NCBI RefSeq assembly: GCF_020622265.1
Contig: NZ_JACNMQ010000009.1
Coordinates: 1 to 64,000 of the forward strand
Origin: Halomonas sp. M20
Lineage (GTDB): Bacteria > Pseudomonadota > Gammaproteobacteria > Pseudomonadales > Halomonadaceae
Length of the DNA: 64,000 nucleotides
Direction: 5' to 3'
A program made the translations under genes and the position numbers. Positions within the stretch are counted from its first letter, which is position 1. Each line of letters opens with the position of its first letter. Of this stretch, positions 1 to 64,000 are shown in pieces. The notes below the pieces were generated by a model that made no database searches, was not told the DNA's origin, and worked only from the letters and a program-made list of their open reading frames with translations.

Positions 1-114
1 GGGAGGCGGAACAATCCTGCTCAAGGGTCAAACGTCTCTTGACGAGTCGCTTGCCTCGATCTAGATGACTGGCATCCGATCGCTCACAAGCGCCCACATG
101 AATTACCTGATCAA

Positions 115-127
115 TTGTTAAAGAGCG
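115..127 (-). promoter_or_regulatory. rRNA operon leader, boxA antitermination element
   Basis: Read on the minus strand this is CGCTCTTTAACAA, the boxA sequence bound by NusB/S10 in rRNA leaders and in 16S-23S spacers. It lies about 70 nt downstream of a strong minus-strand promoter (197..224), and no rRNA is seen to its right. It is therefore best read as the leader of an rrn operon whose 16S gene begins beyond the left edge. The sequence from 1 to 114 would be the rest of the leader. Confidence 0.8.
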
Positions 128-196
128 TCGCCGTCTGTCCGATAAAGCGATTAACTGGACTTTTTAGTGCAGATAGCCTGCTGGCGAGAGAGACAT

Positions 197-224
197 ATCT
201 TATATCGTCGGAATAATTTGTCAA
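197..224 (-). promoter_or_regulatory. Strong sigma-70 promoter of the rrn leader
   Basis: On the minus strand there is a perfect -35 TTGACA (219..224), a 16-bp spacer and a -10 TAAGAT (197..202). Transcription would start near 190 and run left through boxA. The short spacer and near-consensus hexamers suit an rRNA promoter. Whether this is P1 or P2 cannot be told. Confidence 0.75.
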
Positions 225-447
225 GCCCGACAAACACTGAAACCTAAAAGCCTTATTCCGATGAACCGTTTTACTTTTACGACTTGCAACTGAAAACTTG
301 TTGATTATCAGTAGCTTGAATTTTATGCGCTGAGTCTTGAGCAACCTTGCCCGAAGCAGCGGATGCGTATCCTACGAGCTTTTACCGAAGGAGGCAAGTC
401 TTTTTTCAGACTTTGTATCAAGTCATGGCTGTTGGTTGGAAAAGGCC
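225..447. other. Intergenic stretch between HAD gene and rrn promoter
   Basis: No convincing gene is seen. The short open frames here have no homology-like features. A weak 6-bp AT-rich hairpin (396..413) sits just past the HAD stop codon but has no terminator character. Upstream rrn activator sites could lie here but none is recognised. Confidence 0.5.
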
Positions 448-1059
448 TTACGGCAATAGGACATCGAGCTCCGTTAATATGGCACTCAATTTATCGAGCC
501 CTTGAACCTGATACGCCTGCATACCCAGCATTTGCGCCGCTTCGACACATTCAGGATTATCGTCGAAGAAGATAAACTCCCCGACGGATTGCTTCATGCT
601 TTCGATCACAACATGGTAAGCCTCAGGCTCGGGTTTGCGCTGACCGATTTCATGGGAGACGAAAAGCGTCTCGAAAGGTTTTTCCCACCCATAATCATCG
701 ATCAATCGACGCCAATGAATAGGATTGCTGTTGCTTAACACCGCTCGTCGATATTCTGGCTTGATTCGCTCCACCAGTTCCAACGACCCTGGGTAAGGTC
801 CCCGCATCCAGCTATTGAATGCTGCCAAAAAGGCCTCGGAACTCATATTCAGATCAAGCTCCATCACTGCAGCCTGAGCAAACTCCGTCCCGTCCGCATG
901 ACCTTTTTCAAATGGTTTGAGTGGCTCGAACTCCATCCAGAAACGCCGCGCCTGTTCGCGATCGAGACGCCCTTCGGTCAACTCGACGAGTCCTTGCGTG
1001 CCATCCCAATCCACTAAAACGCCACCAGCATCGAACAACAATACTTTATGACCGGACAT
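448..1059 (-). CDS. HAD-superfamily hydrolase, YihX-like phosphatase
   Basis: 203-aa cytosolic HAD (haloacid dehalogenase-like) hydrolase. Motif I is FDAGGVL, with nucleophile Asp10. The usual second Asp is replaced by Gly, as in the YihX/DUR-type group that includes E. coli glucose-1-phosphatase. Motif II is VLSNSN (about residue 110), motif III the Lys in RKPEPEAY, and motif IV FFDDNPE. The length fits the family. The start is supported by AAGGAGAT about 10 nt upstream. The substrate cannot be read from sequence; a sugar phosphate or nucleotide is the family expectation. It points in the same direction as the rrn leader to its left. Confidence 0.85.
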   Translation of the reverse strand: MSGHKVLLFDAGGVLVDWDGTQGLVELTEGRLDREQARRFWMEFEPLKPFEKGHADGTEFAQAAVMELDLNMSSEAFLAAFNSWMRGPYPGSLELVERIKPEYRRAVLSNSNPIHWRRLIDDYGWEKPFETLFVSHEIGQRKPEPEAYHVVIESMKQSVGEFIFFDDNPECVEAAQMLGMQAYQVQGLDKLSAILTELDVLLP

Positions 1060-1118
1060 GACTATATCTCCTTATATATCCGTGATGCGTCAGTATGGAC
1101 AGTGCTTCAGAATCATTC

Positions 1119-1790
1119 TCAAGACCAATACCTCAAACCTTGAGAAACAAACTGCATCAATGCCGACCAAGGAGGCAACCAGGGAATAAGAGCGCTCGTC
1201 ACTAGCAGCATCAATAGCGAATTGAGCGGTTGGTGATAGTCGAAAAACTTGAGTGCCGTGCCAAAGGAGCGCTTTACCCGGATGCCCACAAGGTCAACGC
1301 TGTAGCATTCGTCCAGAAGCAAATGCACCATCACTCCAAGGGCCAGGGCGAGACCATGGGCCCAAGCCATCCAGGCATCTTGTAAAAAGAACTGATAACT
1401 GGCACAAGCCACAAGGAAGCCGCCCAACAACGCCGCAAGGAGAGAATGCCAGATACCTCGATGCACGGAAAAGTGCTTGAATACCGCGCTTAGTACATAA
1501 CGTACACCGAGAAAGAGTGTGGCGCAGAGAGCCAAGAGCATTCCTGGCTCTAACCGCTCTTGAAACAGTAGCGCTCCACTCACCGCAGCTAGCGCTGCGA
1601 ACAGGGTAAAAACCAAGCGAACAGCGTGAGAATTATCGGAATCGATATCAGGTAGAATGCCACCAAAAGCAATCAATACTGCTATTGGTACCGCCTCCAC
1701 CGCTGGCCAGAGCGATATTTGCTGGCCACCCAGCCCCACCAATACGCCAGCAACCGTGGCAACGCTCAAGTGGGTACGAAAATTGGCCAT
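1119..1790 (-). CDS. YdjM/LexA-regulated-type membrane metal-dependent hydrolase
   Basis: 223-aa inner-membrane protein with about five hydrophobic segments. The N-terminus MANFRTHLSVA matches the conserved start of the YdjM family (DUF457, membrane-bound metal-dependent hydrolases), so I chose it over a 32-residue longer frame that would begin immediately after the upstream stop. His and Asp residues typical of the family are visible: GGILPDIDSDNSH, VHRGIWHS and HLLLDECY. The reaction catalysed by these proteins is not established. It lies about 96 nt downstream of the gamma-carbonic-anhydrase-like gene on the same strand and may be cotranscribed with it. Confidence 0.8.
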   Translation of the reverse strand: MANFRTHLSVATVAGVLVGLGGQQISLWPAVEAVPIAVLIAFGGILPDIDSDNSHAVRLVFTLFAALAAVSGALLFQERLEPGMLLALCATLFLGVRYVLSAVFKHFSVHRGIWHSLLAALLGGFLVACASYQFFLQDAWMAWAHGLALALGVMVHLLLDECYSVDLVGIRVKRSFGTALKFFDYHQPLNSLLMLLVTSALIPWLPPWSALMQFVSQGLRYWS

Positions 1791-1886
1791 CAAAACCCCG
1801 CACACTGGATAAAAATCCAGATTATGCGCGGAATGACTCGATAAAACAATCAGTTGCCGAGCAATATCAGCCCTGAACAGAGGCAT

Positions 1887-2441
1887 TTAGCCTTTGTGGT
1901 CACTTTCCTGATTATCGGCAAGATATTGATCTTTGAGTTTCACATAATTGCCTGCAGTGTAGGCGAAGAACTCCCGCTCGCTGCCCTTGAGCTCACGTAG
2001 AGGCTTGGCTGGATTACCCGCGTAGACATGGCCACTTCCCAGCGTTTTTCCCGGCGTTACCACCGCGCCGGCGGCAATGATCACTTCGTCCTCGACTACC
2101 GCACCATCCATGACGATGGCGCCCATCCCCACCAGAATGCGATTACCCAGGGTACAGCCGTGAAGAATGGCTTTATGTCCGATGGTGACATCATCGCCAA
2201 CGGTGAGCGGATAGCCGCCGGGGTTGAAGTCGCTGGCATGAGTGATATGCAACACGCTGCCATCCTGTATGCTGGTTCGCGCACCGATGCGGATACGATG
2301 CATATCGCCACGAATGACGGTCATCGGCCATACCGAGCAGTCATCCCCCAGCTCGACGTCTCCCAGCACCACGCAGTCGGGATCGATATAGTTCCGCTCA
2401 CCGAGACGCGGCGTCAGCCCTTGGAAAGTTCGAATCGTCAT
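1887..2441 (-). CDS. Gamma-carbonic anhydrase family protein (YrdA/PaaY-like)
   Basis: 184-aa left-handed beta-helix protein built of hexapeptide repeats (VVLGDVELG, VWPMTVIRGD and so on). Candidate metal-binding His residues lie in LHITHASD and IGHKAILHG, as in trimeric gamma-class carbonic anhydrase relatives such as YrdA, CaiE and PaaY. I use the ATG at 2441 because AAGGAG lies 6 nt upstream; a longer frame starts 24 nt earlier. Carbonic anhydrase activity is not assured in this subgroup. The fold assignment is secure and the function is not. Confidence 0.85.
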   Translation of the reverse strand: MTIRTFQGLTPRLGERNYIDPDCVVLGDVELGDDCSVWPMTVIRGDMHRIRIGARTSIQDGSVLHITHASDFNPGGYPLTVGDDVTIGHKAILHGCTLGNRILVGMGAIVMDGAVVEDEVIIAAGAVVTPGKTLGSGHVYAGNPAKPLRELKGSEREFFAYTAGNYVKLKDQYLADNQESDHKG

Positions 2442-2471
2442 GTCCGGCTCCTTGAATGTCGCCATATATCA

Positions 2472-3812
2472 TCAGAATAGATCGGATATTAGTACGATCA
2501 CGACCAGCGGTATGGAGACGTATCGCACCAGGCTCTGCCAGAGTCGAAAGCGCTTGGCATCGACCCCCAAGGCCTGCTGGGCCGTCAACTGCGACATGAC
2601 CCAGGCAGCGAATATAGCGATCAACGCTCCGCCTACCGGCAGGAAGATATCCGTGGGAACCGTGGTCACCAGATCGAAGAAGTTCATCTCCCCGATCCAG
2701 TGCACCTCGGCCATGGTGGAAAACGACAAGACGGACAGCATCCCTGCTGCCCAGACCAGCGCACCGATTACCGCAGTGGCATGGCTACGCTTGAGTCCTG
2801 CGTCCTGCAAGGTTGCGACCATCGGCTCGGTCAGATTGATCGAGGAGGTCCAGGTAGCCAGCAATAGCAACAAGAAGAAGATACTCAACCATAAGGAGCC
2901 GCCGGGTAGCTGGGCAAAAGCGATGGGCAGTGTCACGAACATCAGCCCTGGGCCCTCTCCAGGATCCATGCCTTGGGAGAACACCACCGAGAAGATGGCG
3001 ATACCCGCCAGTAGCGCCACCGTAACATCGAGTATCGCCACTGCCGCCACAGCCCGGGGTAGACTCTGCTCTTCCGGCATGTAAGCACCATAGGCCATCA
3101 GCGCACAAGCTCCCAGCGCCAGGGTAAAGAAGGCATGCCCCATGGCATTCAACACGACCGTGCCGGTAATGGCAGAAGGGTCTGGCTTGAAAAGCCAGGC
3201 CATGGCGTCATCGAAGCCATCGGTAGTGACGGCATAGATGGCCAGTATCAGCAACAGCAGATAGAGCAGCGGCATCAGCAGATTGTTGAGCTTTTCCAGC
3301 CCCCCGGACACCCCTGCCGCGACCACGGACATAGTCAGCAGCAGAAACAGCGTATGATTGAAGGTCATGCGCAAGGGGTCGGCGAGAAAGGCATCGAAAT
3401 TGGCACCGACCTCTTGGGGCGAGAGACCGACGAAATTGCCATTGACCGAATCGACCAGATATTCGATCGACCAGCCCGAGACCACGGAGTAGAAAGAGAG
3501 GATGAAAAATACCGTAATCCCGCCAAACAGTCCCAGCCAGCGCCAATGGGGCGTAGCACCAGCCTCGCGCGCAAGGTGGGCCAGCGACTGCATGGGGCTG
3601 CGCCGTCCGGCACGGCCGATCAGAATTTCTGCCATCATTACCGGTAGACCGAGGGTGATCACGAATGCCACGTACAGCACCAGGAAGGCGGCACCGCCAT
3701 TTTCCCCGGTCATGTAAGGAAAGCGCCAGATGTTGCCCAGCCCAACCGCGGCACCGGTTACCGCTAGAATGAATGCACGCCGCGTACTCCAGCGTTCCAA
3801 CGTTTCGCCCAT
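2472..3812 (-). CDS. Na+-dependent NSS/SNF-family transporter
   Basis: 446-aa inner-membrane symporter of the neurotransmitter:sodium symporter family. The N-terminus has the signature AVGLGNIWRFPYMTGENGG (TM1, Na+ and substrate site), followed by about 11 hydrophobic helices. AGGAG lies upstream of the start. LeuT-type relatives import amino acids or similar zwitterions with Na+, which fits a salt-loving host. The exact substrate is unknown. It stands alone, divergent from prlC. Confidence 0.9.
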   Translation of the reverse strand: MGETLERWSTRRAFILAVTGAAVGLGNIWRFPYMTGENGGAAFLVLYVAFVITLGLPVMMAEILIGRAGRRSPMQSLAHLAREAGATPHWRWLGLFGGITVFFILSFYSVVSGWSIEYLVDSVNGNFVGLSPQEVGANFDAFLADPLRMTFNHTLFLLLTMSVVAAGVSGGLEKLNNLLMPLLYLLLLILAIYAVTTDGFDDAMAWLFKPDPSAITGTVVLNAMGHAFFTLALGACALMAYGAYMPEEQSLPRAVAAVAILDVTVALLAGIAIFSVVFSQGMDPGEGPGLMFVTLPIAFAQLPGGSLWLSIFFLLLLLATWTSSINLTEPMVATLQDAGLKRSHATAVIGALVWAAGMLSVLSFSTMAEVHWIGEMNFFDLVTTVPTDIFLPVGGALIAIFAAWVMSQLTAQQALGVDAKRFRLWQSLVRYVSIPLVVIVLISDLF

Positions 3813-3984
3813 GTGCTCCTGCCTGTCTTATCCGTGTTCGATGAAGCCATTTCATCCCGATGCCGAAGCGCGAGAGTAGCAGCCTGGGGTCTGGTGGCCA
3901 ATCTTCCTCACCCGATATTGAAACGCGGCGTTGGCAACCGCATCTAAACTAACAATCATCCCTTCACGACAAGGAAACGCGTCC

Positions 3985-6033
3985 ATGCCCAACAATCCAC
4001 TTCTCGAGCACCACTCGCTGCCGCCCTTCGGCGAGATTCAGCCCGACCATGTAGTGCCGGCGATCGAGCAGATCCTCGATGAAAACCGCGGCGCCATTGA
4101 TCGCCTGGCCGAGAAAGCAGCCCGCACCCCTAGCTGGTCGACCCTGGCGGCACCGCTCGAAGAGCTCAATGATCGCCTGTCTCAAGCCTGGTCGCCGGTT
4201 TCTCACCTGAATGGCACCATGAACACACCGGCGCTGCGAGACGCGTATCAAACCTGCCTGGCCATGCTCTCCGACTATGGCACCTGGCTAGGGCAACATG
4301 AAGGATTGTTCCGTGCCTACCAGGCGCTGAAGGATTCTCCGGCCTACGGCGATCTCGATCATGCCCAGCGTCGCTCGGTGGATAATACACTGCGGGATTT
4401 TCGCCTTGCCGGTGTCGACTTACCCGCGGAGAAGAAGCGTCGCTATGGTGAAATTCAAGCAAAATTATCTGAACTGACCAATAGCTTCTCCAATAATGTG
4501 CTCGATGCCACTCAGGCCTGGCACATGGACATAAGCGACGCTGCCCAGCTCGACGGCTTGCCGGAGAGCGCCTTGGATACGCTTAAGGCCAATGCCGAAG
4601 CCAAGAACCTCGAGGGGTATCGCATCACCCTGGACTTCCCCAGCTTCTTTCCTGTACTCACCTATGCCAATGACCGTGAGTTGCGCCGGGAAGTGTATAC
4701 CGCTTTCGCCACCCGGGCCTCGGATCAAGGCCCCAACGCGGGGGAGTATGATAATGCCGGGAACATCGAACAGATCCTGGCGCTGCGCCATGAACTAGCC
4801 CAACTACTCGGCTTTGATACCTACGCCGACTACTCCCTGGCCACAAAGATGGCGGAATCGCCCTCTCAGGTGCTCGAGTTTCTCGACGACCTCGCCCTGC
4901 GTGCCCACCCCCAGGCCCAGGAAGAGTTCAACGAACTCAAGGCATACGCCAAGGAAACCCTGGGGCTCGAAGATCTCGAACCCTGGGATGTAGGCTATGC
5001 CAGCGAAAAGCTGCGGGAATCACGCTATGCCATTTCCCAGGAACAGCTACGGCCCTACTTCCCGGCACCCAAGGTAATCGATGGCCTGTTTAAAGTGACC
5101 GAGCGGCTTTATGGCGTGCAGTTCGGCGAAGACGAAAACGCCCCACGTTATCACCCGGATGTACGCTTTTTCGAGATTCGTGAAAGCAACGCGCCTATCG
5201 CTGGCTTTTATCTCGATCTCTATGCTCGAGAAGGCAAGCGCGGCGGCGCCTGGATGGACGAGTGCCGTGTGCGGCGTCAGCGCGAGGATGGCAGCCTGCA
5301 GCTGCCGGTCGCCTATCTGACCTGCAACTTTACGCGCCCGGTAGGCGACAAGCCGGCCTTGTTGACCCATGACGAGGTGACAACCTTGTTTCACGAGTTC
5401 GGCCATGGACTGCATCACATGCTGACCCAGCAAAGCGTCGCCGATGTCTCGGGTATCAATGGCGTGGCCTGGGATGCAGTGGAACTGCCCAGCCAGTTCA
5501 TGGAAAACTTCTGCTGGGAACGGGAAGGCCTCGATCTAATCGCCTCTCACATCGAGTCTGGCGAACGCCTGCCGGATGAGCTGCTCGAAAGACTGCAGGC
5601 CGCCAGGAACTTCCAGTCCGCCATGGGCATGCTGCGTCAAATCGAGTTTTCACTGTTCGATTTTCGACTGCACCATGAACTCAAAGAGCCAACCGCTAGT
5701 GACGTTCAGACGCTGCTCGATAGCGTGCGCGACAAGCTCTCCGTCGTGCCTCGCGCCGATTTCAACCGCTTTCAGACCAGCTTCAGCCATATCTTCGCCG
5801 GTGGCTATGCCGCGGGCTATTACAGCTACAAATGGGCGGAAGTACTCTCCGCGGACGCCTATAGCGCCTTCGAGGAAGCCGGTGTATTCGATGAGGAGAC
5901 AGGCACGCGCTTTCGCCAGGAAATCCTCGAGCAGGGAGGCTCACGAGACGCGGCGGAACTGTTCCGCGCCTTTCGCGGCCGCGATCCCAGTGTCGACCCT
6001 CTACTACGCCATAGCGGCATTCGTGCCGCCTGA
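3985..6033 (+). CDS. prlC: Oligopeptidase A (M3 family zinc metallopeptidase)
   Basis: 682-aa cytosolic endopeptidase that degrades oligopeptides, including signal-peptide remnants. The HEFGH zinc motif is plain at roughly residues 469-473, followed by the downstream Glu region. Length matches PrlC/OpdA (about 680 aa). The start at 3985 is preceded by AAGGAA (3971..3976); the frame is open for 18 codons further upstream but without a ribosome site. It is followed 12 nt later by yheV, the same order seen in many gammaproteobacteria. Confidence 0.95.
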   Translation: MPNNPLLEHHSLPPFGEIQPDHVVPAIEQILDENRGAIDRLAEKAARTPSWSTLAAPLEELNDRLSQAWSPVSHLNGTMNTPALRDAYQTCLAMLSDYGTWLGQHEGLFRAYQALKDSPAYGDLDHAQRRSVDNTLRDFRLAGVDLPAEKKRRYGEIQAKLSELTNSFSNNVLDATQAWHMDISDAAQLDGLPESALDTLKANAEAKNLEGYRITLDFPSFFPVLTYANDRELRREVYTAFATRASDQGPNAGEYDNAGNIEQILALRHELAQLLGFDTYADYSLATKMAESPSQVLEFLDDLALRAHPQAQEEFNELKAYAKETLGLEDLEPWDVGYASEKLRESRYAISQEQLRPYFPAPKVIDGLFKVTERLYGVQFGEDENAPRYHPDVRFFEIRESNAPIAGFYLDLYAREGKRGGAWMDECRVRRQREDGSLQLPVAYLTCNFTRPVGDKPALLTHDEVTTLFHEFGHGLHHMLTQQSVADVSGINGVAWDAVELPSQFMENFCWEREGLDLIASHIESGERLPDELLERLQAARNFQSAMGMLRQIEFSLFDFRLHHELKEPTASDVQTLLDSVRDKLSVVPRADFNRFQTSFSHIFAGGYAAGYYSYKWAEVLSADAYSAFEEAGVFDEETGTRFRQEILEQGGSRDAAELFRAFRGRDPSVDPLLRHSGIRAA

Positions 6034-6045
6034 AGGAGTACGTTG

Positions 6046-6291
6046 ATGACGACACCCAAACGCTTCATCGCCGGTGCTATCTGCCCGCGCTGTGCCTCCA
6101 TGGACAAGATACGCACCTGGGAACAGAACGGCATTCGCTATCGTGACTGTGTGGCCTGCGACTTCTTCGAGCAGCTACCCATTGAGCAGCCAACGACTGC
6201 GGATGAGCTCGAAACTCGGGTCAATCGCACCCGGGAAGAGCAGAAGAAAAGCGATGTGCAGACCGTGCGTATCCTGGATCCCAAAGGGTAA
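6046..6291 (+). CDS. yheV: YheV-family putative zinc-ribbon protein
   Basis: 81-aa protein with the YheV start KRFIAGAICPRCASMD and two CxxC pairs (CPRC and CVAC) that should hold one zinc. AAGGAG overlaps the end of prlC and sits 7 nt before this ATG. An in-frame TTG lies directly before the ATG, but the ATG is preferred. Its function is unknown. Tight coupling to prlC suggests cotranscription. Confidence 0.9.
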   Translation: MTTPKRFIAGAICPRCASMDKIRTWEQNGIRYRDCVACDFFEQLPIEQPTTADELETRVNRTREEQKKSDVQTVRILDPKG

Positions 6292-6307
6292 CCGCTTCTT
6301 GATCAAA

Positions 6308-6338
6308 AAAGGCCTCCAACAAGTGGAGGCCTTTCATG
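6308..6338. terminator. Bidirectional intrinsic terminator between yheV and sodC
   Basis: Perfect 10-bp stem AAAGGCCTCC (6308..6317) / GGAGGCCTTT (6325..6334) with a 7-nt loop. A-rich sequence before it and T-rich sequence after it serve both convergent transcripts. Confidence 0.85.
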
Positions 6339-6366
6339 TTCATGCGCGGACACCATCACCCATCTA

Positions 6367-6894
6367 CTACTTGCCGAGTGTACCGCAGGCGATGCGCGAA
6401 CCACCCCCACCCAGCTTGGGATGATCGAAATAGGTATCACCGCCCTCATGAACGACCACGGCACGATTCTCGAGATCCGATACCTTCAAGCGCGGTGCCA
6501 GTACCGGCGTGGTAGCGCCACCTTCTTCATCGACCATCAGGATAGGCAGATCGCCAAGATGCCCTTGTCCATAAGGCCCCTGATGAGTGCCTGCTTGGTC
6601 AGGCGCGTAATGCCCGCCGGCAGCTGCGGCAGCGGTTTGCTGACCATTCAGCTCAAGAGGCTCGCAATTGGCGTTCTCATGCACATGAAAGCCATGCGCA
6701 CCGGGTGAAAGTCCCGTCAGATCCGGGGTAACCAACAAACCGTACTGGGTATCCTCGATCTTGACGGTCCCGATGCTATCGCCAACACCCTGGGCATCGA
6801 CCTCATGCATCTCGATCTCTTGAGCGGCTTGGGCGCTAGCGATCAACGCAAACGAGCCGCCAACAGCAAACATCAAATTACGTAAATAACTCAT
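6367..6894 (-). CDS. sodC: Periplasmic Cu/Zn superoxide dismutase (copy 1)
   Basis: 175 aa with a Sec signal peptide ending near SAQAA. Copper ligands are in HGFHVHENANC and in the later HEGGDTYFDH region; zinc ligands are in GGHYAPDQAGTHQ; the disulfide Cys pair is in NANCEP and IACG. It converts periplasmic superoxide to H2O2. The start chosen (6894) has AAAGGA 7 nt upstream; the frame extends nine codons further without support. A second sodC lies at 10655..11179, so two paralogues flank the TRAP-TAXI genes. Confidence 0.93.
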   Translation of the reverse strand: MSYLRNLMFAVGGSFALIASAQAAQEIEMHEVDAQGVGDSIGTVKIEDTQYGLLVTPDLTGLSPGAHGFHVHENANCEPLELNGQQTAAAAAGGHYAPDQAGTHQGPYGQGHLGDLPILMVDEEGGATTPVLAPRLKVSDLENRAVVVHEGGDTYFDHPKLGGGGSRIACGTLGK

Positions 6895-7252
6895 GTTCAT
6901 TCCTTTGGTTGAGTCGAGCATCCCCCAAGGCTAGCTAATTCCGCTGGCAACTGGCAACTCGCCACGAATCGAGACGGCAGATAAAGAATGGAAAACCAGT
7001 CACTGCCATAAATGAGATGATCATGAGCGCGAATGCATTCAACGTTCGTTCAGTTTACAGACTGCTACGTTTAGTGATTTAAATGACACTCCAATTCTTA
7101 CTCAGAACCTGAATCTTATGCGTTCGCGTCGGACAGTGCAGATTCGGACGCAAAGCGGACTGGGCTCGCGTACGAGCCCGGATTTGATGAGACATGACCG
7201 ACACGCAGCAGGTCATGAACAGGGTTTCAGAAAAACAAGCACGGAGGGTCCT
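6895..7252. other. Intergenic region between divergent sodC and TAXI genes
   Basis: 358 bp that must hold the two divergent promoters. I see no further gene, no clear consensus promoter, and no terminator. Open frames here are short extensions of the flanking genes. Confidence 0.5.
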
Positions 7253-8278
7253 ATGTCCATTCAACAGCAGAACCATGCCCGCAGCATTTTCCATCGCGCT
7301 ACCAAGACGCTGATTACCGCCCCCCTGATTCTGGGTCTAGCCGCTATCGGTAGCGCACAAGCACAAGATGATCGCGAAGGCTGGCCGCAAAGTTTTACCG
7401 TGGGCACCGCAAGCCAAGGCGGCACCTACTTCGTTTATGGCTCCGGCTGGGCCAATCTGATTGCCGATCAGCTGGGGCTTTCCGGCGGCGGCGAGGTGAC
7501 CGGTGGGCCGACCCAGAATCTGGCACTAGTGCACAACAAAGAGGTCGCCTTCGGACTGACCACCATGGGGCCGGCAAGCGATGCGCTTTCAGGCAAAAGC
7601 CCGCTGGCACCGGGAATCGTCATGGACAACGTCTGCGCGATGTTCCCCATGTACGAAACGCCTTTCTCGATTACCGCGCTTTCCAACTCCGACATCACCT
7701 CGATTTCCGAAATACCCGACGGCGCCACCATTGGCTTCGGGCCCGCAGGCTCGACTTCTGACACCTACTTTCCCGCTATTCTCGAAGAGCTGGGCGTCGA
7801 CTTCGAGCGGCGCAACGGGGGTTGGAACGACCTGGCCGGGCAGCTTCAGGATGGGCTGATCGATGTCATCGCCTTCGCTGCAGGCATTCCGATCCCTGCA
7901 GTCAGCCAGCTCGAGGTCCAGACCGATGTAAACATCATCGAGTTTACCGATGACGAACAAGCCAAGGCCATCGACGCCTTCCCAGTGTCCGAGTTCACCA
8001 TTCCCGCCAGCACCTATTCGACCCTTGATAATGACTCCGACGTCGTGTCGATGTGGAACTTCGCCATCGCCGGCTGTGACCTGCCGGAGAGTCTCGTCTA
8101 CGAAGCCACCCGCATCACCATGGAAAACAACGACAAGATGCGCTCGATCCACCGCAGTGCTGAAACTACGGTGCCGGAAAATATCAAGCACAACGAGGTC
8201 ATTCCTTTCCATCCCGGTGCGGCACGCTGGTACAAGGAGAATGGACACGAAATTCCTGATGACATGATTTATCAATAA
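7253..8278 (+). CDS. TAXI-family TRAP transporter substrate-binding protein
   Basis: 341-aa periplasmic binding protein. A signal peptide ends near GSAQAQ, followed by FTVGTASQGGTYFVYGSGWA, the typical TAXI opening, and GPTQNLALVHNKEVAFGLTT, the first ligand loop. The start at 7253 is preceded by GGAGGG (7243..7248); 45 open codons upstream are unsupported. TAXI proteins capture small carboxylates (glutamate and 2-oxoglutarate are known examples) for a Na+-driven fused permease, which follows at 8363. Confidence 0.92.
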   Translation: MSIQQQNHARSIFHRATKTLITAPLILGLAAIGSAQAQDDREGWPQSFTVGTASQGGTYFVYGSGWANLIADQLGLSGGGEVTGGPTQNLALVHNKEVAFGLTTMGPASDALSGKSPLAPGIVMDNVCAMFPMYETPFSITALSNSDITSISEIPDGATIGFGPAGSTSDTYFPAILEELGVDFERRNGGWNDLAGQLQDGLIDVIAFAAGIPIPAVSQLEVQTDVNIIEFTDDEQAKAIDAFPVSEFTIPASTYSTLDNDSDVVSMWNFAIAGCDLPESLVYEATRITMENNDKMRSIHRSAETTVPENIKHNEVIPFHPGAARWYKENGHEIPDDMIYQ

Positions 8279-8300
8279 GGCCGGGCGCCTTCGATCAGTT

Positions 8301-8338
8301 CGAGAGTGGCGCCTACCGGCGTCACTCTCGATTTTTTT
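8301..8338 (+). terminator. Intrinsic terminator/attenuator between TAXI protein and permease genes
   Basis: 13-bp stem: CGAGAGTG (8301..8308) pairs with CACTCTCG (8323..8330), continued inward by GCGCC/GGCGT around a TACC loop, then seven T residues (8332..8338). It should stop part of the transcripts, making binding protein in excess of permease, a common arrangement. Confidence 0.85.
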
Positions 8339-8362
8339 ATGACCTCTTAACGGTGATCCCGC

Positions 8363-10564
8363 ATGAGTCCTCCTTCAGACGATGGCCCCACCCGCGCCAC
8401 TTCCAACACTGTCGATTCGCCTTCGGAAACGGACGCCATCGCTCAAGGCGTTGACGACGATGTCGTCGAACCTACTCGTCGCATTCTGGCCGGATGGCGC
8501 TGGTGGCTATTCGCTATCCTGGCCGTCGGCTATTCAGTTTTCCACCTTGTCTCCCTGAACATCTACCCCTTGGAGACCTGGTCGTTTCGTATCATTCACA
8601 TCTGTGGCGCCTTGATTCTTGGCTACGGGCTTTATACCGGCGCACGCTTTGCCGACGATGAAACTCGCCCGACCGGGCGCTGGGCGACCTATCTGAGCCT
8701 GATATTACTGATTCCAGCGCTCTATGCGTTGGTGCAGGTCGGCCTGATGCATCAGACCCTGAGCGGCGATGCCATGCGCATCGAGCCCGCCGTGGAGACC
8801 TGGCATTTCGGCTATCCGCTGATATTGGCCACCACCGCAGCGATTCTGCTTTCCTGGGCCTACCGTGAGGCGCGCCATCGATTAAGCCCGCCGGATATCG
8901 TGCTGATGGTGTGCGCATTGGCAAGCGCCGGCTATCTGCTGGTGATCTACAACACACCGCTGCGCATGTCCACGGGCACCTCTTTCGCGCCGATCGGCAT
9001 CACCTTTGCAGCTATTGCCGGTTCACTACTGATTCTCGAGCTGACGCGCCGAGTGGCGGGGCTCGCGCTGGTCATCATCGCGGCGATTTTCCTGGTCTAC
9101 GTCTTTGCTGGGCCATATCTGCCGGGCTTTCTCGGTTACCCCGGACTATCCGTGGGGCGCTTTTTCAGCCAGGTATATACCGATGCGGGCATTCTCGGGC
9201 CTACCGTCGCGGTATCCTCTACCTATATCATCTTGTTCATCATCTTTGCCGCCTTTCTGCAGGCCTCCAAGGTGGGTGACTACTTCGTCAATTTCGCTTT
9301 CGCCTGCGCCGGACGCTCCCGGGGCGGGCCCGCCAAGGTGGCCATCTTTGCCTCCGGGTTGATGGGTATGATCAACGGCACCAGCGCCGGTAATGTGGTC
9401 TCTACCGGCTCGCTGACCATTCCATTGATGAAGAAAGTCGGCTATCCCGCGCGCAGCGCCGGCGCCATCGAAGCAGCAGCCTCCACCGGCGGTCAGATCA
9501 TGCCCCCGATCATGGGCGCCGGCGCCTTCATCATGGCGGAAATTACCGGCATCCCCTATACCGAAATCGCCATCGCCGCGGTGATTCCTTCCGTGCTGTA
9601 TTTCGCCTCAGTGTATTTCATGGTGGATTTCGAGGCGGCCTACAAAGGCATGCGGGGCATGCGCGAGGACGAAATACCGCGCTTCTCACGTCTTATCAAA
9701 CAGGTGTACCTGTTCGCCCCCATTATCATACTGATCGCGGCACTGTTCATGGGCTATTCGGTGATCCGGGCCGGCACCCTGGCCACCGCGTCGGCAGCGG
9801 TCGTGAGCTGGCTCTCGCCGCACAAGATGGGGCTTCGCTCCGTGCTGAAAGCGCTGCAGCTGGCCAGCAACATGGCCATTCAGATCATCGCGGTGTGTGC
9901 CTGCGCCGGCATCATCGTCGGGGTGATTTCATTGACCGGCGTGGGATCGCGTTTCTCGTCGCTGCTGTTGGGCCTGGCTGGGTTCAGCCAGCTGCTGGCA
10001 CTGGTCTTTGCCATGTGCATCAGCATTTTGCTGGGCATGGGCATGCCGACTACCGCCGCCTATGCGGTCGCGGCCTCGGTCGTGGCGCCAGGGCTGATCG
10101 ATATCGGCATTCAGCCGTTGATCGCCCATTTCTTCGTGTTCTATTTCGCCGTGGTTTCTGCTATTACGCCGCCGGTCGCCCTGGCCTCCTATGCGGCGGC
10201 GGGTATTTCCGGCGCCAACGCCATGCAAACCTCGGTGACCTCCTTCAAGATCGGTCTGGCTGCGTTCATCGTGCCCTTCATGTTCTTCTACAGTCCGGCG
10301 ATGCTGATGGAAGGTTCCTGGCTGCAGATCTTGCGGGTTGGGCTTACCGCGACATTGGGAATCGTACTGTTGGCAGCCTCGGTGCAGGGCTGGTTCTTCG
10401 GCCCGGTCAAGGCGCCAATACGACTGCTCCTGTTGGTGGGGGCAGTCTGCATGATCTATGGCGGCCTAGTGAGCGATCTGGCAGGACTGGTGATCGGTAT
10501 CGGTATATTCCTGGTGCAGCGCGGGTCATCATCGGGAGGCAAGACGGCGGTCGCTAAATCGTGA
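8363..10564 (+). CDS. TRAP transporter fused permease (TAXI/DctMQ type)
   Basis: 733-aa inner-membrane protein with a DctQ-like four-helix part near the N-terminus fused to a large DctM domain. Signature motifs include GMINGTSAGNVVSTGSLTIP and AAASTGGQIMPPIMGAGAF, and later GMGMPTTAAYAVAASVVAP and AITPPVALASYAAAGI. It forms the Na+-coupled uptake channel for the upstream TAXI binding protein. About 85 nt containing a terminator separates the two genes. A long N-terminal cytosolic stretch (about 45 aa, acidic) precedes the first helix. Confidence 0.92.
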   Translation: MSPPSDDGPTRATSNTVDSPSETDAIAQGVDDDVVEPTRRILAGWRWWLFAILAVGYSVFHLVSLNIYPLETWSFRIIHICGALILGYGLYTGARFADDETRPTGRWATYLSLILLIPALYALVQVGLMHQTLSGDAMRIEPAVETWHFGYPLILATTAAILLSWAYREARHRLSPPDIVLMVCALASAGYLLVIYNTPLRMSTGTSFAPIGITFAAIAGSLLILELTRRVAGLALVIIAAIFLVYVFAGPYLPGFLGYPGLSVGRFFSQVYTDAGILGPTVAVSSTYIILFIIFAAFLQASKVGDYFVNFAFACAGRSRGGPAKVAIFASGLMGMINGTSAGNVVSTGSLTIPLMKKVGYPARSAGAIEAAASTGGQIMPPIMGAGAFIMAEITGIPYTEIAIAAVIPSVLYFASVYFMVDFEAAYKGMRGMREDEIPRFSRLIKQVYLFAPIIILIAALFMGYSVIRAGTLATASAAVVSWLSPHKMGLRSVLKALQLASNMAIQIIAVCACAGIIVGVISLTGVGSRFSSLLLGLAGFSQLLALVFAMCISILLGMGMPTTAAYAVAASVVAPGLIDIGIQPLIAHFFVFYFAVVSAITPPVALASYAAAGISGANAMQTSVTSFKIGLAAFIVPFMFFYSPAMLMEGSWLQILRVGLTATLGIVLLAASVQGWFFGPVKAPIRLLLLVGAVCMIYGGLVSDLAGLVIGIGIFLVQRGSSSGGKTAVAKS

Positions 10565-10604
10565 AGTATCGTTGAGCGCCTCATGACCGGTCGCCAAAAC
10601 AAAC

Positions 10605-10630
10605 GGCCCCGTCAGAATCCTGACGGGGCC
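10605..10630. terminator. Terminator between TRAP permease and sodC copy 2
   Basis: Perfect 10-bp GC stem GGCCCCGTCA / TGACGGGGCC with a 6-nt loop. On the minus strand it is followed by GTTTGTTTT, so it mainly ends the leftward sodC transcript; it may also slow the rightward TRAP transcript. Confidence 0.8.
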
Positions 10631-10654
10631 ACTGTCATTGGGCTTTTTCAGATG

Positions 10655-11179
10655 TTAGCTCTCACCCATGACACCACAGGCGATTCGCGCACCGCCGCCA
10701 CCTAGCTTGGGCTGATCGGAATAGTTGTCACCGCCAGCATGAATCATGAGGGCGTGTCCTTGAAGATCCGATACTTCGAGGCGCGGCGCCAGCACGGGCG
10801 TAATAGCATTGCCGTCCTCGCCAACCATAAGTACCGGCAGATCGCCTAGATGACCCTCGCCGTAGGGCCCTTGGTGCGTGCCGGTATCCTCCGGATCAAA
10901 ATGGCCGCCGGCGGCTACCGCTGCCGTCATCTTGCCGTCCTTTTCACCGGGTTCGCAGCTGGCGTTCTGGTGCACGTGAAAACCATGCATCCCCGTGTTC
11001 AGATCGCTTAGTTCCGGGGTGAGAAGTAGGCCGTGGTCAGTGTCTTCGACCTGAACAGTCCCGAGACTGTCGCCAACACCTTCCTCGCTGACCTGATGAA
11101 TTTCGATACTCTGCTCGGCGTGAGCTGCACTTACCAACAATAATGCGCCTACACTCAGTAGTAGCTTTGAACGCAGCAT
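10655..11179 (-). CDS. sodC: Periplasmic Cu/Zn superoxide dismutase (copy 2)
   Basis: 174 aa with signal peptide (cleavage near AHAEQ), copper and zinc ligands in [24 protein letters not shown] and [10 protein letters not shown], and the ending [10 protein letters not shown]. It is clearly a paralogue of the sodC at 6367..6894, differing mainly in the signal peptide and in the metal-loop Tyr/His positions (YSDQP here, YFDHP there). AGGAGGAG lies 3-10 nt before the ATG. Whether the copies differ in expression or metal affinity cannot be told. Confidence 0.93.
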
Positions 11180-11255
11180 CTACTCCTCCTATCCTTGAGT
11201 ACTAATCGAGCTTACAGGCTAGCCAAGAAGTCTCGCGCTGCCAACCTTGAAATCC

Positions 11256-12095
11256 TCAAGAAAGATTGTCGATGACCCTGAGACTTGGCGCAGCCTGATT
11301 AAGCGTGTAGAAGTGCAAACCCGGCGCTCCGCCTTCGAGCAGACGCTGGCAGAGCCGTGATATCACTTCCTCGCCAAAGGCTTCGATACTCTCTTTATCA
11401 TCCCCATAGGCCTCGAGCTGCTTGCGTATCCAGCGGGGAATATCGGCGCCACAGGCATCGGAAAAGCGTGCCAGCTTGGTGTAGTTGGTGATCGGCATTA
11501 TGCCCGGCACGATGGGGGCTTCGATGCCCAGGCCCCGCACCCGATCGACGAAGTTGAAATAGGCATCCGCGTTGAAGAAGTACTGGGTGATCGCCAGGTT
11601 GGCACCAGCCCGCATCTTGCGTGCGAAGTTTTCCAGGTCCTTGTCGAAGCTCGGCGCCTGGGGGTGGGATTCGGGGTAGGCAGCGACCGCAATCTCGAAA
11701 TGATCGCCGGTTTCGGCGCGAATGAATTCGACCAGCTCGTTGGCGTAACGCAGCTCGCCCATGCCGCCCATGCCGGAAGGCAAATCGCCGCGTAGCGCCA
11801 CCAGGCTATCGACGCCACGCTCCCGATACATGCTCAAGAGCTCACGCAGCTCCCCCTTGTCGCTACCGACACAGGAAAAATGTGGCGCGGTGGTAATACC
11901 GGATTCACTGATCTGTTTAACGGTATTGATGGTGCGCGCTTGAGTCGACCCGCCTGCCCCATAGGTCACCGAGAAAAAATGCGGTTTGCGCTCGGACAAG
12001 GCATCCCGCGTATGCATCAGTTTTTCGCGACCGACATCGGTATTTGGCGGAAAGAATTCGAAACTGATCCCTAATGGATGCTCTTGCGTACTCAT
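11256..12095 (-). CDS. metF: 5,10-methylenetetrahydrofolate reductase
   Basis: 279-aa flavoprotein that makes 5-methyl-THF for methionine synthesis. The start region has the conserved FEFFPPNT, followed by VTYGAGGSTQ and ALRGD, and TQYFFNADAYFNFVDR in the FAD/folate barrel. The start at 12095 has GAGG 9 nt upstream; an ATG five codons earlier (12110) is the alternative. It belongs to the same methyl cycle as ahcY and metK at 59.6-63.1 kb. Confidence 0.93.
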   Translation of the reverse strand: MSTQEHPLGISFEFFPPNTDVGREKLMHTRDALSERKPHFFSVTYGAGGSTQARTINTVKQISESGITTAPHFSCVGSDKGELRELLSMYRERGVDSLVALRGDLPSGMGGMGELRYANELVEFIRAETGDHFEIAVAAYPESHPQAPSFDKDLENFARKMRAGANLAITQYFFNADAYFNFVDRVRGLGIEAPIVPGIMPITNYTKLARFSDACGADIPRWIRKQLEAYGDDKESIEAFGEEVISRLCQRLLEGGAPGLHFYTLNQAAPSLRVIDNLS

Positions 12096-12271
12096 CGATA
12101 GCGGCCTCATGCATATTCTTCAATCGTTTCTTGGCAAGCGTGTTTAACGCCATGCCTTTTACGCCTACTGGTGTCAGTATTGTGCCTACCATGCAGATCA
12201 GGAACCAATGAAAGTTTCGTAGCACAACATCGGAATCATTCATACTAGAGACGGTATGTCCCAATAGAGGT

Positions 12272-13267
12272 CTATCGTGACGCCCCCGAAAAGAGCGTCG
12301 TTTCGCAATCACCCCCGGTCAAGCAGGCTTCGCCTTCGATCTGCAAAGTGGCATGGGTAATGCCAAAACGCTCACGCAGTACGCTATAGGCCTGGCGTAA
12401 TACGTGGGTGTGGTCGGCGCCGTCATGCACTACAAGATGAAGGCTGAGCAGTGGGTCCTGGGGCGTCAGCCCCCAGAGGTGCATATCGTGGAGACTTTCG
12501 ACCTCTTCGATCGCTTCCAGGGCGCTGCGAATCTGCGCAACATCGGCGCCGTCCGGTGTGCCCTCGAGCAAGGTATGGGCGGAGCGCCGCACAATCGATA
12601 AGGCGGCACGCAGGATCAACGCGGCAGCCAATACCGACAGGATCGGATCAGCGGCATTCCAGCCGGTGAACATGATGATCACCGCCGCGACGATGGCGGC
12701 CACGGAGCCTAGCAGATCGCCGAGCACGTGCATTGCGGCACCGCGCAGATTGAGATTGTCACTGTCGCCACGATGAAGTATGACGAAAGCAATGATATTC
12801 ACGAAGAGTCCAATGATGGCGATGATCATCATGGGACCGGCCATGACGTCGACTGGGGACATCAGGCGTTCGATAGCGGAATAGAATATCCAGATCGCGA
12901 TCGCGAACAGCGTCAGGCCGTTGACGAAGGCTGCGAGTACCTGGAAGCGCTGGTAGCCGAAGGTGCGCTGATGATCCGGTGAGCGCGAGCTTAGACGAAA
13001 GGCCACCAGCGCCATGGCAAGGGAGGCACTGTCACTGAACATATGACCGGCATCGGCTAGCAGCGCCAGCGATCCGGAAACGATGCCACCCGCGATCTCG
13101 GCAAACATGAAGCCCGCGGTCAGCAGCATGGCCCAGAATACCCGCCGCTCGCTATCGGCGGACACCTTGGGGGCATGTTCGTGAGTATGATCATGGCCAT
13201 GCGTGCGCGCATGGTCGTGTGAATCGGTATGCGAATGATCGCCATGAGGCGTTTCACGTTGCGCCAT
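12272..13267 (-). CDS. Cation diffusion facilitator (Zn2+/divalent metal exporter)
   Basis: 331-aa inner-membrane CDF protein. The first 35 residues are very His-rich (HGDHSHTDSHDHARTHGHDH), likely a cytosolic metal-binding tail. Six TM helices follow, with the HxxxD-type sites ALLADAGHMFSDS (TM2) and HVLGDLLGS (TM5), characteristic of zinc-transporting CDFs such as ZitB/CzcD. A cytosolic ferredoxin-like C-terminal domain closes the protein. GGAG lies 7 nt before the ATG. No metal regulator is adjacent. Confidence 0.9.
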   Translation of the reverse strand: MAQRETPHGDHSHTDSHDHARTHGHDHTHEHAPKVSADSERRVFWAMLLTAGFMFAEIAGGIVSGSLALLADAGHMFSDSASLAMALVAFRLSSRSPDHQRTFGYQRFQVLAAFVNGLTLFAIAIWIFYSAIERLMSPVDVMAGPMMIIAIIGLFVNIIAFVILHRGDSDNLNLRGAAMHVLGDLLGSVAAIVAAVIIMFTGWNAADPILSVLAAALILRAALSIVRRSAHTLLEGTPDGADVAQIRSALEAIEEVESLHDMHLWGLTPQDPLLSLHLVVHDGADHTHVLRQAYSVLRERFGITHATLQIEGEACLTGGDCETTLFSGASR

Positions 13268-13418
13268 GCAAGAACTCCAATACCAAGCGTCAATGTCAGC
13301 GAACCAGTTTACCCCTTAAGCTTCATTTCTGCGTCACGTCGCCGCGTGGATGAACGCGGGCCTGACATTCACCTCAGCGTACAGGCACTATGTCCTTTTT
13401 TAACATCCGGAATAGCTG

Positions 13419-14348
13419 ATGCTCGACGTCGACCTCTCCCAACCATTATGGATGCTGCTGGCCTTCGTCGGCCTGGGTTGGCTCAGCGCACGACGCCTGT
13501 CATTGGACCCGCGGCCCATCGCCACGCTGTTGATCTACATCATCGCGCCACTGACCTTCTTTCGCGGTCTGGTGCTAGGCGGGCCCAGCGTCGACTACCT
13601 GCTGCTGACCGCGGCGCTGTTTCTACTTTCGAGCATTATCGGTTTGACGGTGAGCCTGATCGCCCGGCCTTTTTTTGCAGCCGAAGAAGCCGCGCTGCTG
13701 GCCTTCTCGGCAGGTACCGGTAACACCGGCTATTTTGGCCTGCCCATCGCCATGGTATTACTACCCCCGGAGGGCGTGACCCTGTATCTATTCTCCCTGC
13801 TGGGCATCACGCTCTACGAGTTCACCGTCGGCTACTACTTGAGCGCTCGGGGGCGCTTCTCGATACAGGAAAGCCTTGCCAAGATACTGCGGCTGCCCTT
13901 GATCTACGCCTTCGCCGCGGCCTTGTTGGTCAGCGGCCTTGGCCTGGCGGTGCCCGGCGCCATCATGGAAGGACTCGATTACTTCAAGTACAGCTACACG
14001 GTACTGGGCATGATGATCATCGGCATGACCCTGGGGCGGGTGACCCTGCGCGAGGTGGATGCGCGCTTCATTGCGGCCTGCGTTGCAGCTCGATATGTGC
14101 TGTGGCCGCTGATCAGTCTGGTTGCGGTCCTGCTCTTGCGGGCGAGCCTTGGAATTTCCGAGACACTGGCCATGGCGCTACTGCTGCTGGGCATCGTCCC
14201 CATGGCCGCCAACGTGGTGGTAGTCGCCATGGAGTTGAACATACGCCCGGAAAAAGGCGCGATTGCCGTACTGCTGACGACCTTGGCCGCCCCACTGTTG
14301 ATTCCCGTGTATTTACAGATTCTGTTGACCCTGAGTGGTCTGGGATAA
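13419..14348 (+). CDS. AEC-family transporter
   Basis: 309-aa protein with about ten hydrophobic helices in two halves, and the SAGTGNTGYFGLPIA motif of the auxin-efflux-carrier family. Bacterial members carry dicarboxylates such as malate or other small anions. The substrate here is not identifiable. Its 3' end faces mntP with only a few bases between the stop codons. Confidence 0.85.
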   Translation: MLDVDLSQPLWMLLAFVGLGWLSARRLSLDPRPIATLLIYIIAPLTFFRGLVLGGPSVDYLLLTAALFLLSSIIGLTVSLIARPFFAAEEAALLAFSAGTGNTGYFGLPIAMVLLPPEGVTLYLFSLLGITLYEFTVGYYLSARGRFSIQESLAKILRLPLIYAFAAALLVSGLGLAVPGAIMEGLDYFKYSYTVLGMMIIGMTLGRVTLREVDARFIAACVAARYVLWPLISLVAVLLLRASLGISETLAMALLLLGIVPMAANVVVVAMELNIRPEKGAIAVLLTTLAAPLLIPVYLQILLTLSGLG

Positions 14349-14354
14349 ACGGTG

Positions 14355-14933
14355 TCAAAGCGCTCCGGCCGCATGCATGTGCGAATAGAAGATCGACATG
14401 CCGATAGTGATCAACACCAGACCGCCCAGCACCTCGGCACGCCGGCCGATCAACACGCCAACTTGCGGGCCGATCAACACACCCAAGGTGCTGATACAGC
14501 AAGACACGGCTCCCACGATAGCGACGGCATGCCAGATGGGGACATCGATGAAGGCCAGGGTCACGCCGATGGCGGCCCCATCGATACTGGTGCCCAGCGC
14601 CGTAAGCAGCATCTTCACGCCACGCTGGGATGGCCTGTTGCAGATGTCATCATCGCTAGCATCACCGATCCCCTCGTAGATCATGTGGCTGCCCACCGCA
14701 CCTAATAGCAATAGTGCAATCCAATGATCGATGTCGGTAATCAAGCCAGCGAAGCTCGAGCCCAGCAACCAGCCCAGCAGTACCATGCCGGCCTCGACAC
14801 TGCCGAATACCAGACCCGTGCGTAGCGCCACGCGCACATCGGCACGCCAGCTACAGGCACCCCGCGCGACGCTCACCGCGAAGGCATCCGCCGAAAGGCC
14901 GAGGGCCATGAAGAAGTTCGACACGAGAGACAT
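14355..14933 (-). CDS. mntP: Manganese efflux pump MntP
   Basis: 192-aa inner-membrane protein with six helices in two repeats: LGLSADAFAVSVARGA opens the first, and LGTSIDGAAIGVTLAF opens the second, each with the conserved Asp. It exports Mn2+. I start at 14933 (MSLVSNFF), with an AAGG-type site upstream; the longer open frame lacks similarity. A Fur-like sequence lies just upstream. Confidence 0.9.
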   Translation of the reverse strand: MSLVSNFFMALGLSADAFAVSVARGACSWRADVRVALRTGLVFGSVEAGMVLLGWLLGSSFAGLITDIDHWIALLLLGAVGSHMIYEGIGDASDDDICNRPSQRGVKMLLTALGTSIDGAAIGVTLAFIDVPIWHAVAIVGAVSCCISTLGVLIGPQVGVLIGRRAEVLGGLVLITIGMSIFYSHMHAAGAL

Positions 14934-14947
14934 CGATTCAACCTTTT

Positions 14948-14963
14948 GGTAATGATAATGCAG
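14948..14963 (-). promoter_or_regulatory. Possible Fur-like box upstream of mntP
   Basis: TAATGATAAT with flanks resembles one and a half hexamers (GATAAT type) of a Fur box. It sits 15-30 nt before the mntP start. In E. coli mntP responds to Fur and MntR. Weak match; inference only. Confidence 0.3.
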
Positions 14964-15068
14964 AGAACGCTTCAAATAGCGAGCTAGAACATAGATAGTT
15001 GCTGGTACCGACAACCAGGTTGCAGCCGGCAAATCTTACTAGATCAAATCGCTTTTCTCGAAATTCGG

Positions 15069-15485
15069 TTGAATACCTTTTCTGCTTCATTACCACATGG
15101 AATGCTCCCCAAGGCCCAACCATCACTCTCGATCATCATTCCCGCCAAAAACGAAGCGGGAAATCTTCCCCGGTTACTGAATGAGATAGCCACCGCGTTC
15201 CCCGGTGAAGAGTATGAAATCCTGGCGGTGGACGACGGCTCGACGGATGAGACTTGGACGTTTTTGAGCCAGCGCGGCGCCGAGGATGCCCGTTTGCGGC
15301 CTCTGCGCCATACGCGCAGCGCCGGCCAAGGGGAGGAACTATTCATTTATGCTCGCAACCTGATGCTGATTCGGCGCGAAAGTCGCGAGTACCCCAAAAG
15401 AAAAAACCTTCGACCCCTTCTTCCTGAAACGGCATTCGCCCCGCCATGCGCTCTTCTGGGCTCGTCGTGCTACCTTGCCCCATAA
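15069..15485 (+). pseudogene. Deletion-scar fusion: GT2 glycosyltransferase front plus LAB_N-like tail
   Basis: The first 90 or so residues read as a GT2 glycosyltransferase N-terminus: SLSIIIPAKNEAGNLPRLL, EILAVDDGSTDET and LRHTRSAGQ. Similarity stops exactly where a normal enzyme would continue into the catalytic DxD part. The next stretch, ELFIYARNLMLIRRES, looks like the last helix of small LAB_N (lipid-A-disaccharide synthase N-terminal domain) proteins, often encoded right after such GT2 genes. An internal deletion removing most of both genes explains this. It cannot be a working glycosyltransferase. The far 3' end overlaps the end of iadA on the other strand. Confidence 0.65.
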
Positions 15486-16627
15486 AGACAGCGGCCAGCC
15501 ACGAAAGTCATTTGTGGCTGCAGCTCTTTATCAAGCAGCGCTATGTCCGCATCGAAGCCGATGGCCAGGCGCCCCTTGTGGGCGTGCAGCCCAAGTACTC
15601 GGGCCACGTTGCCAGAAATCAGCCCCAGAGCCTGTTCCAGCGGCAGCACTTGTTCGCGTACCAGACGCTGCCAGTCCGCGATCAGGGTCGTGTTGCGCGC
15701 TACCCGCATGCCCAGATATTCGCCCTTGGCATCAAACTCCGGCAGGCTGCCGTTGCAGTCGGAACTCAGGGTGATGCGTTCTGCCGGGACGCCGCGCTCG
15801 AGCAGAAAAGCGACCGCGTCAAACGCCGACAGTCCTTCGCCGGCGTCCTCGAAGGCGGTCACATCCACGCAGGCATTGAGACTCACGGCATAGTCCGCGG
15901 CGTCTTCAAGCAACGCACGAAGGCGATTCACATGGGTGGGAATGACCTGATCCGCCGGAATCTCGGTCTCGGACAAGAGACGACGCAGCGGTTCGAGTCC
16001 GCGCTTGCCGTCGCCGAGATGAAAATGACAAATGCCGCGCTTGCCCGACAACATGGCGCCAACACGTACGTCACTGACCAGACGCTCGATTTCGTCCTGA
16101 CGCGGCTGACTCGAGCGATGATCTGAAATCGCCAGTTCGCCAAGGCCGATGACCTCAGGAATCCAAGCCAAGTCGCGCTGCAGATCACCAGTCAAGGTCG
16201 GCGGTGGTACGCGATAGGCCCCGGTGTACATATAGGCTGAAATGCCCTCCGAGCGCAGCCCGCGCACCTTGGCCAGAAGATCCGCCGGGGTGCGGCTGAT
16301 GCCGTCGGTGCCCAGTACGCCTACCACCGTTGCGATCCCCATGCTTACGATCTCATGAGCGGTGATCTCGGGACAGCGAGTGCCGCAGCCTCCTTCACCG
16401 CCCCCCCCAGTCACATGCACGTGCTGATCGATGAAGGCCGGCACTGCGGTCAGATCAGGCGCCTCTATCAGAGTCACCGGCCAATCTTCCGGCATAGCAA
16501 GATTGCGCCCAAGTGCGGCGATACGACCGTTTGCGATCAGGATATCTGTCTCGCCGACGTGTGCGGGTGCATAGAGCTGTTTGACCCGCAGTAAAGTCAG
16601 CAACGGCGTTGATCGATCAGAAGTCAT
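15470..16627 (-). CDS. iadA: Isoaspartyl dipeptidase (beta-aspartyl peptidase)
   Basis: 385-aa amidohydrolase-family metallopeptidase. Metal site HVHVTGGGGEGG follows the entry strand, with later AISDHRSS, IPTHVNR and the catalytic-Asp motif SSDCNGSLP. It cleaves beta-aspartyl dipeptides. Downstream of cphB and cphA on the same strand (53 nt after cphA), it would finish cyanophycin breakdown by splitting beta-Asp-Arg to Asp and Arg. No clear ribosome site is visible before the ATG. Confidence 0.9.
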   Translation of the reverse strand: MTSDRSTPLLTLLRVKQLYAPAHVGETDILIANGRIAALGRNLAMPEDWPVTLIEAPDLTAVPAFIDQHVHVTGGGGEGGCGTRCPEITAHEIVSMGIATVVGVLGTDGISRTPADLLAKVRGLRSEGISAYMYTGAYRVPPPTLTGDLQRDLAWIPEVIGLGELAISDHRSSQPRQDEIERLVSDVRVGAMLSGKRGICHFHLGDGKRGLEPLRRLLSETEIPADQVIPTHVNRLRALLEDAADYAVSLNACVDVTAFEDAGEGLSAFDAVAFLLERGVPAERITLSSDCNGSLPEFDAKGEYLGMRVARNTTLIADWQRLVREQVLPLEQALGLISGNVARVLGLHAHKGRLAIGFDADIALLDKELQPQMTFVAGRCLYGAR

Positions 16628-16679
16628 GGCGCGGGCCGCTTATGGTATGGGATTATCGTGAATATCTTTATCGCAGATT

Positions 16680-19304
16680 CTAGACGGTATCGCTCGTCGA
16701 GGCAGATGCAAACCGGCGTCCCTTGAGACGCTCGATGGCACTGTCGACACCATCGATCAGCAGTACCAGTAGATCGCCCTCATCGGCCTCATCGAGGGCT
16801 CTGATGAGGGCCTGATCCTCCTGCATGACGATCTCGGCACGACAGGCACCGGAAACGGACTCGGCGCCATCGCGCAGCAAGCTGGCGGCTTCCCCGATGG
16901 TTCGTCCGCGCGGGTCTGTCTCACAGATAAACACCACGTCATGCATCCTGGCGAGATGAACGCCGAGATCGAACAAATCCTCGTCCCGGCGATTACCCGG
17001 AGCACTTGCCACGCCGATACGTCGATGCGCTGGGATACCCCTGACAAGTTCACCAAGCGCTTCGAGGGCAGGAACGTTGTGCCCATAGTCGATCAGCACC
17101 TTCATGCCGCCCACTTCAATGAGGTTGGTGCGACCGGGGTTCTGTCCTGGCGTCGGATGAAACGTCTGCAGCCCCATTTGAATATCGCCGATAGAAAGCC
17201 CCAAGGCATAGGCGGCGGCGCTAGCGGCCAAGGCGTTGGCGACGTTGAAGCGAGCAAGGCCTTCGAAGGTGACGGGTACATCCACCACCGAAATCACCTC
17301 GGCCTCGACCTGCCCCTGGCGCAAAACAATACGGTCGTTATGCACTGTAAAAGCCACACCATGCTCCTCGACGTGCTGACGAACGGGTAGTGACTCCGGG
17401 TCAAGAGTGAAGAACACCACGTCGCCGCGCGCCCACTCCCGGCTGTCAAACACGCGAGGATCATCCGCATTGAGCACGGCCGTGCCCCCCGGGCGTACGG
17501 CATCGATCACCACCGACTTGCAGCGGGCCAGTTCATCCAGCGTGTGAATATCGTGCTCGCCCAGGTGATCGCTTGCGATGTTGAGCAGCACACCCACGTC
17601 GCATTCATCGAAACCCAGCCCACGACGCATGATGCCGCCCCGGGCCACCTCAAGGACTGCGTACTCAACCGTGGGCTCGCGCAGCACGATCGCCGCCGCC
17701 TGCGGCCCACTGTAGTCGCCACGCAGAATGACATGGTTGTCGATCTCGATCGTGCCGGTGCAGGCCATGCCGACGTTGCGACCCGCCTGGCGCAGTAGAT
17801 GAGAGAGCAGGCGCACCGTGGTTGTCTTACCGTTGGTGCCGGTGATCGCAACGATAGGGATGCGGCCGTTGTCGTCACTGACCGGGAACAGCATGTCGAT
17901 CACCGGTTGCCCGACATCGCGCTCCTTGCCGTGGGTCGGCGCCAGGTGCATGCGAAATCCCGGCCCGGCGTTGACCTCGACCACCGCGGCGGACTGCTCT
18001 TCTAGAGGTCGGGCAAGACTCTCCGCCAGAAGATCGATGCCGATGATGTCGAGTCCGATCAAGCGCGAGATGCGCTCCGCGATATAGCGCACTTCTGGAT
18101 GGACATCGTCGGTCACGTCCGTGGCGGTGCCGCCAGTGCTTAGATTCGCGGTGGGCTTTAGAAAGACGATCGCATCCTTGGGGATGACACTTTGGAGGGT
18201 CAGGTTTTGCTGGCCGATCAAGCGCAGAGACTGCTCATCCACCTCGATCTGGGTGAGCAGATTCTCGTGGCCGATACCGCGACGCGGATCTTCGTTTTCT
18301 CGCTCCACCAGCGCCTGCAGCGTGGCACTGCCATCGCCGACCACGTGGGCCGGGCGCCGCCGCGCCGCGGCCACCAGCTTGCCATCGATCACCAGCAGGC
18401 GATGGTCTTCGCCCTTGATGAACTGCTCGACGATTACCCCTGGATTGCACAGGGAGGCGATGGCAAAGGCCTCCTTGAGCTCGACATCGTTCTGGATATC
18501 CGTGCTCACGCCGCGGCCATGGTTACCTTCCAACGGCTTTACCGCCACGGGATAGCCGATGAATCCCGCGCTCTCGAGTGCCTCATCGAATGAACTGCAT
18601 ACAAATCCATGAGGTACCGGAACGCCGGCATCGCCAAGCACCTGCTTGGTCCAGTCCTTGTCGCCGGCGATACTATGGCTGATCAGGTCCGTGCGTCCGG
18701 TCACCGTTGCCTGGATACGCTGCTGACGATGCCCCTGGCCCAGCTGAATATAGCTGCTGTTCTCGTTCAGACGGGTCCAGGGAATATCGCAACGCTGCGC
18801 GGCATCGACGATCGCTGCGGTGGACGGCCCCAGCATGTGATCGTCGCGCACCTCCTTCAGGCGATCGATGATCGTCGCCATGTCGATAGCCTCACCGCTG
18901 AACAGTGCTTCGACCAACGCCACGGCCTCGACACCGGCCGCCAGCCCACAGGCTTCATCCCGATAGCGATAGACGACGTTGTAGATGCCGCGCTCATAGG
19001 AGTCCACCGTCTTGCCGTATCCCACGGAGAAGCCGATCAGATTCTGCAGCTCGATCGCCACGTGCTCGACGATATGCCCCGCCCAGGTACCTCGCGCCAG
19101 CCGCTCCAAAAAACCGCCGGGACGGCCGACGGAGCAGCGATGCTCCTGCAGCGTGGGTAGAAGTTCGCTTATGCGCTCGACGATGCCGGACACGGTATCG
19201 CTTGGTCGCTCCTCGAGCTCGCCGATGTCCAGGCGCATGAAGATAGCACGGTAGCGGCTATAGTAGTTCGGGCCCCTTAGCGCACGATGTCCCAGGATGT
19301 TCAT
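16680..19304 (-). CDS. cphA: Cyanophycin synthetase
   Basis: 874-aa enzyme that builds multi-L-arginyl-poly-L-aspartate from Asp, Arg and ATP. An N-terminal cyanophycin-specific domain is followed by an ATP-grasp domain (VAVKPLEGNHGRGVSTD, about residue 255; VEVNAGPGFRMHLAPT) and a Mur-ligase-like domain with P-loop ITGTNGKTTTVR (about residue 490) and the family ARGGIMRRGLGF. Length is normal for CphA1. Its ATG overlaps the cphB stop by 4 nt (ATGA), so the two are translationally coupled. Confidence 0.95.
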   Translation of the reverse strand: MNILGHRALRGPNYYSRYRAIFMRLDIGELEERPSDTVSGIVERISELLPTLQEHRCSVGRPGGFLERLARGTWAGHIVEHVAIELQNLIGFSVGYGKTVDSYERGIYNVVYRYRDEACGLAAGVEAVALVEALFSGEAIDMATIIDRLKEVRDDHMLGPSTAAIVDAAQRCDIPWTRLNENSSYIQLGQGHRQQRIQATVTGRTDLISHSIAGDKDWTKQVLGDAGVPVPHGFVCSSFDEALESAGFIGYPVAVKPLEGNHGRGVSTDIQNDVELKEAFAIASLCNPGVIVEQFIKGEDHRLLVIDGKLVAAARRRPAHVVGDGSATLQALVERENEDPRRGIGHENLLTQIEVDEQSLRLIGQQNLTLQSVIPKDAIVFLKPTANLSTGGTATDVTDDVHPEVRYIAERISRLIGLDIIGIDLLAESLARPLEEQSAAVVEVNAGPGFRMHLAPTHGKERDVGQPVIDMLFPVSDDNGRIPIVAITGTNGKTTTVRLLSHLLRQAGRNVGMACTGTIEIDNHVILRGDYSGPQAAAIVLREPTVEYAVLEVARGGIMRRGLGFDECDVGVLLNIASDHLGEHDIHTLDELARCKSVVIDAVRPGGTAVLNADDPRVFDSREWARGDVVFFTLDPESLPVRQHVEEHGVAFTVHNDRIVLRQGQVEAEVISVVDVPVTFEGLARFNVANALAASAAAYALGLSIGDIQMGLQTFHPTPGQNPGRTNLIEVGGMKVLIDYGHNVPALEALGELVRGIPAHRRIGVASAPGNRRDEDLFDLGVHLARMHDVVFICETDPRGRTIGEAASLLRDGAESVSGACRAEIVMQEDQALIRALDEADEGDLLVLLIDGVDSAIERLKGRRFASASTSDTV

Positions 19305-20149
19305 TGGCGATCCCTCAGCAATGCAGTGAGTTCGTCGGCGGCGAGATAGCGGCGTGCCTCGATGTCGAATCCGTGACCGCTGACCATGGCATGAAGAATC
19401 ATGTTCTCGACGGCGACAGGCTCCCCCATCGACAGATCGGCAATGTTGGAGCTTGCCATATCCCGACTGTCGATAATGATGACGTGCCCTGGGCCGATTG
19501 CTTCGAGAATCCGGTTCGGATGCACGATCACACCGGCGTCCTCACCCAACCCGACCCCCAGATGCTCCGGATTGGACGCCCCCACTTCCATCAGGCGCGA
19601 AAACCGCCCGCGGGCGAGAAAATGACTATCAATGATGAGGCCATCGACGAGGCCCAAACCGAACGCCATGTTGACGGCACCCTTGCGTAGTGCGTCCGCC
19701 GCATTGCCATTATAGATCATGGTGCCCGGCAGGGCCGTTGCCCCAGCGCTGGTACCCGCCACAACGGCACCGCCCATCAATCGTTCACGAATGGCATTCA
19801 GCGTCGCCGAACCGCCGATCACATTAGTCAGTCGCAGTTGGTCACCACCGGTGAAGAAGATCACACCACTCTGGCGAATCAACTGGACGTTGCCGGGATC
19901 GGTCGCCTGCTTGCGACTCTGTATATCCAACGCATGAACACGGCTCGCCCCCAGGCGCTCGAAAGCGGCTTGATAGACGGGGAGTATCTGATGCGGGATG
20001 CCACTTGCAGAGGCGATGACGGCGACTTCAGTGTTGCCTTCGGGTGCTAAAGCAAAAACCCGTTTCAGGATTTCCAGATCAGATGACTTATCCTCGGCAC
20101 CGCCAATGGCCACGATACAGCCCGCTGCAGGGGAAAGTTGAGAGACCAT
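19301..20149 (-). CDS. cphB: Cyanophycinase (S51 family serine peptidase)
   Basis: 282-aa intracellular exopeptidase that releases beta-Asp-Arg dipeptides from cyanophycin. The nucleophile Ser lies in AGTSAGATALPGTMI, with FFTGGDQLRL and GLGLVDGLIIDSHF around it as in the family. No signal peptide is seen, so this is the intracellular form. It is first in the cphB-cphA-iadA order and overlaps cphA. Confidence 0.94.
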   Translation of the reverse strand: MVSQLSPAAGCIVAIGGAEDKSSDLEILKRVFALAPEGNTEVAVIASASGIPHQILPVYQAAFERLGASRVHALDIQSRKQATDPGNVQLIRQSGVIFFTGGDQLRLTNVIGGSATLNAIRERLMGGAVVAGTSAGATALPGTMIYNGNAADALRKGAVNMAFGLGLVDGLIIDSHFLARGRFSRLMEVGASNPEHLGVGLGEDAGVIVHPNRILEAIGPGHVIIIDSRDMASSNIADLSMGEPVAVENMILHAMVSGHGFDIEARRYLAADELTALLRDRQ

Positions 20150-20294
20150 AACCCTGTTCGCCGCCCAGCGACGCTTTTGGGGACAAAATGGCGCAATGTC
20201 TATGTGAAGAAATCGCCAAACAAGCGATACATTTCTTTTCTCAATATACCCCTGATTATCCTAGCCAGGCTCATAATGTTTCGCTACGACATGC

Positions 20295-20321
20295 ATTATA
20301 AAATAGTCATTCTGTTTGCAA
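20295..20321 (-). promoter_or_regulatory. Candidate promoter of the cyanophycin operon
   Basis: On the minus strand a perfect TATAAT (20295..20300) is preceded by TTGCAA (20316..20321) with a short 15-bp spacer, about 145 nt before cphB. It is the only good -10 in the 207-bp gap. The poor spacing suggests activator dependence. Speculative. Confidence 0.4.
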
Positions 20322-20356
20322 CATCCACCAGCAGCATCGGACATCGACTCAAGAGT

Positions 20357-21739
20357 TCACATAGCGGATTTCGAATGGCTCAGGAAAAAGCGCAGTATTT
20401 CCTGGCTGGCATTCGGCCCTTTAGGATCGGTGTAGGAACCGCGGGGCGTACCACCTGACCATGCGTGGCCAGCACCGTGGATCGTCCACTGCTCCAATTG
20501 TGCCTGACCTTGGGTGTTCTTATGAACGGTGCACGTATACGCATGACCACCGGACACTCGTTCCTGCTTGCTGGCGACATTCGCCGCCGCGACGGATGAC
20601 TTCTTGGCGCCCATGGAGTCAAGGCACTGTGCAGCGATGCGTTCAGCGTTGCTGAGGTGCACTGTGGTATCCCGGTCGCCATGAAATATGATCGCGGGAA
20701 TGCCGGGGGGCTTTGATGCCGTCGGAGCGCTTGCCTGCCTGTTGAGACCCGCCAAGGGCTGGCTGCCGCCCTGCATGGCCGCAAGGGCAGAGGGCAGATC
20801 CTGGGCAACACCGTGAGGCAGCCCGGAATGCACCCCCACTGCGGCGTAGATATCCGGATAGGTCATGGCCAATGTCGCGGCCATGGCGCCCCCCGCGGAC
20901 AGGCCCGCCACATAGACGCGAGTTTCATCCAGCTGGTACTCCTTGAGCACTTTGCGGGTCATGCCGGCGATGATAGCCGGCTCACCCTGTTCGCGCTTTT
21001 GATCGCTGGCCTTGAACCAGTTCCAGCATTTGGAGTGATTGGCAGAACCTGGCTGAGCCGGATAAAGCACCAGGCAAGGCTGCGCTTCCGCCAAGGCGTT
21101 CATGCCAGTACCAGCGGCGAAGTCATCCGGATGTTGCGTGCAGCCATGCAACATGACGATCAGCGGCAAGGCCTGGCCCTGATAGCCGCTGGGAACGTAC
21201 AGCTTGTAGTCGCGACTTCCTGCATGGTTGGTGAACGACGCGCTCTTGAAAGACGCCCCTTCCGGCAGCTTATCCGCTGGAGTGGATGATCCAATATCAA
21301 ATCCGCCAGCGCCCGACAGTTTTCCGCGTAATAACTCTTGTAAATCGTTGAAGCGATGACCAGCGTCGAAGGACTGGCGTGGTGCCGCAGTATGCGTCCG
21401 CTCCTTCCATGAGTGTTCCCGATGAGACCGCGTTTCATCGTTTGTTGTCTCGCTGTGCCTTGTTCTATCGTTCTTTGCCTTGTCGCTCTTTGCCCCAGAC
21501 TCAGTACGAGTATCCGATGCTGATTCCTCGACGATCCGGCAGCTGCCTTCGATGGTTTCGCCCCCGGCTTGCTCATTCGGCGCCGTCTTGTGGAACTCGG
21601 CCCCGCTATGATCGTGGCTGGCGTCGCCGCTCAGCACCCGCTGTATCATGGCAGTGGCTTCCTGGAGCTGGCCCGACTGGGTCAAGCGGGTCGCTTCCTT
21701 GAGACTTGCCAGGGTTTCTTTATTCATTGAAAGATTCAT
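20357..21739 (-). CDS. PHB-depolymerase family esterase
   Basis: 460 aa. The C-terminal two thirds is an alpha/beta hydrolase of the esterase/PHB depolymerase type: oxyanion region LIVMLHGCTQHPDDFA, nucleophile AGLSAGGAMAATLA, Asp in FHGDRDTTV and the His in GAGHAWSGG. No signal peptide is present. The first 190 residues are polar and low in complexity (Asp, Glu, Thr and Ser rich), starting with a Met-Asn-rich helix. It may act on intracellular or short-chain PHA, or on other esters. GAGG lies 9 nt before the ATG. The upstream ribbon-helix-helix gene is on the same strand and may control it. Confidence 0.85.
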   Translation of the reverse strand: MNLSMNKETLASLKEATRLTQSGQLQEATAMIQRVLSGDASHDHSGAEFHKTAPNEQAGGETIEGSCRIVEESASDTRTESGAKSDKAKNDRTRHSETTNDETRSHREHSWKERTHTAAPRQSFDAGHRFNDLQELLRGKLSGAGGFDIGSSTPADKLPEGASFKSASFTNHAGSRDYKLYVPSGYQGQALPLIVMLHGCTQHPDDFAAGTGMNALAEAQPCLVLYPAQPGSANHSKCWNWFKASDQKREQGEPAIIAGMTRKVLKEYQLDETRVYVAGLSAGGAMAATLAMTYPDIYAAVGVHSGLPHGVAQDLPSALAAMQGGSQPLAGLNRQASAPTASKPPGIPAIIFHGDRDTTVHLSNAERIAAQCLDSMGAKKSSVAAANVASKQERVSGGHAYTCTVHKNTQGQAQLEQWTIHGAGHAWSGGTPRGSYTDPKGPNASQEILRFFLSHSKSAM

Positions 21740-21790
21740 TCGTTCAATCCTCGACGCTGCTGGTGCGGCGCCCTTAATAGGTTTTGGCCG

Positions 21791-22207
21791 CTAGTAGGTT
21801 CTATCCGCCAGCGCGGCCTTGACCGCCTTACTGGCGTGCAAGGCACCCAGCACGACGATGGAGTCGATGGTGGCAAGGGCAAGCTCCGGGGAAACGTCCT
21901 CGGCAATACTGGCAAGCCCCAGCACCTGAATCTGCAGCACTTCGCCTTTTTCCTGCAGCGCTTCCAGATCACTGCGACTGTAGTGCTGCAGCCCCAGCAC
22001 GTAGGTCTTGCGAGCCACGGTCTCCTTGACCACCTCCGCGTGATTGGCCAGCTGATTGCGAATGGCGGTACGAATCAGATCACTTCGATTGGAATAAAAC
22101 CCTTCCTGCACCAGCAGATCGATCTGTCCCAGATCCACCACCCCAAGATTGATGGTGAGTTTCTCTGTGGTATCACTCGCCTTGCGACGCAGTTCATGCA
22201 CGCTCAT
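21791..22207 (-). CDS. Ribbon-helix-helix (CopG-type) transcriptional regulator
   Basis: 138 aa. The N-terminal RHH fold reads EKLTINLGVVDLGQIDLLVQ, then YSNRSDLIRTAIRNQL, as in CopG/ParD/NikR-like repressors. The remaining 80 or so residues have no recognised ligand domain. I start at 22207, with GAGGAA upstream; 12 codons of extension are possible. A promoter with an embedded inverted repeat lies immediately upstream, strongly suggesting autoregulation. The downstream esterase gene, 51 nt away, is the likely shared target. Confidence 0.82.
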   Translation of the reverse strand: MSVHELRRKASDTTEKLTINLGVVDLGQIDLLVQEGFYSNRSDLIRTAIRNQLANHAEVVKETVARKTYVLGLQHYSRSDLEALQEKGEVLQIQVLGLASIAEDVSPELALATIDSIVVLGALHASKAVKAALADRTY

Positions 22208-22241
22208 CGTTTGTTCCTCTTGCTTGATCTTTTGATATTCC

Positions 22242-22289
22242 ATACGCCATCCACATGGATGTTATATGGCGTATAAAAGACAGCGTCAA
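22242..22289 (-). promoter_or_regulatory. Promoter with inverted-repeat operator for the RHH regulator
   Basis: Minus-strand -35 TTGACG (22284..22289), 17-bp spacer, -10 TATAAC (22261..22266). A perfect 9-bp inverted repeat ATACGCCAT (22242..22250) N15 ATGGCGTAT (22266..22274) straddles the -10 and the start site. This is the geometry of a repressor operator. Confidence 0.75.
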
Positions 22290-22379
22290 GCAGAATGTTC
22301 GTCCATGGCAGAACAGAACATCAAAGGCAAGAACACAGATTCGAGGAGAGAGCGATAAGTCGAACAGGTGTGACTATTC

Positions 22380-22403
22380 AGTTGGCCTCACATGAGGCCA
22401 ACT
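22380..22403 (-). terminator. Hairpin directly after zntA
   Basis: 11-bp perfect stem AGTTGGCCTCA / TGAGGCCAACT with a 2-nt loop, beginning 2 nt after the zntA stop. No T tract follows on the minus strand, so it may act as a transcript-end stabiliser more than an intrinsic terminator. Confidence 0.5.
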
Positions 22404-22404
22404 G

Positions 22405-24549
22405 CTAGTTACGAAAGCGATAGCCCAGCAATCGCATGGCATTTAGCGTCACCAGTACCGTCGCTCCGGTATCCGCCATCACGGCGATCCACATGCCGGT
22501 GATGCCCAGCGCCGTGGACACCAGAAAGATCGCTTTCAGGCCCAATGCCAGGACGACGTTGGTCTTGACGTTACGCAGGGTTGCCCGGGACAGGTCGATC
22601 AGCTCGGCAATGCCGCCGACGCGATTCTTGAGCAGGGCCGCATCCGCAGTTTCAAGCGCCACATCGGTACCGCCGCCCATGGCGATACCCACCTCCGCCG
22701 CGGCCAGCGCCGGCGCGTCGTTGATACCATCGCCGACCTTGCCCACCGGCCCGCGCCCCGCCCCTTGCCACTCGCGAATTCGCTGGGCCTTGTCTTCGGG
22801 CATCAGTTCGCCATGGGCCTCGATGCCCAAGGTGCCACCGATGGCCGCGGCGGTACGCGCATTGTCGCCGCTGAGCATTATTGCCTGCACACCGAGGCGC
22901 GACAGGGCGGCGAGGCCTTCCCGGGCGTCTTCGCGAGGCTCGTCGCGCACGGCGATCAAACCCAGCGCACGCTCGCCCTCGACCAGGACGGCGAGGCTCT
23001 TGCCCGCCTGCTCCAGCGCCGCGATGCGCTGCGATCGATCATCGGGCAACGTCGACAGTTCCTGCAGATGGCGAGGCGTGACCAGAGCCAGGTCGCGCCC
23101 CTCGACTCGCCCGGCGACACCACGACCGGCCAGGGCGCGCCCTTCACTCACCTTCGCAGATGAGAGCCCAAGCTGCTCGGTGTGCGCCAGAATCGCCGTG
23201 GCGATCGGATGACTGGAGCCGCGCTCCAGGGCCGCCGCCAACCTCAGAATATCGTTCTCACCCTGTTCGCTCGTCCAGCTTTCCACGTCGGTGACCTTGG
23301 GGGTGCCGGCGGTGAGCGTACCGGTCTTGTCCAGCGCCACCAGACGCAGCTTGCCCAGCTGCTCGAGTACGGCACCGCCCTTGATCAGCAGCCCATGGCG
23401 TGCGCCGGTCGAGAGGCCGGCGGCGATTGCCGCGGGGGTCGAGATCACCAGGGCACAGGGGCAGGCGATCAACAGCAGGGCCAAGGCGCGGTAGATCGAT
23501 TCCGACCAGGGCATCGCCGAGACCAGCGGCGGCACTACCGCCATCAGCAGGGCCAGGCCCACCACCGCCGGCATATAGTAGTAGGCGAAGCGGTCGATGA
23601 AACGGGCCACCGGCGCCTTGGCGGCCTGGGCTTCCTCCACCAGCCGGATGACCCGGGCGATGGTGTTGTCCTCGGCGCTACGGGTGACCTCCACCTCCAG
23701 GGCGGCATCGAGATTCACCGTGCCGGCGAAGACGTCATCGCCGGGCGCGCGGGATCGCGGCACGGACTCGCCATTCACCGGCGACTCATCCAGGTCGGAC
23801 TCCCCCGCCAGGATGCGGCCATCGCAGGACACGCGATCTCCCGGGCGTATCAGCACCCGTTGCCCGGGCTGCAGCGAAGCCGCCGACACTTCGCGAACCT
23901 CGCCATTCTCCATCAACCTCGCGGTGGACGGGGTCAGGTCCGACAGGGCCGAGATACTGCGTCGCGCCCGAGACGCGGCCACACCTTCCAGCAACTCGCC
24001 CACGGCGAACAGGAACACCACCATCGCCGCCTCGGCGGCGGCACCGATGGCCAGCGCCCCCAGGGCCGCGATGCTCATCAGCATCTCGATGGTGAAAGGA
24101 TTGCGTACCCTCAGCGCTCGCCAGGCCCCTTGCAGGATGGGCACGAGGCCCACCAGAGTGGCCGCCACGAAGGGCCAGTCACCTAAGGCGGGCCAGATCA
24201 TCCGAAGAGTGAAAGCAAGGACCAAAAGCCCTCCGCTGGCCAGTACCAAGCGCCCCTTGGCGGTACGCCACCAAGGCAAAGGGGCCGAAGCGACATTAGC
24301 CTCGTCTCCATCGCTTTTGACGGCATAGCCCAATCCGTCGATGGTCTGCTCGATCACCCGACGAGAGGGAGAAGCTCCCTGGCAAGGATGGACCTTCACC
24401 GAGCCGGTCATTGAACTTGCGGACACCTCGTCGATGCCTTCCAGCCGACCCAGCGCCGCTTCCACCTTGCGTTCGCAGCCACCGCAGTCCATGCCCTCGA
24501 CTCGCAGGGTCAGCATGGCTGAGGTATCTTGATACGTCGCGTCGCTCAT
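22405..24549 (-). CDS. zntA: Zn2+/Cd2+/Pb2+-exporting P-type ATPase
   Basis: 714-aa inner-membrane pump. N-terminal HMA domain with GMDCGGC (about residue 20), transmembrane CPC motif in IACPCALVISTP, phosphorylation site DKTGTLTAG, hinge GDGINDAP, and the last helix MADTGATVLVTLNAMRLL with the Asp that marks the Zn/Cd/Pb group. It pumps divalent soft metals into the periplasm. The divergent MerR-type gene cadR and the operator between them indicate metal-induced expression. Confidence 0.93.
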   Translation of the reverse strand: MSDATYQDTSAMLTLRVEGMDCGGCERKVEAALGRLEGIDEVSASSMTGSVKVHPCQGASPSRRVIEQTIDGLGYAVKSDGDEANVASAPLPWWRTAKGRLVLASGGLLVLAFTLRMIWPALGDWPFVAATLVGLVPILQGAWRALRVRNPFTIEMLMSIAALGALAIGAAAEAAMVVFLFAVGELLEGVAASRARRSISALSDLTPSTARLMENGEVREVSAASLQPGQRVLIRPGDRVSCDGRILAGESDLDESPVNGESVPRSRAPGDDVFAGTVNLDAALEVEVTRSAEDNTIARVIRLVEEAQAAKAPVARFIDRFAYYYMPAVVGLALLMAVVPPLVSAMPWSESIYRALALLLIACPCALVISTPAAIAAGLSTGARHGLLIKGGAVLEQLGKLRLVALDKTGTLTAGTPKVTDVESWTSEQGENDILRLAAALERGSSHPIATAILAHTEQLGLSSAKVSEGRALAGRGVAGRVEGRDLALVTPRHLQELSTLPDDRSQRIAALEQAGKSLAVLVEGERALGLIAVRDEPREDAREGLAALSRLGVQAIMLSGDNARTAAAIGGTLGIEAHGELMPEDKAQRIREWQGAGRGPVGKVGDGINDAPALAAAEVGIAMGGGTDVALETADAALLKNRVGGIAELIDLSRATLRNVKTNVVLALGLKAIFLVSTALGITGMWIAVMADTGATVLVTLNAMRLLGYRFRN

Positions 24550-24565
24550 AGCATCGCTCCCGGGA

Positions 24566-24594
24566 TTGAACTATCGTGAAGTCAATCCTAATCC
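24566..24594 (+). promoter_or_regulatory. Candidate cadR promoter
   Basis: Plus-strand TTGAAC (24566..24571), 17-bp spacer, TAATCC (24589..24594). It overlaps the zntA operator, so the regulator would also repress itself. The start site would be about 18 nt before the cadR ATG, leaving room for a weak AGG ribosome site. Confidence 0.45.
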
Positions 24595-24615
24595 CTGTAG
24601 CGACTATAGGTTCAA
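24585..24615 (-). promoter_or_regulatory. MerR-type zntA promoter/operator with 19-bp spacer
   Basis: Minus-strand -35 TTGAAC (24610..24615), 19-bp spacer, -10 TAGGAT (24585..24590). The dyad CTATAG-TCG-CTACAG lies in the overlong spacer, the hallmark of promoters untwisted by MerR-family activators such as ZntR and CadR. It ends 3 nt before the cadR ATG. Confidence 0.88.
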
Positions 24616-24618
24616 GCT

Positions 24619-25098
24619 ATGTCCGGTGATGCGACACACCACACCACCACTAGCCTTTCGATCGGTATTGGCGACTTAGCGCGACACTCTGGCTGCAAGC
24701 CCGAGACGGTGCGCTATTACGAGCGTATCGGGCTGTTGCCCGCCGCGACGCGCAGCGAAGGAGGACAGCGCCGTTATACCGAGCAGGCTATCCGACGATT
24801 GACATTCATCCGCCACGCCCGGGATTTCGGCTTTTCTATCGAGGCCGTACGCGAGCTGTTGACGATGGCGGATCACCCGGAGATGCCCTGCGACGAGGTC
24901 GATGCCGTCGCCAAGCACCATCTGGCAGAGGTGGAGTCTCGGCTGCAGCGCCTCGAAGCACTGCGTGATGAACTAGAGCGCATGGTGACCCAATGCGCGG
25001 GCGGGCGAGTCGAAAGCTGTCATATCATCGAGGTGCTCAGCGATCATCGCCTCTGTCAGCAGCTAGGAAAGCACGGCGGCAATGATGCGCTGAGATAG
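24619..25098 (+). CDS. cadR: MerR-family Cd/Pb/Zn-responsive regulator
   Basis: 159 aa. Winged helix GIGDLARHSGCKPETVRYYERIGLLP, a long dimer helix, and metal-binding Cys residues in PCDEVD and QCAGGRVESCH, a pattern of the CadR/PbrR/ZntR group. An unusual 12-residue N-terminal extension (MSGDATHHTTTS) precedes the fold, but no later start exists in frame. Its ATG abuts the zntA operator. Gene symbol is by family; Cd versus Zn preference is not decided by sequence. Confidence 0.85.
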   Translation: MSGDATHHTTTSLSIGIGDLARHSGCKPETVRYYERIGLLPAATRSEGGQRRYTEQAIRRLTFIRHARDFGFSIEAVRELLTMADHPEMPCDEVDAVAKHHLAEVESRLQRLEALRDELERMVTQCAGGRVESCHIIEVLSDHRLCQQLGKHGGNDALR

Positions 25099-25175
25099 TC
25101 CCGGCACAAGTATTTCGCCATTGGGAATGCTGGCTGGTGCTGCGTAAGATGCGCCAGTTCCTACTTTCTTCACCC

Positions 25176-26588
25176 CTAACCCGCAAAGCGAACGGCCCCC
25201 ATCAGCGCCAGCCCGCCTTTCGCGCCCAGGCTCGCCGCGACAAGCAATACCGCGCTGGCCAGCAGCGCCAACCAAGACCAGCTACCGAGCACGTGCACCT
25301 CGCCTTCCAGGGGCTTGAACATGGTGACCGCGATCACACGCAGGTAGTAAAACAGCGACAGCACGGTGTTGATGGCGGCGACCACCGCCAGCCAGGTATA
25401 GCCACCGGCGATGGTCACCTTGAACAGCATGAACTTGCCGAAGAACCCCACCAGCGGCGGGATGCCGACCAGCGACAGCAGCGCCAGGATCAACACCGCC
25501 GTGACCAATGGCTGGGTGCGCCCCAGGCCATGGTAGTCCGCCAGCGCCGTGCGCCCACGCAGATGGGTCACCACGGCGAAGGCGGCGAGATTGGCGAAAA
25601 GATAGGCCGCTAGGAAGGCCAGCAGCGCACCCAGCGCCTGGGGCTCGACGTCGATCACCACCACCGCCATCAGCGCATAGCCGGATTGCGAGACCGAGGA
25701 CCAGCCGAGCAGGCGCCGCACATCGGTCTGCTTTAGCGCTGCCAGGTTGCCCAGAGTCATGGTCACCACGGCGATCAGGGCGACGATGACCGGCCAGACC
25801 TGCGATTCCGGCAGCAGTGACACGAACCGTGCCAGGGCCACCGCGGCACCGACCTTGGGTGCCACGGTGAGTAGGGCCGCAACCGGTACCGGAGCGCCCT
25901 GGGCGACATCCGGCATCCAGGCATGGCCGGGAAAGGCCGCCAGCTTGAAGGTCAATCCCAGCACGATGCAGGCCACCGCCACGCTCAGCGCCAGCGGCGC
26001 CGCATCCGGCGCTGTCGCCAGCACCTGGGCCGTACGGGCGTAATCCGTATCGCCCACTAAACCGAACAGCAACACCACGCCGATCACCAGCAGGGAATTG
26101 GTCAAGGCGCCGATCAGAAAGTACTTCATCGCCGCTTCCAGTGCCGGTTTGAAACCGCGATGATAGGCCACCAGCGGGTAGCTGGCCGTGGAGGAGAGCA
26201 GGATGCCCACCACCAGTTCCATGCTGTCGTTGGCCGAGGCCATCATGATCACCCCGAGCAGGGTGAACAGGCACAGGGCGTAGTACTCGCCGTGCCGGCG
26301 GTCGCTGCGCATCCAGTCCGGCGATAGCAGGACGGCGACCGCACCGACCAATAGCACCAGCAGCTTGGTAGCCACCGCCGCGGTATCCAGCGCCCAGACC
26401 CCGGAAAAGGTCAGCGCCGGTGGCTCACGCCACTGCATCAGACTGAAACCCGCCGCGAGTGCCAATGTGATGAGCGCTAGCCCGCCGGCCCAGGCCTGAC
26501 GCTCCTGAGGCGCGAAGGAGGCGAACAGCACGATGACCACCGCGCCGACGAGCAGCGCGATTTCCGGGGCCAGGTCACCGATGGGCAT
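25176..26588 (-). CDS. nuoN: NuoN-like antiporter subunit of orphan NDH-1-type complex
   Basis: 470-aa membrane subunit with about 14 helices. The family segment ALEAAMKYFLIGAL and the broken-helix region FKLAAFPGHAWMPDVAQGAP are intact, as are the transport Lys residues in FKLAAFP and APKVGAA. The usual helix-5 Glu (GLEL in common NuoN) reads GILL here, so that protonatable site may be lost. Start MPIGDL overlaps the nuoM stop by 1 nt (TGATG). Last gene of the cluster; convergent with cadR. Confidence 0.85.
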   Translation of the reverse strand: MPIGDLAPEIALLVGAVVIVLFASFAPQERQAWAGGLALITLALAAGFSLMQWREPPALTFSGVWALDTAAVATKLLVLLVGAVAVLLSPDWMRSDRRHGEYYALCLFTLLGVIMMASANDSMELVVGILLSSTASYPLVAYHRGFKPALEAAMKYFLIGALTNSLLVIGVVLLFGLVGDTDYARTAQVLATAPDAAPLALSVAVACIVLGLTFKLAAFPGHAWMPDVAQGAPVPVAALLTVAPKVGAAVALARFVSLLPESQVWPVIVALIAVVTMTLGNLAALKQTDVRRLLGWSSVSQSGYALMAVVVIDVEPQALGALLAFLAAYLFANLAAFAVVTHLRGRTALADYHGLGRTQPLVTAVLILALLSLVGIPPLVGFFGKFMLFKVTIAGGYTWLAVVAAINTVLSLFYYLRVIAVTMFKPLEGEVHVLGSWSWLALLASAVLLVAASLGAKGGLALMGAVRFAG

Positions 26589-28075
26589 CAGCGACCTCCC
26601 ACCAGCAACGCGGATGAGGCGTCGATCAGCGTCAGCAGAAACTGCGGGGCCACACCGATCACCAGAATGCCCAGCGACAGTACCCCCAGCACGCCCCACT
26701 CAGCCCACTTCAGATCACCAAACCCGCCCAGGTGCGAGGGCAGACGGCCGAAGAACAGCCGTCGCAGCAGGCCCAGGAACAGCGCCGCGGTGATCAGGAT
26801 GCCCAGCACGCCGAGTACCGCCAACCAGGGGTAGACGGCGAAAGTGCCGGCAAAGACTTGGAACTCGGCGACGAAGCCCGCGAGCCCCGGCATGCCGAGA
26901 CTTGCAAAGGCCGCCAGCACCGTGAAACCGGTCAGCAGCGGCGCCCGGTGGGCCAGACCGCCATAATGATCGAGTTCATAGTCGCCGGTACGCTGCCAGA
27001 AGGAGCCGCAGATCAAGAACAGCGCCCCGGTGATCAGGCCGTGGGCGACCATCTCCACCGTCGCCCCGGTCAGGGCCAACTGGCGGGCGGCCTGATTGTC
27101 GGCAAAAATCGCCGACGCCACGGCGATGCCCAACACCGTGTAGCCCATGTGATTGATCGAGGTGTAGGCGATACGGCGCTTGAGGTTACCCTGCCCCAGC
27201 GCCACCAGGGCACCGTAGAGGATGGCAACCAGCGCGACGATGCCGACAACCAGCGAATACTTGGCGAAGGTTTCCTGCATCATCGCAAACGGCAGGCGAA
27301 TCATGCCGTAGGTGCCCATCTTGAGCAGCACCCCGGCGAGGATCGCCGAGGCCGGCCCCGGCGCATCGACGTGGGCCTGGGGCAGCCAGGTATGCAGCGG
27401 CACCAGGGGCGTCTTGATGGCAAAGCCCAGCATCAACGCCAGGAACACCAGTCCGGCGTAGAGCCCGGTGCCGGCCAGGGGCTGGCGTTCGATCAGCACG
27501 CGCATATCGAAGCTGTGCGGTTCAATCGACAGATACAGGCCGATGATCGCCAGCAACAATAACAGTGAGCCGGCGAAGGTATAGAGGAAGAACTTGAGCG
27601 CCGAGACCTGTGGCGTGCCATGCCCCCAGCGGCCGATGAGGAAGAACATGCCCACCAGGGTCAGATCGAAGAACACATAGAACAGCAGCAGATCCAGCAC
27701 CAGGAACACCCCCAGCGACATCGCCTGCAGGAAAAGCATCCAGGCATAGTACTGGCGTGGCTGGCCCAAGGTATCCACCGGGTAGGCGATGGCGGCAACG
27801 AAGATCAGGGCGCTCATGGTCGCCACCGCCAGGGCGATGCCGTCGACGCCGACCCGGTAGGCCAGCCCGATGCTCGGCACCCAGCGTAGCTCCTCGACAT
27901 GCTGGAAAAGCGGCCCCGCCGGATCGAAGCCGACCCAGGCCACCACCAGCGCCAGCAGCGACAGTGCGGCCACTGCCGCCGCCCATAGTCGTGCTCGTCC
28001 CTCGCTCCAGCGCGGGAAAGCAGCAAGCGCGACGGCGCCCAGCAGGGGAACAATCCAGGCGACGGTGAGAATCAC
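26588..28075 (-). CDS. nuoM: NuoM-like antiporter subunit
   Basis: 495 aa, about 14 helices. The motif FAIKTPLVPLHTWLPQAH and the following APGPASAILAGVLLKMGTYG are conserved. The helix-5 acidic residue is Asp (FFDLTLVGMFF) in place of the usual Glu. I start at a GTG (28075) overlapping the nuoL TGA by 4 nt, with AGGAG 7 nt upstream; a much longer open frame covers nuoL sequence and is not used. Confidence 0.87.
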   Translation of the reverse strand: MILTVAWIVPLLGAVALAAFPRWSEGRARLWAAAVAALSLLALVVAWVGFDPAGPLFQHVEELRWVPSIGLAYRVGVDGIALAVATMSALIFVAAIAYPVDTLGQPRQYYAWMLFLQAMSLGVFLVLDLLLFYVFFDLTLVGMFFLIGRWGHGTPQVSALKFFLYTFAGSLLLLLAIIGLYLSIEPHSFDMRVLIERQPLAGTGLYAGLVFLALMLGFAIKTPLVPLHTWLPQAHVDAPGPASAILAGVLLKMGTYGMIRLPFAMMQETFAKYSLVVGIVALVAILYGALVALGQGNLKRRIAYTSINHMGYTVLGIAVASAIFADNQAARQLALTGATVEMVAHGLITGALFLICGSFWQRTGDYELDHYGGLAHRAPLLTGFTVLAAFASLGMPGLAGFVAEFQVFAGTFAVYPWLAVLGVLGILITAALFLGLLRRLFFGRLPSHLGGFGDLKWAEWGVLGVLSLGILVIGVAPQFLLTLIDASSALLVGGR

Positions 28076-29940
28076 AACAAGGCTCCTATGACCAGGATGG
28101 CAAGAATGACGGCAAGGCCCAGGCTGATGCCGGTGTAATAATGATGCGTCTGGCCACTCTGGGCCTGGCGTGCCCAGTGGCCGCCCCATTCACTCAAGCG
28201 GGTCACCACGCCGGGCACGCCCTCGGAGAAGGCTTCGCCCTGCTGGGCGTTGCGTCGAGCAAGCCACCGGGCGAAGCGCGCCGTGCCGCGCAGCCCGGCA
28301 TCCACGACCCGGTCGTCGAAGCGGGCCAGGGAGTGGCCGAAGATCACGGTTCCCCGGGCGATCGTCTGGATTACCGTCGGCAGGCCGAACCAGCTGGCCG
28401 CGCGCTCCTGCCAAGTGCTCGATCGACGCTGGCGGCGTGTCATGACGAATCCCACGGCGATGCCCAGCACCACCAGGATGAGCGAGACGATCAGCTCCCA
28501 GAGCTTGCCTTGGGGCAGACGCTGGGGCCAAGCCTCGGCCAGCCAGGCCTGCACCTCGGGCCACCAGACCAGCGACAGCAACAGCGTGACGATAGCCAGC
28601 AGCCACAGCGCCCCGCTTTCAGCCCGGGACGGTCGCGGGCCCTGGGGCAACCTTGAGCGCTCCCGAGGCAGCGGGCGACCGTAGGCCAGCAACTGAAAGC
28701 GCGTGGCATACAGCGCACTCAAGCCGCCGGCGAGCGCCACCAGCAGCGCCAGCCAGACAGCCTGTTGCCCTGCCGCCGCCGCGATCTGCTCCTTGCTCCA
28801 GGCAGCGCCGAACGGAATCATGCCCGCCAGGGCCAAACTCAGCACGCCGGCAGCCAGGGCCACACCCGGCAGCCTTCGACCCAGACGCATGTCATGCAGC
28901 TGGTAACTGCCGATCTGGCGCTCAGCGAGCCCCGCGGACAGGAACAAGCCCGCCTTCAAGAAGGCATGGGCGACGAAGTGCAGCAGGGCCACGCCGGGAA
29001 AACCCGCTCCCACCGCGACCCACATCAAGCCGTACTGAGCCGACGTCGAGGCCGCCAGCAGCTTCTTGGCGTGATTCTGGAACATCCCGACCACCCCACC
29101 GATCAGGGCGGTGGCAAGCCCCAGGCTGATGACCAGTGGCGCGAACCAGTCGACGGCGGAGAGCGTCGGTTGCAGGCGCGCCAACAGGTAGATGCCTGCC
29201 GCCACCATGGTCGCCGAATGCAGCAGCGCCGACACCGGCACCGGACCCGCCATGGCGGCGAACAGCCAGGAAGAGAACGGCACCTGGGCCGACTTGGCCG
29301 CCGCCGCCAGCAGGATGCCGGCCACCGCGATGCTCAATAGCCCGCCGTCCAGGGTCGCCAGGTCGGCGTAGCCGAAGCCGCCGCTGCCGGCGAACACCGC
29401 CGCCGCAGCAATGTACAGGCCGAGATCGCCAAAGCGCGTGACCAGAAAGGCCTGGGCCGCCTCCTTGGGCACCTCCTTTTGTCCCCACTTGTGAGAAATC
29501 AGCGCCCAGGAGCAGGCACCAACCAGCTCCCAGGCGATCAGCAGCGTCAGAAAGTCATTGGCCAACACCAACATTTGCATGGCACCGACGAAGGCCAGCA
29601 GCAATCCCAGCAGACGCGCTCCCTGGCGATCACGACGACGATAGCCGGTACGCGGGGCCAGTTCGTGGTAGCCGGCGTAGACGACGATCAGCAGCGCAAC
29701 GAGCGGTATCGTCAGGGCAAAGACGCTACCGGCGGTGGAGAGCTTGAGGGTCAAGGCCAGCGTCTCGCTCCAGGCAACGCTGCCCTGCCAGCCACTCGTG
29801 ATCGCCAGCCCGGCCAGCACCAAGGTGGCCAGCACGACAAGCGACGCCGCAAGCGTTAGCCCGAAACGGCCGAGGCGTCGGCCACCCAGATAAAGCAGGG
29901 GCGCGCCCAGCAGCGGCAACAGCACGAGGGTCCATAGCAT
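28072..29940 (-). CDS. nuoL: NuoL-like antiporter subunit
   Basis: 622 aa, normal NuoL length. Helix-5 Glu is present (LIAWELVGACSW), as are the Lys in AAAKSAQVPFSSW and the His in ALLHSATMVAAG. The C-terminal part has an amphipathic stretch then a final helix, matching the lateral helix and anchor of NuoL. ATG at 29940 overlaps the nuoK stop by 1 nt. It should form the distal ion channel of the membrane arm. Confidence 0.9.
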   Translation of the reverse strand: MLWTLVLLPLLGAPLLYLGGRRLGRFGLTLAASLVVLATLVLAGLAITSGWQGSVAWSETLALTLKLSTAGSVFALTIPLVALLIVVYAGYHELAPRTGYRRRDRQGARLLGLLLAFVGAMQMLVLANDFLTLLIAWELVGACSWALISHKWGQKEVPKEAAQAFLVTRFGDLGLYIAAAAVFAGSGGFGYADLATLDGGLLSIAVAGILLAAAAKSAQVPFSSWLFAAMAGPVPVSALLHSATMVAAGIYLLARLQPTLSAVDWFAPLVISLGLATALIGGVVGMFQNHAKKLLAASTSAQYGLMWVAVGAGFPGVALLHFVAHAFLKAGLFLSAGLAERQIGSYQLHDMRLGRRLPGVALAAGVLSLALAGMIPFGAAWSKEQIAAAAGQQAVWLALLVALAGGLSALYATRFQLLAYGRPLPRERSRLPQGPRPSRAESGALWLLAIVTLLLSLVWWPEVQAWLAEAWPQRLPQGKLWELIVSLILVVLGIAVGFVMTRRQRRSSTWQERAASWFGLPTVIQTIARGTVIFGHSLARFDDRVVDAGLRGTARFARWLARRNAQQGEAFSEGVPGVVTRLSEWGGHWARQAQSGQTHHYYTGISLGLAVILAILVIGALL

Positions 29941-30245
29941 CAGTGCTTCAACTCCGTGATGCCCTCGGTCACGTCCGCCTGGTTGGTACGGAACACCGCC
30001 ACCACCAGGGCAAAGCCCATGGCCATCTCGATGGCCATCACCGCCATGACCACGATGGTCAGCAATTGGCCTTCCGGCGCACCGGCGCCACTCAGTGCCC
30101 AGAAAGCCACGGCGGCCAGCATGACGCCATTCAGGATCAGCTCGAGGCCCATCATCAGCATCACGAAGGATTGCTGGGACAGCGCGCCGTAGATGCCGAT
30201 GCCGATCAGCGCGGCGGCGAGCAGCAGTAGCGTCATCAATGTCAT
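29940..30245 (-). CDS. nuoK: NuoK-like subunit
   Basis: 101-aa, three-helix protein with the conserved helix-2 Glu in MLMGLELILNGVML and a second acidic residue in AIEMAMGFAL, as in NuoK/MrpC. AAGGAGG lies 6 nt before the ATG. Unlike every other junction in this cluster, it is separated from the preceding gene (nuoJ) by 214 nt holding a structured element. Confidence 0.9.
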   Translation of the reverse strand: MTLMTLLLLAAALIGIGIYGALSQQSFVMLMMGLELILNGVMLAAVAFWALSGAGAPEGQLLTIVVMAVMAIEMAMGFALVVAVFRTNQADVTEGITELKH

Positions 30246-30278
30246 TTTCGCCTCCTTGCGTTAGCCGGGTAGTCTCGC

Positions 30279-30416
30279 GGGTAGGCCGTCGCGAAGGCGC
30301 TGTGAACCCCTCCCTGGGCGCTACTTTTGCCATCTGACCGCCATGGATGGCGGAAATGCCGGAATTGAATGGAGCCTTTTCCGGCCATGGCAAAAGACCT
30401 TCGCTTTGGCCTACCC
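30279..30416. other. Nested inverted-repeat element in the nuoJ-nuoK gap
   Basis: Outer arms GGGTAGGCC (30279..30287) and GCGAAGG (30291..30297) pair with CCTTCGC (30398..30404) and GGCCTACCC (30408..30416) across symmetric 3-nt internal loops. Inside, TTTTGCCAT (30325..30333) pairs with ATGGCAAAA (30387..30395). That enclosed space holds two side hairpins: CCGCCAT/ATGGCGG (30338..30353) and GCCGGAA/TTCCGGC (30358..30385). The whole folds as a multi-branched structure of about 138 nt. It could be an intercistronic RNA element, or an inserted REP/MITE-like palindrome. No protein is encoded. Confidence 0.6.
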
Positions 30417-30459
30417 CCGATCCAATCCCTATCCACCTCTGAGAATTTGTAACGGACGC

Positions 30460-31074
30460 CTAGTGGCAGTGATGATGACCACCGCCCTCATCCTCTTCTT
30501 CAGGCATACCTGCCGGGTCGCCGCCCGGCACCAACCCAGGCGGCATCGAGCCCTCCTCGGCAGCGCCATAGCGCCCGTTATGGCTCGACAGCACCACCAC
30601 GCCAATCATGGTGGTCAGCAGCACGATGCCCGCGGACTCGAAGATCAGCATCGAATCACCCAGCAGTTCGTTACCCAGGGATCTGACCGGGTCGATGTCC
30701 GCCGACAGCGGATTGTCGGGAAACTCCGCCAGCAGCGCCACGGCAGCCAGCACCAGGAAGCTCACCGCGCCGGCGGCGATGGAAAACTTGTGCTGGTGCA
30801 CCATCATCATCGGATTGAGCCCCGCCGGGTTCATCATGAACATGACCATGAAGATCGCCATGACCATCATCTCCACGGCCATCATGAAGAACATCGCCAC
30901 GCCCAGGTACTCCGCCGCCAGCAGGATCATGATCACGCCCACGGCGATGAACGACACCAGCAGGAAAAAGGAGGCGCGCACCATGGAATCCGTGGCGAAC
31001 ACCCGCCAGCCGGAGACCACCGCCAGGATGGCCAGCAACACGAAAAACACATCGACGATCAGCGGATAATCCAT
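30460..31074 (-). CDS. nuoJ: NuoJ-like subunit with His-rich tail
   Basis: 204 aa with about five helices. The motif AAEYLGVAMFFMMAVEMMVMAIFMVMFM replaces the usual NuoJ helix 3, is strikingly Met-rich and retains the acidic residues. The C-terminus ends GGGHHHCH after an acidic loop, a possible metal-binding tail not typical of NuoJ. Start ATG at 31074 overlaps the nuoH stop by 1 nt (TAATG). The Met and His enrichment stands out next to a copper locus. Confidence 0.85.
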   Translation of the reverse strand: MDYPLIVDVFFVLLAILAVVSGWRVFATDSMVRASFFLLVSFIAVGVIMILLAAEYLGVAMFFMMAVEMMVMAIFMVMFMMNPAGLNPMMMVHQHKFSIAAGAVSFLVLAAVALLAEFPDNPLSADIDPVRSLGNELLGDSMLIFESAGIVLLTTMIGVVVLSSHNGRYGAAEEGSMPPGLVPGGDPAGMPEEEDEGGGHHHCH

Positions 31075-32000
31075 TACCACAAGGCCTCCACGCCCGCCCA
31101 GATCAGATCGACAAAGGAGAGCGGCAGAAACACCACCCACATCAGGGTAACGCAGCGCTCCGGCTGTACGCGTGGCATCAGCCGACCGATCAGCAGCAGC
31201 ACGGCAAGCACCGCCAGCATCTTGAGCAGCATCCATACCGGCCCGGGCAACCAGGGGCCCAGCCAGCCGCCGAGAAAGGCGCTCGCCGCCGCGCCACTGA
31301 AAGCCACCAGCATCGCCGCCCGGGCCAGATTCCACACCAGCCGGGGCGGACCGGAAACCGCAGATGCCGTGCCCCCGGCCAGATCCCGGGAGTCCGCCAG
31401 ATTGAGCGGCCCCCAGAAGGTCATGCCCAGCCCGACAATCAGGAATAGCGGCAGCCCCAGAGGCTGGCGAATCACGTTCCACAGCTCTTCCTGGGAAGCC
31501 ACCACCTGACTGAATTGCAGCGACTCGGCGGGCAGCGCCACGCCGATCAGCACGAACATGCTGATCAGGATGTAGGAAAGCCCCAGAGCCACGTAGCGAT
31601 AGGCGCCGATCAGCGCCAGCAACGTATTGGCGGACCAGCCGTGCAGGAAGATCACCACCGTGGCCAGGGCCTCGACGCTGCCCCACAGCACCACGCTGGT
31701 GACCAGATCCGTGGCGATCAGCGTCGGCGAGAACGGCACCACCGCCAGCCCAATCGCGGCCAGGGCCAGATAGAGTGCCGGGGCCAGGCGCCAGGCCCGC
31801 CAGTCCGGCGCCTCGGTGGCGTTGGCCTGCTGATTGAGCAGCCATGCGCCCTGGGCCAGGGGTGCCATCCACGCACCCGCGCCGCTTGGCCTGCCCAAGG
31901 CGCCTGCGATCACCTCATCGATGACCGCCACCAGATAGGCACCGACCACGAGGACTACCGTCACCAGGAGCACCGGCAGTATGAGTTCGTTAAAAATCAT
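31074..32000 (-). CDS. nuoH: Divergent NuoH-like subunit
   Basis: 308 aa, about eight helices, shorter than usual NuoH. The position (between the NuoB/D-like gene and nuoJ) and motifs such as LIGAYRYVALGLSYILISMF, NVIRQPLG and GPLNLADSRDLAGG identify it. The quinone-chamber loop normally rich in Glu (EAESELV) reads ADSRDLAGG, so quinone binding and proton coupling are probably changed. ATG overlaps the upstream stop by 4 nt. Confidence 0.75.
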   Translation of the reverse strand: MIFNELILPVLLVTVVLVVGAYLVAVIDEVIAGALGRPSGAGAWMAPLAQGAWLLNQQANATEAPDWRAWRLAPALYLALAAIGLAVVPFSPTLIATDLVTSVVLWGSVEALATVVIFLHGWSANTLLALIGAYRYVALGLSYILISMFVLIGVALPAESLQFSQVVASQEELWNVIRQPLGLPLFLIVGLGMTFWGPLNLADSRDLAGGTASAVSGPPRLVWNLARAAMLVAFSGAAASAFLGGWLGPWLPGPVWMLLKMLAVLAVLLLIGRLMPRVQPERCVTLMWVVFLPLSFVDLIWAGVEALW

Positions 32001-33310
32001 GCCCGACGCTCCTCGGCAATGGCCTGGGCGACCGGCGCACCGCTCGCCTCCTCCAGCGACCAGGGCGACAGCGGCACCAGATCGAGGCTTGCCAGGGTGC
32101 TCAGCGCCTCGTCCCACTCCAGCCCCGGCAGCAGATCATCGAGCAGCGTGCTCTGATCTTCGGGCCACTGCCGGTGCCAGGTACCCCGTGGCGTCTCGAC
32201 ACCGTCGCTGTGCCGGGTATGGGTCGCGTCTTGTTCGGCCTGGGCGGCGAGTTGCAGCGACTGCTCGACTTCCGCCAAGGTCTGGCGCCAGCGTGCCCCC
32301 GTGTCACCTTGGCGCTGAGTGAGCGGGCGAAAGCCCAGTTGCCGGTAGCCCTCGTCCTCACTGCGCCAGTCCTCCTCGAGCCCCGCCGCCCGAGCCGCCA
32401 CCCCGCCGACTCGACGGGCCGTTTCTTCATCGAGCCGGCCCTGCCCTGTCGTCGTCAGCCCAAAGAAGCCGCTGCGTACCAACCGACGCCGAAGCGTCGC
32501 CACACGCTTCGGATTTGAATGAGATTCGAACGCCAGGCGTAGGGCCGTCAGTGCCAACGCCTCGAGGCCCGCCAGGCGCAGGGCGAAGTAAAGGTGCTTC
32601 AGGTGGTAGCGCGCCATAGCCCGCTCAAGCTCGGCGATGGGCACCGGGCCCTGCAGCGCCTGGAAGAACACGCTCTCCAGCGCAATGGGGTAAGGCGGGT
32701 CCCGAGTCGTCCAAGTCTGGATAAGATCGCCCTGTAAAGTGACTTCGACGCTCAGCCCCGGCGGCAGCATGGGCAGAAACGGCCCCAGGGTGACGGTGAG
32801 AGAGTCCAGGGTCAGGCCATCGCGAATGTCATCATGCATGTTCATGGCCATGGGCCGGCCATAGGGTACGCCGCCCATCATGCCCTCGCCGCCGTGGCCG
32901 TCATCGCCCAGTCCTTCCCAAGGATTGGGCGGCTCGTCTGGCAGTAGCCGCGGTGAGCTACCGCGCTTTCCACACATCAGCTCGTGATGCATCGCCTTCA
33001 GCGCTCCGGACAAGACGTCGGGGTCGTCGATGCGGGTGGCACTCGCGAGTTCATCCAGAGGCTGGCTGCGATACCACAGCGTGGCGAAGGGGGCGGGTAG
33101 CTGGTCGTGCACCCGACGCAGGGCACCGTACTGATCCGGCGGCACGCCCCCGGCTACCAGCAGAATGCTGGCATGGCGCGGCGAGTCGACCAGCTCGACC
33201 CCAGGTGTCAGGGCCAGGCGATAAAGCACTTCCTCGCCATGCATGCCCCGCACCGGAAACACCGGCACGCTGGCTCGCGCCGCCAGGCGTTGCAACCAGC
33301 TCACTGCCAC
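31997..33310 (-). CDS. NuoB/NuoD-like fusion protein without iron-sulfur cysteines
   Basis: 437 aa, soluble. The first 90 residues contain ILLVAGGVPPDQYGALRRVH followed by LPAPFATLWY, which resembles the NuoB core (DVLLVTGPVT...), and the middle LTLDSLTVTLGPFLPMLPPG plus ARYHLKHLYFALRLAGLEAL resembles the NuoD/hydrogenase-large-subunit front end. Only one Cys occurs, so the CC-x-C N2 site of NuoB is gone; NuoD quinone residues are not seen. A GTG start at 33310 has GAGGGGG 7 nt upstream (33304 is an alternative), overlapping nuoA. The C-terminal 150 residues are unrecognised. It probably caps the membrane arm. Confidence 0.6.
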   Translation of the reverse strand: MAVSWLQRLAARASVPVFPVRGMHGEEVLYRLALTPGVELVDSPRHASILLVAGGVPPDQYGALRRVHDQLPAPFATLWYRSQPLDELASATRIDDPDVLSGALKAMHHELMCGKRGSSPRLLPDEPPNPWEGLGDDGHGGEGMMGGVPYGRPMAMNMHDDIRDGLTLDSLTVTLGPFLPMLPPGLSVEVTLQGDLIQTWTTRDPPYPIALESVFFQALQGPVPIAELERAMARYHLKHLYFALRLAGLEALALTALRLAFESHSNPKRVATLRRRLVRSGFFGLTTTGQGRLDEETARRVGGVAARAAGLEEDWRSEDEGYRQLGFRPLTQRQGDTGARWRQTLAEVEQSLQLAAQAEQDATHTRHSDGVETPRGTWHRQWPEDQSTLLDDLLPGLEWDEALSTLASLDLVPLSPWSLEEASGAPVAQAIAEERRA

Positions 33311-33648
33311 TTGAACACCCCCTCGCGCCAACCGTAGACGATGCCCACGGAGAGGATGGCCAGGAACATGCCCATCTCCATCACCGCCTTCATGCCCTGC
33401 TCGACGAATACCACCGCCCAGGGGTACATGAACATCATCTCCATCTCAAAGGCGATGAGCAGTATCGTCATGGGGTAGTAGCGAGTGTGGTAACGGTTCC
33501 AGGCGTGGGTCTCGGGCAAGCCCCCGCCCAGAAAAGGTGCACGCTGGGGATAGGTCGGCATCGGTTGATGGCGCATCGGCAGCCACTGGATCAGTAGCCC
33601 CAGGCCGGCAGCGATCAGTACGATGAAAAAGAGTGTGAGCAGCTCCAT
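33301..33648 (-). CDS. nuoA: NuoA-like subunit
   Basis: 115 aa, three helices, with YPMTILLIAFEMEMMFMYPWAVVF matching the conserved NuoA segment that carries the acidic pair. GAGGG lies upstream of the ATG at 33648. First gene of the cluster nuoA-(B/D-like)-H-J-K-L-M-N. A copper-type direct-repeat box lies about 120-150 nt upstream. Confidence 0.88.
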   Translation of the reverse strand: MELLTLFFIVLIAAGLGLLIQWLPMRHQPMPTYPQRAPFLGGGLPETHAWNRYHTRYYPMTILLIAFEMEMMFMYPWAVVFVEQGMKAVMEMGMFLAILSVGIVYGWREGVFKWQ

Positions 33649-33768
33649 GCGAATCCCTCGCCTTGCTGGCACGACAACGGCAGCCAGTTCGTTCCTTTTT
33701 ATCGATACGATAGAAAAGCGTTATATAGCAGACGCCTATAAAGCTAGATCAATAAATACGCCACGTAA

Positions 33769-33800
33769 ACGCTAGCGCCCTTTCCTGAATATAAGCTGAA
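33769..33800 (-). promoter_or_regulatory. TTCAG-N6-TTCAG box with -10, upstream of nuoA
   Basis: On the minus strand TTCAGCTTATATTCAG (33785..33800), then exactly 10 nt, then TAGCGT (33769..33774). The 16-mer differs by one base from the box before copA1 (56603..56618). It lies between cusA (ending at 33864) and nuoA, with nuoA the only gene it can drive. Confidence 0.65.
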
Positions 33801-33863
33801 TGGACAGAGGCGCACCCACGATGGCTGCGCCTCTCTTGCTGCACGTTCTTCACTACTACAGGC

Positions 33864-36800
33864 TCACCGCAGGGCGGCCTTCCGCCACAGGAAATATGCC
33901 GCCGGTAATACCAGCAGTGTCAGCAGCACCGCGCTTATCATGCCCCCGACCATGGGGGCGGCGATCCGGCTCATCACCTCGGAGCCGGTGCCCGAGCCAT
34001 ACATGATGGGCAGCAGGCCCACGATGATGGCGGCGGCGGTCATCATCACCGGACGCACCCGCAGCCCGGCGCCGTGCAGAACGGCATGGCGCAGTGTTTC
34101 CGCCCGCGGCTCCACATCATGGCTTTGACAGCGCTCCAGCATCTCGCGGTAGGCCTGATTCAGGTAGACCAGCATGATGACGCCGATCTCGACGGCCACC
34201 CCGGCCAGGGCGATGAAGCCGACCCCGACGGCCACGGAGAAATTGTAGCCCAGCAGGTACATCAGCAGGATGCTGCCCACCATCGCCAACGGCAAGGTGC
34301 CCATGATGATGGCCACCTCGGCCAGGCTTCTAAAGTTCATGTACAGCAATATGATGATGATGGCCAAGGTCAGGGGCACGACATAGGTCAGCTTGGCCTT
34401 GGCACGCTGCATGTACTCGTACTGGCCGGACCAGGTGACGGAGTAACCGGCAGGCAGGTCGAGCTCGTCACGCACCACTTCCTGGGCTTGCCGCACATAA
34501 CTGCCGATATCCACATCCGCGATGTCGACGAACGTCCAGCCATTGAGGCGTGCGTTCTCGCTCTTGATTCCGGGCGGTCCGTCCTCCACCACGACCTCCG
34601 CCACATCGCCCAGGGAAATGCGTTGGCCGTCCGGCGTGACGATCGGCAGCAGGGAGAGCTGCTCGGGGGAGCTGCGGTAATCCTGGGGATAGCGCAGGTT
34701 GACCGGATAACGCTCCAGCCCCTCCACCGTCTGGGTGACATTCATGCCGCCGATCGCGGTGGAGACGACCTGTTGTACATCGGCGATATTGAGCCCGTAT
34801 CGAGCAGCCTTCTCGCGATTGATATCCGCCTTGATGTAACGGCCGCCGGCGACCCGCTCCGAGTAGACCGAGGCGGTGCCTGGCACATCGGCGAGGATCG
34901 TCTCGAGCTGCTGGCCGATGCCCTGGATGGTCTTGAGGTCGGGCCCGGCGACCTTGATGCCCACCGGGGTCTTGATGCCGGTAGCCAGCATGTCGATGCG
35001 CGTCTTGATCGGCATCACCCAGGCGTTGGTGACTCCCGGGAACTTGACCAGGCTGTCCAGCTCCTGCTTGAGCTTCTCGGTCGTCATGCCTTCGCGCCAC
35101 TCATCCCGAGGCTTCAACTGGATGAAGGTCTCGATCATGGTAAGTGGCGCCGGGTCCGTGGCAGTTTCGGCGCGCCCGATCTTCCCGAACACGGTCTTCA
35201 CCTCCGGGACGGTATAGATCAGCTTGTCCGTCTGCTGCAGCAACTCCCGGGCCTTGCCGATGGAGATGCCCGGATAGGTGGTAGGCATGTACATCAGGTC
35301 GCCCTCATCCAGCGGCGGGATGAACTCGCTGCCGATCTGGGTCGCCGGCCAGAGCCCGACCACGGCGACGAACGCCGCGCCGGCCAGGGTCGACTTCGGG
35401 AACCGCAGGACCCCGCGCAATACCGGCATGTATATGGCGATCAACAGCCGATTGAGCGGGTTCTTGTGCTCCGGCAACACCTTGCCGCGGATGAAGTAGC
35501 CCATCAGCACCGGCACCAGGGTCACGGCCAGAGCCGCGGAGGCCGCCATTGCATAGGTCTTGGTGAAGGCCAGCGGCGAAAACATGCGGCCTTCCTGAGC
35601 CTCCAGGGTGAACACCGGCACGAAGCTGACGGTGATGATCAATAGGCTGAAGAACAGCGCCGGGCCCACTTCGCTGGCGGACTCCGCGACGATCTTCCAG
35701 CGGTTCTCCCGCGTCAGCGGCGTTCGCTCCATGTGCTTGTGCATGTTTTCGATCATCACGATGGCACCGTCGATCATCGCGCCGATGGCAATGGCGATGC
35801 CGCCGAGGGACATGATATTGGCGTTGATGCCTTGCAGGTGCATCACGATGAAAGCGGCCAGGATGCCCACGGGCAGGCTGACGATGGCCACCAGGGAAGA
35901 GCGGACATGGAACAGAAACACCACGCACACCAGGGCAACGACAATGAACTCTTCCAGCAGCTTGTACCAGAGATTCTCCACCGCGCTGTCGATCAGGCCG
36001 GAGCGGTCGTAGACAGGCACGATCTCGACCCCCTCGGGCAACCCTTGCTTGAGCTCCTCGAGCTTGGACTTGATCCCCTCGATGGTCTTTTGCGCATTCT
36101 CGCCGAAGCGCATGACGACGACGCCACCCACGGTTTCGCCCTCGCCGTTGAGCTCCGCCAGGCCGCGACGCATCTGCGGGCCAAGGCTGATGTCGGCCAC
36201 ATCCTTCAACAGCAGCGGGGTGCCGTTGGCATCCAGCCCCAAGGGGATACTGGCGAGATCCTCGACGCTCTGGATATAGCCGGTGGCGCGAATCATGTAC
36301 TCGGCCTCGGCCATTTCCACCACCGAGGCGCCGACTTCCTGGTTGCCTCGTTCGATCGCCAGTTGGATCTTCGACAGTGGGATCTCGAAGGCCCGTAGCT
36401 TTTCCGGGTCGACCTGCACCTGATACTGCTTGACCATGCCGCCGATGGCCGCGACTTCGGACACCCCCGGCACGGTTTGCAGCTCGTACTTGAGGAACCA
36501 GTCCTGGAGGCTGCGCAACTGGCTGATGTCGTGCTCACCGGTCTTGTCCACCAGAGCGTAGAGGTAGACCCAGCCCACGCCGGTGGCGTCCGGGCCGAGC
36601 TGCGGCCGGGCGTTGGAAGGCAGCGTCGGCGCCACCTGACTCAGGTATTCCAGCACGCGGCTACGCGCCCAGTAGGGGTCGGTCTCTTCGTCGAAGATCA
36701 CGTAGACGTAGGAGTCACCGAAGAACGAGTAGCCGCGTACCGTCACCGCACCCGGCACCGACAGCATGGCGGTAGTCAGGGGGTAGGTGACCTGGTCCTC

Positions 36801-36983
36801 CACCACCTGAGGTGCCTGGCCAGGGTAACTCGTCTTGACGATCACCTGGACGTCGGAGAGATCGGGAAGCGCATCGACCGGCGTGTTCTTCAATGAGAAC
36901 AGCCCGCCGCCGATCACGATGAAGGTGGCCAGCAACACGAAGAAGCGGTTGCTGACGGACCAGCGAATAATAGATTCAATCAT
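33864..36983 (-). CDS. cusA: Heavy-metal efflux RND pump (CusA/CzcA family)
   Basis: 1039-aa inner-membrane RND protein, 12 helices and two large periplasmic loops. TM4 carries GAMIDGAIVMIENMHKHME, the acidic relay motif of the heavy-metal group. The length and the motif PTTYPGISIGKA fit the monovalent (Cu+/Ag+) subgroup better than CzcA, though this is inference. Downstream of cusB (11-nt gap) and cusC on the same strand. Confidence 0.92.
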   Translation of the reverse strand: MIESIIRWSVSNRFFVLLATFIVIGGGLFSLKNTPVDALPDLSDVQVIVKTSYPGQAPQVVEDQVTYPLTTAMLSVPGAVTVRGYSFFGDSYVYVIFDEETDPYWARSRVLEYLSQVAPTLPSNARPQLGPDATGVGWVYLYALVDKTGEHDISQLRSLQDWFLKYELQTVPGVSEVAAIGGMVKQYQVQVDPEKLRAFEIPLSKIQLAIERGNQEVGASVVEMAEAEYMIRATGYIQSVEDLASIPLGLDANGTPLLLKDVADISLGPQMRRGLAELNGEGETVGGVVVMRFGENAQKTIEGIKSKLEELKQGLPEGVEIVPVYDRSGLIDSAVENLWYKLLEEFIVVALVCVVFLFHVRSSLVAIVSLPVGILAAFIVMHLQGINANIMSLGGIAIAIGAMIDGAIVMIENMHKHMERTPLTRENRWKIVAESASEVGPALFFSLLIITVSFVPVFTLEAQEGRMFSPLAFTKTYAMAASAALAVTLVPVLMGYFIRGKVLPEHKNPLNRLLIAIYMPVLRGVLRFPKSTLAGAAFVAVVGLWPATQIGSEFIPPLDEGDLMYMPTTYPGISIGKARELLQQTDKLIYTVPEVKTVFGKIGRAETATDPAPLTMIETFIQLKPRDEWREGMTTEKLKQELDSLVKFPGVTNAWVMPIKTRIDMLATGIKTPVGIKVAGPDLKTIQGIGQQLETILADVPGTASVYSERVAGGRYIKADINREKAARYGLNIADVQQVVSTAIGGMNVTQTVEGLERYPVNLRYPQDYRSSPEQLSLLPIVTPDGQRISLGDVAEVVVEDGPPGIKSENARLNGWTFVDIADVDIGSYVRQAQEVVRDELDLPAGYSVTWSGQYEYMQRAKAKLTYVVPLTLAIIIILLYMNFRSLAEVAIIMGTLPLAMVGSILLMYLLGYNFSVAVGVGFIALAGVAVEIGVIMLVYLNQAYREMLERCQSHDVEPRAETLRHAVLHGAGLRVRPVMMTAAAIIVGLLPIMYGSGTGSEVMSRIAAPMVGGMISAVLLTLLVLPAAYFLWRKAALR

Positions 36984-36994
36984 GATGCCTTTCC

Positions 36995-38281
36995 CTATTC
37001 GCTGTCGCTTTTCATGGTGTGATCCATTCCCGCATGCTCACCCTGAGCTTGGGCAGAGTCGTCTTGTTGGCCATGATTCATGCGCATGAAGTCCGAGGTC
37101 TTGCTGGATTCCGAATCCAACAGGAACTGAGCGGAGGTAACGATGCGCTCACCCACCGACAGCCCGTCGAGAATCTCGACGACGTCCTCGCCAATGCGGC
37201 CAACCCTCACCTCGACCGACTTGAACTTGCCGTCTCCGAGGGCCAGAACGACTCGGTTCTGCTCACCGGTACGAATAAGTGCTTCGCGGGGAATCTGCTG
37301 GGCGGTGTTATCGCTACGGCTATGAATCGTCAGCTGCATGAACATGTTGGGCTTGAGTAGCCTGTCGCTATTGTCGAGCCGCGTTCTCACCTGTGCCGTG
37401 CGCGTCTTGCTATTCAGTGTCGGGTAGATGTAATCCACTAAGCCGTTCCAGGTCTTGCCAGGGAGATACTCAGAGGTGAGAGTGACCTTGTCCCCCTCTT
37501 CGACGAGGGCCGCCTGACGCTCGAACACCTCGCCTACCACCCAGACCTCCTCCAAGGCACCGATCGACAGCATGGTGGTGCCCGGCTTGACGAAGAACCC
37601 CTCACGGATATTCAGGTTATCGATGACGCCATTCTGTGGCGCGAAAGTCGTGACGGACTGTTTGACCCGCTTCGAATTCTTGACCTCCCGGATAGCGGAA
37701 GCAGGAACCTGTAACGCTTCCAGTCGTTCTTCAGCGGCTTGAATCAATCGCGAATTGCCACGATTGATCGCCAGCACGAGTTCCTGCTGGGCGTTCACCA
37801 GAGTGGGCGAATAGATGTCGTAAAGTGGTTCGCCCTTTTCGACCGGATCGCCTTCCGATTTTACGTATAGCTTTTCAATCCAGCCTTCGACCCGTGGGTG
37901 GATATGCACCAGTTGATCTTCGTCGTACTGCACGTAACCGATCGTTCTTATCCCCGAGTCGAACACGCCTTTGTCCACTTGAGCCGTGCGAACCCCCAAG
38001 TTGTTTTCGATGGCCGGTGAGATACGCACGACTCCGGCGCCTTCATCCTGCGCTGTACTCTCTTCTTCGTAGACGGGAATCAAATCCATCCCCATGGGGG
38101 ATTTACCCGGCTGGTCTCGCTGGTAATTGGGGTCCATCGGTGCCACCCAATAAAGAGGCTCCTGGCTATCGCTTTCCTCGGCCACCGGCTCCTTCATCAG
38201 CGTCGCATAGGCGCTATAACCCGCGATGCCGAGCGCGGCTCCCACCATCAACAACAGCACATACAGTACGACTCTTTTCAT
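36995..38281 (-). CDS. cusB: Periplasmic adaptor (membrane fusion) protein of Cus system
   Basis: 428 aa. N-terminal anchor, then a heavy-metal-binding domain (YWVAPMDPNYQRDQPGKSPMGMDLIPV) with the Met and Cys-free pattern of CusB, a hairpin and barrel. The C-terminus contains several His and Met residues. Bridges cusA and cusC. Start at 38281 with GAGG upstream; a longer frame adds six residues. Confidence 0.92.
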   Translation of the reverse strand: MKRVVLYVLLLMVGAALGIAGYSAYATLMKEPVAEESDSQEPLYWVAPMDPNYQRDQPGKSPMGMDLIPVYEEESTAQDEGAGVVRISPAIENNLGVRTAQVDKGVFDSGIRTIGYVQYDEDQLVHIHPRVEGWIEKLYVKSEGDPVEKGEPLYDIYSPTLVNAQQELVLAINRGNSRLIQAAEERLEALQVPASAIREVKNSKRVKQSVTTFAPQNGVIDNLNIREGFFVKPGTTMLSIGALEEVWVVGEVFERQAALVEEGDKVTLTSEYLPGKTWNGLVDYIYPTLNSKTRTAQVRTRLDNSDRLLKPNMFMQLTIHSRSDNTAQQIPREALIRTGEQNRVVLALGDGKFKSVEVRVGRIGEDVVEILDGLSVGERIVTSAQFLLDSESSKTSDFMRMNHGQQDDSAQAQGEHAGMDHTMKSDSE

Positions 38282-38314
38282 ACCGACCTCTTGAACCAAG
38301 AAAACAATAAGCGG

Positions 38315-39616
38315 TTACTCAACACCTGCAAGGTAATAATTGATTGCAGCGATCAACTTCTGTCGCTCGACTGCGATATTCAGAAATTCGATCTTGGTAT
38401 CAAGCTCGTCGATGTAGGATCTGACGGCCTCGGCAAAGTCGCCATCGTCGTTGTTATAGGCTTCGAGAGAGACTTCTGCTTGTTCATCCAACTGAGGAAG
38501 AAGCTGGGTAGAATAGAGATCCATTCGTTCATTCAAACGAACGAGCTGGACCTTGCTTTTCTCGAGATTGGCCAGCATATTTCTCAGCAGAAGTGATTTA
38601 TCCGTCTTGGTGGACTCAGCTTTTGCAACGGCGGCAACCACTTCCTTGTCTTGCTTCTTTTCCGTAAAAATAGGCACATCGAAGGCCACACCTGCGGTAA
38701 AGAGTCCAGCCCTATCGTTTCCCATAGGGTCATCGGCACGATATCCGTATTTTGCCGTGACACTCCACTCGGGCCAGTACTTCTGATAGGCCAGATCGAC
38801 CCCGGTTTTAACCGCTTCGATCTTCATATCCAGTGCTTGCACGGCGGGGTGACGTGCCAGCATTTGGCCCGCTTCTCGCCGGGAGAGCTCTGCCGATGCC
38901 TGGGCGATTTCCGGCATGGCCAGGGTCAGCTCGGGTAGCTCACCCGCCAGGGGTTGCGCAATGGCCGCATCGCCTATCCATTCCGACAGGAGCTGCTGGG
39001 AGGCCTCCCTTTGCTGGTTGAGCGACGTCAAGCGGTCATCCAGTCGGGTCAGTTCCAGCTGGGCTCGAATCACATCCTGCTGACGTGCCTTTCCCAGCGC
39101 GGTGGAGTAATTGACCTGAGCGACATCCACCAGTTGCTCGAAAAGGTCCATATCCTGCTCGATGAGCGCAATGGTCTGTTGCGACTTATAAGCCTCGAGC
39201 CATAGCTGGCTGACTGTCGTTGCGACCTTCGCCTTGCGATCCTGCCGCATGAAAGGGTGCTGCTGCCCAAGTTGTTCCTTCTGCCTTTCCATCAGATCGA
39301 GACTATCCCCGCGGGGAAACATCTGGGTGACGCCGATACTGAACTGCGTCATCGGCTCTTGGTGAGTATTGAAAGTATCCGCAGGAAGGTTGCCTGCAGT
39401 GAGCGAAATCTTGGGATCGGGCAAGGTTCCCGCCGCCGTTGCCTCGGCTTCCAGGGCATCTTGGGTGTATTGGCTGCCGCTGAGCCAAGGGTCACGGGAC
39501 TGCGCCATCTGGACTGCCTGGTTCAATTCCAGCACCGCCTCCTCGCCCCAGGCAGATGGTATTGCGGCCGCCCCCATCAACAGTGCCACTATGGATGTTC
39601 GCCAACCCTGTTTCAT
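38315..39616 (-). CDS. cusC: TolC-family outer-membrane channel of Cus system
   Basis: 433 aa. Signal peptide ending at SAWGEE, two outer-membrane efflux repeats with long coiled-coil helices and C-terminal ADDPM-containing strand. Forms the exit duct for CusAB. Start at 39616 has AGGA upstream. Order on the minus strand is cusC-cusB-cusA, first gene preceded by a copper-type box. Confidence 0.88.
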   Translation of the reverse strand: MKQGWRTSIVALLMGAAAIPSAWGEEAVLELNQAVQMAQSRDPWLSGSQYTQDALEAEATAAGTLPDPKISLTAGNLPADTFNTHQEPMTQFSIGVTQMFPRGDSLDLMERQKEQLGQQHPFMRQDRKAKVATTVSQLWLEAYKSQQTIALIEQDMDLFEQLVDVAQVNYSTALGKARQQDVIRAQLELTRLDDRLTSLNQQREASQQLLSEWIGDAAIAQPLAGELPELTLAMPEIAQASAELSRREAGQMLARHPAVQALDMKIEAVKTGVDLAYQKYWPEWSVTAKYGYRADDPMGNDRAGLFTAGVAFDVPIFTEKKQDKEVVAAVAKAESTKTDKSLLLRNMLANLEKSKVQLVRLNERMDLYSTQLLPQLDEQAEVSLEAYNNDDGDFAEAVRSYIDELDTKIEFLNIAVERQKLIAAINYYLAGVE

Positions 39617-39691
39617 GCGTATTGTTCCTGACATTACCTGCGTGGGATAAAGTATTGCCCTGTGAATCCATCCTTTATAAGTATTGGGCTT

Positions 39692-39723
39692 AGCATATTG
39701 GCTATTACTGAAATGAAACTGAA
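39692..39723 (-). promoter_or_regulatory. TTCAG-N6-TTCAG box with -10, upstream of cusC
   Basis: Minus strand TTCAGTTTCATTTCAG (39708..39723), 10 nt, -10 TATGCT (39692..39697). The start site would be about 70 nt before the cusC ATG. Geometry identical to the copA1 and other boxes in the island. Confidence 0.75.
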
Positions 39724-39740
39724 CGCGTGGGATATTTCTT

Positions 39741-39772
39741 CTGGCGTCTTCTGGCGTCTTCTGGCAGACGCC
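39741..39772. repeat. Short tandem repeat with hairpin upstream of cusC
   Basis: CTGGCGTCTT repeated at 39741 and 39751, with a third partial copy at 39761. GGCGTC (39753..39758) can pair with GACGCC (39767..39772). No function is evident. The rest of the 307-bp gap between cusC and the next gene holds the copper box and the terminator at 39841. Confidence 0.5.
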
Positions 39773-39840
39773 CAGGGGCAGAGAGCCTCAAGCATTGGCT
39801 CCGAGAAGCATCACGGATCGCATCTTGAGCTCATAAAATA

Positions 39841-39868
39841 GCCAGCCTCTCCGAGAGAACAGGCTGGC
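39841..39868 (-). terminator. Terminator of the 126-aa secreted-protein gene
   Basis: Stem GCCAGCCT (39841..39848) / AGGCTGGC (39861..39868), 12-nt loop, followed on the minus strand by TATTTTAT. Ends the transcript from 39924..40304. Confidence 0.65.
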
Positions 39869-39923
39869 CACGGCTTTTCTATGAGAACTACTGCCTGAGT
39901 CCTACGACAGCGCTCTCTACCTT

Positions 39924-40304
39924 TCACTTGTCGAGACGATTGCCGACTGCAGGTTGCTCATGAAGAGGAGAATGGGCAGCGCCTCCCCGATCCGAGGAAC
40001 CATTGACTTGTTCTTTATTTAAATTGATATATGGCTTGGTCTCGGACATTCCACCACTTTGGCCTTGCATGTTGTGTTCTCTGAACATGTTAAGGGCATT
40101 CTGTTTCTTGTTCTCATCTATCTTTTGATTGCGCCATCCACCCTGATTCAGGGCTTCATTGCTAGGCAGGTTTTGCATGACTTTATTAAGTTGCGCGGAC
40201 TGTCCTGTGGTATTTTCATAATCAACCGATGCCAACACCATCGACGCGGATGAAAGGCTGGCGACGGTAACGATCAAGGCAACTGATTTCTTGACTACGT
40301 TCAT
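39924..40304 (-). CDS. Small secreted protein of unknown function, copper-box controlled
   Basis: 126 aa. Clear signal peptide (hydrophobic core LIVTVASLSSASMVLA). The mature part is polar with many Asn, Gln, Gly and two Met-rich bits (NMFREHNMQGQSGGM), no Cys. I do not recognise a family. GAGGAA precedes the ATG and a TTCAG box with correct spacing lies upstream, so it is probably a copper-induced periplasmic protein. Lies between cusC and the small CxxC paralogue. Confidence 0.7.
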   Translation of the reverse strand: MNVVKKSVALIVTVASLSSASMVLASVDYENTTGQSAQLNKVMQNLPSNEALNQGGWRNQKIDENKKQNALNMFREHNMQGQSGGMSETKPYINLNKEQVNGSSDRGGAAHSPLHEQPAVGNRLDK

Positions 40305-40335
40305 GGTATTTCCTCTGCTTTGTGGATATGTTTCT

Positions 40336-40367
40336 ACTATGAACGTATTACCTGAAACTAAACTGAA
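40336..40367 (-). promoter_or_regulatory. TTCAG-N6-TTCAG box with -10, before the 126-aa protein gene
   Basis: Minus strand TTCAGTTTAGTTTCAG (40352..40367), 10 nt, -10 CATAGT (40336..40341), about 30 nt before the ATG. Confidence 0.72.
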
Positions 40368-40395
40368 AACATCAAACTTTTTTGTGACTTTTATA

Positions 40396-40424
40396 TTCAG
40401 CTTATTTTCAGAAAAAAATATACT
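40396..40424 (+). promoter_or_regulatory. Orphan TTCAG-N6-TTCAG box on the plus strand
   Basis: Plus strand TTCAGCTTATTTTCAG (40396..40411), identical in all 16 bases to the copA1 box, followed 7 nt later by TATACT (40419..40424). It faces right, towards the 3' end of 40508..40843, where no plus-strand gene exists. Spacing to the -10 is 3 nt shorter than in the other seven boxes. Confidence 0.55.
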
Positions 40425-40507
40425 TAAGAAGTAGTTTTAATGCAGTTATAAATTGTAAAAGAATTGATAATTGAAAGTTTATTATCTACTCCCGACCACC
40501 AATACAA

Positions 40508-40843
40508 CTAATGGCAACTCCAGGGGTCCTTGGCGGCATTGTCCTTGATGTTCTGATCAACGAACCGGTAATGCTCTTCCTTGAAGCGGTTCCACCAGCC
40601 ATGACTGATTTCAATGTCATGCCTTGTCAGAACCTCTTCGATGCATTCGATACAGATGCGTGATGCATCGTATGCCAGACGAAGCATTCGCTTCCTTTCA
40701 TCGAAAGCCACGCTGTCGAGACCGTAAATCTGATCGATTTCCTGAAGCGCGACCTCGAGCTTTCGTTGACCGCAGGGCTCGAGTTTCAGCTTCCGAATCA
40801 CCAGATTGGCTTCGCTGACGCCAAGACGATATTCCTTACGCAT
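40508..40843 (-). CDS. 111-aa CxxC protein, paralogue A
   Basis: Predicted small cytosolic protein. NLVIRKLKLEPC, a helix, two strands (LDSVAFDERKRMLRLAYD) and RICIECIEEVLTRH suggest a ferredoxin-like, HMA-type fold with a CxxC (CIEC) in an unusual position near the second helix. The tail HGWWNRFKEEHYRFVDQNIKDNAAKDPWSCH ends with Cys-His. About 88 percent identical to 45309..45644. AGGAG precedes the start at 40843; a 24-codon extension is not shared by the paralogue. Function unknown; metal handling is an inference from context. Confidence 0.7.
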   Translation of the reverse strand: MRKEYRLGVSEANLVIRKLKLEPCGQRKLEVALQEIDQIYGLDSVAFDERKRMLRLAYDASRICIECIEEVLTRHDIEISHGWWNRFKEEHYRFVDQNIKDNAAKDPWSCH

Positions 40844-40963
40844 GGGCAGTCTCCTGACCTTTAGGCCCTGCACAAAAAGTGTCTGAGCGTTGCCCGGCTT
40901 TTTAGACAAGGCCAAGTTTATGAACCTTCTCTCGGTACTTCAGTTCTTTTATCTAGCGCCTCG

Positions 40964-41200
40964 CTACTTATCACCCCCTCCCTTGTCGTCATCATTACCG
41001 CCATGCGAACCATGCCCCCGATGCATGAACACATGTATCAGCGGACAGGCGAGCAGGATCAGCCAGGGCAGCGCGCCAAGCAGATGCGCCTTATGATCCT
41101 CCCAAAGCAGGAGCACCACAGCGGCCAACGCCAGCCCGGCAATCAGTGTGAAGCCTCCTTTACTCGGTTTCTGGTCCAGCCAGTGCTTGTCGTCAGCCAT
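40964..41200 (-). CDS. DUF2933 domain small membrane protein
   Basis: 78 aa. A helix pair (GFTLIAGLALAAVVLLLW and LLGALPWLILLACPLIHVFMH) is followed by a His/Gly/Asp-rich tail. The LLACPLIHVFMHRGHG segment is the DUF2933 signature. It is common next to copper P-type ATPases; role unknown, possibly metal binding at the membrane. It starts 2 nt after the ATPase stop, so it is cotranslated. Confidence 0.82.
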   Translation of the reverse strand: MADDKHWLDQKPSKGGFTLIAGLALAAVVLLLWEDHKAHLLGALPWLILLACPLIHVFMHRGHGSHGGNDDDKGGGDK

Positions 41201-41202
41201 GA

Positions 41203-43488
41203 TCAGATCCTCACCCGGCGCAGGCGCAGCGCGTTCGTGACCACCGAGAGCGAGGAGGCGCTCATCGCAAAGGCGGCGAACATCGGCCCGATCAGGATGC
41301 CGAGGAAGGGATAAAGAATCCCAGCGGCGATCGGCACGCCGGCGGCGTTATAGATCAGCGCGAAGAACAGGTTCTGCCTGATATTGCGCATCGTGGCCTG
41401 AGACAGCTTGCGGGCGCGCACGATGCCGTCCAGGTCGCCCTTGACCAGCGTGAAACCTGCGCTTTCGATCGCCACGTCGGCGCCGGTGCCCATGGCAATG
41501 CCGACATCGGCCTGGGCCAGCGCGGGTGCATCGTTCACCCCATCCCCCGCCATGGCGACCTTGCGGTCTTGCTCCTGCAATTCGCGGATGATGCGGGCCT
41601 TGTCCTCGGGCATCACATCGGCGCGGATCTCGTCGATCCCCAGGCGCCCGGCCACCGCTTTCGCCGTCCGCTCGTTGTCGCCGGTGGCCATGATGATGCG
41701 GAAACCTAGTTGGTGCAGCGCCTTCAATGCATCCGGCGTGGTTTCCTTCACCGGGTCGGCGACGCTGACCAGGCCCGCGATGGCGCCATCAAGCACGACG
41801 AACATTACCGTCTCACCCTCGTCCCGGCGGGCATTGGCGGTGTTCGCCAGCTTGCCGCCATCGAGGCCCAGCTCGGTCATCAGCTTGGCATTGCCCAGCG
41901 CCACCGGCTTGCCATCGACCACGCCCTTCACGCCCATGCCGGTGACGGCCTCGAAATCCTCGGCCTTGCCCAGCGTGACCCCGCGCTCCTCGGCACCGGC
42001 GACGATGGCGTCGGCCAGCGGGTGCTCGGAACCCTTTTCCAGGGTCGCGGCCAGGCGCAACACCTCGGTTTCGTCACGCTCCGCTTCCGGCATCACCGCC
42101 ACCAACTTGGGCTTGCCTTCGGTCAGGGTGCCGGTCTTGTCAACGATCAGCGTGTCGACCTTGGCGAAGCGTTCCAGCGCCTCGGCGTTCTTGATCAGCA
42201 CGCCCAGTTGCGCGCCGCGCCCGGTAGCGGTCATGATCGACATCGGCGTGGCAAGTCCCAATGCACATGGGCAGGCGATGATCAGCACCGCCACCGCCGA
42301 GACCAGCGCATAGGAGAGCGCCGGTACCGGCCCCCAGATCGCCCAGGCAATGAAGGCAATCACCGCGACGCCAATGACCGCAGGCACGAACTTGCCTGCC
42401 ACCTTGTCGGCGAATTTCTGAATTGGTGCGCGTGAGCGCTGGGCATTCGCCACCATCTCGACGATCTGGCTGAGCATGGTATCGGCGCCCACCCGGGTGG
42501 CTTCCATGACCAGGCTGCCGGTACCGTTTATCGTGGCCCCGGTGACCTTGTCGCCTTCAACCTTTTCCACCGGCACCGGCTCGCCCGAAATCATCGACTC
42601 GTCGATGGAGGAGCGGCCTTCGACCACCACGCCGTCCACCGGCACCTTGTCGCCGGGCCGTACCCGCAGATGATCGCCCACCTGCACGTCTTCCAGCGCG
42701 ACCTCCTCTTCGGTTCCATCGGGCCGGATCACTCGGGCGGTCTTGGCAGCCATGTCCAGCAGCGCGCGAATCGCCTTGCCGGTGCCTTCCCGGGCACGCA
42801 ACTCCATCACCTGGCCCAATAGCACCAGCGCGACGATCACCGCCGCGGCTTCGAAGTAGACGCCGACATTACCGTTCTCGTCGCGGAAGCCCTCGGGGAA
42901 GATGCCCGGCGCCAGCACCGCGACGATGCTGAAGACATAGGCCGCACCAACCCCCATGCCGATCAGGCTGAACATGTTGAGATTCAGGGTGCGAAACGAA
43001 TTCCAGCCGCGCACGAAAAACGGCCAGCCCGACCACAGGACCACCGGTGTCGCAAGGACAAACTCGATCCACAGCGTGGTGCGCTCACCGAAGAAATCGC
43101 GGATCGCCGTGATGCCCAGGAAAGGGGTCATCGTCAGCACCAGCAGCGGAATCGTGAAAAGGGCCGCGACCCAGAAACGCCGGGTGAAATCCACCAGTTC
43201 GGGATTCTTCCCCTCCTCGCCTACCGCCGCAGACTCCAGCTCCAGCCCCATGCCGCACAGCGGGCATGCGCCGGGCGTGGTCTGCCGAACTTCGGGATGC
43301 ATAGGGCAGGTATAGACGGTACCGGCATGCCCGGCCGGCACCTTGTCGTACTTGCCGCCACGAACCGGTGAAGTGGCTTCATGGTTGGCGTGATGGGTGT
43401 GTCCGTGGCAATTGGCATGATCGACGTTCGCGGAGCCGAGTTCTTCCTTTTGCCTCTGCTTGCCGTGATGGGAATGCTGCTGGGTCAT
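41203..43488 (-). CDS. Copper/silver-type P1B ATPase with N-terminal metal-binding domain
   Basis: 761-aa inner-membrane pump. His-rich leader, then a heavy-metal-binding zinc-ribbon-like domain ([26 protein letters not shown]) in place of HMA repeats; CPC in [12 protein letters not shown]; phosphorylation site [29 protein letters not shown]. This is the SilP/CopF-like group exporting Cu+ or Ag+. The start used (43488) has GAGAGGA upstream; 12 more codons are open. Part of the minus-strand operon 45004 to 40964. Confidence 0.92.
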
Positions 43489-43539
43489 GGAATCCTCTCC
43501 GTCACTTTGTTGGACTGGTTGCAAAATGCATAAAGGGCC

Positions 43540-43998
43540 TCACAGGTCTTCCATCCTTGCTGCGTCACGAGCGATGCGCATGGCTTCGTGTTCCTCGAGC
43601 TCCATGAGCTGCTCGAGCAGCACGCGAGACGAGGGCACTTCGGCGCGTGAGTGCAGGTAGCGGTATAAGCCAATGACCTTTTCATGCACGGCAAGCAGGG
43701 TGGCGACGACTTGCCGCGTATCCATATCGTGAAACTCGGCATCGCATTCCTCGTGGGGCTTGACCGGATACCTCTCGAAATATTCATAGCACCAGGTATT
43801 GAGCGCCGAGGGGGAGGCATGCTGTTTTGTCAGCGTAAGAACGCGGCTGAGTTCTCGTTCATGATGAGCGAGATAATCGAGTAGCATCTTGAGCCTTTCG
43901 CGCTCGCTGCCCTCACCGCAATGGGTCAGACAATCCGCCAGATTGGTGTGGATCGCTTTCGTCCAATCCAGGACATCGCTCAATGTTTCGACTTGCAT
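43540..43998 (-). CDS. Conserved helical-bundle protein of copper islands
   Basis: 152-aa soluble, all-helical protein rich in His, Glu and Cys at regular positions (HTNLADCLTHCGEG, LAHHERELSRVL, HEECDAEFHDMD, LEEHEAMR), reminiscent of hemerythrin-like bundles though the exact ligand set is unproven. Proteins like it sit beside Cu P-type ATPases in other mobile islands, often labelled only as hypothetical. GGGAG lies 7 nt upstream of the start. Role probably metal or redox related. Confidence 0.65.
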   Translation of the reverse strand: MQVETLSDVLDWTKAIHTNLADCLTHCGEGSERERLKMLLDYLAHHERELSRVLTLTKQHASPSALNTWCYEYFERYPVKPHEECDAEFHDMDTRQVVATLLAVHEKVIGLYRYLHSRAEVPSSRVLLEQLMELEEHEAMRIARDAARMEDL

Positions 43999-44071
43999 CG
44001 TTTTCTCCCTCACGCGGTCAACCGTCTGATTTCAAAAACATGTTCTTCGTAATCGCTCATGAAACCTCGCT

Positions 44072-44716
44072 TTATCGCGAGGTATCCGCCAGTTCCCGCC
44101 ACTGGTCCCAGCGAGGAATAAACATCGGCACCCGCCGCTGATAGATCCGGTAGACATCGCCGAACCGGGTCAGCATCTGCTTTTCCTCGCGGTGGGCTAG
44201 CCAGACATAGGCCAGTACGATCACTGGAAATAGGCCAACCGAGAAAAGCGTCGGCCAATGCACCACGCCTTCGCCGAACAAAGCGATGAACAAACCGGTG
44301 TATTGGGGGTGGCGCACGAGGGCATACAGTCCGTCAGTAACCAGGCGATCATCGGCTCGCGCCTTGTACACCTGGCGCCAGCCTTGAATAAAGATGCCGA
44401 TACCGGTAAACGCCAATCCGTAACCGAGCAGCATGGAAATAAGCATGCCGGTTTCTCCCAGCCCTACCAACGTCGACCAGAGACTGGCGCTGACAAATTC
44501 GCTATCCAGGCCGAAAAAACGCACCAGTAAGTAGATGGTCAGTGGAAAGCCATACATCTCGGCGTAGAGTGCGATGATGAAGGCCTGAACCGCGCCGGCA
44601 CCGGCCCATTCGCGCCAGGTCTTCGGGGCAAAATAGCGATAGAAAAACCAGGACACCAAGACGGTGACGATCAGCGCAAGCCCCCAGGCGCCGGTATGAT
44701 TGATGGATTCGTTCAT
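44072..44716 (-). CDS. Isoprenylcysteine-methyltransferase-like membrane protein
   Basis: 214 aa, five or so TM helices. The C-terminal half has the ICMT/PEMT signature GLYALVRHPQYTGLFIALFGEGV, and EEKQMLTRFGDVYRIYQRRVPMFIP. Bacterial members may methylate lipids or small molecules; the substrate is unknown. Frequently accompanies copper ATPases. ATG lies 3 nt after the YHS-protein stop codon. Confidence 0.85.
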   Translation of the reverse strand: MNESINHTGAWGLALIVTVLVSWFFYRYFAPKTWREWAGAGAVQAFIIALYAEMYGFPLTIYLLVRFFGLDSEFVSASLWSTLVGLGETGMLISMLLGYGLAFTGIGIFIQGWRQVYKARADDRLVTDGLYALVRHPQYTGLFIALFGEGVVHWPTLFSVGLFPVIVLAYVWLAHREEKQMLTRFGDVYRIYQRRVPMFIPRWDQWRELADTSR

Positions 44717-44719
44717 GGC

Positions 44720-45004
44720 TTAGGCTCGGTTATTTCGATTGAGGTGCTTGGTGTCATCAATGACGAGGTATTGTGCTGGCGCGGCCTCGAAGCGTTCGCG
44801 GCAGTCACGCGAACAGAAATAATAGACTTGACCGTCATGGACGCTTGGTGGAGCCCAACGCAGCTCCTCGGTGCCAGCCTGCTCCTTTGGCGCCCCCTCG
44901 CTATGCTTGGCCTTGCCGTGCCCCATCATGTGAGCGCCACAGCCAAAGCGCATCATCAAGAAGACGATTCCTGCCAAGAGCATGAAATAGAGCAGTTCGT
45001 TCAT
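44720..45004 (-). CDS. YHS-domain membrane-anchored protein
   Basis: 94 aa. One N-terminal helix (LLYFMLLAGIVFLMMRF) with Cys, His and Met residues after it (GCGAHMMGHGKAKH), then a YHS domain: VHDGQVYYFCSRDCRERFEAAPAQYL, whose Cys pair binds metal. Probably a periplasmic or inner-membrane copper handler feeding the ATPase. GGAGAG lies before the ATG. First gene of the ATPase operon, with a TTCAG box about 120 nt upstream. Confidence 0.85.
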   Translation of the reverse strand: MNELLYFMLLAGIVFLMMRFGCGAHMMGHGKAKHSEGAPKEQAGTEELRWAPPSVHDGQVYYFCSRDCRERFEAAPAQYLVIDDTKHLNRNNRA

Positions 45005-45122
45005 CACTTCTCTCCTTTGCATCAACCCCGCATGACGTTGCAAAAGCAAACCTGATTCAGGCTGGAACCGGAGGTCCAAGCGGAAAAGGGTAACGATGTA
45101 TCTCTTGATCACTATCAATAAC

Positions 45123-45154
45123 ATCGTATGCAACCAGCCTGAATTAATACTGAA
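45123..45154 (-). promoter_or_regulatory. TTCAG-N6-TTCAG box with -10, for the ATPase operon
   Basis: Minus strand TTCAGTATTAATTCAG (45139..45154), 10 nt, -10 TACGAT (45123..45128). Drives 45004 leftward through DUF2933 at 40964. The leader would be roughly 110 nt. Confidence 0.75.
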
Positions 45155-45308
45155 TGGTGGTGCGATGTTCGTATGTGTAAAGGGTGAGGAAGGGTAGTGA
45201 TGAATGGTAGAAAATAGAAAAACCTTGGCAATCCAAGCTTGAAAAATGAAGCTACAACGGTCTATGAAGAAAGCCATTCTCACTTTAAGAAACCGAACAG
45301 GATCGATG

Positions 45309-45644
45309 CTAATGGCAGCTCCAGGGGTCTTTGGCGGCATTATCCTTGATGTTCTGATCGACGAACCGGTAATGCTCCTCCTTGAAGCGATTCCACCAGC
45401 CATGGCTGATGTCAATCGAATGCCTTGTCAGGATCTCTTCGACACATTCGATGCAGATGCGCGAGGCATCGTAGGCTAGACGAAGCATTCGCTTCTTTTC
45501 ATCGAAAGCCACGCTATCGAGACCGTAAAGTTGATCGACTTCCTGAAGCGCGAGCTCGAGCTTTCGTTGGCTGCAAGGCTCGAGCTTGAGTTTGCGAATC
45601 ACCAGATTGGCTTCATTCACTCCAAGGCGATGCTCCTGTTTCAT
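45309..45644 (-). CDS. 111-aa CxxC protein, paralogue B
   Basis: Nearly the same protein as 40508..40843: same length, same CIEC motif (here RICIECVEEILTRH) and identical final 30 or so residues ending PWSCH. Upstream DNA is also similar for about 55 nt (both contain GAGCGTTG and CGGCTTTT), so a whole gene with its control region was duplicated. The two copies bracket the copper ATPase operon. AACCTCC on the plus strand is the ribosome site (AGGAGGTT). Confidence 0.72.
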   Translation of the reverse strand: MKQEHRLGVNEANLVIRKLKLEPCSQRKLELALQEVDQLYGLDSVAFDEKKRMLRLAYDASRICIECVEEILTRHSIDISHGWWNRFKEEHYRFVDQNIKDNAAKDPWSCH

Positions 45645-45938
45645 GGGTAACCTCCTAGCCTTCAGGCTCTGCCTAGAAAAAACTTGAGCGTTGTTCGGCT
45701 TTTCGCGCGATGCACTCGAGCCAACATTCCGCCTACTCCCTACTCGCCTTTAGGGAACCACTGCATAAATGCCTACTCAGACGAATCGCTGCGTTGCGCG
45801 GCACTGGTGCGCCAGCCCGGTCGAGACTCGTCTAACCCCATGTTATATCTCGTCTTCTTCGTTCCTGGCGCCTTGCGCTTCATTCCACTCGGCTATTTAT
45901 TTAGCGATCCTTAGCGGTAAGACACCATGCTGCAACAA
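45645..45938. other. Gene-free region, possible mobile-element remnant
   Basis: 294 bp with no gene. Contains the upstream control region of paralogue B and, from about 45757, a stretch (GGGAACCACTGCATAAATGC and on) whose look suggests an insertion-sequence remnant. No terminal repeats or transposase sequence can be identified, so this is weak. Confidence 0.25.
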
Positions 45939-46196
45939 TCAATGCGTCAGATCGCGCTTACGCTCTTCGTACTCCTGTTTGTCGATCTCGCCTCGTGCAT
46001 AACGTTCTTGCAAAAGATCCAGTGCACTTGGCCGCTTATACACACCCGCACCGGAGTTGATGCCCCGCTCCGGACTCCGAAACAACCAGATGACAAAGGC
46101 GATAATTCCGCCCCAGAAGAGAACCATCATAATTCCACCAAAGAACATATGATCCCAACCGTACCCATCCATATGCGTCATCATGCTGTTCCACAT
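45939..46196 (-). CDS. SHOCT-domain small membrane protein
   Basis: 85 aa. Met/His-rich start (MWNSMMTHMDGYGWDHMF), one helix (MMVLFWGGIIAFVIWLF), and C-terminal SHOCT domain (SALDLLQERYARGEIDKQEYEERKRDL). Such proteins are frequent in copper islands; function unknown, perhaps a scaffold or oligomerisation tag. A TTCAG box lies about 235 nt upstream. Confidence 0.85.
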   Translation of the reverse strand: MWNSMMTHMDGYGWDHMFFGGIMMVLFWGGIIAFVIWLFRSPERGINSGAGVYKRPSALDLLQERYARGEIDKQEYEERKRDLTH

Positions 46197-46428
46197 AGCG
46201 CCCCCTTTCGGCTTGCCTGTTCGTGGTATCGAAAAGCTTCTTTACACCTAAAGGCTAAAACCTATGTGCTACCCAATGGACAAGACCCAAAAGAGATATA
46301 AATCTGCTTTTATTGATCCTGATCAACATCTAAAGAAAAGCAGTGATCGCCTGTTAAAATTCACACTGCCCAAAGACCGCACAAAGATAAATCATCAATA
46401 TTTAAATCATTATTTTAAAAAATAATTC

Positions 46429-46460
46429 AGTGTAAATTATGAAGCTGAATCCTCCCTGAA
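46429..46460 (-). promoter_or_regulatory. TTCAG-N6-TTCAG box with -10, upstream of the SHOCT gene
   Basis: Minus strand TTCAGGGAGGATTCAG (46445..46460), 10 nt, -10 TACACT (46429..46434). Implies an unusually long leader of about 225 nt before the SHOCT gene, AT-rich and without an open frame that I recognise. The 430-bp gap 46197..46626 otherwise holds the hairpin at 46483. Confidence 0.6.
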
Positions 46461-46482
46461 CAGAATTAAAATAAAACCCCTC

Positions 46483-46505
46483 AAACGAGTTCTTCACTCG
46501 TTTTT
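46483..46505. terminator. Hairpin with T tract in the SHOCT/cytochrome gap
   Basis: Stem AAACGAG (46483..46489) / CTCGTTT (46497..46503) followed by TT on the plus strand, and by GAGGGGTTTTATTTT on the minus strand. Terminator-like in both directions but no gene ends here on either strand. Confidence 0.45.
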
Positions 46506-46537
46506 AGTCCCATAAATAAAAAGTGCTAATCATGCCC

Positions 46538-46565
46538 TTGTCAATTTATATACCTGGTGTTAATC
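46538..46565 (+). promoter_or_regulatory. Candidate promoter of the 141-aa cytochrome c gene
   Basis: TTGTCA (46538..46543), 16-bp spacer, TTAATC near 46560. Two TAATCATG copies (46527 and 46560) lie 33 bp, three helical turns, apart and could be a regulator site. No TTCAG box is present. Confidence 0.35.
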
Positions 46566-46626
46566 ATGGCACCCAACAGCGGGCGCGACCGGCTCATAAT
46601 GTCTTTTAAGTATCCAGGAGAAGAAC

Positions 46627-47052
46627 ATGATGCGTGTGGTAAAGATTTTATTAGGCGTTTTTTTAGTCGCATTGATAAGCGGCTGTGGCGAAGAAAAAGT
46701 GGACGGGCGGTGGTATACCCAAGCCCAGGTTGAGCGAGGCAAAACCGTATTCACGGAAAACTGCGCAAGCTGTCATGGCCGAAGTGCCCAAGGGAGAACC
46801 TCGAATTGGCGAGAGCCTCAAGCTGATGGAGCCTATCCGCCCCCACCCCTCAACGGTTCCGCTCATGCTTGGCATCATTCCTTCGACATGCTGATGCGTA
46901 CCATCAATAAGGGCGGTGCTGCCATTGGAGGGCAAATGCCGGGGTTCGAAGATCAACTCTCCGAGGACGATAAAGAGGCCTCCATCGCTTACTTCCAGAG
47001 CCAATGGGACCAGCAGATCTACGATGCGTGGCTAGACCGAGGCGGGCTCTAG
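46627..47052 (+). CDS. Periplasmic c-type cytochrome lipoprotein
   Basis: 141 aa. Lipobox LISGC near residue 20 marks a lipoprotein. Single haem motif CASCH (about residue 50) and a distal Met candidate in GGQMPGFEDQLS. Length and pattern fit class I cytochrome c (copper-island type). AGGAG lies 6 nt before the ATG. Likely an electron carrier at the periplasmic face; partner unknown, a link to the multicopper oxidases or to the orphan NDH-1-like arm being possible but unproven. Confidence 0.85.
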   Translation: MMRVVKILLGVFLVALISGCGEEKVDGRWYTQAQVERGKTVFTENCASCHGRSAQGRTSNWREPQADGAYPPPPLNGSAHAWHHSFDMLMRTINKGGAAIGGQMPGFEDQLSEDDKEASIAYFQSQWDQQIYDAWLDRGGL

Positions 47053-47140
47053 CTTCTGGGCAGCCGACGTCCAGAACCAATGACAACGGGTGACGGTATT
47101 TGGGCTAGGGTTGATTACAGTCAAGACTCTATCTTGGCCT

Positions 47141-47172
47141 TTCAGGCTCCATTCAGTTTAATGGAATAAGTT
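47141..47172 (+). promoter_or_regulatory. TTCAG-N6-TTCAG box with -10, upstream of the Met-rich protein gene
   Basis: Plus strand TTCAGGCTCCATTCAG (47141..47156), 10 nt, TAAGTT (47167..47172). The start site would be about 160 nt before the ATG at 47341. It has the same orientation relative to its gene as the other boxes, although the gene is on the opposite strand to them. Confidence 0.7.
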
Positions 47173-47340
47173 AAGATGGCGTGGTTATACCAAGTCTCTT
47201 GGCCGACAAAAACATGCTTAATTTTACATGACGAGTACTGGGCCAGGATGTCTTTGATGTTCGGCGAACCTCATTGCCGAACGCTACCGGGGTGGGGGAA
47301 ATACATCCACACACCCCAGCCCAATGTAAAGGAGAGTGTC

Positions 47341-47754
47341 ATGAAAAAGCTCGTATTCACTGGTGTTATGGCAACCTTTCTTGCTCTTCCATTGGCTCAT
47401 GCCGAACAAGGCGATCGTGCTGACTCGAAAATGGGTCAAGGCATGGGAATGATGAATCACGGCGACATGCAGCAGCGTATGCAGTCGATGCAAGGCACGA
47501 TGCAGGAGTTCCGCAACACCCAGGATCCGCAGCAACGCCAGCAGCTGATGCAAGAGCACATGGAACAAATGGAGCAGATGCATCAGTCCATGGGCGGCAT
47601 GATGAAAGGCGGCATGGGCCAGAAAATGCAGAACATGGACCCCGAGCAACGTCAAGAAATGATGCAGCAGCGCATGGACATGATGCAGGGGATGCAGCAG
47701 CAGATGATGGAGCACATGCAAGCTCGTCAGGCCATGCAAAACGATAGCAAATAA
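47341..47754 (+). CDS. Met-rich periplasmic protein, putative copper-binding
   Basis: 137 aa. Signal peptide ending LPLAHAEQ. The mature part is largely Met, Gln, His and Glu with repeats of the type MQQRMQSM, HMEQMEQMHQSMGG and MMQQRMDMMQGM, predicted helical. Met clusters bind Cu+, so a periplasmic copper sponge or carrier is likely. AAAGGAG precedes the ATG. Frame is open 55 codons further upstream but this ATG has the signal peptide. Confidence 0.8.
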   Translation: MKKLVFTGVMATFLALPLAHAEQGDRADSKMGQGMGMMNHGDMQQRMQSMQGTMQEFRNTQDPQQRQQLMQEHMEQMEQMHQSMGGMMKGGMGQKMQNMDPEQRQEMMQQRMDMMQGMQQQMMEHMQARQAMQNDSK

Positions 47755-47775
47755 CCACTAGCCCACTTGGATGGC

Positions 47776-47811
47776 GCCTCGGTGACAACACCGAGGCCCT
47801 CCATGTTTTTT
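47776..47811 (+). terminator. Intrinsic terminator of the Met-rich protein gene
   Basis: Stem GCCTCGGTG (47776..47784) / CACCGAGGC (47789..47797) with loop ACAA, then a T tract (47806..47811). Confidence 0.75.
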
Positions 47812-47846
47812 AAATCCCCTCAAGCCCTTCTAGCGTGAACACCAGC

Positions 47847-48650
47847 TCAATACCAGACCCGCAACCCCGCCACGAAGGACGTCGTAGAGGTGGACTTGCC
47901 CATTTCCTCGGCGATGTCCTTGGTTTCACCATACATCTGATTCCAGCGCACGCCGATATAGGGCGCGAACTCCCGACGAATCTCGTAACGCAATCGCAGG
48001 CCCATTTCGGTGCTGGTGATGCCACTGCCCAGATCGTACTCGGGTTCATCTTGGGCCGAGGCCTTGATACCGATTCGCGGCATCAGCACCAAGCGCTGGG
48101 TCAGCAGCAGGTTGTACTCGAACTCGGCACTGGCACTGACGTCGCCGTCCTCGCTGAGATAGGCTTCCATGTCAGTTACGAACCAGTACGGTGCCAGCCC
48201 TTCGAGCCCCACCATCAGAAAGCCACGATCGGGGTTGGGGTTGGTGTCGTAGCGCACCCCACCCTGCAGATTGAAGTACGGCCATATCTTGTGGGCGTAG
48301 TTCGCCTCGAACTGACTGGCCTCGATGGCGCCGTCGCCCACCGGCCCCTCGCCCTCGGTTTCCCACCAGAACTTGTTGTAATCGTTGCCGATCCAGCCTT
48401 GGGCGTCCCATAGATAGGTTTGCCCTTCATCGCTGTCGCCGTATTCCAGGCGATCAATCATCGAGAATGCATAGATCTCGTCGTCCTTGGTCGGCTTGGC
48501 CCTCCAACCCCGCGGGGCACCGCTCGAGGGCTCAATGGGCCCTTCCGGCACGACGCTTTCCAGGCTCGCCTTGCCGTGGGAGTCGGCCTGGGCAATACCG
48601 CCGATTCCGGCACTCAGCAGCAACGTCGTCATCCATGATTTCTTAAGCAT
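47847..48650 (-). CDS. copB: Outer-membrane copper resistance protein CopB (copy 2)
   Basis: 267 aa. Signal peptide ending IAQADS, then a beta-barrel with the CopB motifs DRLEYGDSDEGQTYLWDAQGW, QGGVRYDTNPNPDRGF and IGVRWNQMYGETKD, ending FVAGLRVWY. Unlike typical CopB it lacks an N-terminal Met/His-rich repeat. ATG overlaps the end of copA2 by 8 nt. Second copAB pair of this locus. Confidence 0.9.
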   Translation of the reverse strand: MLKKSWMTTLLLSAGIGGIAQADSHGKASLESVVPEGPIEPSSGAPRGWRAKPTKDDEIYAFSMIDRLEYGDSDEGQTYLWDAQGWIGNDYNKFWWETEGEGPVGDGAIEASQFEANYAHKIWPYFNLQGGVRYDTNPNPDRGFLMVGLEGLAPYWFVTDMEAYLSEDGDVSASAEFEYNLLLTQRLVLMPRIGIKASAQDEPEYDLGSGITSTEMGLRLRYEIRREFAPYIGVRWNQMYGETKDIAEEMGKSTSTTSFVAGLRVWY

Positions 48651-50439
48651 TGTCGGCTCCCGGCAAGTTGCTGACGCGCACCACGCGGAACATGCCGCGC
48701 TCCATGTGATAAAGGAAGTGGCAGTGGAAGGCCCAGCGCCCCGGCTCGACGGCGCTGATCAGCAAGGAGACCCGCGACCCGGAGCGAACGCTGATGGTGT
48801 GCTTCTTGGGCAAGTACTCGCCCTGGCCGTTCTCCAGCTCCATGAACATCCCATGCAGGTGGATGGGGTGCTCCATCATGGTGTCGTTGACTATGATCAG
48901 CCTCACCCGCTCGCCGTAAGGGAAGTCGATCACCTTGGAATCGGAGTACTCCACACCGTCGAAGGACCACATGTAGCTGCTCATGTTGCCGGTGAGGTGA
49001 ACCTCTACGGTATGCGTCGGCTCGCGCTTGTCACTCATCGGCTCGATGTTGCGCAGCTGGCTGTAGGTCAATACCCGGTGCGGGACGTCTTCGAGCCCGG
49101 TACCGCGCTCGCCGAGACGATCGCGCTGCTTCTTGGCAATGGTGGCATTGCCCGCGCCGTGGTGATCCGGCCCGTGCTGGGCGACTACCGGGCCGGCGGC
49201 TTCTTTCAGGGCGACGCTGTCACCTTCCAGGCGCTGCCCCTTTTTCTTGCCCGGGCCCATGGTCATCATGCCGCGCCCCATGCCCATGTCCACCAGCGTG
49301 CGCTGAGGTTGCGCCCGCAGTTCGGGCACCGCCGCCGTCATGCCCATACGTGGGGCCAGGGTGCCGCGGGCATAGCCGCTGCGATCCATGGACTCGACCA
49401 TCAATGTATAGGCTTTATCTTCCTGGGGTTCGACGATGACATCATAGGTCTCGGCGACGCCGATCTGGAATTCATCGGTTTCGACGGGTTCGACGGCTTG
49501 GCCATCGACGGCTACCACACTCATCGCCAGGCCCGGAATGCGGAAGTTGAAGTAGCTCATCGACGAGCCGTTGATGACCCGCAGACGGATGCGCTCGCCG
49601 GGAGCGAACAGCGCGGTCCAGTTGGCCTCCGGATGTAGGCCGTTCATCAGGTAGCTGTAGGTGTGACCGGTGACATCGGCGATGCCGCGCGGATTCATGC
49701 GCATGCCGCCCCAGGCTTCGCGGTCTTTCAGGGTCTTCGCCCAGCCGGAGCGCGCCACGTCCTCCACTAGGTCTTCCATGGTGCGCTTGCTGAAATTGTA
49801 GTAGCCGCTCATCTTCTTCAACTGAGCCAGTACCCGCGCGGGATCCTCGAAGGTCCAGTCGTTGAGCATGACCACGTAGTCGCGATCGGCCTTGATCGGG
49901 TCCGGCTCGGCAGGGTGGATGACCATCGGTCCGGTTTGGCCAATCTGCTCCTGGAACCCGGTATGGCTGTGATACCAGTAGGTACCATGCTGGCGTACTG
50001 GAAAACGCGCCTCGAAGCTATCTCCCGGCGCGATCCCGGGAAATGCCACGCCGGGCACGCCGTCCATCTGGAAAGGCAGCAGGATGCCATGCCAATGAAT
50101 CGAGGTGGATTCGTCAAGCAGATGGTTGTGCACTCGCAGGCGAGCTTCATGCCCCTCCCATAGTTCGAGCAAGGGGCCGGGAATGGAGTGATTGACGGTG
50201 ATGGCGGAGGGCGCATAGCCACCCGCGATACCGATGCCTTCCCTGCGAATATGAAAATCCTGGGTGACCGAACGCGGCTTGCCACCGGCTACCCGGGCGG
50301 CACCGGCAAGATGCCGTTCGGGTCCTGAGCCTGCCCGGGCATAGGCAGGAAGCAGCCCTTCCAGACCGGCCAATAGCCCCGTCGTGGCCAAGGCTTTCAG
50401 CAGGCGCCGGCGCTCTGCATCATGATGCGTGTCGGACAT
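48643..50439 (-). CDS. copA: CopA-family multicopper oxidase (copy 2)
   Basis: 598 aa. Tat signal RRRLLKALATTGLLAG, then three cupredoxin domains. Copper ligands [30 protein letters not shown] and HCHFLYHMERGMFRVV are all present. The periplasmic oxidase oxidises Cu+ and binds copper. It lacks the long Met-Asp-His repeats of copA1 and has a shorter mid-region ([13 protein letters not shown] then MGRGMMTMGPGKKKG). AAGGAG precedes the ATG. Confidence 0.93.
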   Translation of the reverse strand: MSDTHHDAERRRLLKALATTGLLAGLEGLLPAYARAGSGPERHLAGAARVAGGKPRSVTQDFHIRREGIGIAGGYAPSAITVNHSIPGPLLELWEGHEARLRVHNHLLDESTSIHWHGILLPFQMDGVPGVAFPGIAPGDSFEARFPVRQHGTYWYHSHTGFQEQIGQTGPMVIHPAEPDPIKADRDYVVMLNDWTFEDPARVLAQLKKMSGYYNFSKRTMEDLVEDVARSGWAKTLKDREAWGGMRMNPRGIADVTGHTYSYLMNGLHPEANWTALFAPGERIRLRVINGSSMSYFNFRIPGLAMSVVAVDGQAVEPVETDEFQIGVAETYDVIVEPQEDKAYTLMVESMDRSGYARGTLAPRMGMTAAVPELRAQPQRTLVDMGMGRGMMTMGPGKKKGQRLEGDSVALKEAAGPVVAQHGPDHHGAGNATIAKKQRDRLGERGTGLEDVPHRVLTYSQLRNIEPMSDKREPTHTVEVHLTGNMSSYMWSFDGVEYSDSKVIDFPYGERVRLIIVNDTMMEHPIHLHGMFMELENGQGEYLPKKHTISVRSGSRVSLLISAVEPGRWAFHCHFLYHMERGMFRVVRVSNLPGADNA

Positions 50440-50554
50440 ATCCCAACTCCTTCTCCCTGGACTTGTTCTGAATAGTTAATCAATTGCAAAACTTCTTCTT
50501 GTGATAAACGCTCTCTTTTGAGTGGCGTTTTATAACCTTTTCACGACCATGGTC

Positions 50555-50588
50555 GGGCGACCCATCAAACGCTGGATCGCCCTTTTTT
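50555..50588 (+). terminator. Orphan terminator-like hairpin between CusF and copA2
   Basis: GGGCGA (50555..50560) / TCGCCC (50577..50582) with an extra CC/GG pair inside the loop, then six T residues on the plus strand, the strand with no gene. CGACCATGGTCG palindrome (50544..50555) abuts it. Sense unclear; it may mark an antisense transcript or just an intercistronic fold. Confidence 0.4.
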
Positions 50589-50607
50589 ATTGCTTGATGA
50601 CGTCTCG

Positions 50608-50964
50608 TTACTGTTGAGAAATCTCGGTGATGGCGATGTCGCTGCCAGACTTCCTGACTTCGAAGCGAACCTCGTCGCCCAGGGAAAGCCCCTCCATCGA
50701 GGCACTTTCCGCCACGTTGAATGGCATGGTCATTCCCGGCCAGCCCAGGGCCTCGATCGGGCCGTGAGAGAGGGTAATCTGCTGCGCCGCAGTATCTATA
50801 GCCTTGACGGTACCCTCACCCTGCGCCGTTTGGGTCTCCGCGGATTGCTGCATTTTCGAGCCATGCTTCTGGCCGTCATGGTTCGTATCGGCGCTGGCAG
50901 GCAGTGCAATGAAAGCAACCGACAGTGCTGCGGTAGTCAACATGTTGCGAATAGCGTTAGTCAT
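50608..50964 (-). CDS. cusF: CusF-like periplasmic copper-binding protein
   Basis: 118 aa. Signal peptide ending LPASADT, short Met/His linker, then a CusF beta-barrel (GTVKAIDTAAQQITLSHGPIEALGWPGMTMPF) with the Trp and the Met pair of the Cu+ site. Probably shuttles copper to CusB or CopA. About 170 nt before copA2 on the same strand. Confidence 0.9.
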   Translation of the reverse strand: MTNAIRNMLTTAALSVAFIALPASADTNHDGQKHGSKMQQSAETQTAQGEGTVKAIDTAAQQITLSHGPIEALGWPGMTMPFNVAESASMEGLSLGDEVRFEVRKSGSDIAITEISQQ

Positions 50965-51008
50965 CTCGTTTTCCTTGTTTCAGTAGTGTCGTCGTACAAC
51001 GGGTTCAC

Positions 51009-52340
51009 CTATAGAGGCAGTGCGATACGCACACAAAGCCCCTCTTCCTTCGAAGCAGAAAACGTCACCTCACCGTGATACTGCGCAACGATCTGCTTCA
51101 GAATCGCCAGCCCCAGTCCATACCCGGGGGTACTTTCATCCAAACGTTTACCCCGCTCACCGAGTTGGGATAACGCCGCGGCTTGTACCCCAGGCCCATC
51201 ATCCTCGATCTCGAAGACTAGGCCCTGGTCTTGAGCCTGCTCCTGAAATATGCGACATATCACATGTTCATGTGCCCATTTGCCCGCGTTGTCCAGCACG
51301 ATACCCAGCATCTCGTTCAGATCCTGGCGTTCCACCGCGACGCTTTGTTTCGCGGGTAATCCCACCTCGAGCTCGAAGCGTTTGTCGGGATAGAGCGTTC
51401 GGATCATGTCGACCAAGGTACCCGCTTCCTGGGCGACCACCGCATGTTGGGCGCTACCCGGTCCGGCGAAGCGGGCCCGCCGTAACCCGGAGGTCAACTG
51501 TGTTTGCATTCCTTCCAGGCGTTCGAGCATACGTTGCCGGCGCCGGTCATCGATCGGTCGACGCCCTCGCAACACCTGGGTAACGGCCGCCAGCGGGGTT
51601 TGCAGCGTATGGGAGAGGTTGGCGACCGCCTCCCGGGAACGCTGCAGGCGACGCTGCAACTCATCCATGAAATGATTTAGTTGAATGAGCAATTCATCCA
51701 ATTCAGAAGGGCAGTCAAGGTCAAGCCTCTCGCGCTGGCCCGCCTGAAACTCGGCGAGCTGATTCTGCAACCTTGCCAAGGGACGAAGACTGCGGTTGAC
51801 CGCTACTAAGTTCATGAGAATCAGCAATACAAGAACGAGCCCAGCGATCCCCCCCACCCACCAGTGCAGGGCCCCCAGGCCATCCTCTACCTGAGCGAAG
51901 TCCTCCCCTACCAGCAACACGCCAGGCTTGCCATTCAATTCGAAGCTGTCTCGGTAGACGAGCAGCTGGCGCCCCTGCCATTGCACCTCGAAAAGCCGAG
52001 CATCCGCACCGTCCAGGTACGAATCCAGGGGCGCGAGCCAGTCTGGATGCGATGAGTAGGTCCGATCACCCACGCGCAATACATAAAGATGGTGAAAGAC
52101 CTCTCTGGTAGGCGAGTCGGTTTCCAGCCATTGGCTTGGCGCCTCTTCCAGGCGCTCCAGCCTGTCGAGGGTGTAACGGGCCTCCTGACGCAACCGGTCA
52201 CCCAGAAAATCCCAAGCCAGATCCCGCAGCAGGATGCCATGTAGAAACCAGGTGACCCCCACGATGACCAATGCCACCAACCCCAATCGGATCAGTAGAT
52301 TGAAGCGTAGGCTGCGTCGATCAAAGGGAAGGAAAGACAT
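51009..52340 (-). CDS. copS: Copper-type sensor histidine kinase
   Basis: 443 aa. Two TM helices flank a periplasmic sensor (residues about 35-165), then HAMP-like linker, H-box VANLSHTLQTPLAAV, N-box LGIVLDNAGKWAHEH and G-box EDDGPGVQ / GYGLGLAIL. Overall close to the PhoQ/QseC style of kinase. ATG at 52340 overlaps the response regulator by 20 nt; a GTG four codons earlier is an alternative. Copper sensing is inferred from location. Confidence 0.87.
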   Translation of the reverse strand: MSFLPFDRRSLRFNLLIRLGLVALVIVGVTWFLHGILLRDLAWDFLGDRLRQEARYTLDRLERLEEAPSQWLETDSPTREVFHHLYVLRVGDRTYSSHPDWLAPLDSYLDGADARLFEVQWQGRQLLVYRDSFELNGKPGVLLVGEDFAQVEDGLGALHWWVGGIAGLVLVLLILMNLVAVNRSLRPLARLQNQLAEFQAGQRERLDLDCPSELDELLIQLNHFMDELQRRLQRSREAVANLSHTLQTPLAAVTQVLRGRRPIDDRRRQRMLERLEGMQTQLTSGLRRARFAGPGSAQHAVVAQEAGTLVDMIRTLYPDKRFELEVGLPAKQSVAVERQDLNEMLGIVLDNAGKWAHEHVICRIFQEQAQDQGLVFEIEDDGPGVQAAALSQLGERGKRLDESTPGYGLGLAILKQIVAQYHGEVTFSASKEEGLCVRIALPL

Positions 52341-52986
52341 AACCCTGCCCACGCCGAGTCTGGATATGGTTCTTGCCCAGTAGCCGGCGCAACCGACCTA
52401 CATATACCTCGACCAGATTAGGCGCAGCGGCATCCTGTTCCAGGGTATAAAGCTGATCGAGCAAGCGGATCTTCGAGTGCACACGATCCGGATGGCGCAT
52501 CAGGTAGCGTAACAGGCAGTACTCGGTCGCGGTCAGGGTATGCCAGGTGCCATCGGCATCACATACACGCTTGGTCGCCTCGTCCAGGGCGATGCCATTG
52601 ACGCTCAGGGTGGTTTCCACCGCACTACTTCCGCGCCGTAGCAAGGCATGCAGTCGGGCCAATAGTTCGGCCTCATGATAGGGCTTGGTCAGATAATCAT
52701 CCGCGCCACCGTGCAGACCCTCCACCTTGTCTTCCCAACTGTCTCGGGCGGTCAAGGCGATAATGGGCAGATGGCGGCCGCTGCGCCGCCAACGTTTCAA
52801 CAGCTCCAGCCCCGAGCCATCCGGTAGTCCAAGGTCGAGTATCGCGAGGCTATAGTCCTCACTGTTCATCAAGGCCTCCGCCTCACGCATCAGACCGGCA
52901 ACATCCACCCGATAGCCTTCGTCTTCCAATGCTTCCGACAGGCTATCGGCCAGCAGATCATCATCCTCGACAAGCAATAAGCGCAT
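52321..52986 (-). CDS. copR: OmpR/PhoP-type response regulator
   Basis: 221 aa. Receiver domain with phospho-Asp in LAILDLGLPDGSG (Asp near 51), switch T/S and Lys (ALTARDS, TKPYH), and C-terminal winged helix (LTATEYCLLRYLMRHPDRVHSKIRLLDQLY). Such regulators bind head-to-tail hexamers with 11-bp period, matching the TTCAG-N6-TTCAG boxes found in this island, so I propose it as their regulator. Its own gene has no box upstream and is probably read from copA1. Confidence 0.87.
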   Translation of the reverse strand: MRLLLVEDDDLLADSLSEALEDEGYRVDVAGLMREAEALMNSEDYSLAILDLGLPDGSGLELLKRWRRSGRHLPIIALTARDSWEDKVEGLHGGADDYLTKPYHEAELLARLHALLRRGSSAVETTLSVNGIALDEATKRVCDADGTWHTLTATEYCLLRYLMRHPDRVHSKIRLLDQLYTLEQDAAAPNLVEVYVGRLRRLLGKNHIQTRRGQGYVFPSL

Positions 52987-53008
52987 AAGCTATCTCACTG
53001 ACACTGAC

Positions 53009-53800
53009 TTAGTGGCTATGGCCGTCGTCGTAATGGCCATCTTCGCTCTTGGCATTATCCTTCCTGGCTTCTTCTTCGTCGTCTTCGGAAGCCATCGCCG
53101 CTGATGAAGGCTCATCCGCAGAAGCCTCCTCTTTCTTGGTAGCTGATGATCCCATCATGGCGCTCATATCGCCGTGCTCGTGATCGTGACCATCATCGGC
53201 CTGCCCGCCGGAGCCCTTGGAGGGCGAGGAGCCCATCATGCTACTCATATCGCCGTGCTCGTGATCGTGGCCGTCATCGGCTTGGCCACTTGAGGCCATC
53301 TTTTGTGGTTCGACCAACGCGGTGTACTGCTGCTCCGAGAGCTCGGGCAGCTTCTGCAGGAAGGCCACCATCTCCCAGAGTTCCTGGTCTTCATGGGTTT
53401 CGCCCCAGGCCGGCATGCCAGTCATCTTGATACCGTGCTTGACGATCCAGAACTGCTGCGCCGGGTTGCCGGTCTCCCCCGAGGGTAATGCCGGGGGCTT
53501 GGGATTGAGCCCGGCCCGCAGCACCGTCTCTTCGGCACCGGGTTTCATATGACAAGCTACACACAGCGCATCGTAGGAACGCGCTCCCTGAGCGACCATC
53601 TCTTGATCGTCGAGTTTGGGGACTTCAATTTCGTCCGCCCGTGCCTCGACGGAGTTACGCATCGTAGTATGAATCGCCCACTGGCTCAGTGCCGCATGGG
53701 GATCACTCGCGGCGACGTTATAAAAACCGCTGTAGATGAAGGCGATACCGCCGGCGATCAGCAACAACAGCGCTAGCACCACTCCGTAAAACAAACGCAT
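53009..53800 (-). CDS. c-type cytochrome with His/Met copper-binding tail
   Basis: 263 aa. N-terminal anchor helix, then a single-haem cytochrome c domain (CVACH, residues 80-84; distal Met candidate TGMPAWGE). After residue 170 come two copies of a 27-aa unit, GQADDGHDHEHGDMSSMMGS, and an acidic tail ending GHYDDGHSH. The tail should bind copper. Located between copB1 and copR on the same strand. A haem protein with a copper-binding tail next to multicopper oxidases suggests an electron sink or donor for Cu oxidation. Confidence 0.85.
   Translation of the reverse strand: MRLFYGVVLALLLLIAGGIAFIYSGFYNVAASDPHAALSQWAIHTTMRNSVEARADEIEVPKLDDQEMVAQGARSYDALCVACHMKPGAEETVLRAGLNPKPPALPSGETGNPAQQFWIVKHGIKMTGMPAWGETHEDQELWEMVAFLQKLPELSEQQYTALVEPQKMASSGQADDGHDHEHGDMSSMMGSSPSKGSGGQADDGHDHEHGDMSAMMGSSATKKEEASADEPSSAAMASEDDEEEARKDNAKSEDGHYDDGHSH
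53135..53287 (-). repeat. 81-bp coding repeat in the cytochrome tail
   Basis: Two copies of an 81-bp unit encoding a 27-residue His/Met segment (DGHDHEHGDMS core). Differences are mostly silent, pointing to recent duplication by slippage. Confidence 0.7.
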
Positions 53801-53836
53801 ATATTTCTCCTGTCAGGGGATTTGTACCATTTATTT

Positions 53837-54604
53837 TTAGAACCACATTCTCACGCCTGCAACGACACCGGTGCCTTCCGGCTCGTTACCCAGCTCCCGA
53901 GTGATATCGGCGGTGTCACCGTATTGCTTTTGCCAATAGCCGCCGATATAAGGGGCGAATTTACGGGAAATTTCGTAGCGAAGCCGCATGCCCACGCGCA
54001 CCGAGTTGAGCCCTTTACCCACGCCGAATTCGGGCACTTCCTGGGCAGCGGCGGTAATTTCGGTACGTGGTTGCAGGTAAGTGCGCTGGGTCAGGCGCAG
54101 GTCGTATTCGGCCTCGAAATCCGCGGATACATCGCCTTCGTCACTAACGCGCAAGCCGGTGTCGACCTCGAAGCGATAGGGCATCTGACCGAACAGGCTC
54201 AGCACGGCAAAGCCGCGTTCGGGATGATCGTTCGAGGCAATGCCGCCTTGATAGCCGACGCCCCCCTGCAGTTCCCAGAAATCGGCGATCAAGTGGCTAT
54301 AGAGCAGATCGAGAGACTCGAACTCGGCGTCCTCGCCATCGCCCTGCACGTTCGCGCCTTCACCCTTGATGTAGACACGCTGGATGTCGCCGCCGTACCA
54401 GCCCTGGAAATCCCAGACCACCGCCTCTTCATTCTCGTCGGTCCAGTCGTATTCCAGCCGATCGATCAGGAAGGTGCCAAAATAGTGCTCGGTCATCGGC
54501 GCTCCCCAACCGGGAGGGGCGTCATAGTCATCGGCATGGGCCGGCACTGTCAGCATTATCGCCAGCGCACTCGCACCGGCTAATTCTCTTGCAATAAACC
54601 GCAT
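53837..54604 (-). CDS. copB: Outer-membrane copper resistance protein CopB (copy 1)
   Basis: 255 aa. Signal peptide ending PAHADD; barrel strands with the family patterns DRLEYDWTDENEEAVVWDFQGWYGG, QGGVGYQGGIASNDHPERGF and ISRKFAPYIGGYWQKQYGDTAD, ending VVAGVRMWF. Short Met-free N-terminus as in copB2. 13 nt after copA1 on the same strand. Confidence 0.9.
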   Translation of the reverse strand: MRFIARELAGASALAIMLTVPAHADDYDAPPGWGAPMTEHYFGTFLIDRLEYDWTDENEEAVVWDFQGWYGGDIQRVYIKGEGANVQGDGEDAEFESLDLLYSHLIADFWELQGGVGYQGGIASNDHPERGFAVLSLFGQMPYRFEVDTGLRVSDEGDVSADFEAEYDLRLTQRTYLQPRTEITAAAQEVPEFGVGKGLNSVRVGMRLRYEISRKFAPYIGGYWQKQYGDTADITRELGNEPEGTGVVAGVRMWF

Positions 54605-54617
54605 CGACTAAAACTCC

Positions 54618-56555
54618 TCAAGCGACCTTGACGACCCGGAACATACCCGCGTCCATGTGATAAAGCAGATGACAATGAAACGCCCAGCTTCCCGGGGCAT
54701 CGGCACTGACCAAGGCGGATACGCGCTCGCCAGGCTTGACGTTCAGGGTATGCTTGCGCGGGATCAGCTCACCGGCGCCATTTTCCAGCTCCATCCACAT
54801 GCCGTGCAGGTGGATAGGGTGCTCCATCATGGTGGTATTGAAGAAGATCAACCGCAGCCGCTCGCCATGCTCGAACAGGATGGGTCCATCGACCTCGCTG
54901 AACTTCTCGCCATCGAAGGACCACATGTAACGCTCCATGTTGCCGGTCAACTGCAACTCCAGCTCGCGGCCCGGCGAACGTTGGTCCGGCCATGGGGAGT
55001 AGGCTTTGAGATCACTGTAGGTCAGCACATGACGTTCCTGCGGATCGATACCGATTCCAGGCTGGTCATAACGTGAGCCTGGCTGTGCCGTACCGGCGGA
55101 CAACAAGCCACCTGCCGGCGTGGCGCTCTGCATGTTCGAATGATCCATGCCCTGCATGTTCGAATGATCCATGCCCTGCATGCTCGAATGATCCATACCC
55201 TGCATGTTCGAATGATCTATGCCCTGCATGCTCGAATGGTCCATGCCCTGCATGTTCGAATGATCCATGCCCTGCATGTTCGAATGGTCCATGCCCTGCA
55301 TGTTCGAATGGTCCATGCCCTGCATGTTCGAATGATCCATGCCCTGCATGTTCGAATGATCCATGCCTGACATATCGGAGTCATCCATATCTGTCATGGC
55401 AGAGTGATCCATACCGCCATGCCCGGCCATGGCTTCCATGCCCCGGTCCGCGATTCGACGCCGCTCCGGAATGGGAGCCACCATGCCAAGACGCGGCGCC
55501 AGGGTGCCCCGTGCATATCCGCTACGGTCCATGGCTTCTGCGAAGATCGTATAGGCGCGGTTCACGTCGGGCTCGACGAGCACGTCGTAGGTTTCCGCCA
55601 CGGCAATACGAAACTCATCCACCGGCACCGGCTGCACCGGCTGCCCATCCGCAGCAACCACGGTCATCTTCAGCCCGGGAATACGCACATCGAAATAGCT
55701 CATCGCCGAACCATTGATCACCCTCAAGCGTAGCTTCTCACCCGGTTTGAACAGGCCCGTCCAGTTGTCCCGGGAAGCATGGCCGTTCAACAGATAGGTA
55801 TAGGTACTACCGGTGACATCGGCGATATCCCGGGAACTCATGCGCATCTGTTCCCACATCGAGCGCTGCGCCAGGGTATCGCCGAGGCCGTTCTTCGCCA
55901 CGTCATCGAAGAAGTCGGCGATGGTGCGCTCCTGGTAGTTGTAGTAGCCTTCCGCCACCTTCAGGTTGCGGAAAACCGTTTCCGGCTCTTCGAATGTCCA
56001 ATCCGTGAGTAGCAGCACATGCTCACGATCATAGGAGAATGGTTCGGGCTGCGCGGCGTCGATGATCATCGGGCCCGCGTGACCGAGTTGCTCCTGCAAT
56101 CCCGAGTGGCTGTGGTACCAGTAGGTGCCGTTCTGATTAACAGGAAAGCGCGCGGTGAAGTTCTGTCCCGGCGCGATGCCGGCAAAGCTGATTCCCGGCA
56201 CGCCATCCATTTCCGGCGGCAAAATCAGGCCATGCCAATGTATCGAGGTATCCTCGTCGAGCAGGTTGACGACCTTGAGCGAAGCGTCATCCCCTTCACG
56301 CAAGCGAATCAATGGGCCAGGGCTGGTACCGTTCAGAGTGATAGGGCGGGCCTTGCGGCCGGCAATGGGGAGCGACTCGCGACGCACCGCAAGGGATATA
56401 TCGCGGCCCTGCACGGCGCCGTGTGGATAGACGTTATTGATGCCGCTGGGATTGGCCCAGGCAGGGCGCAGCCCCAAGGCAGCGGTCGACAAGCCCAGCG
56501 CGGAGGCGATCTTGAGTAGCTGACGCCGTGATAGCGTCGATGTTGGCGATGCCAT
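54618..56555 (-). CDS. copA: CopA-family multicopper oxidase with Met repeats (copy 1)
   Basis: 645 aa. Tat signal [13 protein letters not shown]; cupredoxin copper ligands [32 protein letters not shown] and [16 protein letters not shown]. Ten repeats of an octapeptide GMDHSNMQ lie in the central Met-rich insert (about residues 395-475), which binds Cu+. First gene of the copA1-copB1-cytochrome-copR-copS-cusF-copA2-copB2 series. A TTCAG box with exact spacing lies upstream. Confidence 0.95.
55132..55371 (-). repeat. Ten tandem 24-bp repeats coding the CopA Met motif
   Basis: Ten 24-bp units (ATGTTCGAATGATCCATGCC plus CTGC on the plus strand, with few changes) code for GMDHSNMQ, with two GMDHSSMQ and one GIDHSNMQ. 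Near-identity at silent sites means recent expansion or gene conversion. Not a CRISPR: no spacers, in frame throughout. Confidence 0.9.
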
Positions 56556-56586
56556 GAAACGTTTTCCTGACGAGTAAATGGTCGCC

Positions 56587-56618
56587 AGTATGCTGCAACA
56601 GACTGAAAATAAGCTGAA
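56587..56618 (-). promoter_or_regulatory. TTCAG-N6-TTCAG box with -10, before copA1
   Basis: Minus strand TTCAGCTTATTTTCAG (56603..56618), 10 nt, CATACT (56587..56592). Start site about 25 nt before the copA1 ATG. Reference instance of the motif. Confidence 0.78.
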
Positions 56619-56626
56619 TTCCGCCT

Positions 56627-58153
56627 CTACAGTAGATGTTCGATGCCAAGCAGGCCGAGCATCCAGGCCTTGAAACGACGCGTGAAGCTGCCCGGCTCCT
56701 CGGTCAGGGCCACCATCTGCCCATCCACTTGCGTATACCAGACCGGCCTTCCCTTATCGCGCAACCCAAGCGCGTAGCTGTGTCCCGGGTCCATGCCGCG
56801 ACGTGCCTGGGCCCAGAGCTGACGCGTCAATTTCGGGCTATCGATCAGCAACCCCACCTCGCTGTTCCACCACACTGCGCGAGGGTCGGCGTTTAGCGAA
56901 CCCACGAACAGGCGCCGTTCGTCGAAGGCCATGGCCTTGGTGTGCAGGCTCGATATCTTTCCGCTCGCGGGCAAGCCCTCCCCCCGCTCGGGGTTAGCGC
57001 GCAATTCGTATAACCGCGCGCCATTGCCCAGCAGTTCGGCGCGCCACGGCGTGTAAGCGCTGTGCAGGGAGGGCAAATCCGTGGCCTCCAGGGCGTTGGT
57101 CAGGATCGTCACCTCGATGCCGCGTCGCGAAAGCTGCGCCTGATAATCGATGCTGGCCTGAGTGGGAATGACATAGGGCGAGACGATCAGCAGGCGTCGT
57201 TCCAGCTGGTGGAAGGCATCACCCAACTGGCCCAACAGCGTCGTGCCAAGGGCGGGGTAGCCGACATTGGCAAGCTTGTCGGGCAAGTCCCACAGGGCGA
57301 TGGCCGGTGCCCAGGTCAACGATCCCAGCAGGGCGTCCGGACCACCGACGAGACGATATCTCGCCAGCAATTCACCCTCTGGTGAAGGACGCGCTTCGGT
57401 GTGTGTCACGAGGTTGCGCCAGGCCCTGGCCGACGCCCGCTCGAAACGCCCGACCGGTACTGCCAATGGATGGTTCCAGTAGGCATCGAAACTTGCCGAG
57501 AGGACATTCACCGTGGGCCCTACTGCCACCACGTCGAGGTCGTCGAAATTGTCTTCGTCGGCGATGGCAAAATATTCGTCGGCCAGATTGCGCCCGCCGG
57601 TGATGGCCACGGCGTTGTCCGTCAGCCACAGCTTGTTATGCATGCGCTGATGGAGACGGTCAAAATCGGCCACCAGCGCCAGATGGTAGGTCAGCCAGAA
57701 GCTCCGCCCCACGGGGATCGGATTGAACAGCCGCACCTGGACGTTGGGGTGGCTGGCGAAGGCGGCCAGCAGTTCCTGCTTGCCGAGGCTGGCAGTATCG
57801 TCCAGCAGCAGGCGCACCCGCACGCCACGCTCTGCCGCCTTGAGCATGCGTTCGAGCAGCGCCCGCCCGGCGAGATCGTCCTCGAGAATGTAGCTCTGTA
57901 CGTCGAGGGTCTTCTGCGCATGGTTGGCCAGCGATGCCCGCAGGGCGAAGGCCTCGCGGCCATCGCCGAGCAGACGCACGCCATTCGCCGCTTTTTGCCC
58001 CTGGCTCGCCTGATCGGCCCAGGCGCCCAGATAGGTCGTCTTCACAGCCGCTGAAGGCAGCGCCGTCGAGGGCAGCCGGTTCACGTCGACCGTGCCGCAA
58101 CCAGACATCAGCATGCCGAGCAATAGCGGGAGGAGTTGCTTTGCCAGTTTCAC
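56627..58153 (-). CDS. Phospholipase D-like (cardiolipin-synthase-related) lipoprotein
   Basis: 508 aa. Signal peptide with lipobox LMSGC. Two HKD motifs: [18 protein letters not shown] (about residue 170) and [18 protein letters not shown] (about residue 405). Family roles are phosphatidyl transfer or phosphodiester cleavage in the envelope. Start is a GTG at 58153 because the signal peptide begins there; a palindrome TTACTAAAAGTAA (58166..58178) just upstream could be a regulator site. Confidence 0.85.
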
Positions 58154-58243
58154 GTAAACGCCAAATTACTAAAAGTAACTCAATTTAACACAACTTTTTA
58201 GTTTCGCGAATTCCGTGTCATCAGCGCCGAAGATCCATCCCCT

Positions 58244-59485
58244 TCAGGGCTGCTCCTTATCGAGTAACCGCTGCACCACATGGCCAATCGATAGCCCCTG
58301 AACCAATATCGAGAACAGCACGATCATATAGGTTATGGTGAGCAGTATGTCCCGTGCTTCACCGCTGGGTATCGCCAAAGCCAGGGCCACGGAAATACCC
58401 CCGCGCAACCCGCCCCAGGTCAGTATCCTGATGGAGCCTTTGCGAAAGCCCAGCTGTTTGCGCAGCAGCATGATCGGTACGCCTATCGTCGAGAAACGCA
58501 CGATCAGCATGATGGCGATCAATGCCCCACCGACCCACAACAGTCCGGATTCGAAAGGAATCAGCAACACCTCGAGCCCGATGAGTACGAACAGCAGGGT
58601 GTTGAGTATCTCGTCGATCAGCTCCCAGAAGGCATCGAGCTGTTCGCGAGTAACATCCGACATGGCGCTCTTGCGCGCCTTGTTACCCACCAGCAAACCG
58701 GCCACCACCATGGCAATCGGTCCCGAGGCGTGTAGCGCCAGCGCCAGCGCATAGCCTCCCAGCACCACGGCCAGAGAGATAAGCACCTCGATGCGGTATT
58801 CATCGATACTGCGCATCAACCAATAGGCCAAGCCCCCGACCACAAGCCCCAAGGCAACACCGCCACCGGCCTCGATCAGAAACAGTTTGCCCGCATGAGT
58901 GAACGTCAGCGCCTCGCTGCCCGTGGCGGCCCCCAGCAGCAAGGTAAAGACCACCACCGCCACACCATCGTTGAATAGCGACTCACCGACGATGCGCAGC
59001 TCCAGATCCACCGGGGCGTTGGCCTGGCGCAGGATACCCAGCACCGCAATGGGATCGGTGGGGGAAATCAGCGCACCGAAGACTAGGCAGTACATGAATG
59101 GCACCGCAAAGCCGAACAGACCGAGTAGATAATAAGCGGCAGCGCCAATGGTGAGGGTCGAGATCACCACGCCGAAAGTGGCCAGGAAGCCGATCGACCA
59201 GCGGTAACGCTTGAGCCGATCCAGATCCACGTGCAAAGCGCCGGCAAAGAGCAAAAACGACAGCATGCCGTCCATCAGCAGCTTGTTGAAATCGATCCGT
59301 GACAGCAGGTTTTCGGCGTGGTCCTCCAGGGCGGTGTACCCTAGCCAGGACAAGCCATGCATCCCCGCCGAGAGCGCAAGGGCGATCGCCATGACCCCGA
59401 TGGTGGTGGGCAAGCGAATGAACCGATGGTTGAGCCAGGCGAAAAGTGCCGTAAGCGAGACGATGATTGCGATGAGGTTCAGCAT
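58244..59485 (-). CDS. CPA1-family Na+/H+ antiporter
   Basis: 413-aa inner-membrane protein with about 12 helices. GALISPTDPIAVLGIL carries the TDP substrate motif, and GESLFNDGVAVVVFTLL has the ND of the cation site, as in NhaP/SOD-type exchangers. TWGGLRGGISVALALAI is the helix-10 arginine region. Exports Na+ (or K+) for H+, sensible in a halophile. No soluble regulatory tail. Confidence 0.9.
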   Translation of the reverse strand: MLNLIAIIVSLTALFAWLNHRFIRLPTTIGVMAIALALSAGMHGLSWLGYTALEDHAENLLSRIDFNKLLMDGMLSFLLFAGALHVDLDRLKRYRWSIGFLATFGVVISTLTIGAAAYYLLGLFGFAVPFMYCLVFGALISPTDPIAVLGILRQANAPVDLELRIVGESLFNDGVAVVVFTLLLGAATGSEALTFTHAGKLFLIEAGGGVALGLVVGGLAYWLMRSIDEYRIEVLISLAVVLGGYALALALHASGPIAMVVAGLLVGNKARKSAMSDVTREQLDAFWELIDEILNTLLFVLIGLEVLLIPFESGLLWVGGALIAIMLIVRFSTIGVPIMLLRKQLGFRKGSIRILTWGGLRGGISVALALAIPSGEARDILLTITYMIVLFSILVQGLSIGHVVQRLLDKEQP

Positions 59486-59551
59486 GCGCCTTCCTTTACC
59501 TTCGTTTTTCTAAACCGGCCATGCCAGTACGGGAATCAGAATACTATAAAA

Positions 59552-59573
59552 AACGCCGCCCGAAGGCGGCGTT
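59552..59573 (-). terminator. Intrinsic terminator of ahcY
   Basis: 9-bp stem AACGCCGCC / GGCGGCGTT with a CGAA loop, followed on the minus strand by TTTTTTAT. Confidence 0.88.
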
Positions 59574-59597
59574 ACAACGTTGATTCAGCGTATCTTC

Positions 59598-61007
59598 TTA
59601 GTAACGGTATTCATCGGGCTTGAAGGGCCCATCCACCGCCATGCCGGTATACTTGGCCTGCTCATCGCTCAGCTTGGTAATCACACCACCGAAACCTTCG
59701 ACCATATAGCGGGCGACCTCTTCATCGAGGTGCTTGGGCAGAACGGTAACCGAAAGACCCCCGGCTTTATCGTCACCGGTCAGATCGGCAAAACGCCGCT
59801 CGTACAGATGAATCTGCGCCAGCACCTGATTGGCGAAGGAACCGTCCATGATGCGTGACGGATGGCCTGTGGCGTTGCCCAGGTTCACGAGGCGACCTTC
59901 GGAAAGCAGAATCAGATAGTCGCTGCTCTCAGGATCAAAGTCGTCGGGCTTGCTGTCGCGATAGATCTTGTGCACCTGGGGCTTGACCTCTTCCCAGTGC
60001 CACTGCTTGCGCATGTAGCCGGTGTCGATTTCGCTGTCGAAGTGGCCTATATTGCACACCACCGCGCCCTTCTTGAGCGCCTTGAGCATGGGCGCATCGC
60101 AGGCATTGACGTTACCGGTGCAGGTCACCACCAGGTCGATCTTGCCCAACAGGGCGCTATCGACGTTATCACCGCCTTGATTGACGCCATCCTGGTAAGG
60201 CGACACCACCTCAAACCCGTCCATGCAGGCTTGCATGGCACAGATCGGATCGATCTCGGTGACCTTGACGATCATACCTTCCTGGCGCAAGGAGGCGGCG
60301 GAGCCCTTGCCCACGTCGCCATAGCCGACCACCAGGGCCTGCTTGCCGGAGAGCAGATGGTCGAGACCGCGCTTGATGGCGTCGTTCAGGCTGTGGCGGC
60401 AGCCGTATTTGTTGTCGTTCTTGGACTTGGTGACCGCATCGTTGACGTTGATCGCCGGCACCTTGAGCGTGCTGTCCCGAAGCATTTCCTGCAGGCGATG
60501 CACGCCGGTGGTGGTCTCTTCAGAGATACCATGAATGTTCTTCAGAAGCTCCGGGTACTTGTCATGTAGAAGTCCGGTCAGATCGCCACCATCGTCGAGC
60601 ACCATGTTCGGGGTCCAGCCGTCGGGGCCTTCCACGGTCTGCTCGATGCACCACCAGAACTCCTCTTCGGTCTCGCCTTTCCAGGCAAATACCGGGATAC
60701 CGGCGGCAGCAATGGCTGCGGCGGCCTGATCCTGGGTCGAGAAGATGTTGCAGGAGGACCAGCGCACGGACGCGCCCAGCTCGATCAGGGTCTCGATCAA
60801 CACCGCCGTTTGGATGGTCATGTGAATACAGCCGGCAATGCGTGCACCTGCAAGGGGCTGCTGATCGCGGTACTTGGCACGGATCTTCATCAATGCCGGC
60901 ATTTCGGTTTCGGCGATACGGATTTCGCGCCGCCCCCAATCCGCCAGGGAAATATCGGCAACCTTATAATCCTGAGTGGCAGCGTCGGGATTTGCCATTG
61001 CTGTCAT
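59598..61007 (-). CDS. ahcY: S-adenosylhomocysteine hydrolase
   Basis: 469-aa NAD-dependent enzyme that splits SAH to adenosine and homocysteine. Contains [21 protein letters not shown], the substrate Lys/Asp motif [10 protein letters not shown], and the NAD loop [12 protein letters not shown]-terminal [11 protein letters not shown] is conserved. I start at 61007 with GGAG 7 nt upstream; 22 further codons in frame run into the riboswitch. Controlled by the SAH riboswitch directly upstream. Confidence 0.95.
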
Positions 61008-61029
61008 CGTCTTACTCCATTCCGGGGAA

Positions 61030-61103
61030 TGGGCGCCGTTGCATTTGCGACATCCTGTCCGAGCCTCGCGCACGAATTTTCATGCACTGCAGCGCCCCTC
61101 GAA
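61030..61103 (-). promoter_or_regulatory. SAH riboswitch upstream of ahcY
   Basis: Minus-strand sequence starts CGAGGGGCGCTGCA (61101 down), has a variable hairpin, then GCGAGGCTCGG, a second short hairpin and AACGGCGCCC (61031..61040). These are the conserved blocks of the SAH riboswitch (CGAGG-GCGCTGCA, GGCTCGG, AACGGCGCnC), and GGGCGC can pair with GCGCCC over the long range. A hairpin CCATTCC-CC-GGAATGG directly after it ends at the GG of the ahcY ribosome site, a plausible expression platform. High SAH should raise ahcY expression. Confidence 0.85.
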
Positions 61104-61115
61104 CAGCAGCAACGA

Positions 61116-61138
61116 GGCGCCAATGAGGCATTGGCGCC
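61116..61138 (-). other. Perfect hairpin just upstream of the SAH riboswitch
   Basis: GGCGCCAATG (61116..61125) / CATTGGCGCC (61129..61138), 10-bp stem with 3-nt loop. Its GGCGCC is the same as the 3' block of the riboswitch, so it could compete for pairing. No T tract follows. Confidence 0.5.
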
Positions 61139-61213
61139 GGGCAAGTTCACTACACTATGCGTTCTTTTTCAACGTCGATCTGCCCAATCACCCACATAGG
61201 CAGCATCGAATAG

Positions 61214-61246
61214 AAGAAAGGCGACTATCGCTAGCCGCCTTCTTGA
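61214..61246 (-). terminator. Terminator of the small lipoprotein gene
   Basis: Imperfect stem around AAGAAGGCGGCTA / TAGTCGCCTTTCTT on the minus strand with a 4-nt loop, followed by pyrimidine-rich CTATTCG. Separates the lipoprotein from the ahcY leader. Confidence 0.55.
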
Positions 61247-61287
61247 ACATCGGCGTTTGTCAGGAAAGCTGAAGCGTGGTGAGCCGC

Positions 61288-61662
61288 TTAATTCGTGCTC
61301 TCTTCCGGCGTGTCTTCGGCGCTGGCCTTGGGCTGGCTTTGATTATCCTGATTGGCCGGCTGGGACTGGTCGTTCTGCGGTGTTTGCGTACCGCTAGCGC
61401 TACCGTTGGTATCGTCGCCTTGCATCTGGCCATTGGAGGATTCACTCGAACCACTGCCGGTCATTTCATCGGAACTGTCGCTGCTCATGTTGGCAGACGT
61501 CTCGGCATCATCAGCAGTTTCATTACCTTCCGAGACCGGCTCGGACTGATTGGTGGCAGATTCCGTCGTGGTTTCAGTGTCGGACTCGTCATCACCACAT
61601 CCAGCGAGCAGTACGCCGGAAAGTATCAATGCGGCAAACAACGTAATCTTGCGGTTTTCCAT
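61288..61662 (-). CDS. Small acidic lipoprotein of unknown function
   Basis: 124 aa. Lipobox VLLAGC after a short signal; the mature chain is low complexity, Ser, Glu, Asp, Thr and Asn rich, later Gln-Pro-Asn rich, with no Trp or other Cys. Strongly acidic envelope proteins are usual in halophiles. No family recognised. Sits between metK and ahcY, with terminators isolating it. Confidence 0.65.
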   Translation of the reverse strand: MENRKITLFAALILSGVLLAGCGDDESDTETTTESATNQSEPVSEGNETADDAETSANMSSDSSDEMTGSGSSESSNGQMQGDDTNGSASGTQTPQNDQSQPANQDNQSQPKASAEDTPEESTN

Positions 61663-61841
61663 GATTCACATCCTCATATCCATTTGAACGGATTCTTTCG
61701 CCAGTGACTATGAACCTAAATCAGCAAAGGCGTCCAGAACCACGCTGAAAAGTTCACTTTTATGCCTCTAAATGCACAGATTGTCGCCAATACTGTACAT
61801 TTATTGTTGCTAAATAACGACATACAGCGCCCGTTAGGCTT

Positions 61842-63062
<1,221 letters not shown>

Positions 63063-63483
63063 GGCCTATTCGACCCTCCTTGGCACCCCTTCATGGGTGC
63101 CGAAAAATGCAGTCAGACGATCGCGCAACGCCGGACGATAAAAATCCAGCCGCAAGCGCAGACGGTTTCAAACAGGGCCTTTCCATACAAGGTCCGCTCT
63201 TGCGAGACCCGGAGCCTGAAGGCAAAAAGTCTACACGCTCACCCGACGGCTGCCTAGCAGGCCGTTATCGGCTTTTCACAGGTTCTCCCAGGGTCGCTGT
63301 CATCTCTTTGCAGAGTGAAATCCGTGACCGGCATTTGATGGATATCCACAACTCGGCGACAATAATCCCCCGGTTTTCATGTCGGCTCTTGTCCGGCACC
63401 ACCCCATCGAACGGATAGTAGTGGCCATTTCGCTGCGCTGTACTACTATCGCTGTTCATTTGCCCTAGGCGAGGAGCTTTACG
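63063..63483. other. Intergenic region between divergent metK and tkt
   Basis: 421 bp. Contains a 7-bp hairpin GGCACCC (63082..63088) / GGGTGCC (63095..63101) next to the metK ribosome site. Both promoters must lie here but no consensus one stands out. I looked for SAM riboswitch blocks and found none. Confidence 0.45.
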
Positions 63484-64000
63484 ATGCCGTCCCGTTTCGA
63501 GTTGGCGAATGCCATCCGTGCACTATCCATGGATGCCGTACAGAGGGCCAAGTCCGGTCATCCCGGCGCCCCCATGGGCATGGCCGATATTGCCGAAGTG
63601 CTGTGGAACGACTATTTGGCACATAACCCGGCTAATCCGCACTGGGCGGATCGTGACCGTTTCGTGCTGTCCAACGGTCATGGCTCCATGCTGCTCTATT
63701 CGCTGTTGCACCTGACCGGCTATGAACTGACCCTCGAAGACTTGCAGAACTTTCGTCAGCTGCACTCAAAGACCCCAGGGCATCCGGAGCTGGGTTACAC
63801 CCCCGGCGTCGAAACCACCACCGGCCCGCTGGGCCAGGGGCTGGCCAATGCAGTGGGCATGGCCATTGCAGAACGTACGCTGGCCGCTCAGTTCAATCAG
63901 CCCGGGCACACCATCGTCGATCACTACACCTATGTGTTCCTAGGGGATGGCTGCCTGATGGAAGGCATCTCCCATGAGGTTTGCTCCCTGGCCGGCACTC
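63484..64000 (+). CDS. tkt: Transketolase (5' part, runs off the window)
   Basis: First 172 residues of a thiamine-diphosphate enzyme of the pentose phosphate pathway: [66 protein letters not shown] and the GDG cofactor motif in [20 protein letters not shown] (63470..63475) precedes the ATG. The gene is cut by the right edge. Confidence 0.95.

What the first reader, a model, noticed from the sequence alone, without database searches (positions are those of the whole stretch)
25176..33648. Orphan complex-I membrane arm with a cysteine-poor NuoB/D-like cap
Eight tightly overlapping genes encode NuoA, H, J, K, L, M and N plus one 437-aa protein in the NuoB/C/D position. There is no NuoE, F, G or I here. 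The NuoB/D-like protein has one Cys, so it cannot hold the N2 cluster. NuoH has lost its Glu-rich quinone loop, and NuoJ ends GGGHHHCH with a Met-rich helix. NuoL keeps its ion-channel Glu/Lys/His set, while NuoM and NuoN have changed helix-5 acidic residues. This looks like an ion-moving machine whose electron or ligand input is new, not a decayed NADH dehydrogenase, because every frame is intact.
Basis: partly seen in the sequence, partly recalled or inferred. Interest (0 to 1): 0.86.

Follow-up and report, generated by a model that had tools for sequence, protein, structure and literature searches.

The report
Copper-linked, electron-free complex I relative
A set of eight bacterial genes builds a relative of the respiratory enzyme complex I that has lost the parts for carrying electrons but gained parts that look made for binding copper, so it is probably an ion-driven copper-handling machine that travels with copper-resistance genes.

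Summary
Eight intact genes (window 33648 to 25176, minus strand) encode NuoA, a 437-aa NuoB/NuoD-like cap, and NuoH, J, K, L, M, N. The genome also has a complete ordinary nuo operon, so this is an extra machine. The same set recurs in Halomonas relatives, on alphaproteobacterial plasmids and on a Rubrobacter plasmid, in two types. Type I (the window) has an invariant Met-rich cap linker and a His-rich NuoJ tail. Type II has heavy-metal-binding domains (HMBD) in the same linker; the window's own copper ATPase carries this motif too. Proton-path residues of NuoL, M and K are kept, while N2 cysteines, the quinone histidine and the NuoH quinone gate are gone. Eighteen methionines around the E-channel acids are nearly invariant in the family and rare or absent in ordinary complex I, and NuoJ gains a buried Glu. 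Copper-type genes lie nearby in 24 of 38 loci checked (0 of 8 ordinary nuo loci). Best reading: a non-redox, proton-coupled Cu(I)-handling machine, probably exporting Cu(I). Copper binding and transport are inferred. One Marinobacter paper noted a copper-linked nuo cassette and proposed copper redox; the metal-binding cap and methionine ladder were not found in the papers searched.

The parts
33301..33648 (-). NuoA-like subunit (115 aa); family-specific Met69, Met71, Met74 around the acids E68/E70, and His54
   Evidence: Pfam PF00507 E 1.3e-22; Met columns 29 of 29 family, 0 to 6% of 31 canonical
31997..33310 (-). Cap protein, 437 aa, GTG start: NuoB-like N-terminal part (about 37-82, no Cys cluster), Met-rich linker GEGMMGGVPYGRPMAM (about 141-156), NuoD-like part (about 166-416) without the quinone His
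31074..32000 (-). NuoH-like subunit (308 aa) lacking the TMH1-TMH2 segment with E36/R37; keeps R135, K260, R277 (E. coli R148, K274, R291)
   Evidence: PF00146 E 2.2e-39; residue tables
30460..31074 (-). NuoJ-like subunit (204 aa): MMAVEMMVMAIFMVMFMM with new Glu68, new Glu136, His-rich tail GGGHHHCH
   Evidence: PF00499 E 1.3e-19; 11 new Met and 2 new Glu
29940..30245 (-). NuoK-like subunit (101 aa): E35 and E73 kept, new Met29, Met67, Met70, Met74
   Evidence: PF00420 E 1.7e-15
28072..29940 (-). NuoL-like antiporter subunit (622 aa), all checked proton-path residues kept
   Evidence: PF00361 E 1.3e-43
26588..28075 (-). NuoM-like antiporter subunit (495 aa, GTG start), proton-path residues kept, TMH5 acid is Asp
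   Evidence: PF00361 E 1e-62, TIGR01972 above cut-off
25176..26588 (-). NuoN-like antiporter subunit (470 aa), Lys residues kept, TMH5 Glu replaced by Leu
   Evidence: PF00361 E 6.9e-56
33864..39634 (-). Neighbour, same strand, 215 nt upstream of nuoA: heavy-metal RND efflux genes, CusA/CzcA-type (33864-36983), CusB-like adaptor (36995-38299), TolC-family protein (38315-39634)
   Evidence: NCBIfam TIGR00914 1269 bits, above cut-off; RND_mfp TIGR01730 above cut-off, PRK09783 CusB 247 bits, below cut-off; TIGR01844 55 bits, below cut-off
41203..43494 (-). Neighbour: copper-translocating P-type ATPase with one HMBD motif ([20 protein letters not shown]) near its N terminus
   Evidence: NCBIfam TIGR01511 593 bits, above cut-off; motif
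48643..56555 (-). Neighbour: rest of the copper island, two copper-resistance multicopper oxidases (48643-50439, 54618-56555) and a sensor kinase (51009-52352)
   Evidence: TIGR01480 745 and 803 bits, above cut-off; kinase models below cut-offs
22405..25098 (.). Neighbour: heavy-metal P-type ATPase, ZntA-like (22405-24549, -), and MerR-family metal regulator (24619-25098, +)
   Evidence: TIGR01525 593 bits, above cut-off, PRK11033 781 bits, below; CueR/ZntR/CadR models below cut-offs

Best explanation
A non-redox member of the complex I superfamily dedicated to Cu(I) (possibly Ag(I) too). Shown by sequence: the electron path (N2 cysteines, quinone histidine, NuoH quinone gate) is lost, the antiporter-type residues of NuoL/M/K are kept, metal-binding sequences replace the redox cap, and the membrane core around the E-channel has gained a family-wide set of methionines and a glutamate. 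Inferred: cytosolic Cu(I) is captured by the cap (HMBD repeats in type II, Met-rich linker and NuoJ His tail in type I), passes through the former quinone cavity and E-channel along the methionine ladder of NuoJ/K/A, and leaves to the periplasm, where CusCBA and multicopper oxidases deal with it. Inward proton flow through NuoL/M/N would drive this, in the way that cations take the equivalent path in Mrp antiporters. Direction (export) is the least certain step.
For: Metal cap: Pfam HMBD in two type II caps scanned, 3 copies E 1e-42 and 7 copies E 4e-89; motif counted in 14 of 15 type II caps, the 15th (Rubrobacter) is annotated as HMBD protein, 0 of 15 type I caps. Type I caps share GMMGGxPYGRxM in all 11 aligned. 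The NuoJ tail has 4 or more His in 14 of 14 type I, 0 to 3 in 15 type II. Methionine ladder: 18 of 53 family-specific invariant residues in NuoA/J/K are Met, against 4 of 102 in NuoH/L/M/N, Fisher P 1e-6, the L/M/N part resting on only two canonical sequences; at these 18 positions Met is found in 0 to 10% of 31 canonical sequences. NuoJ TMH3 Met and Glu cluster on one helix face (P 0.013, helix span set by me). NuoJ Glu68 is three residues from the position of Mrp E706, and the E-channel coincides with the Mrp cation exit path (PMC7419157, section 8 and passages). Proton residues kept. Copper-type genes in the fetched flanks of 24 of 38 family loci besides the window, 0 of 8 ordinary nuo loci. 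In Marinobacter a similar cassette was grouped and expressed with copper genes in electrode biofilms (PMC8233155, passages).
Against: No copper binding, transport or phenotype has been measured. NuoN E133, by recalled numbering the equivalent of the Mrp coupling glutamate of MrpD, is lost in all 28 copies, so Mrp-type coupling cannot be copied unchanged. NuoH, where Cu(I) would enter, has no new invariant Met, His or Cys. Clustering on one face was not significant for NuoK (P 0.11) or NuoA (P 0.52). Marinobacter expression was measured against electrode potential; the passages seen show no copper challenge, and only one of the seven genes passed the paper's fold-change cut-off. The complex was not modelled.
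Confidence: 0.5

Rival explanations
1. Copper-redox-driven ion pump: copper at the cap gives electrons to quinone (or another acceptor) and this drives proton pumping, as suggested for the Marinobacter cassette.
For: Suggested in print for a copper-operon nuoADHJKL cassette (PMC8233155, passages). Pumping residues kept. HMBD cysteines could hold copper near the old N2 site.
Against: The NuoD GPQHP quinone loop reads GPFLP, GPFFP, GPHFP or similar in the 16 aligned caps, never with His in the canonical place; the NuoH segment with E36/R37 is missing in 29 of 29; no electron-carrier subunit is encoded in the operon. Met in the E-channel is better explained by ion passage than by electron entry at the cap (inference).
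Confidence: 0.15
2. Copper-gated ion channel or antiporter: copper binding to the cap opens H+ or Na+ flux through NuoL/M/N to adjust pH, membrane potential or pmf for CusCBA, without copper crossing the membrane.
For: Antiporter residues kept. Metal-binding sequence is on the cap, cytosolic by homology to NuoB/NuoD.
Against: Does not by itself explain 18 family-specific methionines in NuoA/J/K.
Confidence: 0.22
3. An alternative complex I that borrows NuoEFGI and B/CD from the chromosomal nuo operon under copper stress.
For: A complete nuo operon is in the same genome.
Against: The operon has its own cap in the B/D place. It travels on plasmids as the same eight-gene unit (nine regions read). 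Quinone-site residues are lost.
Confidence: 0.05
4. Relic of a complex I duplication without function.
For: Broken copies exist: Martelella plasmid (ISL3 transposase after a short cap ORF) and Vreelandella sulfidaeris plasmid (many frames broken).
Against: Ka/Ks 0.027-0.234 in the eight genes against four relatives; family-wide new residues; spread to an actinomycete plasmid.
Confidence: 0.02

Closest known systems
Respiratory complex I (NDH-1, Nuo)
   Same: NuoA, H, J, K, L, M, N homologues in the same gene order; NuoB- and NuoD-like cap; pumping residues of L, M, K kept
   Different: No E, F, G, I in the operon; no N2 cysteines; quinone His and NuoH gate segment lost; Met around the E-channel acids; metal-binding cap
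Mrp multisubunit Na+(K+)/H+ antiporter
   Same: Non-redox use of antiporter-like subunits; an acid in TMH3 of the NuoJ-like subunit; cation path coincides with the E-channel (PMC7419157)
   Different: Has NuoA, H and a B/D cap, no MrpB/E/F/G among the eight proteins; NuoN TMH5 Glu lost; soft-metal ligands in place of His/Ser
Marinobacter atlanticus nuoADHJKL cassette in the copper operon (Eddie et al. 2021, PMC8233155)
   Same: Complex I-like genes flanked by copper-homeostasis genes and apparently co-regulated with them (passages read)
HMBD-bearing copper P-type ATPases
   Same: The HMBD repeat of type II caps; the window's own copper ATPase carries the motif
   Different: Only this small domain is shared
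Membrane-bound [NiFe] hydrogenases and formate hydrogenlyase
   Different: One Cys in the cap, so no two CxxC pairs for a NiFe centre

Membership tests
Respiratory complex I | Seven membrane subunits A, H, J, K, L, M, N | tested here: met
   Pfam matches above gathering score for all seven
Respiratory complex I | NuoB with N2 cysteines | tested here: not met
   One Cys in the 437-aa cap; the hhalign NuoB match covers template residues 73-118, between the conserved Cys54/55 and Cys119
Respiratory complex I | Electron-input subunits E, F, G, I | tested here: not met
   E. coli NuoE/F/G/I match no window ORF at 1e-5; all four found at the other nuo locus
Respiratory complex I | Quinone-site His loop in NuoD (GPQHPxxH) and NuoH quinone gate | tested here: not met
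   GPQHP aligned to GPFLP, no canonical His in 16 caps; NuoH E36/R37 gapped in 29 of 29. The role of these residues is recalled
Mrp antiporter | MrpA-G set including MrpB, E, F, G | tested here: not met
   None of the eight proteins hits an Mrp B/E/F/G model in Pfam; NCBIfam lists for L, M, N were cut at 25 rows. Neighbours outside the eight genes were not scanned for this
Mrp antiporter | Acid in TMH3 of the NuoJ-like part and Glu in TMH5 of the MrpD-like subunit | tested here: inconclusive
   New NuoJ Glu68 lies at E. coli A62, three residues from Y59 (= Mrp E706); NuoN E133 is L/V. Profile alignment to the genome's own Mrp-like proteins failed
Energy-converting [NiFe] hydrogenase | Two CxxC pairs in the large subunit | tested here: not met
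   Cap has one Cys
Copper-handling system | Measured copper binding or copper phenotype | not testable with these tools
   Only sequence, neighbourhood and published co-expression of a similar cassette
This eight-gene family | A-BD-H-J-K-L-M-N order, metal-binding cap linker, NuoJ MMA[VT]EM-type signature | tested here: met
   Window and 28 other loci, one cut at a contig end before nuoN; a loose form of the signature was found in 65 fetched loci, several being the same place fetched twice

The most novel reading that the evidence does not exclude
A complex I descendant in which copper has taken the place of electrons and quinone: Cu(I) moving along a methionine ladder through the E-channel is coupled to protons moving through NuoL, M and N, making it the first known proton-motive copper pump of the complex I/Mrp superfamily, spread on plasmids across phyla.
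Probability: 0.4. Interest if true: 0.95.

Novelty: new variant of a known kind. Interest (0 to 1): 0.87.

Why it matters
How complex I couples events at the quinone site to distant proton movement is a long-standing open question. A natural relative that keeps the proton path but seems to have swapped the redox input for a metal would let that coupling be studied without redox chemistry, with a substrate (copper) that can be added, chelated and counted. It would also add a kind of copper-resistance determinant that is found on plasmids and is annotated as NADH dehydrogenase subunits plus a hypothetical or metal-binding protein, and it would link Mrp-like and complex I-like mechanisms.

Tried and rejected

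Profile alignment of family NuoJ/K to the genome's own Mrp-like proteins gave nothing; the Mrp comparison therefore rests on the structure paper.

The other 162 of 171 matching genomes in the phylum scan have weaker hits (best E 6.5e-17), nearly all listed rows covering only the NuoD part; they look like ordinary NuoD or hydrogenase large subunits, but the list was cut and they were not each checked. Two hits at about 1e-21 in the class of G592 have Cys-bearing NuoB-like and NuoD-like proteins and a ferredoxin-like protein and were dropped.

Copper neighbourhood counts use reference proteins taken from four family loci and the window, so they are partly circular. Flanks differ in length and some end at contig ends. 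L024 was counted although its frames are broken; L042 and L044 are nearly identical; L028 and L029 are one genome; L027 and L031 were not in that count. No promoter or terminator signal that would decide whether cusCBA and the operon are transcribed together was found.

The tree has only two ordinary sequences as outgroup, so it shows the two types and the place of Rubrobacter but does not test where the family branches within the superfamily.

Literature: ten searches; the only relevant prior report found was PMC8233155. Term searches inside PMC8478169, PMC9237845 and PMC12361115 showed no description of it in the passages returned.
Full report
What is there. On the minus strand between 33648 and 25176 lie nuoA, a 437-codon gene, nuoH, J, K, L, M and N, all open. 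Neighbours overlap by 1 to 10 nt, except for a 214-nt gap between J and K. Seven proteins pass Pfam cut-offs for their Nuo families. The same genome has a complete ordinary nuo operon on contig 13, with B, CD, E, F, G, H, I, J, K, L, M and N in L050 and A just beyond it, and two further antiporter-type genes on contig 7 that look like mrp (label recalled). So the window operon is an additional machine and not the cell's only complex I.

Relatives and two types. Scans found the same set in Halomonas, Modicisalibacter and Litchfieldella genomes, and cap matches on plasmids of Halomonas, Vreelandella, Roseivivax, Acuticoccus and Martelella. With a type II cap as query, matches over 70% or more of the cap appeared on plasmids of Paracoccus, Sulfitobacter, Roseovarius, Nitratireductor, Thioclava and Rubrobacter, an actinomycete. 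Nine regions read show the eight genes; two show broken copies. Counting the searched centre itself, the cap at E below 1e-30 was present in 12 of 14 genomes of the window's genus, 9 of 293 of its order and 9 of 398 of its phylum; around G592, chosen because it was positive, 1 of 289 (itself). 14 of 274 genomes of the window's class matched at 1e-6. A tree of seven concatenated subunits from 29 loci, with E. coli and the genome's own nuo as only outgroup, puts the family on one long branch and splits it into type I (14 loci with the window, support 0.99) and type II (15 loci, 0.92); the Rubrobacter copy sits inside type II, so genes have probably crossed phyla.

Metal-binding additions. In type II caps the linker between the NuoB-like and NuoD-like parts contains HMBD (Pfam PF19335, heavy metal binding domain): three stretches at E 1e-42 in one cap and seven at E 4e-89 in another. 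A motif count found two to seven copies in 14 of 15 type II caps; the script did not pick up the Rubrobacter cap, which its record annotates as HMBD protein. The copper P-type ATPase in the window carries the same motif, and copper ATPases on many plasmids match that part of the query. Type I caps have no HMBD motif (0 of 15) but share GMMGG-x-PYGR-x-M in 11 of 11 aligned, and all 14 type I NuoJ proteins end in a tail with 4 to 32 His, against 0 to 3 in 15 type II. So the two types carry metal-binding sequence in different forms.

Membrane core. Against E. coli numbering in 14 type I and 15 type II copies (L034 ends at a contig end and lacks N and part of M): NuoL E144, D178, K229, H254, H338, K342, K399 kept in all; NuoM K234, K265, H322 kept in all, TMH5 acid E or D, H348 and E407 kept in 28 with one missing; NuoN K158, K217, K247, K395 kept in 28 of 28, but E133 is L or V in all 28; NuoK E36 and E72 and NuoA E81 kept in all, NuoA D79 as D or E. 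NuoH lacks the segment with E36/R37 in all 29; E157 and D63 are each kept in one copy. NuoJ Y59 is Met in all. Of 53 family-specific invariant residues in A/J/K, 18 are Met; in NuoH it is 0 of 13 and in L/M/N 4 of 89 (the last against only two canonical sequences), Fisher P 1e-6. In NuoJ TMH3 the Met and Glu fall on one helix face (P 0.013); NuoK (P 0.11) and NuoA (P 0.52) do not show this significantly.

Setting. The window operon sits 215 nt downstream of a CusCBA-type heavy-metal efflux set on the same strand, in an island with a copper P-type ATPase and two copper-resistance multicopper oxidases. With labelled copper-type proteins as probes, 24 of 38 family loci besides the window had at least one within the fetched flanks, against 0 of 8 ordinary nuo loci (7 of the same genus and the genome's own). 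The probes came partly from these loci.

Mechanism. In the Mrp antiporter, cations bind between MrpA E706, MrpC His residues and MrpD E137, E706 corresponds to Y59 of NuoJ, and the E-channel of complex I coincides with the cation exit path (PMC7419157, passages). The family puts methionines and a new Glu in just this region. Thioether ligands are usual intramembrane ligands of Cu(I) (recalled: CTR1, CusA). The simplest reading is a Cu(I)/H+ coupled transporter with the cap as cytosolic metal collector. Shown by sequence: loss of redox parts, retention of proton parts, metal-binding additions, copper setting. Inferred: that copper is bound, that it crosses the membrane, that protons drive it, and that the direction is outward. 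The lost NuoN TMH5 glutamate is unexplained and speaks against a plain copy of the Mrp coupling point.

Prior knowledge. Eddie et al. 2021 (PMC8233155; passages read) describe a nuoADHJKL cassette flanked by copper-homeostasis genes in Marinobacter atlanticus, with all seven genes higher on electrodes at 160 mV (one passing their fold-change cut-off), and suggest copper redox as a possible energy source. They report no nuoM/N. I could not compare its sequence. No description of the metal-binding cap, the Met ladder or the family was found in ten searches of the open-access library. The HMBD annotation of type II caps is already in the records seen, without function.

Verdict. The finding is real and more interesting than first stated. 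It fails defining features of respiratory complex I, Mrp and [NiFe] hydrogenases; it works most likely like a cation antiporter with a metal as cargo. I rate it a new variant of a known superfamily, with a fair chance that it is a new kind of metal pump.

Noticed in passing
L023:20108-22380; also L020, L024, L178, L190: Ergothioneine genes egtB and egtD lie downstream of the operon in several Halomonas-type copies, suggesting a thiol-based partner in copper stress.
   Followed up: no
L027:11681-14248: On the Martelella mediterranea plasmid the operon stops after a short cap ORF at an ISL3-family transposase; nuoA and that ORF remain beside copper and arsenic genes.
   Followed up: partly
plasmid records CP070277.1 and NZ_CP066787.1: A record named Dysgonomonadaceae bacterium zrk40 has the same length (166,348) and cap match as a Martelella lutilitoris plasmid, so one name may be wrong.
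   Followed up: no
L024:11600-20000: The Vreelandella sulfidaeris plasmid copy is split into many frames, as are its neighbouring copper genes; this may be sequencing error or decay.
   Followed up: no
L028 and L029 (one genome, G171); G668: Some genomes carry two or more copies of the cap or operon.
   Followed up: no
window about 26222-26129 (NuoN TMH5): The TMH5 glutamate of NuoN is Leu or Val in all 28 family NuoN compared although the lysines checked are kept; no explanation found.
   Followed up: partly
L044, L046, L047 upstream of nuoA; L026 and L027: A DUF6629 family gene lies near nuoA in three alphaproteobacterial plasmid copies, and an ion-channel gene in two others.
   Followed up: no
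window 48643-50439 and 54618-56555: Two different copper-resistance multicopper oxidases in one island.
   Followed up: no
L030:598-1065 and 4970-5566: Two Met-rich ORFs (27 Met in 156 aa and 25 in 199 aa) near a type I copy without labelled copper genes.
   Followed up: no
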